Shown piece after piece: positions 1-64,000 of a DNA stretch of 64,000 nt. The stretch is taken from the NCBI GenBank assembly GCA_963681505.1, contig OY811979.1, forward strand, positions 3,402,977-3,466,976, in the 5' to 3' direction. Numbering within the stretch: the stretch's first letter is position 1; each line of letters starts with the position of its first letter. The position numbers and the translations under genes were made by a program. The stretch comes from Eunapius fragilis (taxonomy: Eukaryota > Porifera > Demospongiae > Spongillida > Spongillidae). The notes under the pieces were generated by a model, which saw only the letters and a list, made by a program, of their open reading frames with translations, searched no databases and was not told the origin of the DNA.

Positions 1-259
1 TCCTTAAATAACGATTGCGGGAGATTAAACATTTCACATTCCGTGCTCTTCTCGCCCGCTCGCTAGCTCCGCCCCGTCACGTGCAAGGTTGCCGTGAAAT
101 GGCTTCTCAAAGGCTGGCTTTTTTCTCCAACACTACTAGCTGGAGTGCCTAGGCAATAGAAAGACAAAATGTTCGATATCAAAGAGTAAAAATTAGCATT
201 TTGTTCACGTTGATATTGTGACCACATATTCAAGATGAACAAATGCTAATTTTTACTCT

Positions 260-400
260 TCCCCATACCTCCCTCACCCTTCATCCTCTTCCCCATGCCC
301 TCCTCATCCTTCATCCTCTTCCCATGCCTGTCCTTCATCCTCTTCCCCATGCCCTCCCCGTCCTTCATCCTCTTCCCCATGCCCTCCCCGTTCCTTCCTA
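260..400. repeat. short C/T-rich minisatellite
   Basis: About four imperfect copies of a roughly 22-30-bp unit built around CTTCATCCTCTTCCCCATG. It lies just upstream of the SRCR exon and contributes low-complexity translations that are not genes. Confidence 0.7.
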
Positions 401-415
401 CACCCAGATGCCACA

Positions 416-850
416 ATGCCTGCCTTTGCAGTTAGGATGGTTGGTGGAACCACTCCCAATGACAATGAAGAACGTTTTGAGATTCAGTACCAAGGACAGT
501 GGGGCACTGTGTGCAATGATCGCTGATCTGGGGCATGAACGATGCCACTGTGAGTGAGGGGGTTGGAGAATGGGGGTATGATGGTTTATTTAATCTCCCT
601 CCCTCCCTCCCATCCCCTTCCCCCGCAACAGGTGATATTTCGCCAGTTGCGGTACGCTTATGCACCTCGACCATCAATAAATGCAGAGTTTGGTCAGTGG
701 ACCGGGCCTATTTGGATGGACGACGTGGAGTGCATTGGAACAGACCAGGGTCTGGACCTGTGTCCCTTCAATGGCTGTTGCCACAGCAAAGATGAGTGTG
801 CTGCAAGGGCGAAATGTGTATTGAATCGAAATGAGCACGTGGTTGTGTGA
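416..850 (+). pseudogene. SRCR domain fragment (two exons, frameshifted)
   Basis: Two exons encode most of one scavenger receptor cysteine-rich domain, an extracellular ligand-binding module. Exon 1 (from about 416) reads VRMVGGTTPNDNEERFE then YQGQWGTVCND, matching the family opening. The frame then shifts by one base near 510-530 before WGMNDAT, which ends at a GTGAGT donor at about 550. Exon 2 (632-850, after an AACAG acceptor) reads FRQLRYAYAP, then WMDDVECIGTDQGLDLCPFNG, the usual SRCR centre. The Cys normally found in the VVCRQLGY motif is Phe here. The frameshift and lost Cys suggest a decayed copy, although a sequencing error could explain the shift. Neighbouring SRCR repeats or a signal peptide are not visible. 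Confidence 0.7.
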
Positions 851-1254
851 GTGTACTGTATCTTAAAGCTACCTGGGAACGAGAACCAACGGGTTTAGTA
901 CCAAACGCCCAACGTGTCGATTACTGACCCCTGTCCTCAATACCTGCGCATAGGGATGGAGAGGTGTGAGAGGATGGAGGGAGGTGGGGTAGAGCTATCG
1001 CCGGATACAATGCCAAGCACCTCCCCATGCCGTCACGTGTAAAATCATGACAAACAAAATACATTAAAATTTCTCATTACACAGATTTGAAGCTTCAATA
1101 CAACTACTCGATTAATACTGTGACGCACATATGCTGGAATCAGCCATGCACTGGCACGATCAATGCGGTTACTAATCATTGGCAATCATTTTCTCTTGAG
1201 CTGCACTACATCGGTCAGATCTCTTATTTCTTGTTTCAGCCATTCAGACCAGTA
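851..1254. other. no gene seen
   Basis: About 400 bases between the SRCR fragment and the TRAF MATH exon. Only short unsupported frames are present; no domain, RNA gene or repeat was recognised. Confidence 0.5.
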
Positions 1255-2163
1255 TCACAACAATGCGGTTGCACCTGTTGTGTCCACAACCACACGAAGA
1301 AAAATGCTGTCGTCTTTCACAAATCCTCCATTAAACAGATGCTCCTTACGAATGAACATTGGGCAGCCTGATGCTACATTCATCTCCTTCTGCACCGGCC
1401 TCTGAAATGAGCTGGATTGTGGGTCAGGACAAAAAGTGTCTGTCACATATTTCTTCCCAGCCTGGTTCACGATGGCCAGGGACACCCTCTGCTTGAAGGG
1501 CCATGGCAACAGAGCATCAAAGGGACCCTTCATCACCACAAAGAAGAAGCTAAGGTGAGTACCCTTTCCCATCCCATCTCCATTCAGGTACACCCTGGCA
1601 CACATCTTGTAGCCATGTCTGCCGGTGTAGAATGGCACAGAGTACAAAGACATGGTCGCTCCATCCATCGCCTCTTTCCTTCTCTCAAAGTCATCAATCT
1701 TCCACAGGAGGACCCCATTGTAGGTAGCTCTCTCAAGAAGCTGCAATCGGAGCTCTTGGTCCCGGCAGCTACTAAGACACCGATCCAGTCCATGTTCCAC
1801 CTCAGCCACCTTAGTTTGGAAGACACTTAACGTTTGTTCGATGCTTCCTTCACCAAAAGCCGTCAACGCTGGCCTTGAAGTGTTCCCCAGACGTGGCACT
1901 GGGCCTCCTCCCGTTACATCATCGTCTATCTTGCTCAGCAATTCCACAAGTCTGGCCTGCAGCTTGTCAATAGACAAGGTGGCTTGTGTTTTGCCCTCAC
2001 ACACAGACTCCAGCCACTCCAGCCGTTCCTCAAAGGCACCTAGCAGCTCCAGTGCTGATTGCAAAGCAGGCTCTATCACAGAAAGACGGCTGCTGATGTG
2101 TTCTATGGTTGCCCTATTGTCTGTAACAATGTCGTTTAGTTGTACCCAGCTGTCTCCTTGCAA
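1255..2163 (-). CDS. TRAF-family protein, coiled coil plus MATH domain exon
   Basis: A 302-residue open frame on the minus strand. Residues about 10-145 are heptad-rich (TRAF-N coiled coil) and residues about 145-300 form a TRAF-C/MATH domain: LLWKIDDFERRK, SLYSVPFYTGRHGYKMCARV, YLNGDGMGKGTHLSFFFVVM, then DALLPWPFKQRVSLAIVNQ. In this family the domain trimerises and binds receptor tails, acting in TNFR/TLR-type signalling in the cytoplasm. The start shown is simply the first Met of the open exon. An AG acceptor lies just upstream in the minus-strand sense and zinc-finger-coding sequence sits 2.1 kb further up, so this is probably the last exon of a longer gene. The reading frame is intact and TRAF2/3-like in shape; the exact orthologue cannot be set. 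Confidence 0.85.
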   Translation of the reverse strand: MQGDSWVQLNDIVTDNRATIEHISSRLSVIEPALQSALELLGAFEERLEWLESVCEGKTQATLSIDKLQARLVELLSKIDDDVTGGGPVPRLGNTSRPALTAFGEGSIEQTLSVFQTKVAEVEHGLDRCLSSCRDQELRLQLLERATYNGVLLWKIDDFERRKEAMDGATMSLYSVPFYTGRHGYKMCARVYLNGDGMGKGTHLSFFFVVMKGPFDALLPWPFKQRVSLAIVNQAGKKYVTDTFCPDPQSSSFQRPVQKEMNVASGCPMFIRKEHLFNGGFVKDDSIFLRVVVDTTGATALL

Positions 2164-2180
2164 AGTGGCATGAACTATTA

Positions 2181-3654
2181 TTGCCTGATCTAGGTGAGAG
2201 GGGACATTTTGTCTTGTATACTTTGCAAGGAGAGGAGGTGATGAGGGTGATGGAAAGGAAATGGAATAATGGACAACAAAAAAAATTCAAATTTACAGCA
2301 TTTTACTACCCCATCATTAAATCTCATTTTACAATCAATATGCACTGTAACATTTCTACCCTTTGCTGCGTGTAAAAAGTAAGAATCACTAAATCCATCC
2401 TAAGTATTGTACTAGTACACAAATCTTTTTGAGGTATTAAGACATTGGTTGCGTAAACTACTTATTAAATCGGAACAATTAGCTACAGTACATTAACAAC
2501 GTCGTGTAAATTCTTTCTGATAAGTACATTAAGAAACTCCAGAACCAAATTAACCACTGAAGTTTTATATAATTGCCATTTAAGTGGTGCGCATATTCTA
2601 AGTATAGTAAATTAATGTTGCTGTGGTATCTTTTTCTCCTTCATTTTTGAACAGAAATAAGTCTGATCACGTAGATGCAAATCTGTAGCTCAACCAGTCA
2701 CATAGTTATGCCACTCCTTACCATGCATGCCATGATTACACATTAGTTCATTATTGATTAAATGCACAAAAGACTTTCTGTCCATATCGTGGTTTGGTGT
2801 AACTGGTTTGATTTAACAGAAGGTCAAAGTAAACTGTATCCCAGCTCACATGACACTTATAAATAAAAAAAGGGGTCCTAGGTTAGCATGAGATGACCCC
2901 AACATCCCCAAGGCAGCTGTGTCATGACATTCGGTTCCTCAGTTATGTGTACTATTTCAGTTATTAACACAAAACCACATTAGGATTTAACTAATCCCAT
3001 TTCTCTCTCTTAAAATCAGTTTCTAACATTTTACAGCATACATACCATGGACGTGCACCCAAACGGCTTGAACGGACAAGGAATCTCAGCAAGTGGACAG
3101 TCCCCAGACCTGGGATCAAGGTGAACCTCTAGCTACACAGAATGCAAGCAAAATTTCACCACGGATAAACTGCTGTACATTTGTGCATGCAATGTACAAA
3201 TTGATTCATCAATGGCTGCGTAAGAATAGAGCAGCAATGCACTGTTCCTAGCATTGCAAAGATTGTTAAACATTTTAAGAAACATCCCCACAAAGTGTTA
3301 CAACAACCTCCAATACACAGATGGTGACTTCTAAATGCAGGCCTTTTACACAATGTGCTGCACGTAAACTCAGCAAAGCATCATCTATGTTTTAAAGAAG
3401 ATTTTCTGGTGTCCCACAAAATACAGCATCTCTCTTTTCTAGCATATAATGCAATGAACATTAATCCCACCTGCAGTAACTTGAGTTCAAGACTCGGATC
3501 ACAGTTATTGGGACAATGGTGGACATATTCTACACAGACCCGTTGAAGGTGATCCTATTGACCATTAAAAGGGAATGAGGCAAAGGCAAAATTACACTTC
3601 AGCGTAATAAAACTACACTAAATACATCAGAATCTCCATGGTAGGTGGTTTATA

Positions 3655-3693
<39 letters not shown>

Positions 3694-4284
3694 GTGTGTT
3701 TATCCTGATGTCCTGGTCCCAGGTCTGTGAGGCACTGATCAAGATTGCGGTCATTATACTTCACGTTTAGCAATATGCCTACAGGGCTCCCACAGCACAG
3801 AGGTCACCTTTCTGTCACACATCACATGTGCAGCATTATACCACAGAACTAAAAAGACACAATGGAGACAAAAGCTGCAGCTACTAATTCAACATCCTAC
3901 ACTAAATGCTTCTGCATGTGATAATCACCCCACAACCATAAACATTTCTATGAATGAATTATTAATTGCAGTTGTCACTCATAATCCTCCTCTTGACATC
4001 CTATAGTACACATCAAGCTGAACTAGAAATGTTCACATGGCTCTATAGCTAAGCAGTGACGTTATCTGCAGAGCACTCTGCTAATGATATTCAAATGTGG
4101 GGTCAAGATATTTAAGATACTTGGGAGTCCACAGAGTGAAAACCATGTTCTTAACAAAGCTTTATTTGATATTTATTTAACAACATTATTAGATAGTGAC
4201 GCCAAAATTAAAACTAAAACTACAGCTTGTTCTTTTTTTTTCTCTCCTGATAAACAGTTCAGCCATCATTACTGCACCACTGAC
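2181..4284. other. probable intron or intergenic stretch of the TRAF region
   Basis: AT-rich sequence between the MATH exon and the zinc-finger exon. A (TG)n microsatellite occupies about 3656-3700. No additional zinc-finger exon could be identified, although missing TRAF fingers would be expected here. Confidence 0.45.
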
Positions 4285-4416
4285 CTCCATCTGCTCCACA
4301 GGAACAGCCTTGCCACAATACTGACATGGGGCTGTTCTCATGGGGCACTCACTCTCTTGATGGGCGGGCAAGAACTGGACCCGGACGTTCAAACCACATT
4401 GCCTGCATAATTTTTC
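4285..4416 (-). CDS. TRAF-type zinc-finger exon
   Basis: A 132-bp exon on the minus strand with a TTTCCAG acceptor at its start and a GTCAGT donor at its end. It encodes EKLCRQCGLNVRVQFLPAHQ followed by ESECPMRTAPCQYCGKAVP. The spaced Cys/His residues (C-x2-C, H, C-x5-C-x2-C) are typical of the TRAF zinc finger that lies between RING and coiled coil. It is on the same strand as, and upstream of, the MATH exon at 1255-2163, so the two probably belong to one gene. The RING exon was not found. It could instead belong to a second TRAF-like gene. Confidence 0.65.
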
Positions 4417-4456
4417 CTGGAAATCACAGCATTGCAAATGGGCCTACAATGTGTGC

Positions 4457-4501
4457 ACACCCACCCACACCCACACCCACACACACACACACACACACAC
4501 A
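4457..4501. repeat. (CCCACA)n/(CA)n microsatellite
   Basis: Short simple repeat CCCACACCCACAC merging into pure CA. It lies just upstream, in the minus-strand sense, of the TRAF zinc-finger exon. Confidence 0.8.
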
Positions 4502-5359
4502 GAACTTAACCTCAACAATGACACTATCTGCATGAATGTTTTGTTTAGTTATAGAAAGCTTTGCAGTTACTGGACATGAAGAAAAGGTGCAATAAGCATC
4601 TGCTCTGAAAATTGAACTAAACGGTTTCCTTGACTGGACTTGCTTTTTCCAGTGTCGCTTAAAAGCAAAACAGCAGCACTGGTTGATCTCAGATAGCCCA
4701 TTTGCCATTACATGCACCCAAGACGGGTTCATAGTGTCCCCTATATATGCAGATTGTATCCCACACTATCTTTGTGATTGAAAAAGAACCACGATGTAGT
4801 GTGGATTTACAAAACATGTTGCTGGTTGGTAAGTCAGCAGATTGGGCAAGCAGTTCTGCTGTAATTCTACATAGATCTGTTTGCTGAAACAAACAAAGCA
4901 CTATTAAATATTGTCACAAATTGTATAATACCTTCTATGTATTAACCTATTGCTTGTCATGGTCAGAACGAAATGAAGGGAAAGGTTATATATAATTATT
5001 ACTCTGCACACTTAAGTCATTTTACTAGTTATGGTAATGTAATTAATGGAACTATGTAAGGATTGTTGTAAGCAGATATTTAATTGTATCAAATCCCTCA
5101 TATATAAACATACTCTAAATGTGTACATCAGATTATGGAAAGTGAAATACATATGCATACACTGCACACCAGATATGACTATGCGTTTAGATCACTAGCT
5201 AATGAAATACGAACACACTCACAATGCAAACCACACAAACTCATATAGAACCCTTAAAAATTCAAACCTGTTGAGAAGTTGGAATGCCTCTTGATTCACT
5301 TGATAATTCTGTAGCAACAGTACAGATGGAGTACATTATTTATGTAAAGCTGTTTATAC

Positions 5360-5613
5360 CTTCAATGTAGAAAGGATCCTCAATACACTCCTTACAGCAG
5401 GTAGGACATTTGTAAGTCTCAATAGCTTCTACTGTACTAATACCTACACAGCTACCGTGAAACCATTCATTGCAATAATCACAACCAATCATGAATCTAG
5501 AAATAAATAAATAAGGGTATTTAAGCAATTTGTTACTAGCAGTACTCTTACTTTGATGGATCATAAGGTTGTTGACATAAACAATACAGTTGTAATGATT
5601 CCATCTTCACCCC
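5360..5613 (-). CDS. PHD finger, two exons
   Basis: Exon A (5613-5552) follows a TCACAG acceptor and encodes LQLYCLCQQPYDPS, ending at a GTAAGA donor. A 55-bp intron ends in TTTCTAG. Exon B (5496-5360) continues in frame with FMIGCDYCNEWFHGSCVGI and YKCPTCCKE, ending at a GT donor. Together they give the complete C4HC3 pattern of a PHD finger, a nuclear domain that usually reads histone H3 tails; the CDYCNEWFHGSCVG core resembles PHF/JmjC-type fingers. The rest of the protein is not identified. It may be a host chromatin protein or the PHD part of a mobile element, since the MULE-like locus at 15.2 kb also carries a PHD finger. Confidence 0.7.
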
Positions 5614-5749
5614 CTGTGATAAATCCTAAATAAATATGCATCACTGACAAAGTACCCAATGTCTGCACACCTTGTCATCTCTTCTCAGTGGGAATTCACT
5701 TGTTGATTCAGCCTGACAGAAAATCACAATATAATAAGTTAGACCAACA

Positions 5750-6271
5750 TTACATTATTATGCGAACAGTGCCATGCTGAATCAATGTATCCTCTTTTTC
5801 AAACGCTTCAAGTGCATCTGTTCTATCACCCTCGTCTTCAGGCACTCTGATAATCCCTTCATCAACTTCATCAACATCATTTGTCTCAGGCACAGGAACT
5901 ATTTCATCTCCCATCAATGGAATGGTAACCGTACTGTCATTAACCTCACCTAAAGTGGAGCAAAAAACAAACATAAGTTAGTGCAGATTGGTAAAACACC
6001 ATATAACCTAGCAAAGTGTGCAGATCGCCTCTGTTACTCTCCAGTATTTGTACACAGCCAGTACATACTTGTCTGATGGCCTGCTACAGCCAGAGAGAGA
6101 TGCAGCTACTAAAAACCAGTACCCACATGGAGCTTTCCTTGAGGCATCAAGAGGGGGCTGGCCTCTATCGATAAGGACAGCTACAAAACGTGCAGGATCA
6201 ATGTTGTATTTTGTCCTTCCCTGAGAAAATTTTGCAAAATAAACAGTGCAGATACCATTAAGCAGCAACAT
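5750..6271 (-). CDS. unidentified exons upstream of the PHD finger
   Basis: Two open segments on the PHD strand. The one at 5750-5974 is acidic (PETNDVDEVDEGIIRVPEDE). The one at 6008-6271 contains FSQGRTKYNIDPARFVAVLI and YKYWRVTEAICTLC. Both end near plausible splice sites and lie upstream of the PHD exons in transcriptional order, so they may be earlier exons of the same gene. I do not recognise either segment, and coding status rests only on open frame and position. Confidence 0.3.
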
Positions 6272-6504
6272 ACCATGCTAATACAATTTCAACCACACAA
6301 TAAAGTAAGGAAAAAATCCGTGTTAAAATACTATCTAGGAATATTCTAGACAATAAGCATTCTACACCAAGTCATGCCACTCACACAAACTGTGCTAATA
6401 GAGAATTAACACATACAATTAAATGCTAATAAAGAGAAACTTGACACAGGTCAGATAGTCTCTCTGTAGGAGACCCACTACAATGCTTCCCAAAGGGGAT
6501 TACA

Positions 6505-7775
6505 ACACTCAATGTATGTGTGTGTAATGATGACATAGCCATGGGTCCTCAGGTGGGAGGGGCCAGTGACATGAGATAGACTTTACCATGTCAGGCAACC
6601 TCTGCGTGAGGTCCAGAATGCACAGCCTCACAAGTACCATGCTTCCCTGGTGATTAAGCAGTATCTAACATAATGTATGTGTGTGTAATGATGACATAGC
6701 CATGGGTCGTCAGGTGGGAGGGGCCAGTGACCTGAGATAGACTTTCCCATGTCAGGCAACCTCTGGGTGAGGTCCAGAATGCACAGCCTCACCAGTACCA
6801 TGCTTCCCTGGTGATTTAGCAGTATCTAACTTACTCAATGTATGTGTGTGCAATGATGACATAGCCATGGGTCCTCAGGTGGGAGGGGCCAGTGACATGA
6901 GATAGACTTTACCATGTCAGACAACCTCTGGGTGAGGTCCAGAATGCACAGCCTCACCAGTACCATGCTTTTCTGGTGATTAAGTAGTATCTAACTTACT
7001 CAATGTATGTGTGTGTAATGATGACATAGCCATGGGTCCTCAGGTGGGAGGGGCCAGTGACCTGAGGTAGACTTTACCAAGTCAGACAACCTCTGGGTGA
7101 GGTCCAGAATGCACAGCCCCATCAGGAACATGCTTCCCTGGTGATTAAGCAGTATCTAACTTACTCAATGTATGTGTGTGTAATGATGACATAGCCATGG
7201 GTCCTCAGGTGGGAGGGGCCAGTGACCTGAGATAGACTTTACCAAGTCAGGCAACCTCTGGGTGAGGTCCAGAATGCACAGTCTCACCAGTACCATGCTT
7301 CCCTGGTGATTAAGCAGTATCTAACTTACTCAATGTATGTGTGTGTAATGATGACATAACCATGGGTCCTCTAGTGGGAGGGGCCAGTGACCTGAGGTAG
7401 ACTTTCCCATGTCAGGCAACCTCTGGATGTGGTCCAGAATGCACAGCCTCACCAGTACCATGTTTCCCTGGTGATTTAGCAGTATATATTTTACTCAATG
7501 TATGTGTGTGTAATGGTGACATAGCCATGGGTCCTCAGGTGGGAGGGGCCAGTGACATGAGATAGACTTTACCAAGTCAGGCAACCTCTGGGTGAGATCC
7601 AGAATGCACAACCTCACTAGTTCCATGCTTCCTTGGTGATTTAGCAGCATCTAATTTACTCAAGGTATGTGTGTAATGATGACATTGCCATGGGTTCTCA
7701 ATTGGGAGGAGTCAATTACATGAGCTAGACTTTGCTACGTCTGGCAACCTCTGGGTGAGGCCCAGAATGGAAGCA
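6505..7775. repeat. 165-bp tandem repeat array, about 7.7 copies
   Basis: Direct repeats of a unit beginning AATGTATGTGTGTG(T/C)AATGATGA. Starts fall at 6511, 6672, 6837, 7002, 7167, 7332, 7497 and 7662, so the period is 165 bp apart from a 161-bp first interval. Later copies near 7660-7775 are more diverged. No open frame is conserved, so it looks like a local satellite. Confidence 0.95.
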
Positions 7776-8392
7776 CATTCAAATGCGCCCCATAAGTACC
7801 GAAAATCATATCGTTTCTTAGGTAATTGTTATCCTGCCAGCGGCAAAATCAATTACGTCATCGGCCGCACGGCCGTTAATTGGTGTGGAATGTGCGGCTG
7901 TGGAATGTACGGCTAACTTCTAAGCGGTGCGCGCTATGGGTTAAATTGACGTACTCGCCTTGTCCGCTCTCGAGGGCCACTACTGTGGTTATGACGGTAC
8001 GTGGCGGAGAGAGGGGAGGGTTAGGTTAGCTATCACGCTTTGTCGTTGTAGGATGCGTACGGGCAGCAGCGCGTCTCCACGGTGCAAGTCTCAATCTCTC
8101 CTGATACCGCCTTTCGTGCGATCGGCGACAAGGTCGAGATCGATGAGCGCCTGCTCCGTGCGTTACCTGACGCACTGTAGGCTGCGCTATCTGTACTCTG
8201 CCGAAGAAGACGAGTTTATTCTCCTAAGGTGCGGGTGAGGATGTGGAACGTGGCGTTAGTAGACATTGTAAATGTGCATGCGATACAAATGTATGGCGCA
8301 CGTGATTCGTTTCCAATCCATCTATATATTATATCTGCCATAATAATAGTCCGCCACTTCGGTCCACATACCTGTGGCGTGGATTAAACAAC
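7776..8392. other. GC-richer stretch upstream of the membrane-protein gene
   Basis: Contains CpG-rich sequence at 7850-8240 and no recognised domain. It may hold the promoter or 5' untranslated region of the gene that starts at 8393. Confidence 0.3.
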
Positions 8393-8979
8393 ATGAAGTC
8401 TGACTTTGATATCTCATTCATTGATCAAACCGGTAAAGTCGTACAGTTTTTCGCCGACAAGGCTATTGTACTCCTCTCTTACCTCATCCTCGGCGCCACC
8501 GTTATCGATTCCTTCATCAAGCAGCTACCAAACGGACACGGAGCAGTGCAGTGTATCGTAAAGAACTACAGCGTCACTTCGGGACAGCAAGCCTACCTTA
8601 ATAAATATTGCGCCGACAACGTACCTTGGGAGACGTATGAGCTACCGTCGTTAATTTTCACCCAGGGGTTGCTCGCTGTTCTGTTACACTTTTCCTGGTA
8701 TTCCATGGTGCTGTACGCACACAACGTACATAACTTGGATAGTGGTAAGACAAGGGAAGTAAATGTAAGTCCATCAAGTATAGACCAACAGGATCCTAAC
8801 CGAACCATTGCGAGTAATGCAATTGAGATGAACTGAAGGAACTGAAGGAACTCTTTTTCGTGCACTTCCTGGATAAGTCCGTAGAACTCTTCAACAAATG
8901 CCACTCTCCTATTCTCCCCAAGACTTGTGGCATGATCATTTTGGGCTCCATTTATGGATTTAATTTGATAATAACATGA
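8393..8979 (+). CDS. two-exon multipass membrane protein, possibly LRRC8/pannexin-like
   Basis: Exon 1 (8393-8744) and exon 2 (8828-8979) join across an 83-bp GTAAGA..GAG intron to give 167 residues in one frame. Exon 1 has a hydrophobic helix AIVLLSYLILGATVIDSFI, an extracellular stretch with Cys (VQCIVKNYSV, AYLNKYCADN) and a second helix SLIFTQGLLAVLLHFSWYSM. Exon 2 reads ELFFVHFLDKSVELFNKC then CHSPILPKTCG and a third hydrophobic stretch before the stop. The order TM1, Cys-containing loop, TM2, and a cytosolic loop with HFL...KC.SP resembles the pannexin-like N-half of LRRC8 volume-regulated anion channels. Similarity is weak and by eye; no leucine-rich repeats follow. If unspliced, the frame ends at 8836 with 147 residues. 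Confidence 0.4.
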
Positions 8980-9618
8980 CGATGGGATGCTGCAATATAT
9001 AAGGCTTTGGACTCTGTGTCCCATTTTAAATTACTACTTCAGGTAGAACCTTATGGTTTTACTTCGTGAGTGGATAAAAGAACGAACTGTCTACAGAACC
9101 GGTACCGGCACTTTATTTAATATAACTACCGAGCCGGTACCGGTGTCACAGGATTACGCGTCCCCCGGATAATGCGCCCGGCCGGACTGCTGGTCCTAGA
9201 ATTCTGCGTCCGCCGGACAGCCAGTCCTAGGAGCCACTGTCCCCCTGGACATCGTATCCTAGGATAGCATGTCCCCCCTTAGAAGTAACCGTCCCCCCCG
9301 GACAGTGTATCCTAGGAGTTGCTGTCCCCCCCCCCCCCCCCTCCCCCCCCCCCCCCCCCCCCCCCCGGACAGCGTATCGTATGTCTCCCTATGCGTGTTG
9401 AGTACAAAGGGGCGGATTTAGGGTATGGGTGTGGTGTGGGGGTGGGATGAGTAGGGTATACTCCACCCTCCCCCCCCCTCGCAAAACCTATCTTATAAAA
9501 ATTCAGCTAGGACTTCGTATGCACGCTTTATACATGTATATATACATGTTTACATGTATCATTGTGTAGAATTACCGTCGTAAATAAAAGCAGCAGCGGA
9601 TCCCCATTCGTTATTCGC

Positions 9619-9901
9619 ACTGGCGGACGGAGGGGGGGGGGGGGGGGGGGGGGTTGGGGGGGTTGCAACCCCCCCTTTCCTCCTATTACATAATACGCAA
9701 AATGCGGCTTAAGTATAAAAAACTCGTAATTTTTTCATGCATTTTAGCACACCGAATTAACGTTTTCAAAAGCTTCCGCGCTTCGCGAGGGAGGGGGCAC
9801 ATCCCCCTACCGCACCCTTCCCCTTTTGGTGACCCCCCTCCACTACAACCCCCCCCCCCCCCCCCCCCCCCCCCTTTCTTTAAATCCTGCGTCCGCCACT
9901 G
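9619..9901. mobile_element. short MITE with homopolymer tracts
   Basis: Begins (C)ACTGGCGGACGGAGG and ends CCTGCGTCCGCCACTG, so the termini are inverted. A poly-G run follows the left end and a poly-C run precedes the right end. Flanks are ATTCG and ATTCA, a possible imperfect 5-bp target duplication. It is nested in the larger inverted-repeat element. Confidence 0.55.
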
Positions 9902-10559
9902 ATTCACGTGACGTAAGCACTCGTTTATCGGTTTCTGAGCAAGGCGTAGGAAGCGAGGGGGGGGGGGGGGGGGGGGGGGGGGGCATGACGTGGAATGTGA
10001 TCTTGCTTCTCTGGTACAAATAGCTAGCGCGCTAGTTACGGGTAGGTTCTACGTGCATGTTATTGTTAGATCTTTGCGTGGTAATGGATAGAGAGTCAGT
10101 GTCACCCAGTGCGGGAGGGGGCACATCCCCCTCCCGCACCACCCCTTTTGTTGACCCACGTACACTTAATCCATTTACCCTCCCCCGCCCCAAAATCCTG
10201 CATCGGCCCCTGGTACATGAATGCATCAATCCGCACCATGCAAGACTTAGTCGGCTATATTGGTTTTTACTTAAGTCGTAGGATTATCCCAGGAATCACC
10301 TATTTCCCTCCTCCTTTTGAAAACCGTGTATCAATTTTGGCATTCAAAACAAAGCCAACTTATAAAAAGACTTATACATGTATTATCATCATCGTGGTTG
10401 ACATGCACTGCATGATAGGCTCTATGCTACCCTCTGTAAAACCATAGACTGATATTAAGTATAGTAGAGGATTGGAAACGGCGCATGTGAGCCATAGACC
10501 CCTGTACTTCACGAAATTTCCATCCGCACACCCACTAATTGAGTGTTGATTGGGTCACT

Positions 10560-10622
10560 GGCTATCCTTGAAAAGTGAAATATTTTTTTTGGGGGGGTGG
10601 GGGGGTGGGGGGGTGGGGGTGT
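10560..10622 (+). repeat. G-rich tract with quadruplex potential
   Basis: Runs of seven or more G separated by single T bases (GGGGGGGTGGGGGGGTGGG), a textbook G-quadruplex pattern on the plus strand. Confidence 0.8.
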
Positions 10623-11027
10623 GTGGCCAAGTCAATCAGCTAGATATCGGAGTGGCAGTCATGTTTTCATTGAAGCAGGTTGAAAGATATCATGTGATAC
10701 AACACTACGTACTTTCAGTGTAGCATTTTGGTCTTCGACATCCGGTAAAACACAACGTCGCAATCTTCTGAAGGTCGGTGAGGCGGTCTCATCACCTCTT
10801 GATAAAGCATTCTCTCGGGCCTTATCGAAGTCTAAAGTTTGCTTTATAAACTTTATATGGCTTATATTAACTACCTCGAGTCGACGATGGGCAATGTCCT
10901 AACGGGGGACCTCGTATCCTAGGACCACGAGTCCGGCCGGACGCGTAATCCTAATGGCGGACCTTGTATCCTAGGACCACGAGTCCGGCCGGACGCGTAA
11001 TCCGGTGGGACGCGTACTCCTGTGACA

Positions 11028-11275
11028 CCGGCACTCTAGTCAATTACTTTAGAGAGCCGGTACCGGCACTCTAGTCAATTACTTTAAAGAGCCGGTACCG
11101 GCACTCTAGTCGATTACTTTAGAGAGCCGGTACCGGCACTCTAGTCGATTACTTCAGAGAGCCGGTACCGGCACTCTAGTCAGTTACTTTAGAGAGCCGG
11201 TACCGGCACTCTAATCAATTACTTAAGCGAGCCGGTACGGGCACTCTAGTCTATTACTTTAGAGAGCCGGTACTA
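11028..11275. repeat. 35-bp minisatellite, about seven copies
   Basis: Unit GGCACTCTAGTCAATTACTT followed by TAGAGAGCCGGTACC, repeated about seven times with few changes. GGTACC and its flanks make each junction palindromic. A single related 41-bp unit stands at the opposite end of the element (about 9100-9141), linking the array to the inverted termini. Confidence 0.9.
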
Positions 11276-11395
11276 CTTGACTTGGCAATGCTAATCTTCC
11301 AGTACCGATTTAATATAAACTCAACAACTGAGGTACACAATTACACATAAGCAGCGTACACACCATATGCATAAACATTTATAATTCGTGGTCAC

Positions 11396-13660
11396 GTGAT
11401 ACAAGACACACGTGTGGATGTGGACGGAATGGAAGCAAAGTTTTCAGTTCGTGACAAGTTCAAATCATTTGATGAATTACAGGCCAAAGTACATCGCTAC
11501 GAGGAACTAGAGTTCGTAGAACTTTGGATACGAGATTCACGAACAGTTACAGCAGCCAAAAAGCCCGTGACGAGGTATCTTTGCAGTCAGATCAAGTACT
11601 ACGAAATTACATACGCTTGTATACATGGAAGCAAAAAGTTCAAACCTCGCGGCAATGGAAAGCGTGCGACTTCGTAGGTTTTATTAATGATCTTATTCAT
11701 CGTGTTGATGGTAAGTCCTATAGAACGTTTTGGCAAAATTGTCCCATGGAACTTTCTCTTCGTGCCTCCGAGGATGGAAATTCGTTAGAGGTGAAGAATT
11801 TCATTGCTCATCACAACCATGAGAGAAAAAAAGTTATTGGATAAGTAATATTTATAACTTGTTCTTTACTACCGTCAACATACAGGGCTTGTTTGACATG
11901 TTGCCACACCAACGACAATTGTCCAAGGAGGAAACAATGGAAGTTGAGAGGCTATTAAGTTTGAAGGCAAACAAAAAGATGGTTAAAGATAAGTTAGAGC
12001 AGATGTCAGGAAAAATTGTTACTCTGAAAGATATTTCAAACATATCAACAAAGCAAGATCATAAAAATACTAGGAATGACTTAACTGAAACAGTGCGTAA
12101 GCTAACTGAGAGATATGGTACGTTAATAATGTTTTGCTTAGATGGTATGTTAATGGCCTTTGTAAAATACATAAAATACTTACACATTTATTTATACATA
12201 TACAGTTGTACAATATAATATTGTCTTATTTGCTCTGTGAATTTTATACTATAGTAGCATGTTTTTACTTGCAGGTGCATGTGTAGATGTCATAGTTGAC
12301 AATGACAATGTTTTGCAAGGAATTAATTTCCAAGATCATGAAATGAGGCTATGTTTTTCTTCCTATCCTGAGCTAGTTTGTGTTGATGCGACATACAAAC
12401 TTATTGAGCTTCGTTTTCCTCTTTATATAATGTTGGTTGAAGATGGCAATGGACAGAGTGAAATTGTAGCAGCATTTATGGTGTTACAAGAAACAGACAG
12501 TACATTTTCCAAAATGGTTGATCTGTTCAAAAAGCACAATTCCTCATGGGAACATGTTCGCGTAATCATGACTGACAAAGATGTAACTGAAAGATCAGTA
12601 TTCTCTGCACAGATTCCATCAGCTAGACCTGTGATTTGTCTATTTCATACATTGCACTCATTTCGCTGTGAAGTGACCCTAGAAAAAATGGGGATAACCA
12701 GTGGACAATGAAATCTCTGTCTAGAGATAATGCAGCAGATGGCATATGCACATGATGAGGATGAATACATGGACCTATACCATAACTTTCAAGTGAATGC
12801 TCCTATTGCTGTGCTGAATTATTTCAATGAGCAGTGGCATTCAATTAGAGATCAGTGGTCAATGGGTTTAAAATACACCACTGGAAATTTTTTTAACACT
12901 ACAAACAATAGACTAGAAAGTATTAATGCCAAACTTAAGTCTGTAATCTCACGATATTCCTCACTTGAAGAATTTGTGGACAAGTTCTTTTTGATTTTGA
13001 GAGTCTTGAGATGTGAAAGAGATCACAAAGCTGCACTCTGTTCACAAAAGGTTCCTACAACATTTCACTCAGCTGCTGATGTATATTCAACCAAGTATAT
13101 GCGATACCTAACTCAATATGCTTACAAGTTTGTTGAAAAAAAAAAACAGCTTCACCTCAGGAAGCAAGTTGTAATAGTAATGCATAGCTGTAACTCCGAA
13201 GTGTATGAAGTCAGAATGGGGGTCACGCCCACCCATATTTTCAAAAATGTTACAATCAATCAATGTTGCTGCCGCTTATGGGTATCTATGAAATTGCCAT
13301 GTTGCCACATTTTCTTTGTGAGAGAGACCCTAGGACTAGATTTTTTTGATGAATGTATTTGTGATCAACGTTGGAGTATGCAGTAATATGAGTCCAATCA
13401 GCGTGTGGTTTTGACGAAGGGTGCATCACATTCAAATTCTGCACAAGTTAGTGTTGTTCCACTTCCAGAAAAACGCAAAAAAGTTTTGTCTCAGGTACAT
13501 TACATTATATTTCATGCATGCACTTGATTTAAATCTTCTGTCCATATTGCAGTTTGAAAAATTTCACAAAGTCTCCACTATTACAACAAAGTTAGCTTCG
13601 CTGGCCTCCGAAAGCTCATATTCAGACTTTTTGGTTGATGTGAGTTGTTGAAACGGCTGA
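11396..13660 (+). pseudogene. MULE-type (ZSWIM-like) transposase, decayed, several exons
   Basis: A DNA-cutting transposase of the Mutator-like superfamily. Exon 1 (from about 11426) ends at 11673; a 50-bp intron (11674-11723) restores frame into FWQNCPMELSLRASEDG and a C..H..H-type HNHE end. The next exon (about 11884-12116) reads FDMLPHQRQL and is followed by the catalytic exon from about 12275. Candidate catalytic residues are Asp in CVDATYKL, Asp in IMTDKDVTE, and Glu in NNRLESINAKLK; a SWIM zinc finger CCCRLWVSMKLPCCH follows. The frame is interrupted by in-frame TGA at 12709-12711 and TAA at 13384-13386, and a frameshift follows SYSDFLVD near 13640. Further exons run towards the Ulp1 region. 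The copy cannot make a full transposase. Confidence 0.85.
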
Positions 13661-14353
13661 TTAACGCATGGGAACAGCAGTTGAGTGTCACACTTGTTTA
13701 TGGTATGATGTATGCATGCATTGTATGATTGAGAATTGAGCAACATGATAATATAGGAGATGAAGATCAATTGCCAGGAAAAGGTGTGTTTATGTGCCTT
13801 GTGTAAATTCTTTTATGTCATTGTGTGCTTTTGATAAAGTGGAATTAGGTCTTTTAAAGCTCTGTACAATGTTTGATACATGCAGATCAAATTACCATTA
13901 ATGTACGAGTTCACAATGTAACAGACAACCATGAGACTAGTCAAGGTATGTATAAGGTTATTTTTAGCATTGTTTGAGGGTGTGCTATTGCTGATGAAAT
14001 CAGTGACACTGAAGATGAAATTGTGCAGTGGCAAACTGCAAGTAAGATTATATGTGTGTGTACTATGAAGGCATTATAATACAATTCAATTTATAAAAGG
14101 CGAAATTGTTAACGAGATTCCAGCTGAAGAAAAGGATGATACACCTGGTACGCATGCTAATATCATTTTATGTCACATGTATGTTTTATGCATTCTGTCA
14201 TGTGTGTTCCAGATGCTCAAGTAAAAATTGACATTGAAGAAGAACATCAAACTTGGCAAACTGAAAAAAAGAGTGTTGAAGAAAATGAAATTTGCTTGCA
14301 GAGTAAGTTAAATTGGGGAAACCAATGCAATGTATGGTGTGAAATTAATTGTG
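13661..14353 (+). other. introns and small putative exons of the MULE locus
   Basis: AT-rich sequence between recognisable exons. Short acidic segments such as NEIPAEEKDDTPG near 14110 and KIDIEEEHQTWQTEKKS near 14225 could be small exons between GT and AG sites, but they are not certain. Confidence 0.3.
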
Positions 14354-14838
14354 TACCCGGGTGAAAAAATACACGTTGTAACGCGTTATAACGCGTGAAA
14401 ATGGGACATAAATAACGCCAAAACACGCGATTTTCAAGATGATTATCTCCTTGATTGTGCAATACAATAGAGTAGAATTTTGCCTATGCACAAAGCGGTC
14501 CAGTGTGTATAAAGTTCCAAAGACTGGTTGGTTTGGCATGCATCGCTCCGATGATATTCACATTCAATGTACTAGCTTAATTTCGCGGGCTTTTGTATAC
14601 TTTCCCGCGAAATCAAGTTCGTACTTGAATGTGAATATCTTCGGAACGATGCATGCCAAACCAACCAGTCTTTGGAACTTTATACACACTGGACCGCTTT
14701 GTGTATAGGCAAAATTCTACTCTATTGTATTGCACAATCAAGGAGATAATCATCTTGAAAATCGCGTGTTTTGGCGTTATTTATGTCCCATTTTCACGCG
14801 TTATAACGCGTTACAACGTGTATTTTTTCACCCGGGTA
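14354..14838. mobile_element. 485-bp near-perfect palindromic MITE
   Basis: Left arm 14354-14589 and right arm 14604-14838 are reverse complements with few mismatches around a 14-nt centre. The termini read TACCCGGGTGAAAAAATACA and its inverse; TA may be the target duplication. It sits in the MULE-like locus directly before the RGRPKG exon, so the insertion is inside a presumed intron at the acceptor side. Confidence 0.9.
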
Positions 14839-15010
14839 GGCATAAAGATTCCACCAATTCTTCAAAAGAGAGGTCGACCTAAGGGGCATGAAGTCACGGT
14901 GGTTGGCTTGCCATCTAAGAATTCAAAGAGCACCAAGCCAAAACCATTTGCAAAGCTTCATACGTCTATAAAGGAAAACAGTAGGTTTAGTTTACCTGTT
15001 GTGGTTGTGT
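14839..15010 (+). pseudogene. MULE locus exon with RGRPKG motif
   Basis: Continuous frame IKIPPILQKRGRPKGHEVTV then GLPSKNSK, the basic, AT-hook-like linker commonly found after the SWIM domain in ZSWIM-type MULE proteins. Its acceptor abuts the palindromic MITE at 14838, which may have moved or destroyed the splice signal. Confidence 0.55.
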
Positions 15011-15051
15011 GACCAACACTAGTATGACTAATTGAATGTATCTGTCTAGTT

Positions 15052-15445
15052 ATGCTACAGTGGTTTGTAGAAAAGAAAATTGCATTAGCAGTCCTTGATG
15101 TGAAACAAATGATTGAACAAAATGAAGTTCAGATAAGCCCTGAGAAAATAACTGATGCCGTTTTGGACAAAAATATTGATATACACCTCATTTGGAAGTA
15201 CTTTAGCAAGGATGCTTGGCAAACAGTGACTGGAGCTGTAAAACTAAAAATAGAAAATTGCTTTTTCACCTGCAAATGTTGCAATCATGATGCTGATGAG
15301 TCTCCATCAGTACTTTGTGAGCTCTGTCTATGCTGGTATCATCTTTGCTGTGTGGCACTAAAATCCAAACCCAAAGTTCGGTACTGGTATTGCAGGTCAT
15401 GCATAGGAGTTTATAATGAAGTGGTGAAAATGAGAACCAAGAGTA
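15052..15445 (+). pseudogene. MULE locus exon with PHD-like finger
   Basis: Frame reads LQWFVEKKIALAVLDVKQMI, then a zinc-finger pattern CKCCNHDADESPSVLCELCL, CWYHLCCVALK and YWYCRSCIG. This is a C4HC3-like PHD arrangement. It is followed by a donor-like AAGAGTAAG near 15440. Its position between the transposase and the Ulp1 exon suggests it is the middle of one composite transposon protein; chromatin reading during target choice is only a guess. Confidence 0.65.
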
Positions 15446-15586
15446 AGTGCCAAGTCAATTATGATTTTAACATGTTTACATACTCGAATTTAGGACTCCA
15501 TGGTCCAAAAGGATTAATTGAGGTAAATATATGAGGTGCTTTTTTACTATATGAATTGTAGTGTTAAGTTTTGATAACTGTTGCAG

Positions 15587-16260
15587 GCAGTGACCATACC
15601 CAGATGTGTATCAACTTTGGGATTAAGACCAAGTGATATAGAACACCTGCAAAACGGGAAGATGCTAGAAGATACACATATGTTTGCAGCTCAAAATGTG
15701 ATACAGCAACAGTTTCCTCAACTGCAGGGATGTCAGTCAACACTTCTCTGCCAAAATAAACAATTTGTTCCTGTGAATGGGAATGGAAATGGTAAGTTTG
15801 AAATACTTGCACGCACCTATGATACGGGTGCCTATATTTTTGTCCCTAAAGCTATTCAGATTCTTTACAATGGACACTACCACTGGGTTACAGTAGTGTA
15901 CGCAGAAGGAAAGCTGTATTTATGTGACAGCCTGGCCAGTGACAAACTAACACAAACCTTGGAAGAATCAATAAGAGTCTTATTTCAGAACACTTCAGAG
16001 GATAATGTGGTAACAATACATTGCTTGCCAGTGCAACAGCAGAAGTAAGGATCTATGATTTGTGGAATCTATGCCATTGCTTATGCCTTTCATGCTGCTA
16101 ATGGTGATGATTTATGTCTGCTGAGCTTTGAAGAAGAACAGATGCGAACTCACCTTTTGCAATGTTATGAGGTCCAATGTCTCAAGCCATTTCCAATAAC
16201 AAGTGACAAAGTTGTTAGGTGCAGAGGAAAGAAAATGTTGGTGAATTTAAATGCAAACTA
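15587..16260 (+). pseudogene. Ulp1/SENP-like C48 cysteine peptidase of the MULE locus
   Basis: After a TTGCAG acceptor the frame reads VTIPRCVSTLGLRPSDIEHL and continues into a C48 fold: His in GHYHWVTVVYAEG, Asp in LYLCDSLAS, and Cys in MICGIYAIAYAFHA, the order of the catalytic triad of SUMO/Ubl-processing proteases. An in-frame TAA at 16046-16048 falls exactly where the family normally has the Gln preceding G-x2-x-C-G that helps form the oxyanion hole; a single C-to-T change would explain it. Together with the upstream stops this makes the copy inactive. Ulp1 fused to MULE transposases is known in other lineages. Confidence 0.8.
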
Positions 16261-16475
16261 AACTCTCATTGTGTGTCTTTCAATAATTCAATATTTATAT
16301 GCGGTCATATGGTTTCAGATGTGTATTTGAAATGTGGACTTTTTTTCAGTGAAATATCTCACACCTGATCATCAAAAGGCATGTGACTCCACAATGCAGG
16401 ATGTAGCTAACAGCCTTTTCCTGGAGAGACAGGGGACTTAGAACCTACGGTGCACGATGAGTACATATATGCATA

Positions 16476-16775
16476 GTGCAATGGTGCCGTCTTCGTAACT
16501 ATATGTGTGTTATTACTACAGACCCGGTTATTACTACAGACTACCTTGCCTCAGCAATTCAGTTGTTTAATTCATCTGTGCCACCATCAGAGGCAATCAA
16601 CTCAGAGGCACTTCTATTGACTCCTGTCACCCAAAAGAGCCTTTCCTCCAGGCTGGATGATCATCTCTTAAAGGTTCTTTTTAACATGGCACTAATAGTT
16701 GAGCATCGTCACTTGGCCTTACCCGCTCCAATAATCTTTGCCCTGATTGCCAACAAGGAATTAGATAGTTTGTGC
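16476..16775 (+). pseudogene. unidentified coding-like fragment
   Basis: Open frame containing AIQLFNSSVPPSEAINSEAL and LDDHLLKVLFNMALIVEHRH. Composition looks protein-like and it lies after the Ulp1 exon. It is cut at 16776 by the CAGTGGCGTA terminus of a MITE. I do not recognise it. Confidence 0.25.
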
Positions 16776-17010
16776 AGTGGCGTAGTGTGGTTGTTGAGCG
16801 CCCGGGGACATTATGCAATGGTGATAGTGGCGCGCCGCCCCCCCCCCCCCCCCCCCCCTTTACAAATAAAGGGGCGTAAAGGGGCGGATGTAGGATTTTG
16901 CAGCGAGGGTTGGTAGGCAGCCGCAAAGGATATGCCGGGCCTCGATCATCCCAGCAAGGGGGCATGCAAAGCTCACCCAAAGGGGTCTGGGGCTCCGCCC
17001 CAGCCGCTAT
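16776..17010. mobile_element. MITE fragment with CAGTGGCGTA end
   Basis: Starts with CAGTGGCGTAGTGTGG, the same terminus as the MITE at about 52970. It includes a poly-C tract (about 16836-16858) and GGGGTCTGGGGCTCCGCCCC, a block repeated inside the hAT element at about 17293. The right end was not defined. Confidence 0.45.
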
Positions 17011-17577
17011 GCAACAGTCGCACTTTTTAAGATCATCTATAATGTGTGTACTAATCTTGAGCAATGCATGGGATGCTGGCTGCAATACTCTTTAGTACTT
17101 ATCATTGTCACTGCCTTACTTCACATGCGCGCACACATATGCACACGCGCGCACACACACGCACACATATACACACACACAAACACGCAACAGGGGCGGA
17201 TCCAGGAATTCAGGAAAGGGGGGGTTGTGAAGGGGGAGGGTCAGCCCCACCCCCAGCTAGGGGGTCTGGGGGAGCGCTGTAAGCTCCCCGAGCGGGGTCT
17301 GGGGCTCCGCCCCAGGAATTTTTTTTGCTATATCACGCTCAGAACGCTATACAAAACTGTTTGGAAAAACACAAATTTGTTACAATTACGGGATCTATAA
17401 CAATCTATGGATCTATGTACTACAATCGTCAAAAACCCTGTGGTGGGCAACGCTTCAGTAATAACATGTAAATAATGAATTAGGCAAACCTCAGCTTCAA
17501 TAATAAGTCGTTGCCGTTTGTTTTCCCGCACAGCTGCAATATTTTATTGACAACTTTAATGCATTATTACAGTATAA

Positions 17578-19941
17578 TTATACACAATCATCAAACAAGG
17601 ATGCTTGAAACAGTTTTCTTGGATTCGCCTGCACATATGCCTTGCAAATTTCATCCACAGGTACTCTTTTTTTATAATGCATTGAAATCATAGCCAGATC
17701 AGAAAAACGTTCTTCTGTCATAACTGATCTCGAATATGTTTTTTCCTTCTCATTAAGGAGAAAGAGGCAATGTGCAGCCAGTAACAAGCAGGAAATGGAT
17801 GTTTGGGAATGAATCTTTGTCACATGCAGCCAAAGCTTCAAGAAGCGTTTTAGGAATTTCACTTTTATTTCTACCTACCTTTACATTCATCCATAGTCCC
17901 TTCCACCTCCTTACTTCACTTCCTAGGGATTTAGGATATTGAAGGTCTTTCTCCCATTTAAGCATATCTTTGATGTAATCATCTGGATTAACATCAAAGT
18001 CTAGAAACATAGATGGCACAAGAGAAAGAATACCACAGGCATGGCGATCTTCTTTGTTAAATCTTTGATCCATCTGAGCCGAGAGGTTGTCAAGAAATGG
18101 GATAGCAATGGTTCTCTTGTAATGCTCATCTGCACTGTCACTAGGAATATTACTCCTCAGTATTTTTCATGATGGCAGTCTTCCTAGGAACAGCCTCAAC
18201 TGTTCCAACACTGTCGGCCAAGTTTTTTATGTCAGCATACCAGAAATGAAAGTTTTCATTAATGCTTGTTCCTGTGTACCGTATGCCTTCAACCACCTCA
18301 TCTATCATCTTGTAAGCTTCAAGTACATCTTGATCTTTTTGCTGCAGTTTAATAGCCAGTGATTTTACCATGTCAAGAATGTTCTTAGTGATGATAAAAA
18401 CTGCAATTGTTTGAAATGATGAGAGTGCACTTTTCATTCCTTGAGCCTTCACTATTGTGTCTCGATCCCAATCCCAACTACCAGAGGATGATACTAGTCC
18501 TGGGTACTCATGAGGAGATACAATAGCATCCAGAAACGTCACAAGAAAAACATACATTTCAAAAAACACTTCAAAACATGTATGCCTTTCAACCCATCTT
18601 GTCTTGCATAGCCCTGGAAGCTTACTATGAGATGAATCAGGTAAGTGATACGACATAGTCAACTGGAACATTTGCTGACGTTTTGGACTGTTGTGCATAA
18701 AAAGGTATGCCTCATTAATTATTCCAACAAGATTTCTTACTTCTTGAAGGTTGCATGTTGATGCAATAGATAGATTCAGGCAGTGTGCATAACAATGAGT
18801 GTAGACTGCTAATGGAGAGATTTCTTTAATTTTAGCCTGTACACCCGCTTTGTCAGAGGACATAACAGCTGCTCCATCGTAAGCCTGACCTCTTATTAGT
18901 GATGGGTCCAAGGATACAGGCGCTTCACTAATGCACTCCAGGATCTTGTTTGATATTGTGGCAGCATTTGTCCTATCCAGATGAATGAAACCAATGAAGC
19001 ACTCCTTGATGTGAGGATCTTTCAAACTCGATAGATCTACAAATCTTAAGCACACTGACAATATCTCTTGATTTGAGTAAGAATCAGTGCACTCATCAGC
19101 AATTATTGTGAAGGGCAAGCATTGCTCTTTAAGTTGATGTGTCAGATTGCTTCTAATTTTACTGGCATAGATATGGATGATCTCATTCTGAACACCTTTG
19201 CAGGTGTACTTAGCATTTTTACTAGCGTTTAGTAGGTGTTTCTGTAAAATACTGCTATCCTTTGCCATGAGCTGAAGAGTGGCAATGAAGTTTCCTTTGT
19301 TGTCATCAACAACTCCAAAATCTACTCTATCATCCCGACAAACCTTGTTTTGCCAAAAACTCAACAGCCATTACAATATGACAAAGAATCTCCTTATTTT
19401 CATTGACCTGCTTATCTTGTTGCTTTAGAAGATGGGTATCAACGCGTGCTTCAGGGTTCCGATAGTTTTGGCGAAAAAGATCTGCCCGTTCCTCAGCCTG
19501 CACATGAACTGCATTTTTTGCATGAGAAGAAAGGATGCCCTCTTTACCAAGTGCTTTGTTGTAAGGATATTGGTAAGGGGATAAAACAAATACGCCTGGT
19601 AATGATCCACGAGATCCTCCTCTTTTTGGTCCTTCTGTAAAAAGTATACAGCAGCGACAGATTCCTCCTCTCAGCAGACCACTGTAAGACAACCAAGGAA
19701 ATTCATTTAACCATATAAGCTGAAATTTAACTTTCCATGATTTTCCACTTTTTGTGACAGAATGAGAATGCAGATCATCTGAAGTCATTGGTTTTGAGTG
19801 GCATGTAAGATACTGCATTCTCTGAGCATCACTTAAGTTAATCGACAAGCACCTAAGTGCATCCCATAAGCCATGTGCTGCTTGTAAAAGGGATCCCAGG
19901 TCAACACTCTCACCTTGTGTATAAATTCCATCTGCATTCAC
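17578..19941 (-). pseudogene. hAT transposase, frameshifted (TTF zinc finger, DUF4371-like core)
   Basis: Three overlapping frames make one transposase in order. 19941-19330 has a TTF-type zinc finger region (WKVKFQLIWLNEFPWLSYSG, GICRCCILF). 19364-18150 is the RNase-H-like core: Asp in FTIIADECTDSYSN, Asp in RGQAYDGAAVM, HCYAHCLNLSIA, and CKTRWVERHTCFEVF. 18073-17578 is the C-terminal dimerisation part, ending TMTEERF-like (VMTEERFSDLAMISMHYKK). Frameshifts fall near 19340, near 18150 and near 17800; the last removes the conserved CSAER-type segment holding the third acidic residue. The protein resembles ZMYM/THAP0-like hAT transposases. The copy is inactive. Confidence 0.85.
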
Positions 19942-19989
19942 TGTACTGCAAGACTCAAAAGCACTTAAAATAACACTACTCTGACTTCT

Positions 19990-20690
19990 ACTATTTACAC
20001 TGCCACTGCTGAACCCCCCACTGAAACCACTGCTATTGCCACTGTTACTATTGCCACTACTACTGAAAACACGGCTGCTACTGAAAACTCTGCTACTATT
20101 GCCACTACTACTGAAAACACGGCTGCTACTGAAAACTCTGCTACTATTGCCACTGTCACTGATGAAACACTGCTACTATTGCCACTGTCACTGATGCCAC
20201 TGCTGAAAACACCGCTACTGTTGCCACTGTCACTGATGCCACTGCTGAAAACACTGCTACTATTGGCTGATGCCACTGCTGAAAACACTGCTACTATTGC
20301 CACTGTCACTGATGCCACTGCTGAAAACACTGCTACTATTGCCACTGTCACTGATGCCACTGCTGAAAACACTGCTACTATTGCCACTGTCACTGATGCC
20401 ACTGCTGAAAACACCGCTACTGTACGTTGCCACTGTCACTGATGCCACTGCTGAAAACACTGCTACTATTGCCACTGTCACTGATGCCACTGCTGAAAAC
20501 ACTGCTACTATTGCCACTGTCACTGATGCCACTGCTGAAAACACCGCTACTGTACGTTGCCACTGTCACTGATGCCACTGCTGAAAACACTGCTACTATT
20601 GCCACTGTCACTGATGCCACTGCTGAAAACACCACTACTGTTGCCACTGTCACTGATGCCACTCATGAAAACACTGCTACTATTGCTGGA
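19990..20690. repeat. 42-bp minisatellite inside the hAT element
   Basis: About fifteen copies of GCCACTGTCACTGATGCCAC followed by TGCTGAAAACACTGCTACTATT, some with a GTACGTT insertion. The unit is a multiple of three and stays open in several frames; on the transposase strand one frame gives a 14-residue Ser/Gly/Asn repeat (SGISDSGNSSSVFS). It lies just 5' of the zinc-finger frame and could be a repetitive N-terminal extension or 5' non-coding DNA. Confidence 0.9.
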
Positions 20691-21253
20691 ACAACATGCG
20701 CTACCATTGCTGCTCGATGGAGACAGGTGAGGTATCTTTTGCTTCTTTACAGGTTCGCATGAAAATCATCAGGATGTTTTAGCGATCTAAAATGACATGT
20801 ACGTAAAGAAAAGCTCAATGGACAATGTGGAAGCCAAAGCACCCACAGCTGACCCTGGGACAGTTAACCTGTTGCCACAAATGCATATACTGTAAGCATA
20901 ATTGTATCAGTGGTCAAGTGGTCCATAAGATGACTAAATACATATGTGTATCTAAATACACTTCAGTTCATGAATACATAAAGTATCAACTAGGCAAACC
21001 TCTTCAAAAAAGTCGTGATGCTGCCTTGCCGCTTGTTCCTCGCACAGCTATCCTTGCGTGTTTCAGCCATTTTTAGTTAGCCGAATTTTTAATAGTTACA
21101 TGTACATAATAGTGTTACAAATTTAAAGACCAATAAACGGCCCAGAGTTTGATGAAAACTGTGCGAGTGAACTTTGCATTTGTTAATATTATTCATAGCA
21201 GGTTGTCCCCCAACCCCCCCCCCCCCCCCCCCCCCCCCTGGATCCGCCCCTGC

Positions 21254-21360
<107 letters not shown>

Positions 21361-21479
21361 GCAATCGGAGCATGGGTTCCCACTCATAGCTGCATTCCAT
21401 TGAATGTTAAAAGGAATGAGCTGGCTCACTGGCATGTGGAGACATTGCTTAATCGGCATGCAGATCTCTTCAAAGAAGA

Positions 21480-23204
21480 GCTGCATGGGTCGAGTAAAAG
21501 GGGTTGAAGTAAAAATCCACGTTGAACAGTCGGCAATACTACGATTTTTCAGACCTCGACCAGTTCCATTTGCTTTAAAAGGAAGGATCGAAGAAGAATT
21601 GGAAAGACTGCAGAAGGATGGTATTATTGAAGCGGTAAAATTTTCTGATTGGGCAGCGCCAATAGTACCAGTGTTAAAATCTGCGGTTGTGTGGTGATTA
21701 TAAAGTAACTGTGAATAGAGTGGCTAATACTGAATCATACCCCCTTCCCAGAATTGATGACTGATCTGTTGGCATCCCTCACAGGAGGAAACGTTTTCTC
21801 AAAACTGGACCTGTCACATGCCTACCTGCAATTGCCACTGGACGAAACGTCGAAAACATATGTAACTATTACCACTCATAAGGGCCTGTTCCGGTAAAAC
21901 CGTATGACATTTGGAGTTGCATCAGCTCCTGCTATCTTTCAACGAACCATGGAGGGAATATTGCAGGGTATTCCACACGTACATGTGTACATTGACGATA
22001 TTTTGATTGCAGACTCTACTGAAACAGAGCACTTGGAAACATTGGAAAAGGTGATGACAAAATTAGGAGAGAGTGGCATCAAATTGAAGAGGAAAAAGTG
22101 CAAATTCATGTTGCCTAGTGTGGAACACCTTGGCTACCACATTTCGGGAGATGGGATCCGTCCTACTAATGAAAAGCACAGGGCTATAGTGGATGCACCT
22201 GCACCCCAAGACATCTCACAACTAAAATCATTTTTGGGTTTGGTAAACTATTATGCAAAATTTTTATCCTGCATTGCAGACACGCTAGCACCACTTTACA
22301 AGCTGCTCACTAAACGTCAACCATGCATGGTGTTGGGGTAAAGATCAGGCTACAGCATTCCTGAATGCAAAGACCCAGCTCACCTCGGATGTTTTGCTGG
22401 TTCACTTCTATCCTTCAAAGGAGATTGCCCTTTCATGTGACACGTCTCAGTATGGAATCGAGGCAGTCAGGCCATGCGAGTGCTGAGGCAAGTTTTTGCA
22501 GTACATGGACTCCCAGAGGTGTTGGTATCCGACAATGGCACAGCTTTTACCAGTGCTGAGTTCCAGAACTTTGTTCAGCGTAATGTTTTTAGGCACATAA
22601 CAAGTGCACCTTACCACCCAGCCACTAATGGATTAGCCGAACGAGCCGTGTAGACGGTGAAAAATGCGTTACGGAAGACTGCAGGGAATATTGACACATG
22701 TTTATCTCATTTCCTTTTCCAGTACCGAATAACCCCTCATTCGACCACAGGGAAGTCTCCTGCTGAGTTGCTGTTGGGACAAAAACCACGATCTCATCTT
22801 GATTTTATTTTACCATTGGTGCAACAACACTGATGTGGCGCAAAATCAAGAATGACAGAAGGAGAATCATGACGTGCACACAAGACAGCGCTCATTGGTG
22901 GGTGATGAAGTGTATGCCCTTCATCACATAGGAACTCCTAATTGGATACCAGAAAAAGTCACAGCAGTACTGCATGGGTCCAGCGTCCCTCATCATCAGG
23001 TTGAATGATGGCAAGGAAAACCGCTACCATGTTGACCATGTCAAAGCGCGGATTCAAGGGGGAGAAAGGGAGCCGAAATATTTTCAGCAGACAGAGTTGG
23101 ACTCTTTGCCAGCTATTGTAACAGCGGAAGACAGACAAGCAAATGTACCACTGGCACCAGCTCTTCTAATCCCAGATATTGACCAGGGTCTTGAACCTGT
23201 ATAG
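21480..23204 (+). pseudogene. Ty3/gypsy-like retrotransposon pol fragment, internally deleted
   Basis: The reverse transcriptase is recognised by RFFRPRPVPFALKGRIEEEL, WAAPIVPVLKS, FSKLDLSHAYLQLPLDE and the YIDD catalytic box (VHVYIDDILIAD), followed by FLGLVNYYAKF. The frame is broken after 21697 and by a TAA near 21898. RNase H survives only as a short stretch (IALSCDTSQYGIEAV) and then joins directly to the second half of an integrase (LVSDNGTAFTSAEF, YHPATNGLAERAV), with a TAG right after it. The integrase C-terminus follows at 22974-23204. Gag, protease, most of RNase H and the integrase zinc finger are missing. It is a dead copy. Confidence 0.85.
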
Positions 23205-23507
23205 TAGAAGCTGCTCCTCTAATAGAGGGTCTGGATGCTGTCCACCCTCCTCTCCGGCGCTCTAACCGCCCTCACCGACCCCTAGAGCGTTATGGCTTAT
23301 ACTTGCATGTCTATATACTTTATAGACATTATGTTTGGTGTTTTTGTACTACATTTGACACAATATAAATAGTGGGGCCAGCTGTAAAGGCAGGTATTTT
23401 TGCATGAACTGCACATATAACGGGAATACCTTCATGATGACTGGTAATATACCACACCCACAGCCATCAGAGCTGGTTGCCCCACATCTGCCATTGCACA
23501 GGTATGA
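23205..23507 (+). other. possible 3' end or LTR remnant of the retroelement
   Basis: Contains a TATAAATA motif at about 23363 and non-coding sequence after the integrase C-terminus. A matching LTR upstream was not found, so LTR status is a guess. Confidence 0.25.
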
Positions 23508-23972
23508 GTGGCAAATACAAAATCGTTTAGCCAGACAGTTATGAGTAATTTACAACCAGTGGAGGGAGTCTGCCAGGTGGCGGGATCTACAGACGATATT
23601 CATAGCAAGATCAAGGTATATCATTACGGCCCAGATGTATTCCAGAACAAGTTAGAGGGCCTCAAAGCCCTAGCAATAGCTACAAAGACTCAGGCACATA
23701 AGAAGAGAGTGTTGGCAGCGCTGTTGATATGGAAGAGGTTTGCACTTCAGAAAAGCGCAGGAAGAGCATTCGGAAGGACGGAGGGAGATATTTTATTGAT
23801 TGCGAAGTGTAGATGCAAGTATGGTGAGCAGCAAGAGAAGTTGGAGTACTCAAAACAGCGTCATCCTCGACACGACTGTGAGGTCATCAAAAAGCTTGAC
23901 TCCGCAATCTCAGCCCTATTGGGTTGTTCAGAGGAAACTGAATCAGAGCAGGAAGAAAGACCGAAGTCCTAA
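23508..23972 (+). CDS. unidentified 154-residue frame
   Basis: Frame starts MANTKSFSQTVMSNLQPVEG and is Lys/Arg/Gln-rich with a helical middle (QNKLEGLKALAIATKTQAHK). It begins just after the retroelement remnant. No domain was recognised. It could be part of a mobile element or a chance frame. Confidence 0.25.
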   Translation: MANTKSFSQTVMSNLQPVEGVCQVAGSTDDIHSKIKVYHYGPDVFQNKLEGLKALAIATKTQAHKKRVLAALLIWKRFALQKSAGRAFGRTEGDILLIAKCRCKYGEQQEKLEYSKQRHPRHDCEVIKKLDSAISALLGCSEETESEQEERPKS

Positions 23973-24960
23973 TCAAGCCAGGATTCAGCAACTACTGACA
24001 CCAAACACAGATCCAAACACCTTGTTATATTCTTTGATTGTCATGTCCTGTTGTTGCTATTTGTACAGTGTGGGCCCCTCGTACTTCAATAGTGGAATTA
24101 CCTGGCATATCAGCCCATGCAAATTGCTGTTTCGTCCATGTTGGCTGATTCCTTCTTATGCGCTTGCTGCACGTTGTTACATAGTCTACAATTCTTTCAC
24201 TCACATTTTTCGGGAGACTTTGGCCAGCTGTTGTCTTTTACCCTCGTGACAAACTTGTGTCGCCGCATGAATCTAGAAATCCAGCCAGGTGAAGCCTTAA
24301 AACACCCCGTTGAAGTTAGCCGCACATTCCTCAGCCGCACATTTTACAATGATTAAACTAGTTAACATTCCAATAGCGGCGGGCGGCGGATGCGTGCGTT
24401 TGATGACTGTATGAGGTTGGTCCACGGTTGTCGATATGACCATTCTAACGGCGATGCTTAGGACATGGTGGGTACGCAACGCATCTAAGTCTCAGCTCTC
24501 ATCAAACTCAGAGAATATAATATAAAACGCCCACGACTATACACGAATGCAATCAAACATCAAATATGACACAACATGCAACTCATACGCTATGCTTACA
24601 GTTCCTAGATGCTTTAAAAATGTAGCAAACATCCTTAGTGTTGGACCAATGTATGCGACGGGGTCAAAACCAATTGATCAGTTATTCATAGCTCAGGTTG
24701 TCAACCAAATCAATTTCATGATTGGGTAACATGTACCCAGCTTACATGTATATGAAAAGTGCATGCACCACTGGTTTACAACATTGAGGGACTGAGTTGC
24801 ACCATGCTCTGAACCACCATTCATCTTATGAAATAGTGCATTGAACTGAATTCATGCAGTGCTATAGTTGTAATGACACAATCCTTTGTTCTGTCATGTA
24901 CATATATTGGTAGCCTGCATGTGTGCAGATCAGTTCAAACATATAAAAGCAATACATTAT
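23973..24960. other. no gene seen
   Basis: Roughly 1 kb without recognisable domain, RNA gene or tandem repeat. Short frames here are unsupported. Confidence 0.4.
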
Positions 24961-24965
24961 TCTAC

Positions 24966-27210
24966 ACTGGGGATGGATGCCCCCTCTGTAAGTTCAAAAG
25001 CAGATCCAGACATTCTGATGATAATTCCCTGTTCCCACAGAGTAGGTGTGTACATATGAGGATGGGGAACCCAACGCCACGCGTAGTTCCCCTATGCCTG
25101 GCCAACTTGTGAGTGACCCCCAAATGAAATTACTCACATATTATCTTCACTGAAGATGAATGCCACCTCCGTAAGTTCTAAAGCAGATCAAGACAATCTG
25201 ATGACAGTTCCATGTTCCCACGGGGGAGGTGAGTACATGTGGTGATGGGGAACCCAACGCCATGCGAAGTTCCCCAATGCCTGGCCAACTTGTGAGTGAC
25301 CCCCAAATGAAATAATTCACATATCATCTTAACTGAAGATGGATGCCACCTCTGTAAGTTCTAAAGCGGATCCAGACATTCTGATGACAGTTCCATGTTC
25401 CCACAGGGGTGGTGAGTACATGTGACGATGGAGAACCCAACGCCACGCGTAGTTCCCCTATGCCTGGCCAACTTGTGAGTGACCCCTAAATGAATTTATT
25501 CACATATTATCTTAACTGAATATGAATGCCACCTCCGTAAGTTCTAAAGCAGATCCAGACATTATGATGACAATTTCCTGTTTCCACAGGGGAGGTGTGT
25601 ACATGTGAGGATGGGGAACCCAACGCCACGCGTAGTTCCCCAATGCCTGGCCAACTAGTGAGTGACCCCCAAATGAAATTACTCACATATTATCTTCACT
25701 GAAGATGAATGCCACTTCCGTAAGTTCTAAAGTGGATCCAGACAATCTGATGACAGTTCCATGTTCCCACAGGGGAGGTGAGTACATGTGGTGATGGTTA
25801 ACCCAACGCCACGCGTAGTTCCCCAATGCCTGGCCAACTTGTGAGTGACCTCCAAATGAAATAATTCACATTCATCTTAACTGAAGATGGATGCCACCTC
25901 TGTAAGTTCTAAAGTGGATCCAGACATTCTGATGACAGTTCCATGTTCCCACAGGGGAGGTGAGTACATGTGAGGATGGGGAACCCAACGCCATGCGAAG
26001 TTCCCCAATGCCTGGCCAACTTGTGAGTGACCCCCAAATGAAATAATTCACATATCATCTTAACTGAAGATGGATGCCACCTCTGTAAGTTCTAAAGCAG
26101 ATCCAGACAATCTGATGACAGTTCCATGTTCCCACATGGGTGGTGAGTACATGTGAGAATGGGGAACCCAACACCACGCGTAGTTCCCCAATGCCTGGCC
26201 AACTTGTGAGTGAACCCCAAATGAAATAATTCACATATCATCTTAACTGAAGATGAATGCCACCTCCGTAAGTTCTAAAGCAGATCCAGACATTCTGATG
26301 ACAATTTCCTGTTCCCATAGGGTAGGTGTGTACATGTGAGAATGGGGAACCCAACGCTACGCGTAGTTCCCCAATGCCTGGCCAACTTGTGAGTGAACCC
26401 CACATGAAATTAAGCACATATTATTTTAACTGAAGATGAATGCCACCTCCGTAAGTTCTAAAGCAGATCCAGACAATCTGATGACAGTTCCATGTTCCCA
26501 CAGGGGAGGTGAGTACATGTGGTGATGGGGAACCCAACGCCACGCGTAGTTCCCCAATGCCTGGCCAACTTGTGAGGAACCTCCAAATGAAATTATTCAC
26601 ATATTATCTTAACTGAAGATGAATGCCACCTCCGTAAGTTCTAAAGCAGATCCAGACAATCTGATGACAGTTCCATGTTCCCACAGGGGAGGTGAGTACA
26701 TGTGGTGATGGGGAACCCAACGCCACGCGTAGTTTCCCAATGCCCGGCCAACTTGTGAGTGACCCCGAAATGAAATTATTCACATATTATCTTAACTGAA
26801 GATGAATGCCACCTCCGTAAGTTCTAAAGCAGATCCAGACATTCTGATGACAATTTCCTGTTCCCACAGGATAGGTGTGAACATGTGAGGCTGGGGAACC
26901 CAACACCACGCGTAGTTCCCCCCCAATGCCTGGCCAACTTGTGAGTGAATCCCGAATGAAATTATTAACATATCAACTTCACTGAAGATGGAGGCCACCT
27001 CTGTAAGTTCTAAAGTGGATCAAGACATTCTGATGACAGCTCCCTATTCCCACAGGGCAGGTGAGTACATGTGAGGATGGGGAACCCAACGCCACGCGTA
27101 GTTCCCAAATGCTCGGCCACACTGTGAGTGACCCCCAAATGAAATTATTCACATATCATCTTCACTGAAGATGGATGCCACCTCTGTAGCAGATCCATAC
27201 ATTCTGTTCT
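24966..27210. repeat. 183-bp satellite array, forward, about 12 copies
   Basis: The unit contains CCTCCGTAAGTTCTAAAGCA, then GATGACAATTTCCTGTTCCC with ACAGG, then GGGGAACCCAACGCCACGCG and CTGGCCAACTTGTGAGTGAC. The CCAACG landmark falls at 25071, 25254, 25437, 25620, 25803 and 25985, so the period is 182-183 bp. Frames across units are not conserved. Confidence 0.95.
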
Positions 27211-27469
27211 AATTGTAACATTAATGACAACACTTTAGCAACTGGTCTTAGTAACTCCTCAGATTTCATCTATTAATACCTGCACACTAAACCTTTCAAC
27301 TAACACATGCTCCACACCAACACGAATCCAGATTTTTAAAAGCATAAACATGCACTGAAATGTATTATTGTTTTGCATATTCCAAATTATAATACATCGG
27401 TCTGGCAGCACCATTCAGATTACTTGGTTATACTTGAAAGCGTTGTCAAGTAGGCCATTGAAAAGATGG

Positions 27470-28470
27470 TCCCAGGAAAGAGTCAGCATCCAGGAACTAG
27501 CCATGGCATAGTGTTTCCCATCCTCCCATGTAAACACCTACCCTGTGGGAACAGGGAACTGTCATCAGAATGTGTGTATCTGCTATAAAACTTACAGAGG
27601 TGGCATCCATCTTCTGTGAAGATGAGATGGGAATAATTTCATTTGGGGGTCACACACAAGTTGGTAAGGCATTGGGGAACTACGTGTGGCATTGGGTTTC
27701 CCATCCTCACATGTACACACCTTCCCTGTGGGAACAGGGAATTGTCATCAGAATGTCTGGATCTGCTTTAGAACTTAACAAAGGGTGGCATCCATCTTCA
27801 GTGAAGTTGATGTGTGAATAATTTCATTTGAGGTTCCTCACAAGTTGGCTAGGCATTTGGGAACTACGCGTGGCGTTGGGTTCCCCATCCCCACATGTAC
27901 ATACCTACCCTGTAGGAACAGGTAACTGTCATCAGAATGTCTGGATCCGCTTTAGAACTTACATAGGTGGCATCCATCTTCAGTGAAGTTGATATGTGAA
28001 TAATTTCATTTGAGGTTCCTCAGAAGTTGGCTAGGCGTTTTGGAACTACACGTGGCGTTGGGTTCCCCATCCTCACATGTACACACCTACCCTTTGTGTA
28101 TACGGAACTGTCATCAGAATGTCTGTATCTGCTTTAGAACTTACATAGGTTGCATCCATCTTCAGTGAAGATATGTGAATAATTGCATTGGGGGTCACTC
28201 ATAAGTCAGTCAGGCATTGGGGAACTACGCGTGGCGTTGGGTTCCCAATCCTCACATGTACACACCTACACTGTGGGAACATGGAACTGTCATCAGAATG
28301 TCTGGATCTGCTTTCATAGGTGGCATCCATCTTTAGTGTAGATGATATGTGAATCATTTCATTTGGGGGTCACTAACTAGTCAGTCAGGCATTGGGGAGC
28401 TACGTGTGGTGTTGGGTACCCCATCCTGACATGTGCACACCTACCCTGTGGGAACAAGAAACTGTCATAT
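27470..28470. repeat. 183-bp satellite array, reverse orientation, about 6 copies
   Basis: The same unit as the preceding array but reverse-complemented (GGAACTGTCATCAGAATGTC, GTGGCGTTGGGTTCCCCATC). A 260-bp unique spacer separates the two arrays. Copies here are more diverged than those in the forward array. Confidence 0.93.
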
Positions 28471-30180
28471 TGATTTCAAATGTATCATATTCCGCTTATC
28501 ACATTATAAATCAAAATATTCAAAGCCCGCTATTATCAAAGATATTCAAGATTACGATTAGAGATAATTGATTTTAATAACTACTAGTAAGTAAAAAAAG
28601 ATCTAAATATGTGGTGGAACAGCACTGATTGCAAGTTAGTAAGTTCAATAATGAGTTACTAACATATAAGACAATAATGTGCTTAAATTTGAACGGTTAT
28701 GGGATAACTAATGTTATTAACATCACTAATTAAAATGAAGTAAAATCACCATATGGTTTGGTATTAGATTATGTAATGGTAACTCATTAAAACTCAAAGT
28801 TAATTAAAATTGTAGTTGTTATTCAGCATTTTCAAGTTTGACTTGTAGTTTTATTGATTAAAAGTTGCCATGCATATTTGTGTCTTAATTAATTGAAAGC
28901 TATTTGATTTTATCTTATGAACGGTTAGCCAATTTTGATAATGTAATTTGCATTTGACTAAATGTGGTTTTTGTATATTCATCATTCATTTAGATTCACA
29001 ATCTTATAAAGGAATTTAAATGTGTTGCATTCTTTCATGGACACCCTGTATATGTACACCACGAGGCCATATTGCAGTAACTGCTACCAATTTTATACAC
29101 TCCTTGAAAAATCTGCGACTTACTATACATACTAATATATAAATATATACTTATACTTATGCTTTTAGGTATAGTGTAATGTCAACCTTTTATATTGCAC
29201 TTTGTCAAATTGTTTGAATATCAATAGCTCTTACATGGCCCAAAAAGTGGGAAGTATAATAACTTCAGTTTTATATCTTACAGGAATGTTCAGTTGTTTA
29301 TGAAAATATTCATCAAAAATGTTGATTCTGCCAGATTTAACCTTGCTCTTCAAAAGAGAGACAAAAATGTGATGCTATACCAAATATGCACACTTCGTTA
29401 CACCCCAGCTGAACAATTTTGCCACTTTGCCATCTGGAAACCTAGGCTGTTGATTTTTTTCCATTGGATTTGAATGAATAAGATATCCATCAAACAACAC
29501 CATTCTTAGATGGAACCTATCCTTGGAAACCTATTTTACAACCCAGTAAATTTCTGCTGTGAGATCAACTACAAAGGCTCAATATAGTATAGCAGGTTTG
29601 AAGAGGTCTGTGTGTTAGAACTGGTAAAAATTATTTGTAAACCCGCAGCCCTGTCACTGTATGAACATAGATGAATGCTCTCAATGGAAATAGGCTCGTT
29701 TCATATGTAACCTCAGAATACCAAATAACAATAGTAAAAGATGGCAAGACCAAGTGCTATACCGTAGCATTATGAACATAATGGTCTTGTTTGCCAAGCT
29801 TCGGTTTAGAGCAGTAAAAGTCTTTGTCATGCAGAGTAGTCTTAATAGAGCACAATTCTGCTAGTGGAAATGCAGCCATAAAAAGACTTCTGAATTTGAT
29901 TTTTTTTGATTGCCTATCCAATCTGGTTATAGTGGGAAAGCCAGCACTAACTGAGTGCATCAAGGGTGTGAGGTGTGAACAATATGGAGATTCAACTGTT
30001 TGATCTGTTAAATAAATCTGTCTCACCATACACAAAAAAATGATTCATTGTTTCCCCCTGCCCTTCACCTGGTCGAAATTAGAATAGTCTATATGATTGC
30101 AATTGTTAATCATGATGATGTTTTTATTCCATTGGTAAATTAATGGCATCAATAGATATAGAAGACTTAAATTAGGAGCT
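28471..30180. other. AT-rich stretch, no gene seen
   Basis: Very AT-rich DNA without recognisable coding exons. The open frame at 29757-30035 (minus) shows no domain and is not supported. Confidence 0.5.
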
Positions 30181-30186
30181 CCATTC

Positions 30187-30545
30187 CAGGGCCGTAGCAA
30201 CCGCTACGGCCTATATGGCCAAAGCCGTACAGGTTTTTGGCCAGAGCATAAGTATTAATGACAAATTATTAATCAATTTGAAAAATTCATTGTGAAGTTA
30301 GCAGCAGGTTTGAATTCTGCTTCAGATCTACAGCAGAAAGCTTAAAAAACCAATCACAGGCGATGTTTTGGTATGATACGTTTTGTGACGTAAACAGTGT
30401 GAAAGTTGCAAAGCGGCTAGAGCTGATGGGGGAGCGCATACCCCCTAGCTGGGGTGGGAAGGGTACCCCCCTCCAGCACCCACCCCGACTATCTTGGCCA
30501 CGCCTCCATCCATTAGCCGTACAGGTTTTATTCACGGCCCTGCAC
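30187..30545. mobile_element. MITE with CAGGGCCGTAGC end
   Basis: Starts CAGGGCCGTAGCAACCGC and ends TTATTCACGGCCCTG, short inverted termini. Internally GCCGTACAGGTTTT occurs near both ends. A clear target duplication was not seen. Confidence 0.55.
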
Positions 30546-30908
30546 CCCTGTCACCGCTGCTTCTGCGTATGTGAAGGTGTAGAGGGATCCTCAACTGTTG
30601 GAGCAGGGGTGTGTGGGTGGAAAAGGAGGGGGAGCATCCTGATATGGAGGTGAGGGCAAATACTAATCATAGGATGTGAGTTTGGGTTGGCATATGCTTT
30701 GCTGTTCAGTTAATCAGCTCTGCAGCTTTCTTTGATCGTGATTTTAACCATTACTCCTGCACATTGGGACATCCCCCCGCCTCCAACAGTTGATGCCCTC
30801 ACTTCAACATCAGGATGCTCCCCCCCCCCTTTCCACCCCCACACCCCTGCTCCAACAGTTGACGATCCCTCTACACCTTCACATACGCAGAAGCAGCGGT
30901 GACAGGGG
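30541..30908. repeat. inverted repeat, two ~115-bp arms
   Basis: 30545-30650 (CACCCCTGTCACCGCTGCTT ... GGAGCATCCTGATAT) reappears reverse-complemented at about 30800-30910 (CATCAGGATGCTCCCCC ... GCAGCGGTGACAGGGG). The spacer is about 150 bp. It could be a second foldback element abutting the MITE. Confidence 0.75.
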
Positions 30909-30999
30909 TAACTTTGTCACTTATCAGTTGTAATTAATGGAACTTTATTAAGATTAAGATTATTATTATTAAATCGGATGGGAAGGTGTGCCTATGATA

Positions 31000-32020
31000 A
31001 ACAAATATTTGGGGTGGCCCAAATATTGCAATCCACTGGGTAGTTGGGTTGCAAGTTTTGTTCTGGTACAAAGATAGTTACAGTACAATCAGATTGCATC
31101 ATGGCATTAACACCCACAGACTGAGTATGGCTATTTCTATAAGCTAGTAGTATGTACGTGTCTCTTAAAGTTTGATGTTCAAATGTGTCAAAAGTTGAGA
31201 GCACCAGACCAGGGATAACACAGGATAGATTAAGGATGATTACTGACACTACTAATGGTTGTATGTAAATGCAAATAATGAAGTTGTTAACAATTGTATC
31301 CATGAACAACCTGATAAATAAAATCGATGATTGTTACCATGCCATATATGGGATACCCATATTTTTTCTTCCAAAGTAATTTCAAGTATACGAATTTCAA
31401 GGACTTTCTAAAGCCTTGATAAGAAAGAATAGTATTTAGTGTTTTAAACATCAGCAATGTTGGCTTGCTATTGTGTTTAGTGTTTTTAAATTGGTAACCA
31501 ATATTTAAAATACATTATAATTAATGTACAATAATTTGTAGCCTACAATGTGTGAATAAGCTGTGTGAATAAGCTAATTCAAACATTCATGAATATTTAC
31601 AGTCATGCAGATGTATGTATAGAAGTCAAGCAAGGAATCAAAACATACCAATGATGATAGATATGCTGCTGCTATCTGCGATGCCTGTGAAAAACATGAC
31701 AGCCATTGTTAGTGCTGCACTTTATGGTTTTTTAAAAAGATTATTTGCATCCATCGAACCATTTAGTTCCCTGCTAAGTGCTTTTGCTGATAAGAATAAA
31801 TGAATTGGAAATGTACATGCATGCTATAGCCCACACACATTTATGTGTATTTACATGTGTTGCATTGACTTGATAATGTACCTTTAATACTCAGAAATGT
31901 GGTTGAGTTTGCACCATTTCCATATCCATTTACAGCAAACAATGTAAACTTTAGCATCTCATCAGAAGTAGATACTCGAGCAATTGAAGAATTACATACT
32001 TGAGGGTAGCTGTAAGTATT
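31000..32020 (-). CDS. possible FN3-like exons
   Basis: On the minus strand, 31841-32040 contains EMLKFTLFAVNGYGNGANST, the usual end of a fibronectin type III domain (Y/F.. V.AVN..G.G..S). A second segment at 30992-31309 (YILLAYRNSHTQSVGVNAMM) is compatible with a divergent extracellular domain. Splice joins were not established, and this may be a remnant of a host adhesion or receptor gene. Confidence 0.3.
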
Positions 32021-32039
32021 TGAAATGTTCATACATCCA

Positions 32040-32556
32040 GATTCAAAACCAGACATGAATTCGCACAGTGTGTATTAATTACTACCTGTAGTGCTCTGTT
32101 GACATGATTTCCAATGAATGCCCCATCTCGTTTGCATGTCATGCATTTCACCAGTACATCTTGCAGCAACCTTAGTATCATCTGTGATGCTGGTTGATGG
32201 TCTCTGGCGCCAGTTGATGTGGTGGAGAACAGAAAGGGAAGAATGTCTGTGCAGAAGCTGTTAATTGCTGTACCAAACATCCTGTACACACCAGAGTATC
32301 ACATGACAGCTGTAATGGTTGATCAAGAGTCTTCTGGCATATGGCACATAACAGCATTTCAGCAACAGAAAGGACTTGGTTGGCAGATACTGCTGGATGT
32401 TCGTTGGAAGAGATGAGTTTTTGTGGGGCAATCTGCTCAATGTGTTGGATAAGGTTCTTGGTTTATGCTATGTCCATGGATTGTTTTGCAGGATACCTGC
32501 TTATCTTTGTCCAGCAACGTTATCTGTATGATGTGTACTCCTGCATATGAATATAC
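32040..32556 (-). pseudogene. RING/RAG1-N-like gene, C-terminal half (split by the giant element)
   Basis: Reading leftwards, one frame gives IEQIAPQKLISSNEHPAV and then a RING-like pattern LLCAICQKTLDQPLQLSCDT, LVCTGCLVQQL. After a frameshift near 32210 the sequence continues PASQMILRLLQDVLVKCMTC. C-x2-C..C..C-x2-C followed by a conserved 'LVKC..C' segment is the arrangement seen in the RING and following zinc region of RAG1 and in N-RAG-type transposon proteins. Additional frame breaks lie near 32450. The matching N-terminal half is at 45497-45815, beyond the inserted element. Confidence 0.55.
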
Positions 32557-35500
32557 ATATATATGGGAAAGTTTCCGAGAAAAGGGACCTAGCGTGTATT
32601 ATAATAAAGCATAATAAAAATGCATTACGTTTGAAATGCTATAACTTCCGAACGGTTAACGCTATCGTCTTCCTATTTTCAGCACTTCATACTATACCAT
32701 TTCTCTATTGTAAAATACATTTTGGGATCTTGAACATGCTCCATGCCAGTATCGCGATGTCCGATACCCCAAGGGGTTCAAACCCGCCATAACTTTCGGC
32801 AGGAGTAATCAAATCGCTCCAAATTCGGTTTGTCGGTAGAGAGGTCCTGCAGCTATTGATTTGTTCTGTTCGTTAATTTTTATGTTATCCGTTGCGGAGA
32901 TACAGCTGTGCAAAGTAAGTACAAGTTTCCCGCTCGAATCGCGCCGTTGTATCTGCGCGAACCGATTCCATTCACCGATGTATACATGAATATTCAACTA
33001 CATCCACCCACCATCACTGTGACGCAATGTAAGTTGTCTGGGGACCTGAATAATTTGCTTTTCGCCTGTGATTTCGAAGACGAAGATCGAAGAAGTCAAG
33101 TTTGAGAGCGGTAGCGGTAACTAGCTGTGGAGCACCGCAGACGAGTTCCCGTAGTGGACAGCTGTGGAGTATGGCAGACAGTGGAGTAACTACATGCAGT
33201 ACGCAGCTACTATCCTACGGCAGACAGCAGTGGAATGAGCACCGCAGCAGACGGCATGGAGTAACCCTAAGGCAGGCAGCTATGCAATGGACCCTATGGC
33301 AGAAAATACGACAGAGGATAAGTATAACTGTGAAACAAAACCAGGCAGAGCTGTGGAATGGACTCCAGCAGTAAACAGCTGTAGAGATGGCAGGCAGATA
33401 GGTGTGTCCAGAAGATAGTGGAACAACTACAAACGAGTGTGGAGTAGACCAAATAGTAGACAATACATGTAGGTAGTGGACATCAACACTGCACCATATG
33501 GAATAGACTCTACTGCAGATATCTACCTGAATACTGTATCGAGTGAACCCTACTGAGTGGACCCTGTGGCAGACATCTACTGTAAATGGACATCTACTGT
33601 ATGAAGTGGACCCTATACTGCAGACCCAGTGGACAGACATCGACGATAATGAGTAGACCAGCATACGGCAGGCAAGCAGCTGTGGAGTGGCCCATATGAC
33701 AGAACCACACAGCAATGACATATGTGAAGCAGACAGACATGTGTCTAACTTATAGCAAGCAGCTGTGGAGTGACACTACTGCAAAAAGCCATAATGTGAC
33801 CCCTATGCCAGATACATGCACATGTACAGCTATGACCCCTCCACCCTACCTCCCGCACTGCACCCTACACCCATTCCTTACAGTGAACAGTGTTAGCGAT
33901 GGAGTGGACTCTCTTTTGAGTGGACTCCACCCACCCTACAGCTACATGAACAGTGTCAGCCATGGAGCAGGCCCTCTTTTAAGTTAGCTATTGAGTGGAC
34001 TCCACCCTACCCCTGTGCTGCACCCTAAACACATGCACACACAACACGTACACGCATGCACTTGTACACAGCACCTATGCACTGCCATGTGTGCTCAACT
34101 TGTTTCTTCATTCCGTCAACAGGACTGTTTAGAACAGGAGTGATTGCAGGTTTTCCCTGCCTTAAAGCCTACCTACACCCAGTGGACTGCACCTTCGTAC
34201 ATGTACGTGTACGTACACAGTCATTTGCTAGTAGTTTGTTACACATCTAGTTGTGCAGCTGTGCACACAGTACAATGTACGTTTATCATGTCCCCATAGG
34301 ATTGAACCTCTACGCGTGCATGCTTCTTGTCTCCACACATACATGCGCACAGCACTTGTACACACAGCACTTGTACACAGTTTCGCTGCACCTATGCACT
34401 GCCATGTGTGCTCAACTTGTTTCTTCATTCCGTCAACAGGACTGTTTAGAACAGGAGTGATTGCAGGTTTTCCCTGCCTTAAAGCCTACCTACCCCCAGT
34501 GGACTGCACCTTCGTACATGTACGTGTACTTACACAGTCATTTCCTAGTAGTTTGTTATACATCTAGTTGTGCAGCTGTGCACACAGTACAATGTACGTT
34601 TATCATGTCCCCATAGGATTGAACCTCTACACGTGCATGCTTCTTGTCTCCTCACATACATGCGCACAACACTTGTACACACAGCACTTGTACACAGTTT
34701 CGCTGCACCTATGCACTGCCATGTGTGCTCAACTTGTTTCTTCATTCCGTCAACAGGACTGTTTAGAACAGGAGTGATTGCAGGTTTTCCCTGCCTTAAA
34801 GCCTACCTACCCCCAGTGGACTGCACCTTCGTACATGTACGTGTACTTACACAGTCATTTCCTAGTAGTTTGTTATACATCTAGTTGTGCAGCTGTGCAC
34901 ACAGTACAATGTACGTTTATCATGTCCCCATAGAATTGAACCTCTACACGTGCATGCTTCTTGTCTCCATACATGCGCACAACACTTGTACACACAGCAC
35001 TTGTACACAGTTTCGCTGCACCTATGCACTGCCATGTGTGCTCAACTTGTTTCTTCATTCCGTCAACAGGACTGTTTAGAACAGGAGTGATTGCAGGTTT
35101 TCCCTGCCTTAAAGCCTACCTACCCCCAGTGGACTGCACCTTCGTACATGTACGTGTACTTACACAGTCATTTCCTAGTAGTTTGTTATACATCTAGTTG
35201 TGCAGCTGTGCACACAGTACAATGTACGTTTATCATGTCCCCATAGGATTGAACCTCTACACGTGCATGCTTCTTGTCTCCTCACATACATGCGCACAAC
35301 ACTTGTACACACAGCACTTGTACACAGTTTCGCTGCACCTATGCACTGCCATGTGTGCTCAACTTGTTTCTTCATTCCGTCAACAGGACTGTTTAGAACA
35401 GGAGTGATTGCAGGTTTTCCCTGCCTTAAAGCCTACCTACACCCAGTGGACTGCACCTTCGTACATGTACGTGTACGTACACAGTCATTTGCTAGTAGTT

Positions 35501-38495
35501 TGTTATACATCTAGTTGTGCAGCTGTGCACACAGTACAATGTACGTTTATCATGTCCCCATAGGATTGAACCTCTACACGTGCATGCTTCTTGTCTCCAC
35601 ACATACATGCGCACAACACTTGTACACACAGCACTTGTACACAGTTTCGCTGCACCTATGCACTGCCATGTGTGCTCAACTTGTTTCTTCATTCCGTCAA
35701 CAGTACTGTTTAGAACAGGAGTGATTGCAGGTTTTCCCTGCCTTAAAGCCTACCTACACCCAGTGGACTGCACCTTCGTACATGTACGTGTACGTGCACA
35801 GTCATTTGCTAGTAGTTTGTTATACATCTAGTTGTGCAGCTGTGCACACAGTACAATGTACGTTTATCATGTCCCCATAGGATTGAACCTCTACACGTGC
35901 ATGCTTCTTGTCTCCACACATACATGCGCACAACACTTGTACACACAGCACTTGTACACAGTTTCGCTGCACCTATGCACTGCCATGTGTGCTCAACTTG
36001 TTTCTTCATTCCGTCAACAGGACTGTTTAGAACAGGAGTGATTGCAGGTTTTCCCTGCCTTAAAGCCTACCTACACCCAGTGGACTGCACCTTCGTACAT
36101 GCACGTGTACGTACACAGTCATTTGCTAGTAGTTTGTTATACATCTAGTTGTGCAGCTGTGCACACAGTACAATGTACGTTTATCATGTCCCCATAGGAT
36201 TGAACCTCTACACGTGCATGCTTCTTGTCTCCACACATACATGCGCACAACACTTGTACACACAGCACTTGTACACAGTTTCGCTGCACCTATGCACTGC
36301 CATGTGTGCTCAACTTGTTTCTTCATTCCGTCAACAGGACTGTTTAGAACAGGAGTGATTGCAGGTTTTCCCTGCCTTAAAGCCTACCTACACCCAGTGG
36401 ACTGCACCTTCGTACATGTACGCGTACGTACACAGTCATTTGCTAGTAGTTTGTTATGCATCTAGTTGTGCAGGTGTGCACACAGTACAATGTACGTTTA
36501 TCATGTCCCCATAGGATTGAACCTCTACGCGTGCATGCTTCTTGTCTCCACACATACATGCGCACAACACTTGTACACACAGCACTTGTACACAGTTTCG
36601 CTGCACCTATGCACTGCCATGTGTGCTCAACTTGTTTCTTCATTCCGTCAACAGGACTGTTTAGAACAGGAGTGATTGCAGGTTTTCCCTGCCTTAAAGC
36701 CTACCTACCCCCAGTGGACTGCACCTTCGTACATGTACGTGTACTTACACAGTCATTTCCTAGTAGTTTGTTATACATCTAGTTGTGCAGCTGTGCACAC
36801 AGTACAATGTACGTTTATCATGTCCCCATAGGATTGAACCTCTACGCGTGCATGCTTCTTGTCTCCACACATACATGCGCACAACACTTGTACACACAGC
36901 ACTTGTACACAGTTTCGCTGCACCTATGCACTGCCATGTGTGCTCAACTTGTTTCTTCATTCCGTCAACAGGACTGTTTAGAACAGGAGTGATTGCAGGT
37001 TTTCCCTGCCTTAAAGCCTACCTACACCCAGTGGACTGCACCTTCGTACATGTACGTGTACGTACACAGTCATTTGCTAGTAGTTTGTTATACATCTAGT
37101 TGTGCAGCTGTGCACACAGTACAATGTACGTTTATCATGTCCCCATAGGATTGAACCTCTACGCGTGCATGCTTCTTGTCTCCACACATACATGCGCACA
37201 ACACTTGTACACACAGCACTTGTACACAGTTTCGCTGCACCTATGCACTGCCATGTGTGCTCAACTTGTTTCTTCATTCCGTCAACAGGACTGTTTAGAA
37301 CAGGAGTGATTGCAGGTTTTCCCTGCCTTAAAGCCTACCTACTCCCAGTGGACTGCACCTTCGTACATGTACGTGTACCTACACAGTCATTTCCTAGTAG
37401 TTTGTTATACATCTAGTTGTGCAGCTGTGCACACAGTACAATGTACGTTTATCATGTCCCCATAGGATTGAACCTCTACACGTGCATGCTTCTTGTCTCC
37501 TCACATACATGCGCACAACACTTGTACACACAGCACTTGTACACAGTTTCGCTGCACCTATGCACTGCCATGTGTGCTCAACTTGTTTCTTCATTCCGTC
37601 AACAGGACTGTTTAGAACAGGAGTGATTGCAGGTTTTCCCTGCCTTAAAGCCTACCTACACCCAGTGGACTGCACCTTCGTTCATGTACGTGTACGTACA
37701 CGGTCATTTGCTAGTGGTTTGCTGCACATGTATTGTTACGTGTACATGCATACATGTAGTAGCATGCATTCAGCTGACAGTTCTCATTTTTCCTCTCTAA
37801 ATACTATTCCTATGTTCACCTTGAATTTTCTTTAGCTGTTTCTATGTGCACACATTAGTGTCTTGTGATTGGTCCTCTGTGCATAGAAATAGTGGTTACG
37901 GTTACATGTACATGTAGTTGTTCCATGGCAAGGACACAGTGCTCGATTTACTGAAGTGTCATATCATGAGCATTATGTTTGTCCTCAAAGTACATGTATG
38001 TTGCTCCTTACAACTGGTCCTCTGCCACGTTCCCATATGATGGTGCTTCCTAATGTGTCACCAATGTGTGTTTGTAAAATGTTGTCAAACTTGTACATAT
38101 ACCCCCTAAGGATGAGTTTACATAAGCAAAATTGATTAGGCCATGCCTATCAAGATAAGATAACCCAGGCAGGTGTTGTGTATGCATGTACCTTACAGGG
38201 TCTCTTTTGGCACAATAGTATCTGTGGATGCCTTTTGGCACAACTATCTGTTTTGTAGCTGGATGTATGTGTAGAGCATACCTTTACATGTATACCTTTA
38301 TCTCACACTTTTACAGTTGTGACCAACTGTGTGCTTATGTGTCTGAATGTGCTATCAAAGACGAATCGTCATCTAGCAACAACTAGAGCTAACTGAGACT
38401 GAGGTTGTGTTTATGATGGTGTGTTTATGTCACATGATCACTTCCTGTCATAAATGTTGTGGTCACTCTTTGTGTAATTGGCTGCTGTTACTTTC
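32557..38495 (+). repeat. left inverted arm of the giant element
   Basis: About 5.9 kb. Order from the tip: GGGAAAGTTTCCGAGAAAAG terminus, about 1.4 kb of unique arm sequence, the 317-bp array, then 760 bp ending GTGTAATTGGCTGCTGTTAC. No domain was recognised in arm translations. Confidence 0.9.
34030..37735 (+). repeat. 317-bp tandem array, about 11 full copies plus a partial
   Basis: The unit starts CTAGTTGTGCAGCTGTGCAC, and copies begin at about 34248, 34565, 34882, 35195, 35512, 35829, 36146, 36463, 36780, 37097 and 37414. The unit contains GTACATGTACGTGTAC palindromes and CCGTCAACAGGACTG. Copies are almost identical, falling into subtypes that differ at a few bases (for example CTACACCC or CTACCCCC), which indicates recent homogenisation. 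Confidence 0.97.
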
Positions 38496-38603
38496 GGAAT
38501 TGTAGGTTGTATTTAAATTGTACATGTATGGGACATTTACAAATTGGCACTGGGGCTGTGCATAATGTGTGCTGTATAATATGTTATGATCCAAGTCAGC
38601 ACA

Positions 38604-41144
38604 TTATTGCAGTGGATGATTCTTCTTCTTATGGCTATACAATGCTTGGTAGCTTGCATACTTTTTAGTGCATAGTGGGCATAGATGATTATATTCCAAC
38701 TCTGACCTTTTCCTTCTTTTTCGCACTGATATTTGTTCACCGTTTTCATCTTGATTGATCTGTCTGCCTCTTTTTTTAATTTCTTTGCTACATGTACTTG
38801 ATAGTGTTGAGCTTTGACATGATGGTCCTTGCATATCACATTCTTCCCTTACCATGATATCTGGCCCAATCACAGTAGGATGGGCAGTATTTGATTCTTC
38901 ATATGGATTTGGATTGGGACAAACCTTGTCTCTATTCGATGGACAATGCACATATTTTCTTACTTTTTCATACAGGTACTGCTCTCTTGCTGGAGTAAGT
39001 CCTTTCGGAACAATAGTTAGGGGCATTTCTTTGTTGTGGAAAGCGTTGACAATATCACAAATCTTGATTCCTTGTTTGAGCAAGCTTATCTCTCTACCTT
39101 CATCATCTGGTGTTTTTTTCATCATCATAACTCCTGGATTATGCTTATCGAAACAAAATATGTGGTATTTGTTTATCCCAACCAAAGGAACAAACCATTT
39201 GCTTAGGTATGCATCCCAATTGTAAAAGCTCCAATCTCTGCAAAGCTGTGGTATACATGATACTTCTTTCCCGCACTCTTTGACGCATTTCACTAGTTCG
39301 TCAAGTGTGTCAATACAGTTCTGCACACGGTATTGCCTTTTAAATATTCCAAAATAGGAGTCAGGTCTGAATTTTGTGTGTCCAGGTAGCATGTATTGGA
39401 TATCAATTCTATGGTGCTGATCAGTTATTATACGCCATGCTAGATACCACATCATTGTTTTGTTTTTATTCTGTCCTACACAGTTGTCAGCTTGCAATGT
39501 TGCATACGTTTCCCCTATCCCATGAAGTTCGAAGAATGCATGCAATAAACTGACAACTGAATTGGATCCCTTTCCGATCTGTTCTGACTCATCAATGAGA
39601 AAGAAAACTTGCCTGCATAAGGGCTCACAGCAGACACCAAAAACCTGCACTTTACGAGGAGATACAAAATAAAATGTGCCTCGTTGCTGGGAACTGTATG
39701 GAATGGATACATTTTGACAAAAGTCAAAGGAATATTGCATTTGTGTATTCAAGTAGGGGTAACTAGACCGATTCTGCAATTCATCCATCTTCACCCCTTG
39801 TCTACAAAGAGCACGGCATAGAAGTGTGGCTTTATCAATATTGGTATTGTAGGCCTCTCGTAACACTTTAGCTTCAGTTATATGCTGAATGTAGCTTGTG
39901 TTGATCCTAATTCTTTCACCCTCGCTTAGGCTGTGTCGTAATGACACTAAAGCCATATCGCAAACATCGCACAGATCACTTTTGCTGGGACAGAATTTTA
40001 TATTGCTGCAAAACCTGTGCCATAAATGAGTAAATGCAATGTAGCTGACACATCTATATTGCTGTTCTGTAGATGCTGCTGGAGTAGGTGACTCTGATTG
40101 AGTAGTAGTATGCACAAGTGTGTATAGCCTTCTTTTTTCGGTCAGTGTTGTTAGATTTTGCACCTTTGATGGCTGAGTTGGTGGGGATGCTTGGATTTGT
40201 ATTGCCTGGCAATATTTGTTATACACTTCTCTCATAGTGACATTGCTCTCGAGCACATAATCTCGTATCGGTCCCTTTAGGCGTCCAGGGTCTGAAAGAC
40301 CATTCGTTGCTGCATACTTTCGTATGAAATTCACTACAATGCTCTTATCCCGTAGTGACAATGCATGGTGAGGAATTTTTTTACTGTTACCATGCGTTTG
40401 AGGTACTACATCATTTTTTGAAAAGGATTTTTGCAATAACTTCATAGTTTTAACTTTGAAACCAGTTACAGCACAGAATGCTGAATAGCAAATCCGAGAA
40501 GTCCAGTCAAGGCAATAGTTGAAAGATCTTCGAGAACGTTCACCACGGGAAACAAATTCAGACTCAACATGGATCATAGCCAGCATCCCTAATATCACTG
40601 CCTTCTTTGTAGCCTTCCTTAGTTGGGACATTGCATAAGCACGCTTTGTAGCCAAATCTTTGTACTTAATCAGGCAATTACTACTACAGCACCCTCCATT
40701 TTTTAAGTACTCACGAAGCAAACTGCTGAGCCTACCTGGTCTGTGTGAGTTTCGCTGGTCATTTTCATTATCATCTTCGGCATTTTCATTTTCATCATCA
40801 TCACCATCATCATCATCATCACCATCATCACCATCATCAGACTTGTGGTCATCATTCTGCTCATCACTATCATGACCCTCATCAACTTGCAGATGTTCAT
40901 AATCCATGTCAACCTCATCATTTTCCTGGTCATCACTATCATTCTCATTGGCCTCTTCAGGACCATCACTTTCATTTTCACAACCCACGTCAGGACCATC
41001 ACTTTCGTTTTCACAAACCGCTTCGTCTTCACAGTCCTCGTCAATTGCATCGCTATCAGTCTGAAAATCATAAACACCACTGCCCTGTTCTTTGGCACTG
41101 TAGAACTCGGATTCCATCGGTCGGAAGGGTTTTTGCATTTTCAA
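38604..41144 (-). CDS. DUF7869-like protein, candidate transposase of the giant element
   Basis: Single intact frame, 846 residues. Residues about 30-140 are strongly acidic (Asp/Glu/Asn runs). A Cys cluster CCSSNCLIKYKDLA follows, then a basic helical region. The core (about 440-640) has PSKSDLCDVCDMAL, YSFDFCQNVSIPYSS, RKVQVFGVCCEPLCRQVFFL, TLQADNCVGQNKNKT and LPGHTKFRPDSYFGIFK; Asp474, Asp553 and Asp595 are plausible metal ligands of an RNase-H-like fold. The C-terminus has a C2H2 finger (Cys822, Cys825, His838, His843). This layout fits the DUF7869-type family of eukaryotic mobile-element proteins as I recall it; no search was run. Catalysis of transposition is inferred from context. The first Met is used; a second Met lies at residue 10. 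Confidence 0.75.
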   Translation of the reverse strand: MKMQKPFRPMESEFYSAKEQGSGVYDFQTDSDAIDEDCEDEAVCENESDGPDVGCENESDGPEEANENDSDDQENDEVDMDYEHLQVDEGHDSDEQNDDHKSDDGDDGDDDDDGDDDENENAEDDNENDQRNSHRPGRLSSLLREYLKNGGCCSSNCLIKYKDLATKRAYAMSQLRKATKKAVILGMLAMIHVESEFVSRGERSRRSFNYCLDWTSRICYSAFCAVTGFKVKTMKLLQKSFSKNDVVPQTHGNSKKIPHHALSLRDKSIVVNFIRKYAATNGLSDPGRLKGPIRDYVLESNVTMREVYNKYCQAIQIQASPPTQPSKVQNLTTLTEKRRLYTLVHTTTQSESPTPAASTEQQYRCVSYIAFTHLWHRFCSNIKFCPSKSDLCDVCDMALVSLRHSLSEGERIRINTSYIQHITEAKVLREAYNTNIDKATLLCRALCRQGVKMDELQNRSSYPYLNTQMQYSFDFCQNVSIPYSSQQRGTFYFVSPRKVQVFGVCCEPLCRQVFFLIDESEQIGKGSNSVVSLLHAFFELHGIGETYATLQADNCVGQNKNKTMMWYLAWRIITDQHHRIDIQYMLPGHTKFRPDSYFGIFKRQYRVQNCIDTLDELVKCVKECGKEVSCIPQLCRDWSFYNWDAYLSKWFVPLVGINKYHIFCFDKHNPGVMMMKKTPDDEGREISLLKQGIKICDIVNAFHNKEMPLTIVPKGLTPAREQYLYEKVRKYVHCPSNRDKVCPNPNPYEESNTAHPTVIGPDIMVREECDMQGPSCQSSTLSSTCSKEIKKRGRQINQDENGEQISVRKRRKRSELEYNHLCPLCTKKYASYQALYSHKKKNHPLQ

Positions 41145-41325
41145 GAGCGTAACAGGTTGCTATTATTATGAATTGGAATTGAAATGGCTCTGCAGACAAA
41201 GGTCTTCGAAACTAAGAACGGCGAAAATATAGAAAAGAAACGTATGTGATTAATATTCAGAACGTGCGGATATTTATAGCCATAACGCATCGCATATAAT
41301 TGAAACTCCTGCATGTATAGCCGCT
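41145..41325. promoter_or_regulatory. shared intergenic region of two divergent genes
   Basis: 181 bases separate the two start codons. It is AT-rich, and two divergent promoters must fit here unless 5' exons were missed. No specific core promoter motif stands out. Confidence 0.45.
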
Positions 41326-42363
41326 ATGAGTCTGACAGCAATAATAAGGGAAGGAAAACAGCTTCTGGACACAGCGATGGAGCAGGCAATCCAATATCTT
41401 GAAGAGAACGAGTGTAAGCGCATATACAGTTTCATGCGTGCATGCTGCTCAATTACTATGCTCAAGCCCTCAAACAAAACCTACAAGATGAGAAGAGTAG
41501 AAACAAGGAATTCAAAGAAAAAATTGCGAACTTAGAAGCGATTATATCAAAGTTAGTTTGAATACTACATGTAGTGATCAATAGTATCGCATGGGCATGG
41601 CTGTACTTCCATGTAGGCAAAAGGTCGAAATCGAACGTACCAAGGAAGCCTTATATCTGACCTCCACCCCAATGATTCCCACTACGAGTACTGAATCTCA
41701 ATGTGAACCAATATCCCCTATCATTGGTAGCAGTAGGGTAGGTTATTGTAGTAGCAGGTACAGTGGTCTTAGTAATGATACCATGCATAACCAGGTTGGA
41801 GTTATTCATCACAAATGCAATGAGCTTGAGGTCTGGGAAGGATCACAGGAGCTCCTGAATACAGATGATGAAGAGTTAAACCCAGAGAAAACTGTAGTAG
41901 AGGAAACCGACCTGGAGGATACAGATGTCAACATGCCAGAAAATAAGTAAGTGCATGGACTAGCATGTGAGATCATTCAGCAAAAGCAATACTTTTTACG
42001 GCATGATATTGCTGCATTAATTGCAGGAACACAAACCAAACAAATAAAAGAGTAAAGGGTCCTAGTTACAAGTACTTGGTCCCTATCAGAAAAAAAAAAG
42101 ATCGCGACAAGCTGAATGCCAAACCTTGCCATGATTGTGAAAAGGTACTGTTTAAAACGTTGTATACTCAAAAGCTTTAACACTTAGTTCCAATGCAGTG
42201 GTTTGCATCAGGAGCCGGTGGTATACACAAAGATCAAAGAGAACATCTCAGGAGTGTGTGCAGACACAAGCATCTTCACCTACCACCTGACAGTGACCCT
42301 CGTGTGTGGGACATTAGTTTTCCTGACAGTGAAGAGTGTGAGCGCATCATGGCACCAAAGTGA
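41326..42363 (+). CDS. CtIP/Sae2-like protein, five exons, in the giant element
   Basis: Exons 41326-41413, 41467-41551, 41617-41946, 42027-42144 and 42199-42363 join across introns of 53, 65, 80 and 54 bp, all GT..AG, summing to 786 nt: 261 residues and a stop, with every phase consistent. Residues about 10-75 form a predicted coiled coil, 76-165 are polar and acidic, and 180-255 resemble the CtIP/Sae2 C-terminal domain: YKYLVPIRKKKDRDKL, CHDC at 202-205, then VCRHKH at 227-232, LPP and a FP-containing end. In that family the domain stimulates the MRE11-RAD50-NBS1 nuclease to trim blocked ends and open hairpins. The CDK-type Ser/Thr-Pro normally after PP is not present (PPDSDP). Host CtIP is much longer, so this is a compact version. 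Confidence 0.7.
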
Positions 42364-42413
42364 CTTTGTAGATCTGTCGTATTATCTTAAATACAACATA
42401 CATGTACGATTTT

Positions 42414-45400
42414 GAAAGTAACAGCAGCCAATTACACAGAGGGACCACAACATTTATGACAGGAAGTGATCATGTGACATAAACACACCATCATAACACA
42501 ACCTCAGTCTCAGTTAGCTCTAGTTGTTGCTAGATGACGATTCGTCTTTGATAGCACATTCAGACACATAAGCACACAGTTGGTCACAACTGTAAAAGTG
42601 TGAGATAAAGGTATACATGTAAAGGTATGCTCTACACATACATCCAGCTACAAAACAGATAGTTGTGCCAAAAGGCATCCACAGATACTATTGTGCCAAA
42701 AGAGACCCTGTAAGGTACATGACACCTGCCTGGGTTATCTTATCTTGATAGGCATGGCCTAATCAATTTTGCTTATGTAAACTCATCCTTAGGGGGTATA
42801 TGTACAAGTTTGACAACATTTTACAAACACACATTGGTGACACATTAGGAAGCACCATCATATGGGAACGTGGCAGAGGACCAGTTGTAAGGAGCAACAT
42901 ACATGTACTTTGAGGACAAACATAATGCTCATGATATGACACTTCAGTAAATCGAGCACTGTGTCCTTGCCATGGAACAACTACATGTACATGTAACCGT
43001 AACCACTATTTCTATGCACAGAGGACCAATCACAAGACACTAATGTGTGCACATAGAAACAGCTAAAGAAAATTCAAGGTGAACATAGGAATAGTATTTA
43101 GAGAGGAAAAATGAGAACTGTCAGCTGAATGCATGCTACTACATGTATGCATGTACACGTAACAATACATGTGTAGCAAACTACTAGCAAATGACTGTGT
43201 ACGTACACGTACATGAACGAAGGTGCAGTCCACTGGGTGTAGGTAGGCTTTAAGGCAGGGAAAACCTGCAATCACTCCTGTTCTAAACAGTCCTGTTGAC
43301 GGAATGAAGAAACAAGTTGAGCACTCATGGCAGTGCATAGGTGCAGCGAAACTGTGTACAAGTGCTGTGTGTACAAGTCTTGTGCGCATGTATGTGTGGA
43401 GACAAGAAGCATGCACGTGTAGAGGTTCAATCCTATGGGGACATGATAAACGTACATTGTACTGTGTGCACAGCTGCACAACTAGATGTATAACAAACTA
43501 CTAGCAAATGACTGTGCACGTACACGTACATGTACGAAGGTGCAGTCCACTGGGTGTAGGTAGGCTTTAAGGCAGGGAAAACCTGCAATCACTCCTGTTC
43601 TAAACAGTCCTGTTGACGGAATGAAGAAACAAGTTGAGCACACATGGCAGTGCATAGGTGCAGCGAAACTGTGTACAAGTGCTGTGTGTACAAGTGTTGT
43701 GCGCATGTATGTGTGGAGACAAGAAGCATGCACGCGTAGAGGTTCAATCCTATGGGGACATGATAAACGTACATTGTACTGTGTGCACAGCTGCACAACT
43801 AGATGTATAACAAACTACTAGCAAATGACTGTGTACGTACACGTACATGTACGAAGGTGCAGTCCACTGGGTGTAGGTAGGCTTTAAGGGAGGGAAAACC
43901 TGCAATCACTCCTGTTCTAAACAGTCCTGTTGACGGAATGAAGAAACAAGTTGAGCACACATGGCAGTGCATAGGTGCTGTGTACAAGTGCATGCGTGTA
44001 CGTGTTGTGTGTGCATGTGTTTAGGGTGCAGCACAGGGGTAGGGTGGAGTCCACTCAATAGCTAACTTAAAAGAGCGCCTGCTCCATGGCTGACACTGTT
44101 CATGTAGCTGTAGGGTGGGTGGAGTCCACTCAAAAGAGAGTCCACTCCATCGCTAACACTGTTCACTGTAAGGAATGGGTGTAGGGTGCAGTGCGGGAGG
44201 TAGGGTGGAGGGGTCATAGCTGTACATGTGCATGTATCTGGCATAGGGGTCACATTATGGCTTTTTGCAGTAGTGTCACTCCACAGCTGCTTGCTATAAG
44301 TTAGACACATGTCTGTCTGCTTCACATATGTCATTGCTGTGTGGTTCTGCCATATGGGCCACTCCACAGCTGTTTGCCTGCCGTATGCTGGTCCACTCAT
44401 TATCGTCGATGTCTGTCCACTGGGTCTGCAGTATAGGGTCCACTTCATACAGTAGATGTCCATTTACAGTAGATGTCTGCCACAGGGTCCACTCAGTAGG
44501 GTTCACTCGATACAGTATTCAGGTAGATATCTGCAGTAGAGTCTATTCCATATGGTGCAGTGTTGATGTCCACTACCTACATGTATTGTCTACTATTTGG
44601 TCTACTCCACACTCGTTTGTAGTTGTTCCACTATCTTCTGGACACACCTATCTGCCTGCCATCTCTACAGCTGTTTACTGCTGGAGTCCATTCCACAGCT
44701 CTGCCTGGTTTTGTTTCACAGTTATACTTATCCTCTGTCGTATTTTCTGCCATAGGGTCCATTGCATAGCTGCCTGCCTTAGGGTTACTCCATGCCGTCT
44801 GCTGCGGTGCTCATTCCACTGCTGTCTGCCGTAGGATAGTAGCTGCGTACTGCATGTAGTTACTCCACTGTCTGCCATACTCCACAGCTGTCCACTACGG
44901 GAACTCGTCTGCGGTGCTCCACAGCTAGTTACCGCTACCGCTCTCAAACTTGACTTCTTCGATCTTCGTCTTCGAAATCACAGGCGAAAAGCAAATTATT
45001 CAGGTCCCCAGACAACTTACATTGCGTCACAGTGATGGTGGGTGGATGTAGTTGAATATTCATGTATACATCGGTGAATGGAATCGGTTCGCGCAGATAC
45101 AACGGCGCGATTCGAGCGGGAAACTTGTACTTACTTTGCACAGCTGTATCTCCGCAACGGATAACATAAAAATTAACGAACAGAACAAATCAATAGCTGC
45201 AGGACCTCTCTACCGACAAACCGAATTTGGAGCGATTTGATTACTCCTGCCGAAAGTTATGGCGGGTTTGAACCCCTTGGGGTATCGGACATCGCGATAC
45301 TGGCATGGAGCATGTTCAAGATCCCAAAATGTATTTTACAATAGAGAAATGGTATAGTATGAAGTGCTGAAAATAGGAAGACGATAGCGTTAACCGTTCG

Positions 45401-45492
45401 GAAGTTATAGCATTTCAAACGTAATGCATTTTTATTATGCTTTATTATAATACACGCTAGGTCCCTTTTCTCGGAAACTTTCCCATATATAT
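42414..45492 (-). repeat. right inverted arm of the giant element
   Basis: About 3.1 kb, the reverse complement of the left arm: inner end GTAACAGCAGCCAATTACAC, then the short 317-bp array, then the unique outer arm and the terminus CGGAAACTTTCCCATATAT. Confidence 0.9.
43180..44000 (-). repeat. 317-bp tandem array in the right arm, two full copies plus a partial
   Basis: Same unit as in the left arm, reverse orientation, copies bounded at about 43482 and 43799. The partial copy on the outer side matches the partial copy at the outer edge of the left array, so boundaries are conserved while copy number is not. Confidence 0.95.
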
Positions 45493-45496
45493 ATAA

Positions 45497-45830
45497 TGCA
45501 TGTGTAAAGTGTTTGGCTGGTGATGGGGTTACAATGTTTACCTTGCAATTGTTGGCAGCATGCTTAGACCAGTCATAAACTTTTACCATGCATCTTGAAA
45601 CCAAGTTAGCTTCTATTGCCTTAACAGCATGTTTCCATTGATTGGTAACATGGCCTACAGAGAGGCTCATTTGCAGGTCGTTGGTGATATCAATGCCAAA
45701 GGCCATTGCAAATCGACTGCATGTGAAGCACAGTCAAATACACGTTTAGCCTTCACTATTTTCTTTGCTTGAAACCACAAACTCTGCAATGACTGCTCAG
45801 ATCACATAACAGGTCACCTTGCATCCTTGA
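45497..45830 (-). pseudogene. RING/RAG1-N-like gene, N-terminal half (split by the giant element)
   Basis: Minus-strand frames read LLCDLSSHCRVCGFKQRK (about 45815-45755), then after a frame break AFGIDITNDLQMSLSVGHVT and RCMVKVYDWSKHAANNCKVN up to the element edge. The order CRVCG, FGID, then W..H...C matches the zinc-binding N-terminal section found ahead of the RING in RAG1-N-like proteins. Its continuation is at 32556-32040 on the other side of the element. Frame breaks show it was already decaying or decayed later. Confidence 0.5.
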
Positions 45831-46630
45831 TTTGTGTGAGCACACCATTCAAGTTGTTCGTGTGGTTTGATGGCATAAAAGAGAGGTCAAGAAAGCAATG
45901 GCCACACAAAAAAACATGCTTAAGAGGCTGTACCTGGACCACTAAATGTACGCTAATAAAGACAGCACGAACCCTCTGGCGGATTGGAAGCAAAAGGCCT
46001 CTCCAAGTAAGTCACCAAAATGGCTGTCTTTACGGTACACCAATGCGCGGGACTTCTGATTTATCAAGAGGGTACTTTTTTAATGCGGACTTGAAAGAGT
46101 TTATGTTCGCACTACTTTGTGAATAGGTTCATATAATTCTTTTGGCATTTGGTTGTTGTGCGAAAGAACTATAAGCATTGAAAGACCGCCGTTTTTTTTT
46201 CGACGAAAATATGAAACGATTACGTATACCGCATTAGAACTATTCGTTCTAATTATACAACCCTAATGTCCGCGTCTGGACCACCGTGACATATCATGAT
46301 CACTATGAAATCACTTAACAGGAACAGGTCAACAATGACTTCAGCTGTGCTTGTTCTGTTGACAAGCTAAAATACATGTAGTAGGTCTAAAATACTTGTA
46401 AATATCTACATGCAATGTCATCAATAAATCATATTTCAGAACTATAGTGTTTTGTATGTTACAGTATCATTTACCACAGTGTTAGTGCAAGAGTAGTTAT
46501 GGAGTCACACAATGGGAGTTGGCTCCAGCCAGTTATTATTCATCCTTTGTGTACACACGTCTTGATGGTATCTCCCTCTTGTTTCCACACCAGGGTCCAC
46601 ATATCACAGTGCCTCTCACACACCTCCTGT
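45831..46630. other. no gene seen
   Basis: Mixed sequence between the split pseudogene and the 3' end of the TPR-CHAT-STAND gene. The plus-strand frame at 45827-46126 has no recognisable domain. Confidence 0.4.
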
Positions 46631-47865
46631 CTATGATGACATCATAACATCTTCACGGGACACAGGTTGGTAGAGCAGGTGGTAACAGTCCTCTGTGAGC
46701 CCAGCCACGCCCCCTGCTGCCTCCGCAAGAGCCACACCCATTCCACTGCAGACCGCCCACGTGTAATCGTCCTCTCTTGGTACACGCTGGCATGCATTCC
46801 TCAGGGCCTTGTGCGCCATGGCAACAGCCATGACACGCCCCCCTTCATCCAGTACACTCCACAAGGCATCAGCGATGAGTTGCGGCACACGCAGCAGGAT
46901 GGCACCCCCTCCTCCTCCTCCCCCTCCTCCTCCCCCTCCTTCACAGACCACGGCTGCAGTACTGGGCTTCACCACACATGGGGAGGGGTACTGCCTTATA
47001 AGGTGACGCTGTCTCAACCCCTCCACCAGAGGGGGGCAACTCCCCCTAGGAGACGCCTGTCCAACTATCTCTTGGACTGCATCCACCACAACCTCTGGTA
47101 TGGGGGATTCCCCAAAGAGAAGTAAGCTAGACAGGACCAGCTGCTCTTCTGGACTGAGGTAGGCGGGGCTTGAGTTGAACCCTCCCAGCAGAGAATGGGA
47201 CACCTGAGCCAGCCAGTCCCCCGAATCGCCACAAAGAACATCCTCGCTGGGTAATGCTATTTCGTCCATTGGCTCCGTGTCTCTCTTGTTCCTGGTGCCG
47301 CGCTGTAACAGCAACGATGAGAAGGCGTCGACCAGCTCAGGTGAGCCGTGGGACACGCCCACCACCCGTGCCAATAGCTCCTGGTCACTGTTGAGGGGAA
47401 CGAGATGAACCCTCGATTGCAACGTATACACGAGCCTCTGTGTTGCCTGGAGGGGGCTCAACGGCTCCACCCTGTGGACACAGGACCCCCTGTGGAGCCT
47501 GGTGCGTGCTTCTTCCTGCATGGCTTCTGGACTGGTGGTGATCACAATGATGTGGGTATGGCAGCTTGCCAGGACAGACAGCATGGCTTCAGGCATCACA
47601 TCAGTGCAGAGGTTGTCAAGGACGATCAGCAAGGGGCTGGTGGGAGGGGCCAAGGGGTTGGTGGGAGGGGCCAGTGGGAGGGTCTCCTGTAAGTGTTGTG
47701 GTTGGGGCATGTTGGCACTCAGTATGCTCACTGAGCCTTGCAAGAGGTGCTCCAAGCTACCGTTCACCCAGAATATCCCTCCCCCAAAGTGGGTGTGGTG
47801 TTTAATGATGAAATCAATAACAGGGTCCTCAGGTACAAGACCGGAACAGGAATGTAGTATCTGGA
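46631..47865 (-). CDS. NB-ARC/STAND-like C-terminal exon of the TPR-CHAT gene
   Basis: Open from an AG acceptor near 47866 to a stop at 46631, about 410 residues. It begins GLVPEDPVIDFIIKHHTHFG and GIFWVNGSLEHLL, then LLIVLDNLC (Walker-B-like), IIVITTSPEAM (sensor-like), RVEPLSPLQATQRLVY and a helical/winged region with LSPEEQLVLSSLLLFGESPI. This is the order of an NB-ARC/STAND NTPase after its P-loop. The P-loop itself (GxxGxGK[T/S]) is not in this exon or in the low-complexity DNA before it. A 12-Gly run coded by GGA/GGT-type triplets interrupts the C-terminal part. The NTPase would act as an oligomerisation switch for the CHAT domain. Confidence 0.65.
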
Positions 47866-47869
47866 ATCA

Positions 47870-48110
47870 TGGAGGGGAGGGGAGGGGAGGGAAGGGGAGG
47901 GGGGAAGGGGAGGGGAGGGAAGGGGAGGAGTGGAGTGGAGGGAGTGGAGGAGAGGGAGGGGAGTGGAGGAGAGGAGAGAGAGGAGTGGAGGAGAGGAGGG
48001 AGGGAGAGGAGGAAGGAGGAAGTGGAGGAGGTAAGAGGTAATTCAAGGAGGTAATACAAGAGGGAGGTGAGAGGAGAGAGGGGAGGAGAGGAAGTAAGGT
48101 AGAGAACTTC
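47870..48110. repeat. GGAGGG/GGGGA purine-rich repeat
   Basis: About 230 bases almost purely G and A on the plus strand, in the presumed intron between the CHAT and STAND exons. It gives many meaningless open frames. Confidence 0.9.
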
Positions 48111-48185
48111 GATACAACTAACAGAGGCAGAGGTCTTGACACCTGTACAACATGAGGTCTACATTTAACACCACATCAATGCAAC

Positions 48186-48206
48186 CCCCCCCCCCCCCCC
48201 CCCCCC
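48186..48206. repeat. poly-C tract
   Basis: More than 20 consecutive C, in the presumed intron of the TPR-CHAT gene. Confidence 0.9.
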
Positions 48207-48294
48207 TTTCCCCGTGGACTGTCAGGACAATAGACATTAAATGGTACCTATAAAAGTTTTTCTTTCAGGTATCTTGATGTTAAGAAGGTACACC

Positions 48295-48602
48295 TTATGG
48301 CAGCACCTTATAGGAGCACCTTATAAGAGCACCTTATAACAGCACCTTATAACAGCACCTTATGGCAGCACCTTATAGGAGCACCTTATAACAGCACCTT
48401 ATAACAGCACCTTATGGCAGCACCTTATAGGAGCACCTTATAACAGCACCTTATAATAGCACCTTATGGCAGCACCTTATGGCAGAGATAATATATTATC
48501 TAATACATGATCTCTGCTTATAGGAGCACCTTATAATAGCACCTTATGGCAGCACCTTATAACAGCACCTTATGGCAGCACCTTATAGGAGCACCTTATA
48601 AC
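48295..48602. repeat. 13-bp minisatellite
   Basis: Unit AGCACCTTATAAC with variants AGCACCTTATGGC and AGCACCTTATAGG, about 20 copies, interrupted at about 48485-48525 by unique sequence. It lies inside the presumed intron of the TPR-CHAT gene. Confidence 0.92.
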
Positions 48603-48945
48603 ATTATTGTCACAAGTATCTTTTTATTGGAAGCTTTTATGGACCTACAACCAGCAAGCCCCCTCCACCCCCTCACCAAATTGATGGGGCTAGCCCCCTC
48701 CACCCCCTTAGGGTCACCCCCTCACTAACAAACTACTGTCCTGTCATTGTCGCCATGACATCCATGACAACATCCCCATGGCATTGTTGTTATACATAGG
48801 CAAGTGTTCTGACCCCTGACCTAATCAAACAGTATAATGACATATTGTGATGACACACATTGTGATGTAGTCACAACATGACCCCTTGACCAATCACCTC
48901 ATAAATGATCTGACCCCATGACCAATCACCTCATGACCAATCACC

Positions 48946-51909
48946 TCATGAACAACTGACCTGGACATCTGACGCTCTGCCAGCAGTACACAACACAATG
49001 GCATCCTCCATCTTGTTCAGCAGGTCCAGACGGGGGAAGGCACTGCCTCCTCCTACCCTCGTACACAACATGATGTCTTCTGAGGTCCTCTCCACCACAA
49101 ACTGCACATCCCTTCCGATCAGCTGGAACCCACCCCAGTGTGAATACGAGGAATACTTCTTGAAACACCTCACACTCAGAGTGGCCTTTTGGAGGGCATG
49201 TGTGGTGCCCAGACCATCCACCAGGTATTGGTAGAAGAACTGCATGAACATACCAGCACTCTCATCGGGGATCCTCCACAGAGTGGTGAGGACGGACTGG
49301 GCACCCGCAAGAAGGAAGGCCCTTCCCATGCCGATGATGCCGTCAGCACGCACCATACCACGCCCACTGTCACAGCTACTGAGGACAACGATGGCAGCTC
49401 TGATGGTCAGCTTCTCCACCTCACTGGGCAAGAGAAGGACGTCGGTGCCCTCAGTGGGACAGTCCCCAGACCCACACTGGGTCCCGGCCAGTGCCAGGAA
49501 CCCGCTCACCCTCCCTCCGTGTGTCGCAATGTGGATCAGCTTGGCTTCCACCAGCCTCCTGCACACCTTCACCTTAGTGGCCTCCTCCTCCAGAAGGGCG
49601 TGGCTTCCAAGAATGTGGGCGACCCACTCCGCCTCCTTTCGGGCGTGGGGGAGGCGCCCCAGCTTCCAGTCCTCTCCGTTGTGTCTGAAGGGAGGGATGG
49701 CCGGGTCTCCCACGATGCAGAAGTTGGGACTATCCAATGGGATTGTGACCCGGGTGAGCAACTGCTGGGTAGAGGGGGTGTGACACATCAACCCCATCGT
49801 CAGAAGGGATGGCATAACACGAAGTCGCAGCCTGTCCCCTAGGAACCCAGAACGGTCAGGATGAAGGAGTGCTGCAAATGGAATCAATGTGTGGCTGTCA
49901 GGTACCAGTACAATCTCACTGGGAAGGCGGCCCAAGTGGACTGCCATTAGCACTTTGAGGAGAGGCTGAACCAGGATGCTGCCTAGGGGAAGAAGTGGGG
50001 ATGGGGAGGAGTAGTCGCAGAACTCAAACATCTCTAGAGAGTTCTCGGCAATTAGCTCTGACATTGTGTTGTGGAGGAACACCTCCAGCGTACTGCCGTT
50101 AAAGAGCACGCCATCCAGCCTCACCTCTATCATATTCTCCACAACCCTGCCGCGTAAGGGTGAAAGCACCCACACAAGCAGGCTGGCACCGGTGTAGGAG
50201 AGATAGACCACATCGACGCTCTGTTCCAGGACTATGCAGCTGATGTCCCCAGAGGAGAGGGGAGGGGAGAACAGACGCCCAAACTGGGCACCCTTCTTTC
50301 TCAACAGAAGCTCACCAAGCGATCGAGCCCGGCTTTGCTCTGCATACATGAGGGCATCAGAGGATCTTCCCAGGGCACAGAGACAGTCCTGCATGTGGTG
50401 GAAGGTCCGTGAGCTACTCTCAGCAAGGGACACAGAGAGGCCTAAGCCCTCCCCAGACCCCTTTATGCTGTGCAGTGTATCTTCGTGTGATTTTATCACA
50501 TCCTTGAGGTCACCCAATGCCTCTGAATACAGACTCCGAACCGGCTCCGACAGGAGACGCTGGTCACACGCCATTGATGGACCGTGGAACGTGATCCTAT
50601 TGGTGTCATCTATAGCCCCTGATGTCATCTTCCTTGCCTTCTCACTCAAGCAGCATCCCCTATTGTGATGAGCAGCAATTAGAATTGCCGAATCGTTGCT
50701 GATCTGCAATGTCTCGGTGAAGCTGGCGATGGCTGCGTCATGGTCCTTCTTCAGCATTGCTACGTTGCCCAGGTTACCATAGGCGCGGGCCTGCCCCGCT
50801 GGGTCCTTACCATAGATGCACTGTCCGAGGGCAAGCTGGTAGTACTCCTCTGCTCTGTCCAGCTCCCCGAGCGACTGGTAAGCGGTGCCAAGGTTATTGT
50901 AGGCACGTCCTATGGCCTGGGGAACTGGATCGTTCTCCAGGGTGAGGTCCAAACTCTTCACGAGGTGGAAGAGAGCCTTGTCTCTCTGGTGGAGCCCCAC
51001 GTACGCATTGCCGATGTTCCCGTGCGCATGACCCAGGGACACCAAGTCCCCCTCCTCTTCCGCCAGACCTAGGGCTTCTGTGTACTGCTGCACCGCGGAA
51101 GTGTGGTCACCGAGGGCGTGGTGCAGGGTGCCCAGACCGGTATATGCCGCGAGACGATCCTTCCTGTTGTGGACAGCGGTTTTAATGGCATTTCTGTACG
51201 CTTCGATGGCCGCCATGATCTTTGAAGCCTTCCTGAGGTTGGCGCCTTGCTTCAAGTAGAGCGAGGACAGAGATGGGGTCTGCGGGCAATAAGCGGCAGC
51301 AACAGAGGAGGGGGGAGGGGAGGAGGTGTAGCAGAATGTAGCCTTGCCGTAATATGAGACAGCTCCTAGGTAGTCCCCTTCGATGCTATGGATGTCCCCG
51401 AGGTACAAGCAGGCAAGAAAACGAGCTCCGCACGCATCGGCAGAGGGAGAATCCAAGCTCTCCAGTACTCTGAACCTTGCTGCTGACGTTTGGTAGTCCC
51501 CCAACTTGTAGTAGGCCAGTGCACAGCCCAGGAGAGACGCCACGTCTGGGGTGGAAGACGGCTCACCAGGAGAGGCTTGTTCAAGCAGCTGGACCACCCC
51601 GCTGTAGTCCTGTGCAAGGAAACAGCCGGCTGCTGTGTTCAGAAGGTCTGCGCTTCGCTGGTTAGTGTGGCCTGAGTGGGCATCGGTGCAGTTGGTCCAG
51701 ACGTAGGTAGGCGAGGAGATGAGTGGGTGTGGAGTGTCTCTACTGGAGTCTGAAGGTTGTGTTACACTCCTTTGGCTGGTGTTGGTGACATCGTGGTTGG
51801 CGTCCATTCTCCTGACCACTTTTCTCATAGCTGCTAGCCCTACTGAGTTCACCTTGTCTCCTGTTGAACTGTAACCAAAAGGAGAGAGCAAGAGAGATTG
51901 TACACACAC
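48946..51909 (-). CDS. TPR-CHAT protein (TTC28-like), large N-terminal exon
   Basis: A single 987-residue frame. Residues about 85-480 hold many tetratricopeptide repeats (LAAYTGLGTLHHALGDHTSA, AYNNLGTAYQSLGELDRAEE, ARAYGNLGNVAMLKKDHDAA). Residues about 600-965 form a CHAT domain, the caspase/separase-like peptidase fold, with His797 in LIHIATHGG and Cys846 in VVLSSCDSGRG, then GMGRAFLLAGAQSVLTTLWR and HWGGFQLIGRD. Both catalytic residues are present, so it may be an active protease; TPRs would bind partners. A GT donor (CAGGTCAGT) lies close to the stop at about 48960, so the transcript probably splices on to the STAND-like exon. The true start may be a later Met (about 51828) or in an exon further up, since an AG acceptor sits near 51870. 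Confidence 0.85.
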   Translation of the reverse strand: MCVQSLLLSPFGYSSTGDKVNSVGLAAMRKVVRRMDANHDVTNTSQRSVTQPSDSSRDTPHPLISSPTYVWTNCTDAHSGHTNQRSADLLNTAAGCFLAQDYSGVVQLLEQASPGEPSSTPDVASLLGCALAYYKLGDYQTSAARFRVLESLDSPSADACGARFLACLYLGDIHSIEGDYLGAVSYYGKATFCYTSSPPPSSVAAAYCPQTPSLSSLYLKQGANLRKASKIMAAIEAYRNAIKTAVHNRKDRLAAYTGLGTLHHALGDHTSAVQQYTEALGLAEEEGDLVSLGHAHGNIGNAYVGLHQRDKALFHLVKSLDLTLENDPVPQAIGRAYNNLGTAYQSLGELDRAEEYYQLALGQCIYGKDPAGQARAYGNLGNVAMLKKDHDAAIASFTETLQISNDSAILIAAHHNRGCCLSEKARKMTSGAIDDTNRITFHGPSMACDQRLLSEPVRSLYSEALGDLKDVIKSHEDTLHSIKGSGEGLGLSVSLAESSSRTFHHMQDCLCALGRSSDALMYAEQSRARSLGELLLRKKGAQFGRLFSPPLSSGDISCIVLEQSVDVVYLSYTGASLLVWVLSPLRGRVVENMIEVRLDGVLFNGSTLEVFLHNTMSELIAENSLEMFEFCDYSSPSPLLPLGSILVQPLLKVLMAVHLGRLPSEIVLVPDSHTLIPFAALLHPDRSGFLGDRLRLRVMPSLLTMGLMCHTPSTQQLLTRVTIPLDSPNFCIVGDPAIPPFRHNGEDWKLGRLPHARKEAEWVAHILGSHALLEEEATKVKVCRRLVEAKLIHIATHGGRVSGFLALAGTQCGSGDCPTEGTDVLLLPSEVEKLTIRAAIVVLSSCDSGRGMVRADGIIGMGRAFLLAGAQSVLTTLWRIPDESAGMFMQFFYQYLVDGLGTTHALQKATLSVRCFKKYSSYSHWGGFQLIGRDVQFVVERTSEDIMLCTRVGGGSAFPRLDLLNKMEDAIVLCTAGRASDVQVSCS

Positions 51910-52054
51910 CAGCCAAAGACACTTTTTTTTACCTTGGTCCTCAGGTCAATCACAACTACACTTGTGGTCTGCATTAATGGCTATAAAATTTTCTTTTCTT
52001 TTTTTTTCTTTTTCTTTTTTCCTTATTCTTTTTTATGCAGCCATAAAGGGCAAG

Positions 52055-52138
52055 GGAGGGAGGGAGGGGAGGCAGGGAGGGAGGGAGGGAGGGAGGGAGG
52101 GAGGGAGGGAGGGAGGGAGGGAGGGAGGGGAGGCAGGG
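52055..52138. repeat. (GGGA)n microsatellite
   Basis: GGGAGGGAGGGA run, flanked by a T-rich tract at 51990-52035. Confidence 0.95.
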
Positions 52139-52968
52139 AACGCCCACCAATGCTCTGTCACATCACATAAAAGACGCACCACATGCATAAAACGTGTACC
52201 CCACCGGAACACTCCTACAGTACTTCGAACCTTCTACATGCTCACCTGACATTGTCAATAACAGGTACTGATGTCATCATATGATCCCCCAAGACATATG
52301 TATTACATGGTCCCCCCCCCCCCCCCCCCTTCCAGATCACATCACATCCCGTATGGCATGATTTACAGCTACCCCCAGGACATGATTGATATATACTTGT
52401 ACACATACACACCAGGACATATCTCCCCAGGATGGTTTGCGTAGACTTACATTCCCCCCACCCCTAGGACATAAGTTTTTGTCATCAGTAGGGGTGTACG
52501 CTATTTACTGTAACAGCCCACTAGCTTGAGTACGACACGCTAAGGTAGGGCGTTGCCCATCTAGCCGCCTCTCGTGTCCAGTGGACTGGGAGACGGCTTG
52601 CACGCTTTATATTCGCGCGACCAAAGATATCCTATGCCTCCACCAATGCACCCATTATGACTTACTAGTGAGTATAGACGATACAGCTCGATATAGACCT
52701 TCAGTTCTATGGAACAGTGATTTTTCAAGAGCCATTGGTTACGTCCAAAGGTTATATCGAATGCTCGATCATATAATTTCAATGACGTAGTCTTGATTAC
52801 ATCATAAAGGTAATACACGCGTGCACGGCGCCTATAATTCTGGCTCCGAATCGCTGGACGTAAATAGATGGGACCAAAAAGTGACTGACGCATAGGACCT
52901 AATCGAGCACTCAATTCGGTCCGGCCGGACCATTTTAGACTGCGCGTTTTGGTCCGGCCAGACCAAAA
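52139..52968. other. no gene seen
   Basis: Includes a short poly-C run at about 52312-52330 and CGGCCGGAC-type words at 52920-52960 like those in the 9-11-kb element. No exon was recognised. Confidence 0.4.
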
Positions 52969-53274
52969 TCAGTGGCGTATCAAGGATTTCAGCGAGGGGG
53001 GTGCTTAGCTCAGGCCCGATACGAAAAGCGGGGGGGGGGGGGGGGGGGGGGGTGCTGTCGGTTTCTGGCCCGGTACGAAAAGCCGGGGGGGGGGGGGGGG
53101 GGGGTGCGGTCGGTTTCTGGCCCGGTTACAAGCGCGTATCTAAATGTGCTGGAGGAGGGTGCTGAAAAGCTTGCGCGCGCGAAATTTTTGGCAACCACGC
53201 CCATTCTTAAGACGGAGGGGGGTGCCCGAGCCCCCTGAGCCCCCCCCCCCCCCCCCCCCTAAATACGCCTCTGA
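52969..53274. mobile_element. MITE with CAGTGGCGTA end and three homopolymer tracts
   Basis: Starts CAGTGGCGTATCAAGGAT and ends AAATACGCCTCTG. Two poly-G runs (about 53030-53051 and 53083-53104) sit in a duplicated internal segment (TTTCTGGCCCGGTACGAAAA), and a poly-C run (about 53239-53259) precedes the right end. No coding capacity. Confidence 0.6.
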
Positions 53275-54109
53275 AAATCGGACGCGGACCGAAATATTCG
53301 TGACAGGCCTACATCAGGACCTACGATAGTAGGTCCTATGTAGGATTGTGTAGTTAGGTTCAGATAGTCTAATCATATTCATACATTTATTAGAGGCTAT
53401 GCGCTGTAACTTCCCTTCTGAACGCCATATTTAAAAAGACGTTCACTGATTTCGACGCTGCTGCAATAAAATAGTGGTGCACCGAAAGCAGAGATTATAT
53501 ATAGATGATCTCTGCCGAAAGCTTCCCTACTCTCCTGGTTCTTGTCTTGATTGTCCAACATGAAAATAAATGAGCGGACGCATATCCTTTTCTGCATGTA
53601 TGGCTCACGTGGCGCGTTTCCAAGCTCTCCCGGCCTGTAACCAACTTTAAAAGCCTTTTTGGGCGCCTCTGAAAACTCCCTACACTGCCAGCGAATCATT
53701 TTACAGTGCCGCTAATTTTAGCCCCTGGCGTGCACACTAACATGCGCGCTATGTTAAATAATTCACACTGGCTTACCCAACACTGCAGCTACCGGTACTA
53801 CTAAATCCATGTTCCTCAGGATGTACGTTTATAATAATTCATCGTTATATATACATAGCCGGAGGAATACCGTTAATCCAATTTAACAATGAGTTCATCG
53901 TTTATATACATAAAGCTGATTCTTTGTGTTTCAGTAAAAACGCTTTCAACTTCTGTTTGTGTGTGTATGTGTGTATACGAGTGCAAGATTAAAAAATAAA
54001 ATATTATAGCACGTCCGTTTGGGCCAGGATGGGAGTCCATGCTTTTCACACACACACACACCACACAAGGCCTTCATTTTTGATATTATATATATTTAGC
54101 AGTACCGCA
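53275..54109. other. no gene seen
   Basis: Short CA repeat at about 54050-54066. Frames here lack recognisable domains. Confidence 0.4.
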
Positions 54110-54345
54110 CTATTTGGGGGTGGGGCGGCGCGCCCCCTTTGAACCGAGCAGGTATTATCTATGTTTGGGGGATGCCGGGGTTAGCGTGACACGCCCCCAC
54201 TGCAGGGCGTTCAGCCCCGCCCCACAGCAGGGTGTGTATGGGCGGACCTGCGAGTACCCTGCTCCGGGTTCTCGAGGTCCGATACCCCAAAGGTCGGCGA
54301 AGGCAACCCCCGTACACAACCCCAAACGTATAAGATTATAGGTGC
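54110..54345. other. GC-rich block with nested inverted repeats
   Basis: A 235-bp GC-rich island in AT-rich surroundings. Complementary pairs include GTTTGGGG (about 54162) with CCCCAAAC (about 54322), and AGCAGGGTG with ACCCTGCT around 54226-54260. It could fold as a structured RNA or be part of a repeat; no known RNA family was confirmed. Confidence 0.35.
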
Positions 54346-54593
54346 AGTAAATATCTGAACCTGCGGCAGCAGGTTCAATATAGGATTGATTGAGGGTTGA
54401 TGAATGTCATTAATAAAACTTCACTAGCGTCTGGAGGGACAACGGAGAAACGGATCGCTTATCTATTTATCCCGATGGAATGAGAGCACAACGATCTACA
54501 GTTCTACGTTTGTTCCGTGTCATAAAACGGTGTGGTTATAGAGAAACAAACAATTTCCTGTTTCTCGTGCCCAGTCCTAAAATAATTCTCCAT

Positions 54594-54641
54594 CGTCGTC
54601 GTCGTCGTCGTCGTCGTCTTCTTCTTCTTCTTCTTCTTCTT
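54594..54641. repeat. (CGT)n(CTT)n trinucleotide repeat
   Basis: CGTCGTCGT run passing into CTTCTTCTT, about 48 bp. Confidence 0.9.
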
Positions 54642-54863
54642 AGGAAGGTATAACTCGAGCTAGGAACGGTTTTGGAGGACGGGAATAGTACCAATCGCTT
54701 CGAAATTTACCGGCACGTTATCCTTACATGTCATATAGTCATACATATATCAAGTTCTATTTATTAATAATTTTAGGCAGTTATAAATACTCTAACCTGC
54801 ACTAAATTTATTTGGTGTTCCAGTTTAATATGTTACTTTGGCTAATATGTTCTTTTTCTAAAA

Positions 54864-55382
54864 ATGCTAAAGAAGAGATCTAAGCAACGAGCGGAATACC
54901 TCCAAAAGCAATACGAGGCCAATCCCAAAAAAAAGAAGGCCTCTGTACGCGACAACTGCAAGGCCGATCCTGAAAAGAAGAAGGCCACTGTACGCGACAG
55001 AAATGAAGAAGGCCTCTGTATGCGACAACTACAAGGCCGATATTGAATCTAAGCGATCTGCTAAAAGGTGGCGATACGAAGAGGCCTCGAGGAGAACCGT
55101 GCTGCTAAAAGGCGGCGATATGAAGAGAACCTCGAGGAGAACCGTGCTGCTAAAAGGCGGCGATATGAAGAACCTCGAGGAGAACCGTGCTGCTAAAACT
55201 AAAGGCGGCGATATGAAGAGGATCTCGAGGGAAATCGCGCTGCTAATAGGGAGAAATATCAGCTACCATTAAAGCATCTGAAAGGAGTCGGTATTGGAAT
55301 GATCCCGCTGTCTGATTGGCTAAATGTGCTGCCGAGAGGACGCGGTACCGCAGAGGTCACAGAACTACCACTACCACCCAAA
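54864..55382 (+). pseudogene. Lys/Arg-rich repeat protein fragment, frameshifted
   Basis: The frame starts MLKKRSKQRAEYLQKQYEAN, followed by repeats of the type KKKASVRDNCKADPE, then, after frame changes, EENRAAKRRRYEENL repeats and ASERSRYWNDPAV with an in-frame TGA before LAKCAAERTRYRRGHR. It ends at a GTATGT donor near 55383. Such charged repeat N-termini occur in repetitive invertebrate proteins and in mobile-element polyproteins; I cannot assign a family. Several frame changes and the stop show decay. Confidence 0.5.
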
Positions 55383-55440
55383 GGTATGTTATGGCATGTT
55401 GTATTAACATTAAAAAGCTGTGCATGCAGCATTTGTACAG

Positions 55441-55511
55441 CATAGTCGGGCGGCCCTACTACCGCGTTTGGTCTGGTTTGTCACCCTAGGTAGTAGGGCC
55501 CGCCCGACTAT
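55441..55511. mobile_element. 71-bp hairpin insertion (micro-MITE)
   Basis: Left arm CATAGTCGGGCGGCCCTACT with ACC and right arm GGTAGTAGGGCCCGCCCGAC with TATG are inverted. TACAG stands directly outside on both sides, a likely 5-bp target duplication. No coding capacity. Confidence 0.7.
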
Positions 55512-56364
55512 GTACAGCACGGATCTGCACAAAACCATTCACTTCACTTGTAAAGCATGCATGGTGACTCAACTGTGTGTACAGTAGTGTTTTAATCTGA
55601 TAAAGCTTCCTTATCTGAAGACTTCTTTGTCTAGCCATGTATACTGTGAATGTTGCAACTGTATGAATATAGTTACAGTTGCAAGGGCTGAGAACTAAAT
55701 AGCTGCAACTATATCCTTTTCCCATAAAGCTACTCCTTGTATGAACCCAAATCTCATGCACCAATGGAGTATAATGGTGGTCTTGAAAAAGCTATTCTTA
55801 GGGGTATAGTGATCTGCCTGTGCAGCAGTAAGTAAGATAAGCCACCATCAGGTACTTCTAGCAGCACACTCGCATTTATGTATAGTGAAATAAAAACAGA
55901 CCTTCTGCCCACACTTATAAAGCTGCAGACCCTGTCCACAGATATGACCTCACCTGAGAACATATCCTTATCGATCGATCTACATGCTGCCATGTACTGC
56001 CATGTAGTCTACTTCCTTAGTTCCCACACTACCCATCTATACAACTTAACTGCATGTACAGTAGGCTACACCTCCATGTTTAGATGGGACCATTTTTACT
56101 GGATCAAATTTGACCAATAGAATTTTAGCACAACTGACACACATACACCCCTTCCCTCCCTGTCATTAATATGATGGAATTGGACTAATATAATTATAGC
56201 ACAGTCTGCACACGTGTTAAGGCTTTGCAGGTATAAAAGCCACTCATCCACTAGCAAAAAGAGGTAAAAATTAATACTCTATGTGGATGTGTAAAGGCTT
56301 TGCACTTTGCTTTAAAAAATAAAGAAGTAAAAATTTAATCATACTCTCTGTTACGTATATGTAG

Positions 56365-56652
56365 ATGGCTGACGACCTTTGCGGGTTTTTCACCAACGAG
56401 GGGTCGGAGGAGGAAGAGTACATTCATCCTCCAACTCCTCTCCCCTTCACCCCACCACCTCCAGAAGCCCCGCTTCTGCCACCACCACCAGCAGCACTGC
56501 CCACACCACTACCAGCAGCTACTCCCGCCGGCACCACCAGCGCTGCTCCCACCGGCTCTCCTGCCTGCACCATCAGCCCTGCCCCCACCACCAGTGCTGC
56601 CCCCACCACCAGCAGTACTATTAAAGTTATTTGTTCTTGCATTAAGAGATAA
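56365..56652 (+). CDS. Pro/Ala/Thr-rich 95-residue frame
   Basis: Frame starts MADDLCGFFTNEGSEEEEYI and continues as a Pro- then Thr/Ala-rich tail. An AG precedes the start (TATGTAGATGGC), so it may be an exon. Low complexity gives little support, and no function is proposed. Confidence 0.25.
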   Translation: MADDLCGFFTNEGSEEEEYIHPPTPLPFTPPPPEAPLLPPPPAALPTPLPAATPAGTTSAAPTGSPACTISPAPTTSAAPTTSSTIKVICSCIKR

Positions 56653-56730
56653 AGGGGATCGTCCATCCTCTTCCTACATTTGATTATAGACTATGATACT
56701 GCTATGACAGGGTGAAAAAAAACTTATGAA

Positions 56731-57021
56731 ACAAGTAAATAAAAACATTCTCTAACGAGAGAGTTGTTGGTATATAGGATTGACCAATGGTGGTGTAAAA
56801 AGCATGGAAACAAGAGTGACAGAAATATTATTGGAAAATTGAAATAGGCCTATATTTAGCCCATTATTCAGGCATGTGTGTTGTATTGTGTGCTAAATAT
56901 AGGCCTATTTCAATTTTCCAATAATATTTCTGTCACTCTTGTTTCCATGCTTTTTACACCACCATTGGTCAATCCTATATACCAACAACTCTCTCGTTAG
57001 AGAATGTTTTTATTTACTTGT
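56731..57021. repeat. near-perfect 291-bp palindrome
   Basis: Arms 56731-56860 and 56892-57021, each 130 bp, are reverse complements around a 31-nt loop; the ends read ACAAGTAAATAAAAACATTC and its inverse. It stands immediately 3' of the DIRS-like recombinase (minus-strand sense). It may be a separate foldback MITE. Confidence 0.9.
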
Positions 57022-57088
57022 GAAATTAGGATGCACGGTTATACAACATGGATTAGCCTATATGTCTATCCATTGTATAGATGGCTGA

Positions 57089-57475
57089 TCAGGCGATGTG
57101 GGCTATGGCGACAGACACGGTAGCGAGGTCCTGACGCGGTGTTCTGACGTATGTTAGGAAGGCTGCGCTACTCCAACGCCCGAGCGTTTGGATTGTAGAG
57201 TCCTGGATTCCAGCAGCTGCAGCGGCTGTCGCCGCGCCAATCCTAAAACTGTGACCCGCGCGTAGTCCCCAGAACTTAGTGACAGTGCGGCTAGGGCCCG
57301 CCTGACCTCTGCTATGAAGTGGGACTTTTGGAGTGGTCTGCCGCTCTTCGAGCGGAAGAATGGACCGGCTGAGGTAGCCCTTACTGCTGTGAATGCGACG
57401 GTCGCCGCCACAGGACAGATGACGTTGCCTGACGGGCCAATGTATATATCGGCGCCTCTCCCGAACTGGTCGCAT
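57089..57475 (-). pseudogene. DIRS-like tyrosine recombinase, C-terminal part
   Basis: The end of the frame reads FWGLRAGHSFRIGAATAAAA, IQTLGRWSSAAFLTYVRTP. His-x2-Arg, the LGRW box and the Tyr of TYVRTP are the C-terminal catalytic residues of tyrosine recombinases used by DIRS/Ngaro retroelements for integration. The N-terminal half with the first catalytic Arg is only partly present, in another frame. Confidence 0.75.
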
Positions 57476-57519
57476 TTAGCAAAGCTGAGATGGACCTTAA
57501 CTCATGAAATGCCTCTACA

Positions 57520-57985
57520 TAAAACAGGCAGCGCATCAAGTGCATGATGTGGTCAACCTTGCACGAGCGTGAAGACAGAGCGGCTACGACTGCCGCGTTG
57601 TCGCAGCAGCATGTGATCCGCTTAGCGGCGCGCCACTGTGGGCCCCAAATGGCGGCGGAGATGATGATAGGTAACATCTCTTTCACAGGAATGGGTAGAG
57701 ATTGCGACCTCACATCCCATTTCAGCTGGAACCAGTGCTGGTTCCAGGAGGCCCCGCATCCCCACGACCCTGATGCGTCTGTGTAGAGCGGGGGCATGGA
57801 GCAGACACGCGCGGAGGGCGCTAGGCCAATACCATTCCATTGTGCAACGAACGTGCGCCACCAGGCGAGGTCTGCGCGGAACTCCCTGCCGCGGCGGATG
57901 CGGTGGTGGCCCCATGACGCTCCGGAGAGGAGGTTAATCATCCGGCGGGGTGGAACCACCCTGAAAATAAGTATTGTGCCGGCCG
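57520..57985 (-). pseudogene. DIRS-like RNase H segment
   Basis: Reads VPPRRMINLLSGASWGHHRI, LYTDASGSWGCGASW (first Asp of RNase H), VKEMLPIIISAAIWGPQW (Glu), and CCDNAAVVAAL (second Asp). This order is diagnostic for DIRS-type RNase H. The reverse transcriptase that should precede it is absent; unrelated sequence begins near 57990. The frame changes before the recombinase. Confidence 0.75.
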
Positions 57986-58449
57986 GTTTCGCCTTGGTGT
58001 GGTAGGTGGCTTTGCAGGCCGAGCAGGTGCTCAGTGTACTGATAGGAGTCTAAATGGGAGAATGAGAGCATTCATGCGTGCTAATTATGAGTGCGTGCGC
58101 GAGTCAAAACCTGCCTTGTGCTGAATTACAGTCGGTGCATGAGAGGCCCTATTTGATCATCGTATACGTAGGTCACACCCTTGCGAGTGGAGCGATGACA
58201 CTATACCTAAGTGCGTGTATTGTTGATGCCAAACTGAGTCATGCGTACATTGTTACCAACGGGTCGGCGCGGTATATATAGATACGTGCGAGTGTATAGG
58301 TATTGCCAGTGTAATGGGAAAGATCATCTGTACATGTGTAGCATAGGTTACGTAAGATATTATTGTGTATTGCGCGGGCAACATATAAAGGTTGCTTGGT
58401 AACCATAGTTAGGGCAGATGATATATTTGTGACATGGTGCTGATAATAA

Positions 58450-58718
58450 CACGCACCAGGACTACACATGCATTCGTGATTAATGGACCGTGCATTGCAG
58501 CAATGTCTAGATATATCGCGGTTCAATTGCGAGGGTAAGGACGGGTGGGCCCGGCCCGGGCTCAGTAGGGACCCGCAGGTTGTAGCGGGGTGGTTGCCGG
58601 AGCAGATGGAGCAGGCGTGCCGGTACTCGCACGAAGAGGCGAAGCACCGCGCCTCGTTGAACCGGCGGCATATTTCCTGGCTACTGGGCTGAGAGGCAGG
58701 AGCGTCGGGCTGACCCAC
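58450..58718 (-). pseudogene. DIRS-like gag, zinc-finger part
   Basis: Reads PSSQEICRRFNEARCFASSC, EYRHACSICSGNHPATTC: a C3H-like finger followed by a C-x2-C..H..C knuckle, as at the C-terminus of DIRS gag proteins. It is downstream of the gag N-terminal frame in transcriptional order and separated from it by 0.7 kb. Confidence 0.6.
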
Positions 58719-59409
58719 TCAGGTGTGTTAAGACTGACTACACCTAAAATTATTAAATGGCTGCCAAATGAAGCGTTTATTCATAAATATTCATACACAG
58801 ACGTTACCACAGATTAATAATGTCCAATACACTTTGGATTGATAGCGCGCAATTAATATACAATATTGTTTCCATGACAACAGTTACGCACGGTGAAATA
58901 ATTGTCTTAAATGTTAGATTTGAAAACCCGGGCGATAAAAGAATAGTTTTTCGCATGTTTCTGCAGTTCTTCTACTTCTGGGATACCCACATTTAATCAT
59001 TATACTAGGCTTTTTAATCACTATTTCGAAACGCTTCGAGCGCTTGCAGACAAACATTAGAAATGCGAATAATTGAGCACAAAATTCATCATTTTCGTTG
59101 TGCAACTTATGCAAACGATGTTATATTTCGTAGTGCCCACCCACATTAGTTAGAGTAGTATCAAATAAACAATATATAACTGCTTTTGTCCACAAACAAC
59201 GATATTCAATCACCCGGGTTTTGCGAAAACGTAAGGAAACGCCCCCATATTTCGGAGCGCGCAACAATAAACTACTAAGGTTGCTATGACAACTATCAAT
59301 TAATTTAATTTGCGGGATCATTGAACAAAGATTTGGTATAAAGAGAATAGCTACAAGAAGTACCCAAACAGAAAAGCGGCATGTTGTAATGTTTGAATTT
59401 GCAGAAAAT
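58719..59409. other. AT-rich gap inside the DIRS-like copy
   Basis: No coding feature recognised between the two gag segments; possibly a later insertion. Confidence 0.35.
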
Positions 59410-60105
59410 TCAAATTCCAAATATAGTGTAGCCAGTCTTAACATACCTGAGCACGAGGAAACGGGGGGCGTCTGGGCAGGCGTCCGAGCTATGGTACTCG
59501 CTGAGGCAGACCTTGCACCTGGCTACGGGCTTTGCCCTACCGGAAAACGACTCATTGTACAGCGACTGGTCTTCTGTAGCCCAGCTGAGACTGCGGGTGG
59601 CTGCCGCCTGCCTGCGATACAGACTATCGTACGTCACCCAATTCTGGCAGTCAAATGTGCGTGCACACCGCACAATGCGCCGCAGATATGCCCAGAAGTT
59701 TGAGGCACTCGCTGGGTATCTGGCACCCAGGACAGCTGCCATAAGGCAGTAGCACTCGACCCAAACTGAGATGTCTGTGACTGGGGTCGAACGGCGGGGC
59801 AGTCTGAGCGTTATTGCCTGGGTTGACGTGTCTGCGGTAGTGTAGGGCAGCCAGGTCTCCTGCAGCAGTTCATACATCTCTATAAACTCCAGAGACTCTA
59901 TACGAGCTATGAGCCTGGCCGACAGGCGGTTTGTGGGGCCGCCGGGTGCGTGCGGACGCGCGGCTGTTGCGTGGTCGGCGTCCACCATATTGGGCAGTGT
60001 AGCAGCGAGGGGCTGCGGTGCTGTGGCATCGTGTGCATCATCAAACGTTGGGAGCGGGTCTGTGCGGGGTGTAATTAACCGATATTTGTACACACTATAC
60101 GCCAC
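59410..60105 (-). pseudogene. DIRS-like gag, N-terminal part
   Basis: A 231-residue frame with LIARIESLEFIEMYELLQET, VWVECYCLMAAVLGARYPAS, FWAYLRRIVRCARTFD and VARCKVCLSEYHSSDACPDA, the conserved run of DIRS-family gag proteins. It forms the structural protein of the retroelement particle in related elements. The frame ends soon after the knuckle; nothing shows an intact element. Confidence 0.7.
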
Positions 60106-60229
60106 TGTCTGCGCATGCGCGGTAAATTATAGGGGAGAGTACATGCACTCCACGACCTGTAAACACGTTAACACAACCAACTCGCTACAAGTAGAATTGC
60201 CATCCACAAGCATTCTTATTGGACCTATG

Positions 60230-60720
60230 TTGTGCGGGCGCGGCGGCCTTTGAGTCACCTGCCGGTCGCTGCCAGCCTTGTTGATGACGGAGCGCGGCTC
60301 CCTACATAACATGATGTATGATTAGCAATGCGTTAAAGGTAGAGCGACCGTGGGTCTGCCAGTTTGCGATGACGGAGCGCGGCCCCTGTATGAAATGAGG
60401 TACAAGTTAGGTCAGAAAATGCGCTGCGGGCGGGGCGGCCTTGGCATGTCATCTTGTGGTGCCGGGCGCGGCTGCCTGTACCGAATAGGTTACAACTAAA
60501 CCCCGGGCATGCCGTATTGCTGGCGGAGCAGCCATGGCGCTGCCAGCTTGCGGAGGCGGATCGCGGTCCCCTGTACAAGTTAGATACACAAGTTATATAT
60601 GCACAAATTCAACACGTGCTACATGCCTGCCCATCCCCGAGCCGGTTGCGGACGAAGCGGTCGTGGCGGCGCCGACTTGCAGTTACGGAGGGGTCTCCCT
60701 AAGCTAAAATACGGGACACC
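60230..60720. repeat. diverged GC-rich tandem repeat, unit about 85-95 bp
   Basis: GATGACGGAGCGCGGCTCCC (about 60283), GATGACGGAGCGCGGCCCCT (about 60368) and weaker copies at about 60455, 60550 and 60650. It is located just upstream of the DIRS-like gag on its strand, so it may belong to the element's terminal region. Confidence 0.6.
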
Positions 60721-60924
60721 CGGTTGTAACAAAGAACTCACTGCCCGAGGGGAGCTGCGATGATGTCCCTGCGGCGCTCGTAGGTAAAATATGTCGGGAC
60801 AGCCAGGCCATTTGCTCGGTTGAAAAAGGAGACTGGTCGACGCCCGGGTCTGGGTCACCCATTCTGTTGAAGCTGCGGATGGGGTTTTTCAGTCGCGATA
60901 TCTTTCCGGCGTTGGTACACAGCC

Positions 60925-61145
60925 AGAAGTTACCAATCTGATTCAAAACTGGTGGTGCTTAACAGTTTGAACCAGAGGTGGGTCACAGTCTGAACCAAAG
61001 CTGTTGATAATCACAGTCTGATTGTGGGCTGTTGTACCAGGTTGATTCAAACTGATTACAACCTGATAATGACTTTTTGACTCAATCTGAACCAGATGTT
61101 TTAACAGTTTGAACCAGCTCGTTGTTACAGGATTGATTCAAAGGT
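60925..61145. repeat. diverged short repeats around CAGTTTGAACCAG
   Basis: CAGTTTGAACCAG, CAGTCTGAACCAAAG and similar words recur in irregular spacing. It is simple local duplication without coding potential. Confidence 0.55.
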
Positions 61146-61813
61146 AATGATCACGTGCTTATCTCGTGCCCAGACACTGCTTCACTGATCGCAGACCCGT
61201 AGTATTACAAGTAAGACAACGTTGCTTCTTGATGTATCCTTACAGCCAGTCTCTGTAATAGACGGCCACGCATACGGTAAACGTTGCACTCGAGCCTTGT
61301 TAATTATCATTCGGATTATAGAGCAATGATGACATGCGGAAGGTATACACGAAGCGCTATCATTGGAAGTAATACAGCAGGAATACAAGAGGAAAATGCA
61401 CATTGACAGCAGTTGCCGCAGCAATAAATAGGTATTGACCATAGGTGGCCCCAGCGCTTACCGAAGGGAGGGGCCTACCCCCACGACGGGCGCCAATTAA
61501 AAAGGTAGGGGCATTATTGATATGTTCGCGGGGGGGGTGGGGGGTGGGGTTGCAACCCCCCTTTCATGTAACCTCCCCTTCTTTCGCTAAGCAACCCCCC
61601 TCCCCCCCTACCCCCCGCCTTTCGCACACACACCCCTCCCGCTTTTACTGAAGCGTACAGCCCCACCCCCACCCCCACACCCACCCCCGCTTTTCGTATC
61701 GCGGGTCCAAACCCTCCCTTTTGTAAAATCCTGTGTCCGCCCCTGGTGTTAGTAACTATTTTACTTTAGAAACACATAGATACATGCAGTAAAACCAGGG
61801 GAGGGGGCCCCTA
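61146..61813. other. GC-homopolymer-rich repeat remnants, no gene seen
   Basis: Contains G- and C-runs (about 61528-61615) and TGTGTCCGCCCCTG at 61733-61746, a MITE terminus like that of the hAT element at 21252; its partner end was not found. Confidence 0.4.
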
Positions 61814-62394
61814 GGCAGCGGCGGCGGAAGGTATATAAGATTGGGGGGGCTCTAAAAGCGAGGATAATTAAATTCATGAATTCAAAGAGAGCATTTGTTC
61901 ACAGTACTATTCCTTTTGTCTGCCGGGGGAGGAGTAAGAACTCCCCAACCCATTACAATTTATCTGTACTATTAGCATTTGGCATACAGCTAACAATCAA
62001 TCGGGACAGCCTTCGCTTCACATTGTCAAGCACGCTAATGGGGGGGGGGGGGGGGGGGGGGGGGGGAGGTGTGCCCTCCCGCGCGAATTGTGGAAGCTTT
62101 CGATTCGATGCCCTAATTATGAAAAAACTCATACGATTCAAGAAAACCAGCTCTATGAATATTATTAGTTGAGAGGGGGCCCCCATCGAGCGGTCGCCAA
62201 CGGTGACTTTTCTGGATGTCATTATATAAATGCGCGGGCACAGGCGAACGGTAACGGTATACGCGAGCAATCTCGCGGGCAAGGAATAACAATTATACTA
62301 TACCGGTTATTGTTTAGGAGGGGCTGAGCCCCCCCTATGTCATTATTGGGGGGGCTCGAGACCCTCCAGCCCCCCCCCTTCCGCCGCCACTGCT
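61814..62394. mobile_element. MITE with 5-bp target duplication CTAGG
   Basis: Termini CAGCGGCGGCGGAAGG and CCTTCCGCCGCCACTG are inverted. CTAGG stands directly outside on both sides. Inside are a poly-G run (about 62040-62066) and a short unrecognised frame. The terminus and 5-bp duplication fit the same hAT5-type group as the element at 17191-21252. Confidence 0.75.
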
Positions 62395-62940
62395 AGGACC
62401 CCCTTGGGACCGCCTATGAATTGACCTTCGTACCCATCCAGTTGTGAGTGGCATTAAAAAAAAAAAAAACGAATTTACGGTAAGCACGCCTCGAATAATA
62501 AAAACATGGCTACATCGTAAACCGTGGCGTATATTGGTGATCGAAAACGTAAGTTTATCGATTAAATAACTGCATTATATGTACATTATCTCTGTTAGTT
62601 CTGTACTGTTGCCACGTGTGTGAGGAGACCTTTACACGCCAGTTCAATCTCGATCGACATTATTATGTCGAGAGCGTCTCACACTTCTTTTGCTAGCAGT
62701 CTCGCAATACTGAAGGATGCGCCTCGCGAGGTATGTAATGTAGGGAGTTAATACCCCAAGACCTTTTTTTTTGAGGCGGACAGGGTGAAAATTTTACCCT
62801 TACGTACGTAGCTGTTAACCCTTCCATTCCATATCGGCAGTACGAAGGGCATAACCCTAAGTACCAAACCAAACCCCTGAAAATGTCCCTCCGTCGCTAT
62901 ATAGAGGTATCCTAATACAAAAAGTATATCTTTATCGGCA
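62395..62940. other. no gene seen; poly-A run at about 62457-62469
   Basis: May include the 5' exons of the gene fragment that follows; CTCGATCGACATTATTATGTC near 62650 could be part of an exon but cannot be assigned. Confidence 0.3.
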
Positions 62941-63039
62941 GGTATGGCTTGATTTTGATGAGAGCCTATTTAATTCCTCACCACCAGAAATGCAGGTATA
63001 CTTTATATTCATTTGTCATACATAGCATGTTCTCACATT

Positions 63040-64000
63040 CAGAGCACGAAGGTGAACCTGAGGTTAATGATAATACTTCCAGTACTAATGATCAATGTGA
63101 TGCACATGATGAAGAGCTAGTAAATGGTATGCTCATTTTGGATCGCATATTCAATTAAGCATATACCTGGCTAACAGCTTTTGATACCTTTTTGGGTGGA
63201 CATGTACAGACAGGAGAAAGTTTTGGTTGTGGCGCCTTTGATGGTCATTATTTGTGACAATCCACATGCCTCTCAACTGGTGAGCCATCTGGGTAGTGCA
63301 GCCAATAAGTTTTGCTGTATCTGTGAGGTACGTTGAAAAACCTTTGGATTATAGTACTTATGCATATTCCTAGGTTGACAAAGGTGTCCAAGATAGATGA
63401 AGAAAGAACACTTGAAAAATGTCTCAATCAGATTGCAGCTATTCGTTCTCAACCAACGGTGCAGAGTGCTAAGGAAATGCAGACACTGTATGGCTTAAGA
63501 GCTACAGCTAATCCTATGTTGGAAATAAGTGTAAATCTTTACAGGTAAGTGGCTGAGACATTCTTGTTTATTTTTTACATGTGAATCATTCAATACAACA
63601 GTGAGAGCGCAGAATATATACAGCAACTAGTCGTGATATCTGCCATCATTTTGCTGTACAGTGTTACCTGTGTGATGCCCCATCGTCTGGCAATGTACGA
63701 AACAAATAATAGCTGTATTGGAATATGAAATAATGTGTCTCTCATATTTAGATGTGGTGAAAAGAATGTATCCCTCTCCTATGATGCAACATTTCTTCAA
63801 TAATGTTCCCATTGAAGAACTTATTGCAGGCAAAAGTATACATCATCCAGGAGCACTAAGGAAAGTGAGCACACCTATCTGTACATACATAAGGTACATT
63901 TACATAATGATACATACAGCTTAGGTCCAAACATCCTCAAACATGTCAACCTTGGAATTGTACCCAACTACATGTATTGAAGGACTTCAGAACGATCAAG
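63040..64000 (+). pseudogene. transposase-like gene fragment, runs off the window
   Basis: Three exon-like segments. 63040-63160 is acidic (EGEPEVNDNTSSTNDQ). About 63204-63328 reads EKVLVVAPLMVIICDNPHAS, LVSHLGSAANKFCCICE and ends at a GTACGT donor. About 63375-63545 reads DEERTLEKCLNQIAAIRSQP, LYGLRATANPMLEISVNLYR and ends at a GTAAGT donor. The pattern 'DNP..S..V.HLG..ANKFC..C' then 'YGLR..NP.L' resembles Plavaka/KDZ-type transposon proteins by memory only. The gene continues past the right edge, so its state is unknown. Confidence 0.35.

Follow-up and report, generated by a model that had tools for sequence, protein, structure and literature searches.

A TA-flanked sponge DNA transposon with kilobase inverted arms carries a likely DUF7869 transposase gene and a CtIP-like gene

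Introduction

Very long terminal inverted repeats (TIRs) occur in the IS630-Tc1-mariner group of DNA transposons, as stated in the accessible part of PMC8533490, and Ginger transposons have 4-5-bp duplications and TIRs of 40-270 bp, according to the accessible part of PMC2836005. For human CtIP, the accessible part of PMC6344080 reports that DNA binding and bridging require both N-terminal coiled-coil tetramerisation and a C-terminal RHR motif. Here, we describe an element of the sponge Eunapius fragilis in which a DUF7869 gene and a CtIP-like gene lie between two long inverted arms. It was found in a stretch of 64,000 nucleotides (hereafter the window; positions 3,402,977 to 3,466,976 of contig OY811979.1, assembly GCA_963681505.1), and coordinates are those of the window unless another contig is named. 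A sequence-only reading of the window had claimed a transposon that is moved by the DUF7869-like protein and accompanied by a CtIP/Sae2-like companion.

Structure of the Element

The element comprises 12,922 bp with exact ends obtained from end alignment, and TA flanks both of them (Table 1). Its termini are TGGGAAAG...CTTTCCCA, and the sequences of the two ends are TGGGAAAGTTTC and GAAACTTTCCCA. The sequence-only reading had placed the borders at 32557 and 45492; the element itself stands, but its extent was overstated by 7 bases at either end, in the TA-rich flank. The earlier description of two inverted arms, 5.9 and 3.1 kb long, around a core with two divergent genes is borne out by self-alignment: the left arm measures 5.9 kb and the right arm approximately 3.05-3.1 kb, with complementarity of 97-100% over four blocks, and the core between them is about 4 kb. 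The different arm lengths are due mainly to a 317-bp tandem array, which has 11.5 copies in the left arm and 2.6 copies in the right one. Both genes are intact, in agreement with the earlier reading: the 846-aa frame is uninterrupted, and the four introns of the 261-aa CtIP-like gene, 53-80 bases long, are all GT-AG. A retrotransposon or virus was considered and rejected, no such gene being recognised in the core.

Elsewhere in the window, a second inverted structure at 24961-28468 is built from 183-bp units, of which 12 copies precede about 5 in the opposite orientation, with arms about 84% alike. Frames that resemble a hAT transposase by eye adjoin a tandem repeat at 18150-20172 on the minus strand. 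Big minus-strand frames at 46631-51945, starting about 1.1 kb past the right end of the element, look by eye like a TPR-CHAT protein that includes a STAND-like portion.

Table 1. Features of the element and loci of the second mini-CtIP family
Feature	Position	Strand	Basis or remark
Element	32564..45485		End alignment
Left TA target-site duplication	32562..32563		Empty paralogous sites; TA runs of other lengths here
Left inverted arm, ~5.9 kb, starts TGGGAAAGTTTCCGAG	32564..38473	+	Self-alignment, end alignment
Outer ~395 bp of left arm	32564..32958	+	84-88% common to other, differently filled elements of the genome
Inverted block 1	32554-34883 / 43166-45495		99%
Inverted block 2	36920-38182 / 42716-43978		99%
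Inverted block 3	38185-38411 / 42495-42721		100%
Inverted block 4	38411-38473 / 42434-42496		97%
317-bp tandem array, left	34071..37721		Tandem-repeat search
DUF7869 protein, 846 aa from TTG (844 from first ATG)	38604..41144	-	Uninterrupted frame, Pfam
Stretch between the two divergent genes	41145..41325
CtIP-like gene, five exons, 261 aa	41326..42363	+
Exon 1, coiled-coil-like N-terminus (by eye)	41326..41413	+
Exon 2	41467..41551	+
Exon 3, linker	41617..41946	+
Exon 4, CxxC	42027..42144	+
Exon 5, SAE2/CtIP C-terminus with CRHKH, stop	42199..42363	+
Right inverted arm, ~3.05 kb	42434..45485	-	Self-alignment, end alignment
317-bp tandem array, right, inverted relative to the left array	43162..43978		Tandem-repeat search
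Outer ~395 bp of right arm	45091..45485	-	84-88% common to other, differently filled elements of the genome
Right TA target-site duplication	45486..45487		Empty paralogous sites compared
Second mini-CtIP family	C15:3528420; C4:3137614; C12:5559925-5561174; C7:1136865

Copies and Target Sites

The genome searched amounts to 219 Mb in 24 contigs. The outer 944 bases of the element gave at least 45 matches (40 of 2,102 candidates scored), and its 24-base end, TATGGGAAAGTTTCCGAGAAAAGG, has 49 exact copies genome-wide, 28 forward and 21 reverse, compared to 0 for the reversed control. Chance and a lone assembly artefact are therefore rejected as explanations. Two-ended copies, defined as those in the retrieved regions whose ends are separated by 1.5 kb or more, number 18; this count excludes a pair of ends on C11 that are 0.8 kb apart and includes a 20.6-kb pair on C5 that looks like two copies flanking other DNA. 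All 18 have TGGGA...TCCCA termini, having been found by similarity to these ends. TA is present on both sides in 16/18, AA on both sides in one, and the remaining one differs. Many copies are located inside TA runs, where a longer duplication is indistinguishable from the target, and the duplication is exactly TA at six copies outside runs (E_C13, E_C23, E_C6b, E_C4, E_C1c, and E_C7).

Joining the flanks of the window copy, minus one TA, yielded at least 40 places matched across the junction at 86-94% (70 candidates), and for the C23 copy, the second one with both frames intact, at least 40 matches at 80-86% were obtained (239 candidates). These uninterrupted paralogues indicate that both copies landed in repeats that are empty elsewhere. 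At the C23 site, two empty paralogues read through a single TA, base by base, and those of the window site show TA runs of other lengths. No convincing empty site was seen for any copy among the loci fetched for end analysis. Joined-flank frames were tried for 16 copies: one of these, a non-coding relative on C1, splits a frame of 240 aa, a protein with no Pfam match, and the other 15 gave at most 96 aa; the window site gives 102 aa.

The features of class II TIR elements are thus found together, namely inverted ends, a TA duplication with empty sites, and a predicted RNase-H transposase. The defined ends, duplication, empty sites, and many copies identify the element as a transposon, as had been proposed. 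Arms found only once and with no empty site, the outcome that the sequence-only reading had named as counting against itself, are contradicted by arms and genes that are all multi-copy and by the empty paralogous sites.

In 5 of 17 copies (E_C11, E_C6a, E_C18, C1d, and E_C5a), the right flank adjoins a repeat starting TATATGGGACAGTGTCC or GACAGTCTCC, and these starts closely resemble the element's own terminal motif. Two ends lie back to back at C11:6384793-6384840. Insertion seems to favour TA runs at the ends of related elements.

The DUF7869 Protein

The 846-aa protein matches Pfam DUF7869 (PF25273) with an E value of 6.6e-18, which confirms by profile search the resemblance noticed earlier. 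It has an N-terminal acidic tail, a C-terminal C2H2 finger, and a predicted triad consisting of D474, D553, and D595, in which the spacing of the second and third residues is 41. Modelling of all 846 aa from an alignment of 19 sequences gave an unusable result (pLDDT 39), and a deeper alignment provided a confident model of residues 230-760 (pLDDT 85.5), which adopts an RNase-H fold with the conserved D-D-D triad. The best re-aligned structures are those of Mos1, SETMAR, and retroviral integrases. With Foldseek alone, this model had no match at E 0.001 or better, nor did it have one in the viral structure library at E 0.001; a profile search of PDB sequences with the protein returned none, and no relative of the transposase was detected in the viral contig and genome contig collections scanned.

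All of the 72 aligned DUF7869 members match PF25273, and four of them match DDE_Tnp_ISAZ013 weakly (best E 0.037). No Tc1/mariner Pfam family is among the best 25 of the 72 families matched by these members. The domain is found in sponges as well as on numerous short contigs, and the named relatives of the window protein come from the freshwater sponge Ephydatia muelleri. One DUF7869 protein, P0087, lies on a 4.5-kb contig assigned to a Desulfobacterales metagenome bin, and is perhaps eukaryotic contamination.

The predicted fold and triad support the idea, already put forward in the sequence-only reading, that the DUF7869-like protein is the transposase, and it is most likely of the DDD type. 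The TA duplication and the putatively Mos1-like fold point to mariner-like chemistry, and we strongly infer that the enzyme would cut at TGGG/CCCA and join to TA in a way mechanistically similar to Tc1/mariner.

The CtIP-Like Protein

The SAE2/CtIP C-terminus match of the 261-aa protein covers 35 residues at E 0.0016, and its 19.9 bits lie above the curated Pfam cut-off of 19.8, so that the CtIP/Sae2 likeness held up in the profile comparison, but marginally. The relative P0019 of Ephydatia scores 22.6 bits; P0020 and P0021, in which the last exon is absent or misread, showed no SAE2 match. The conserved core of the window protein reads KPCHDCEK...CRHKHLHLPPDSDPRVWDISFP. With the same protein, a profile search of PDB sequences gave no CtIP match, and a single-sequence search of PDB gave one chance-like match (E 0.78).

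A DNA search with the CtIP-like gene produced 12 matches in the genome. Six of these are 96-100% identical and span most of the gene, five correspond to exons 4-5 at 69-76%, and the last is a 47-base piece. With a 481-base query from the transposase, 21 matches were obtained, which cover all six near-identical loci (C16 through a mere 64 bases) and further include six matches at five loci on four contigs (80-87%) and nine matches at 67-72%. The DUF7869 gene, whole or in part, adjoins 6/6 near-identical CtIP-like copies, which are distributed over five contigs, and the companion proposed in the sequence-only reading is therefore real in the window family. Only in these six loci is the CtIP-like C-terminal domain shown beside a DUF7869 gene.

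For the relatives at 84-87%, the position of the small gene was examined at three of four loci, with 1.6-1.7 kb read at each, and alignment scores of possible relics were judged against 40 shuffles. The C6 relative aligns along the first three CtIP-like exons with a score of 115 (shuffle mean 36, maximum 46), and the C7 relative over part of exons 2-3 with a score of 64 (shuffle maximum 49). The C18 relative yielded no CtIP-like relic, its score of 42 being equal to the shuffle maximum; a reverse-transcriptase-like frame occupies the position where the gene would lie. Exons 4-5 were found in 0/3 of these stretches. The 5′ relics in two of the three relatives indicate that the two genes were already paired before the window family arose. 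Judged by coordinates, the nine transposase matches at 67-72% and the one at 80% lie at least 99 kb from every diverged CtIP-like match, though a DNA search is blunt at such sequence divergence. The sequence-only reading had asked whether the two genes always travel together; they do so in the window family, partial 5′ relics were found in two of the three 84-87% relatives read, and the 67-72% loci are far from CtIP-like matches.

Of the five distant CtIP-like matches, three lie on C3, C18, and C9, and the two that were read, C15 and C4, are 95.6% identical over 540 bases and both broken; further copies of this second family are present on C12 and C7 (Table 1). Exon 5 of the C4 copy is 74% identical to the window protein, and the position of the last intron is apparently common to both families. 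No DUF7869 frame was found in the 2.7-2.8 kb upstream of the C15 and C4 copies. The C4 copy adjoins what looks by eye like a Gypsy-like retroelement. Using exon 4 from C15 and exon 5 from C4, 74 codons were compared between the families, and the codon differences are synonymous in 22 cases and non-synonymous in 19; dN is 0.16 and dS 1.6 (dN/dS about 0.1), with dS near saturation and that of exon 4 alone not computable. A dN this low points to purifying selection acting on the CtIP-like C-terminus, as far as can be read from codon comparison with dS near saturation. In addition, Ephydatia muelleri has at least two near-identical close relatives (P0019 and P0020/P0021), as told from gene names and two residue differences.

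State of the Copies and Exchange between Arms

The transposase frame is intact in 2/6 copies, those of the window and C23, and the CtIP-like gene is intact with its splice sites in 3/6 (window, C23, and C7); the remaining copies carry frameshifts or deletions. The transposases of the window and C23 differ by 6 synonymous and 6 non-synonymous changes (dN 0.003, dS 0.012), and the within-family dN/dS of the CtIP-like gene, with 0-5 synonymous changes, is uninformative. Over the outer 1,450 bases, arm-to-arm differences number 4 in the window copy, 1 in C23, 0 in C16, 6 in C5, and 42 in C7. Variants present in both arms of one copy and absent from the other arms compared were counted as 3 for C16, 2 for the window, 1 for C5, and 0 for C23, and 15 such sites of C7 were left out, as this most diverged copy may have retained ancestral states. 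Since a variant arises in one arm, such private two-arm variants, in small numbers, suggest that the two arms within a copy exchange sequence.

Relatives with Other Contents

At C11:7420127-7438664, an 18.5-kb relative has 4-kb arms homologous to those of the window element (85% over the first 450 bp and 72% over a further 540 bp), and its core contains an rve integrase and a Josephin domain with no DUF7869 match. The 20.6-kb pair of ends on C5 encloses a Transposase_21 gene; it was rejected as an element with a tnp2 gene, because its inverted repeats look like those of two copies with other DNA between them. Elements of 7-13 kb on C6, C18, C13, C1, and C2 have ends 86-87% like the outer 390 bp of the window element, and nothing further inside the C13 one matches it. 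Frames above 150 aa in these elements are mostly inverted minisatellite arrays, and neither gene was found in them; they are probable non-autonomous relatives.

Possible Role of the CtIP-Like Protein

The explanation that we favour, and consider rather probable, is an autonomous cut-and-paste transposon with a DUF7869 DDD transposase and a mini-CtIP that works with the MRE11-RAD50-NBS1 (MRN) complex of the host. The transposase would cut the element ends. The mini-CtIP, in which the N-terminal coiled coil would multimerise and a linker with possible CDK sites would lead to the C-terminal CxxC...CRH domain, could recruit or activate MRN at breaks arising from transposition and from the inverted arms. 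CtIP promotes resection, and resected ends tend to be repaired by copying. Resection and bridging promoted in this way would allow the donor gap to be copied from a homologous template such as the sister chromatid, whereby the element would be regained, and broken or folded-back arms might be resolved through resection or hairpin processing rather than lost. Homogenisation from arm to arm, of which the small-number signs described above are seen, could be a by-product. Mariner-type cutting is not known to make hairpins, and therefore the more likely source of hairpins, if they matter, would be the kilobase inverted arms rather than the transposase. The broader proposal that a DUF7869 superfamily with kilobase arms encodes a CtIP-type factor and thereby steers repair toward template copying, with the element regained and the arms kept identical, is put forward tentatively, as a possibility short of a probable one.

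Transposons generally capture host genes, and the CtIP-like gene could be a captured passenger that hitch-hikes on a real transposon with no role in transposition. Such an origin would explain why the frame is broken in 3/6 copies, why the C-terminal exons are absent from the stretches read in the three 84-87% relatives, and why no CtIP-like DNA match lies near the more distant transposase loci. It is nevertheless unlikely in our estimation, in view of the gene's presence in all six near-identical copies, the 5′ relics in two of three diverged relatives, the constraint on the C-terminus relative to a second multi-copy family, and the near-identical copies of the close relative in Ephydatia. 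We regard as distinctly less likely that the protein is a part of the transpososome that bridges the far-apart ends without acting via MRN. The coiled-coil-like N-terminus (by eye) and CRHKH would fit the CtIP bridging layout given in the accessible part of PMC6344080. Putative binding sites could be held by the 317-bp arm repeat. However, the conserved CxxC...CRH core also activates MRE11 in Sae2/CtIP.

The element ends could also be moved by another transposase, a Gypsy-like integrase or one of the tnp2 type, with DUF7869 as cargo. The C11 copy with homologous arms, an rve integrase, and a Josephin domain would agree with this, as would the Transposase_21 gene within the C5 pair, though the latter is likely two copies flanking other DNA. 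However, six loci carry the DUF7869 core, two of them in intact form, and Ginger-type duplications are 4-5 bp in the accessible part of PMC2836005, compared to 2 bp here, which leaves this alternative very unlikely. That the element merely landed around the host's own CtIP is hardly credible and already contradicted. The gene is spliced and CtIP-like, and no separate host CtIP was found by an SAE2 search that was itself blind (it missed even the six copies and gave no match in its controls either); yet the near-identical copies number six and are spread over five contigs, all of them next to DUF7869 and three with broken frames, which rule out a single host CtIP and contradict the sole host CtIP orthologue that the sequence-only reading had named as the finding that would speak against it.

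The preferred reading, a transposon with a mini-CtIP acting through MRN, suggests from sequence comparison a mobile element equipped with a DNA-repair helper of its own. No DNA transposon with a CtIP-like gene was found in the open-access literature searched, which suggests, as far as that literature goes, an undescribed case. If the companion acts through MRN, the influence of such elements on the repair of their own breaks becomes directly testable, and if the repair-steering reading is true, this would be a transposon carrying its own repair-pathway choice.

Comparison with Known Systems

The DUF7869 domain is the same as that of Pfam PF25273, for which Pfam states no function, and the word DUF7869 was not found in the open-access literature searched; we propose that the domain functions as the DDD transposase of TA-targeting elements. 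The element resembles the IS630-Tc1-mariner group in its TA duplication and in having Mos1 among the best re-aligned structures, but it differs in the 846-aa protein with C2H2 finger and acidic tail, in its length of 12.9 kb, and in its second gene. The 41 residues between the second and third D are shared with the DD41D families Visitor, rosa, and LTIR, as given in the accessible parts of PMC5490172 and PMC8533490, and the motifs QQDNA and SPDLN of the latter source have counterparts in the window protein, where the second D is followed by N and the third preceded by P. Like Ginger, the window element is an invertebrate DNA transposon with extra domains, and the C11 copy with homologous arms has an integrase of that kind; unlike Ginger, it has a 2-bp TA duplication, and neither of its proteins matches rve. 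With CtIP/Sae2/Ctp1/Com1, the second protein has in common the conserved C-terminal core and, as judged by eye, the coiled-coil-like N-terminus and acidic linker, and it is distinguished by its length of 261 aa, by being borne on a transposon, and by RHK in place of what we take to be RHR in the human protein.
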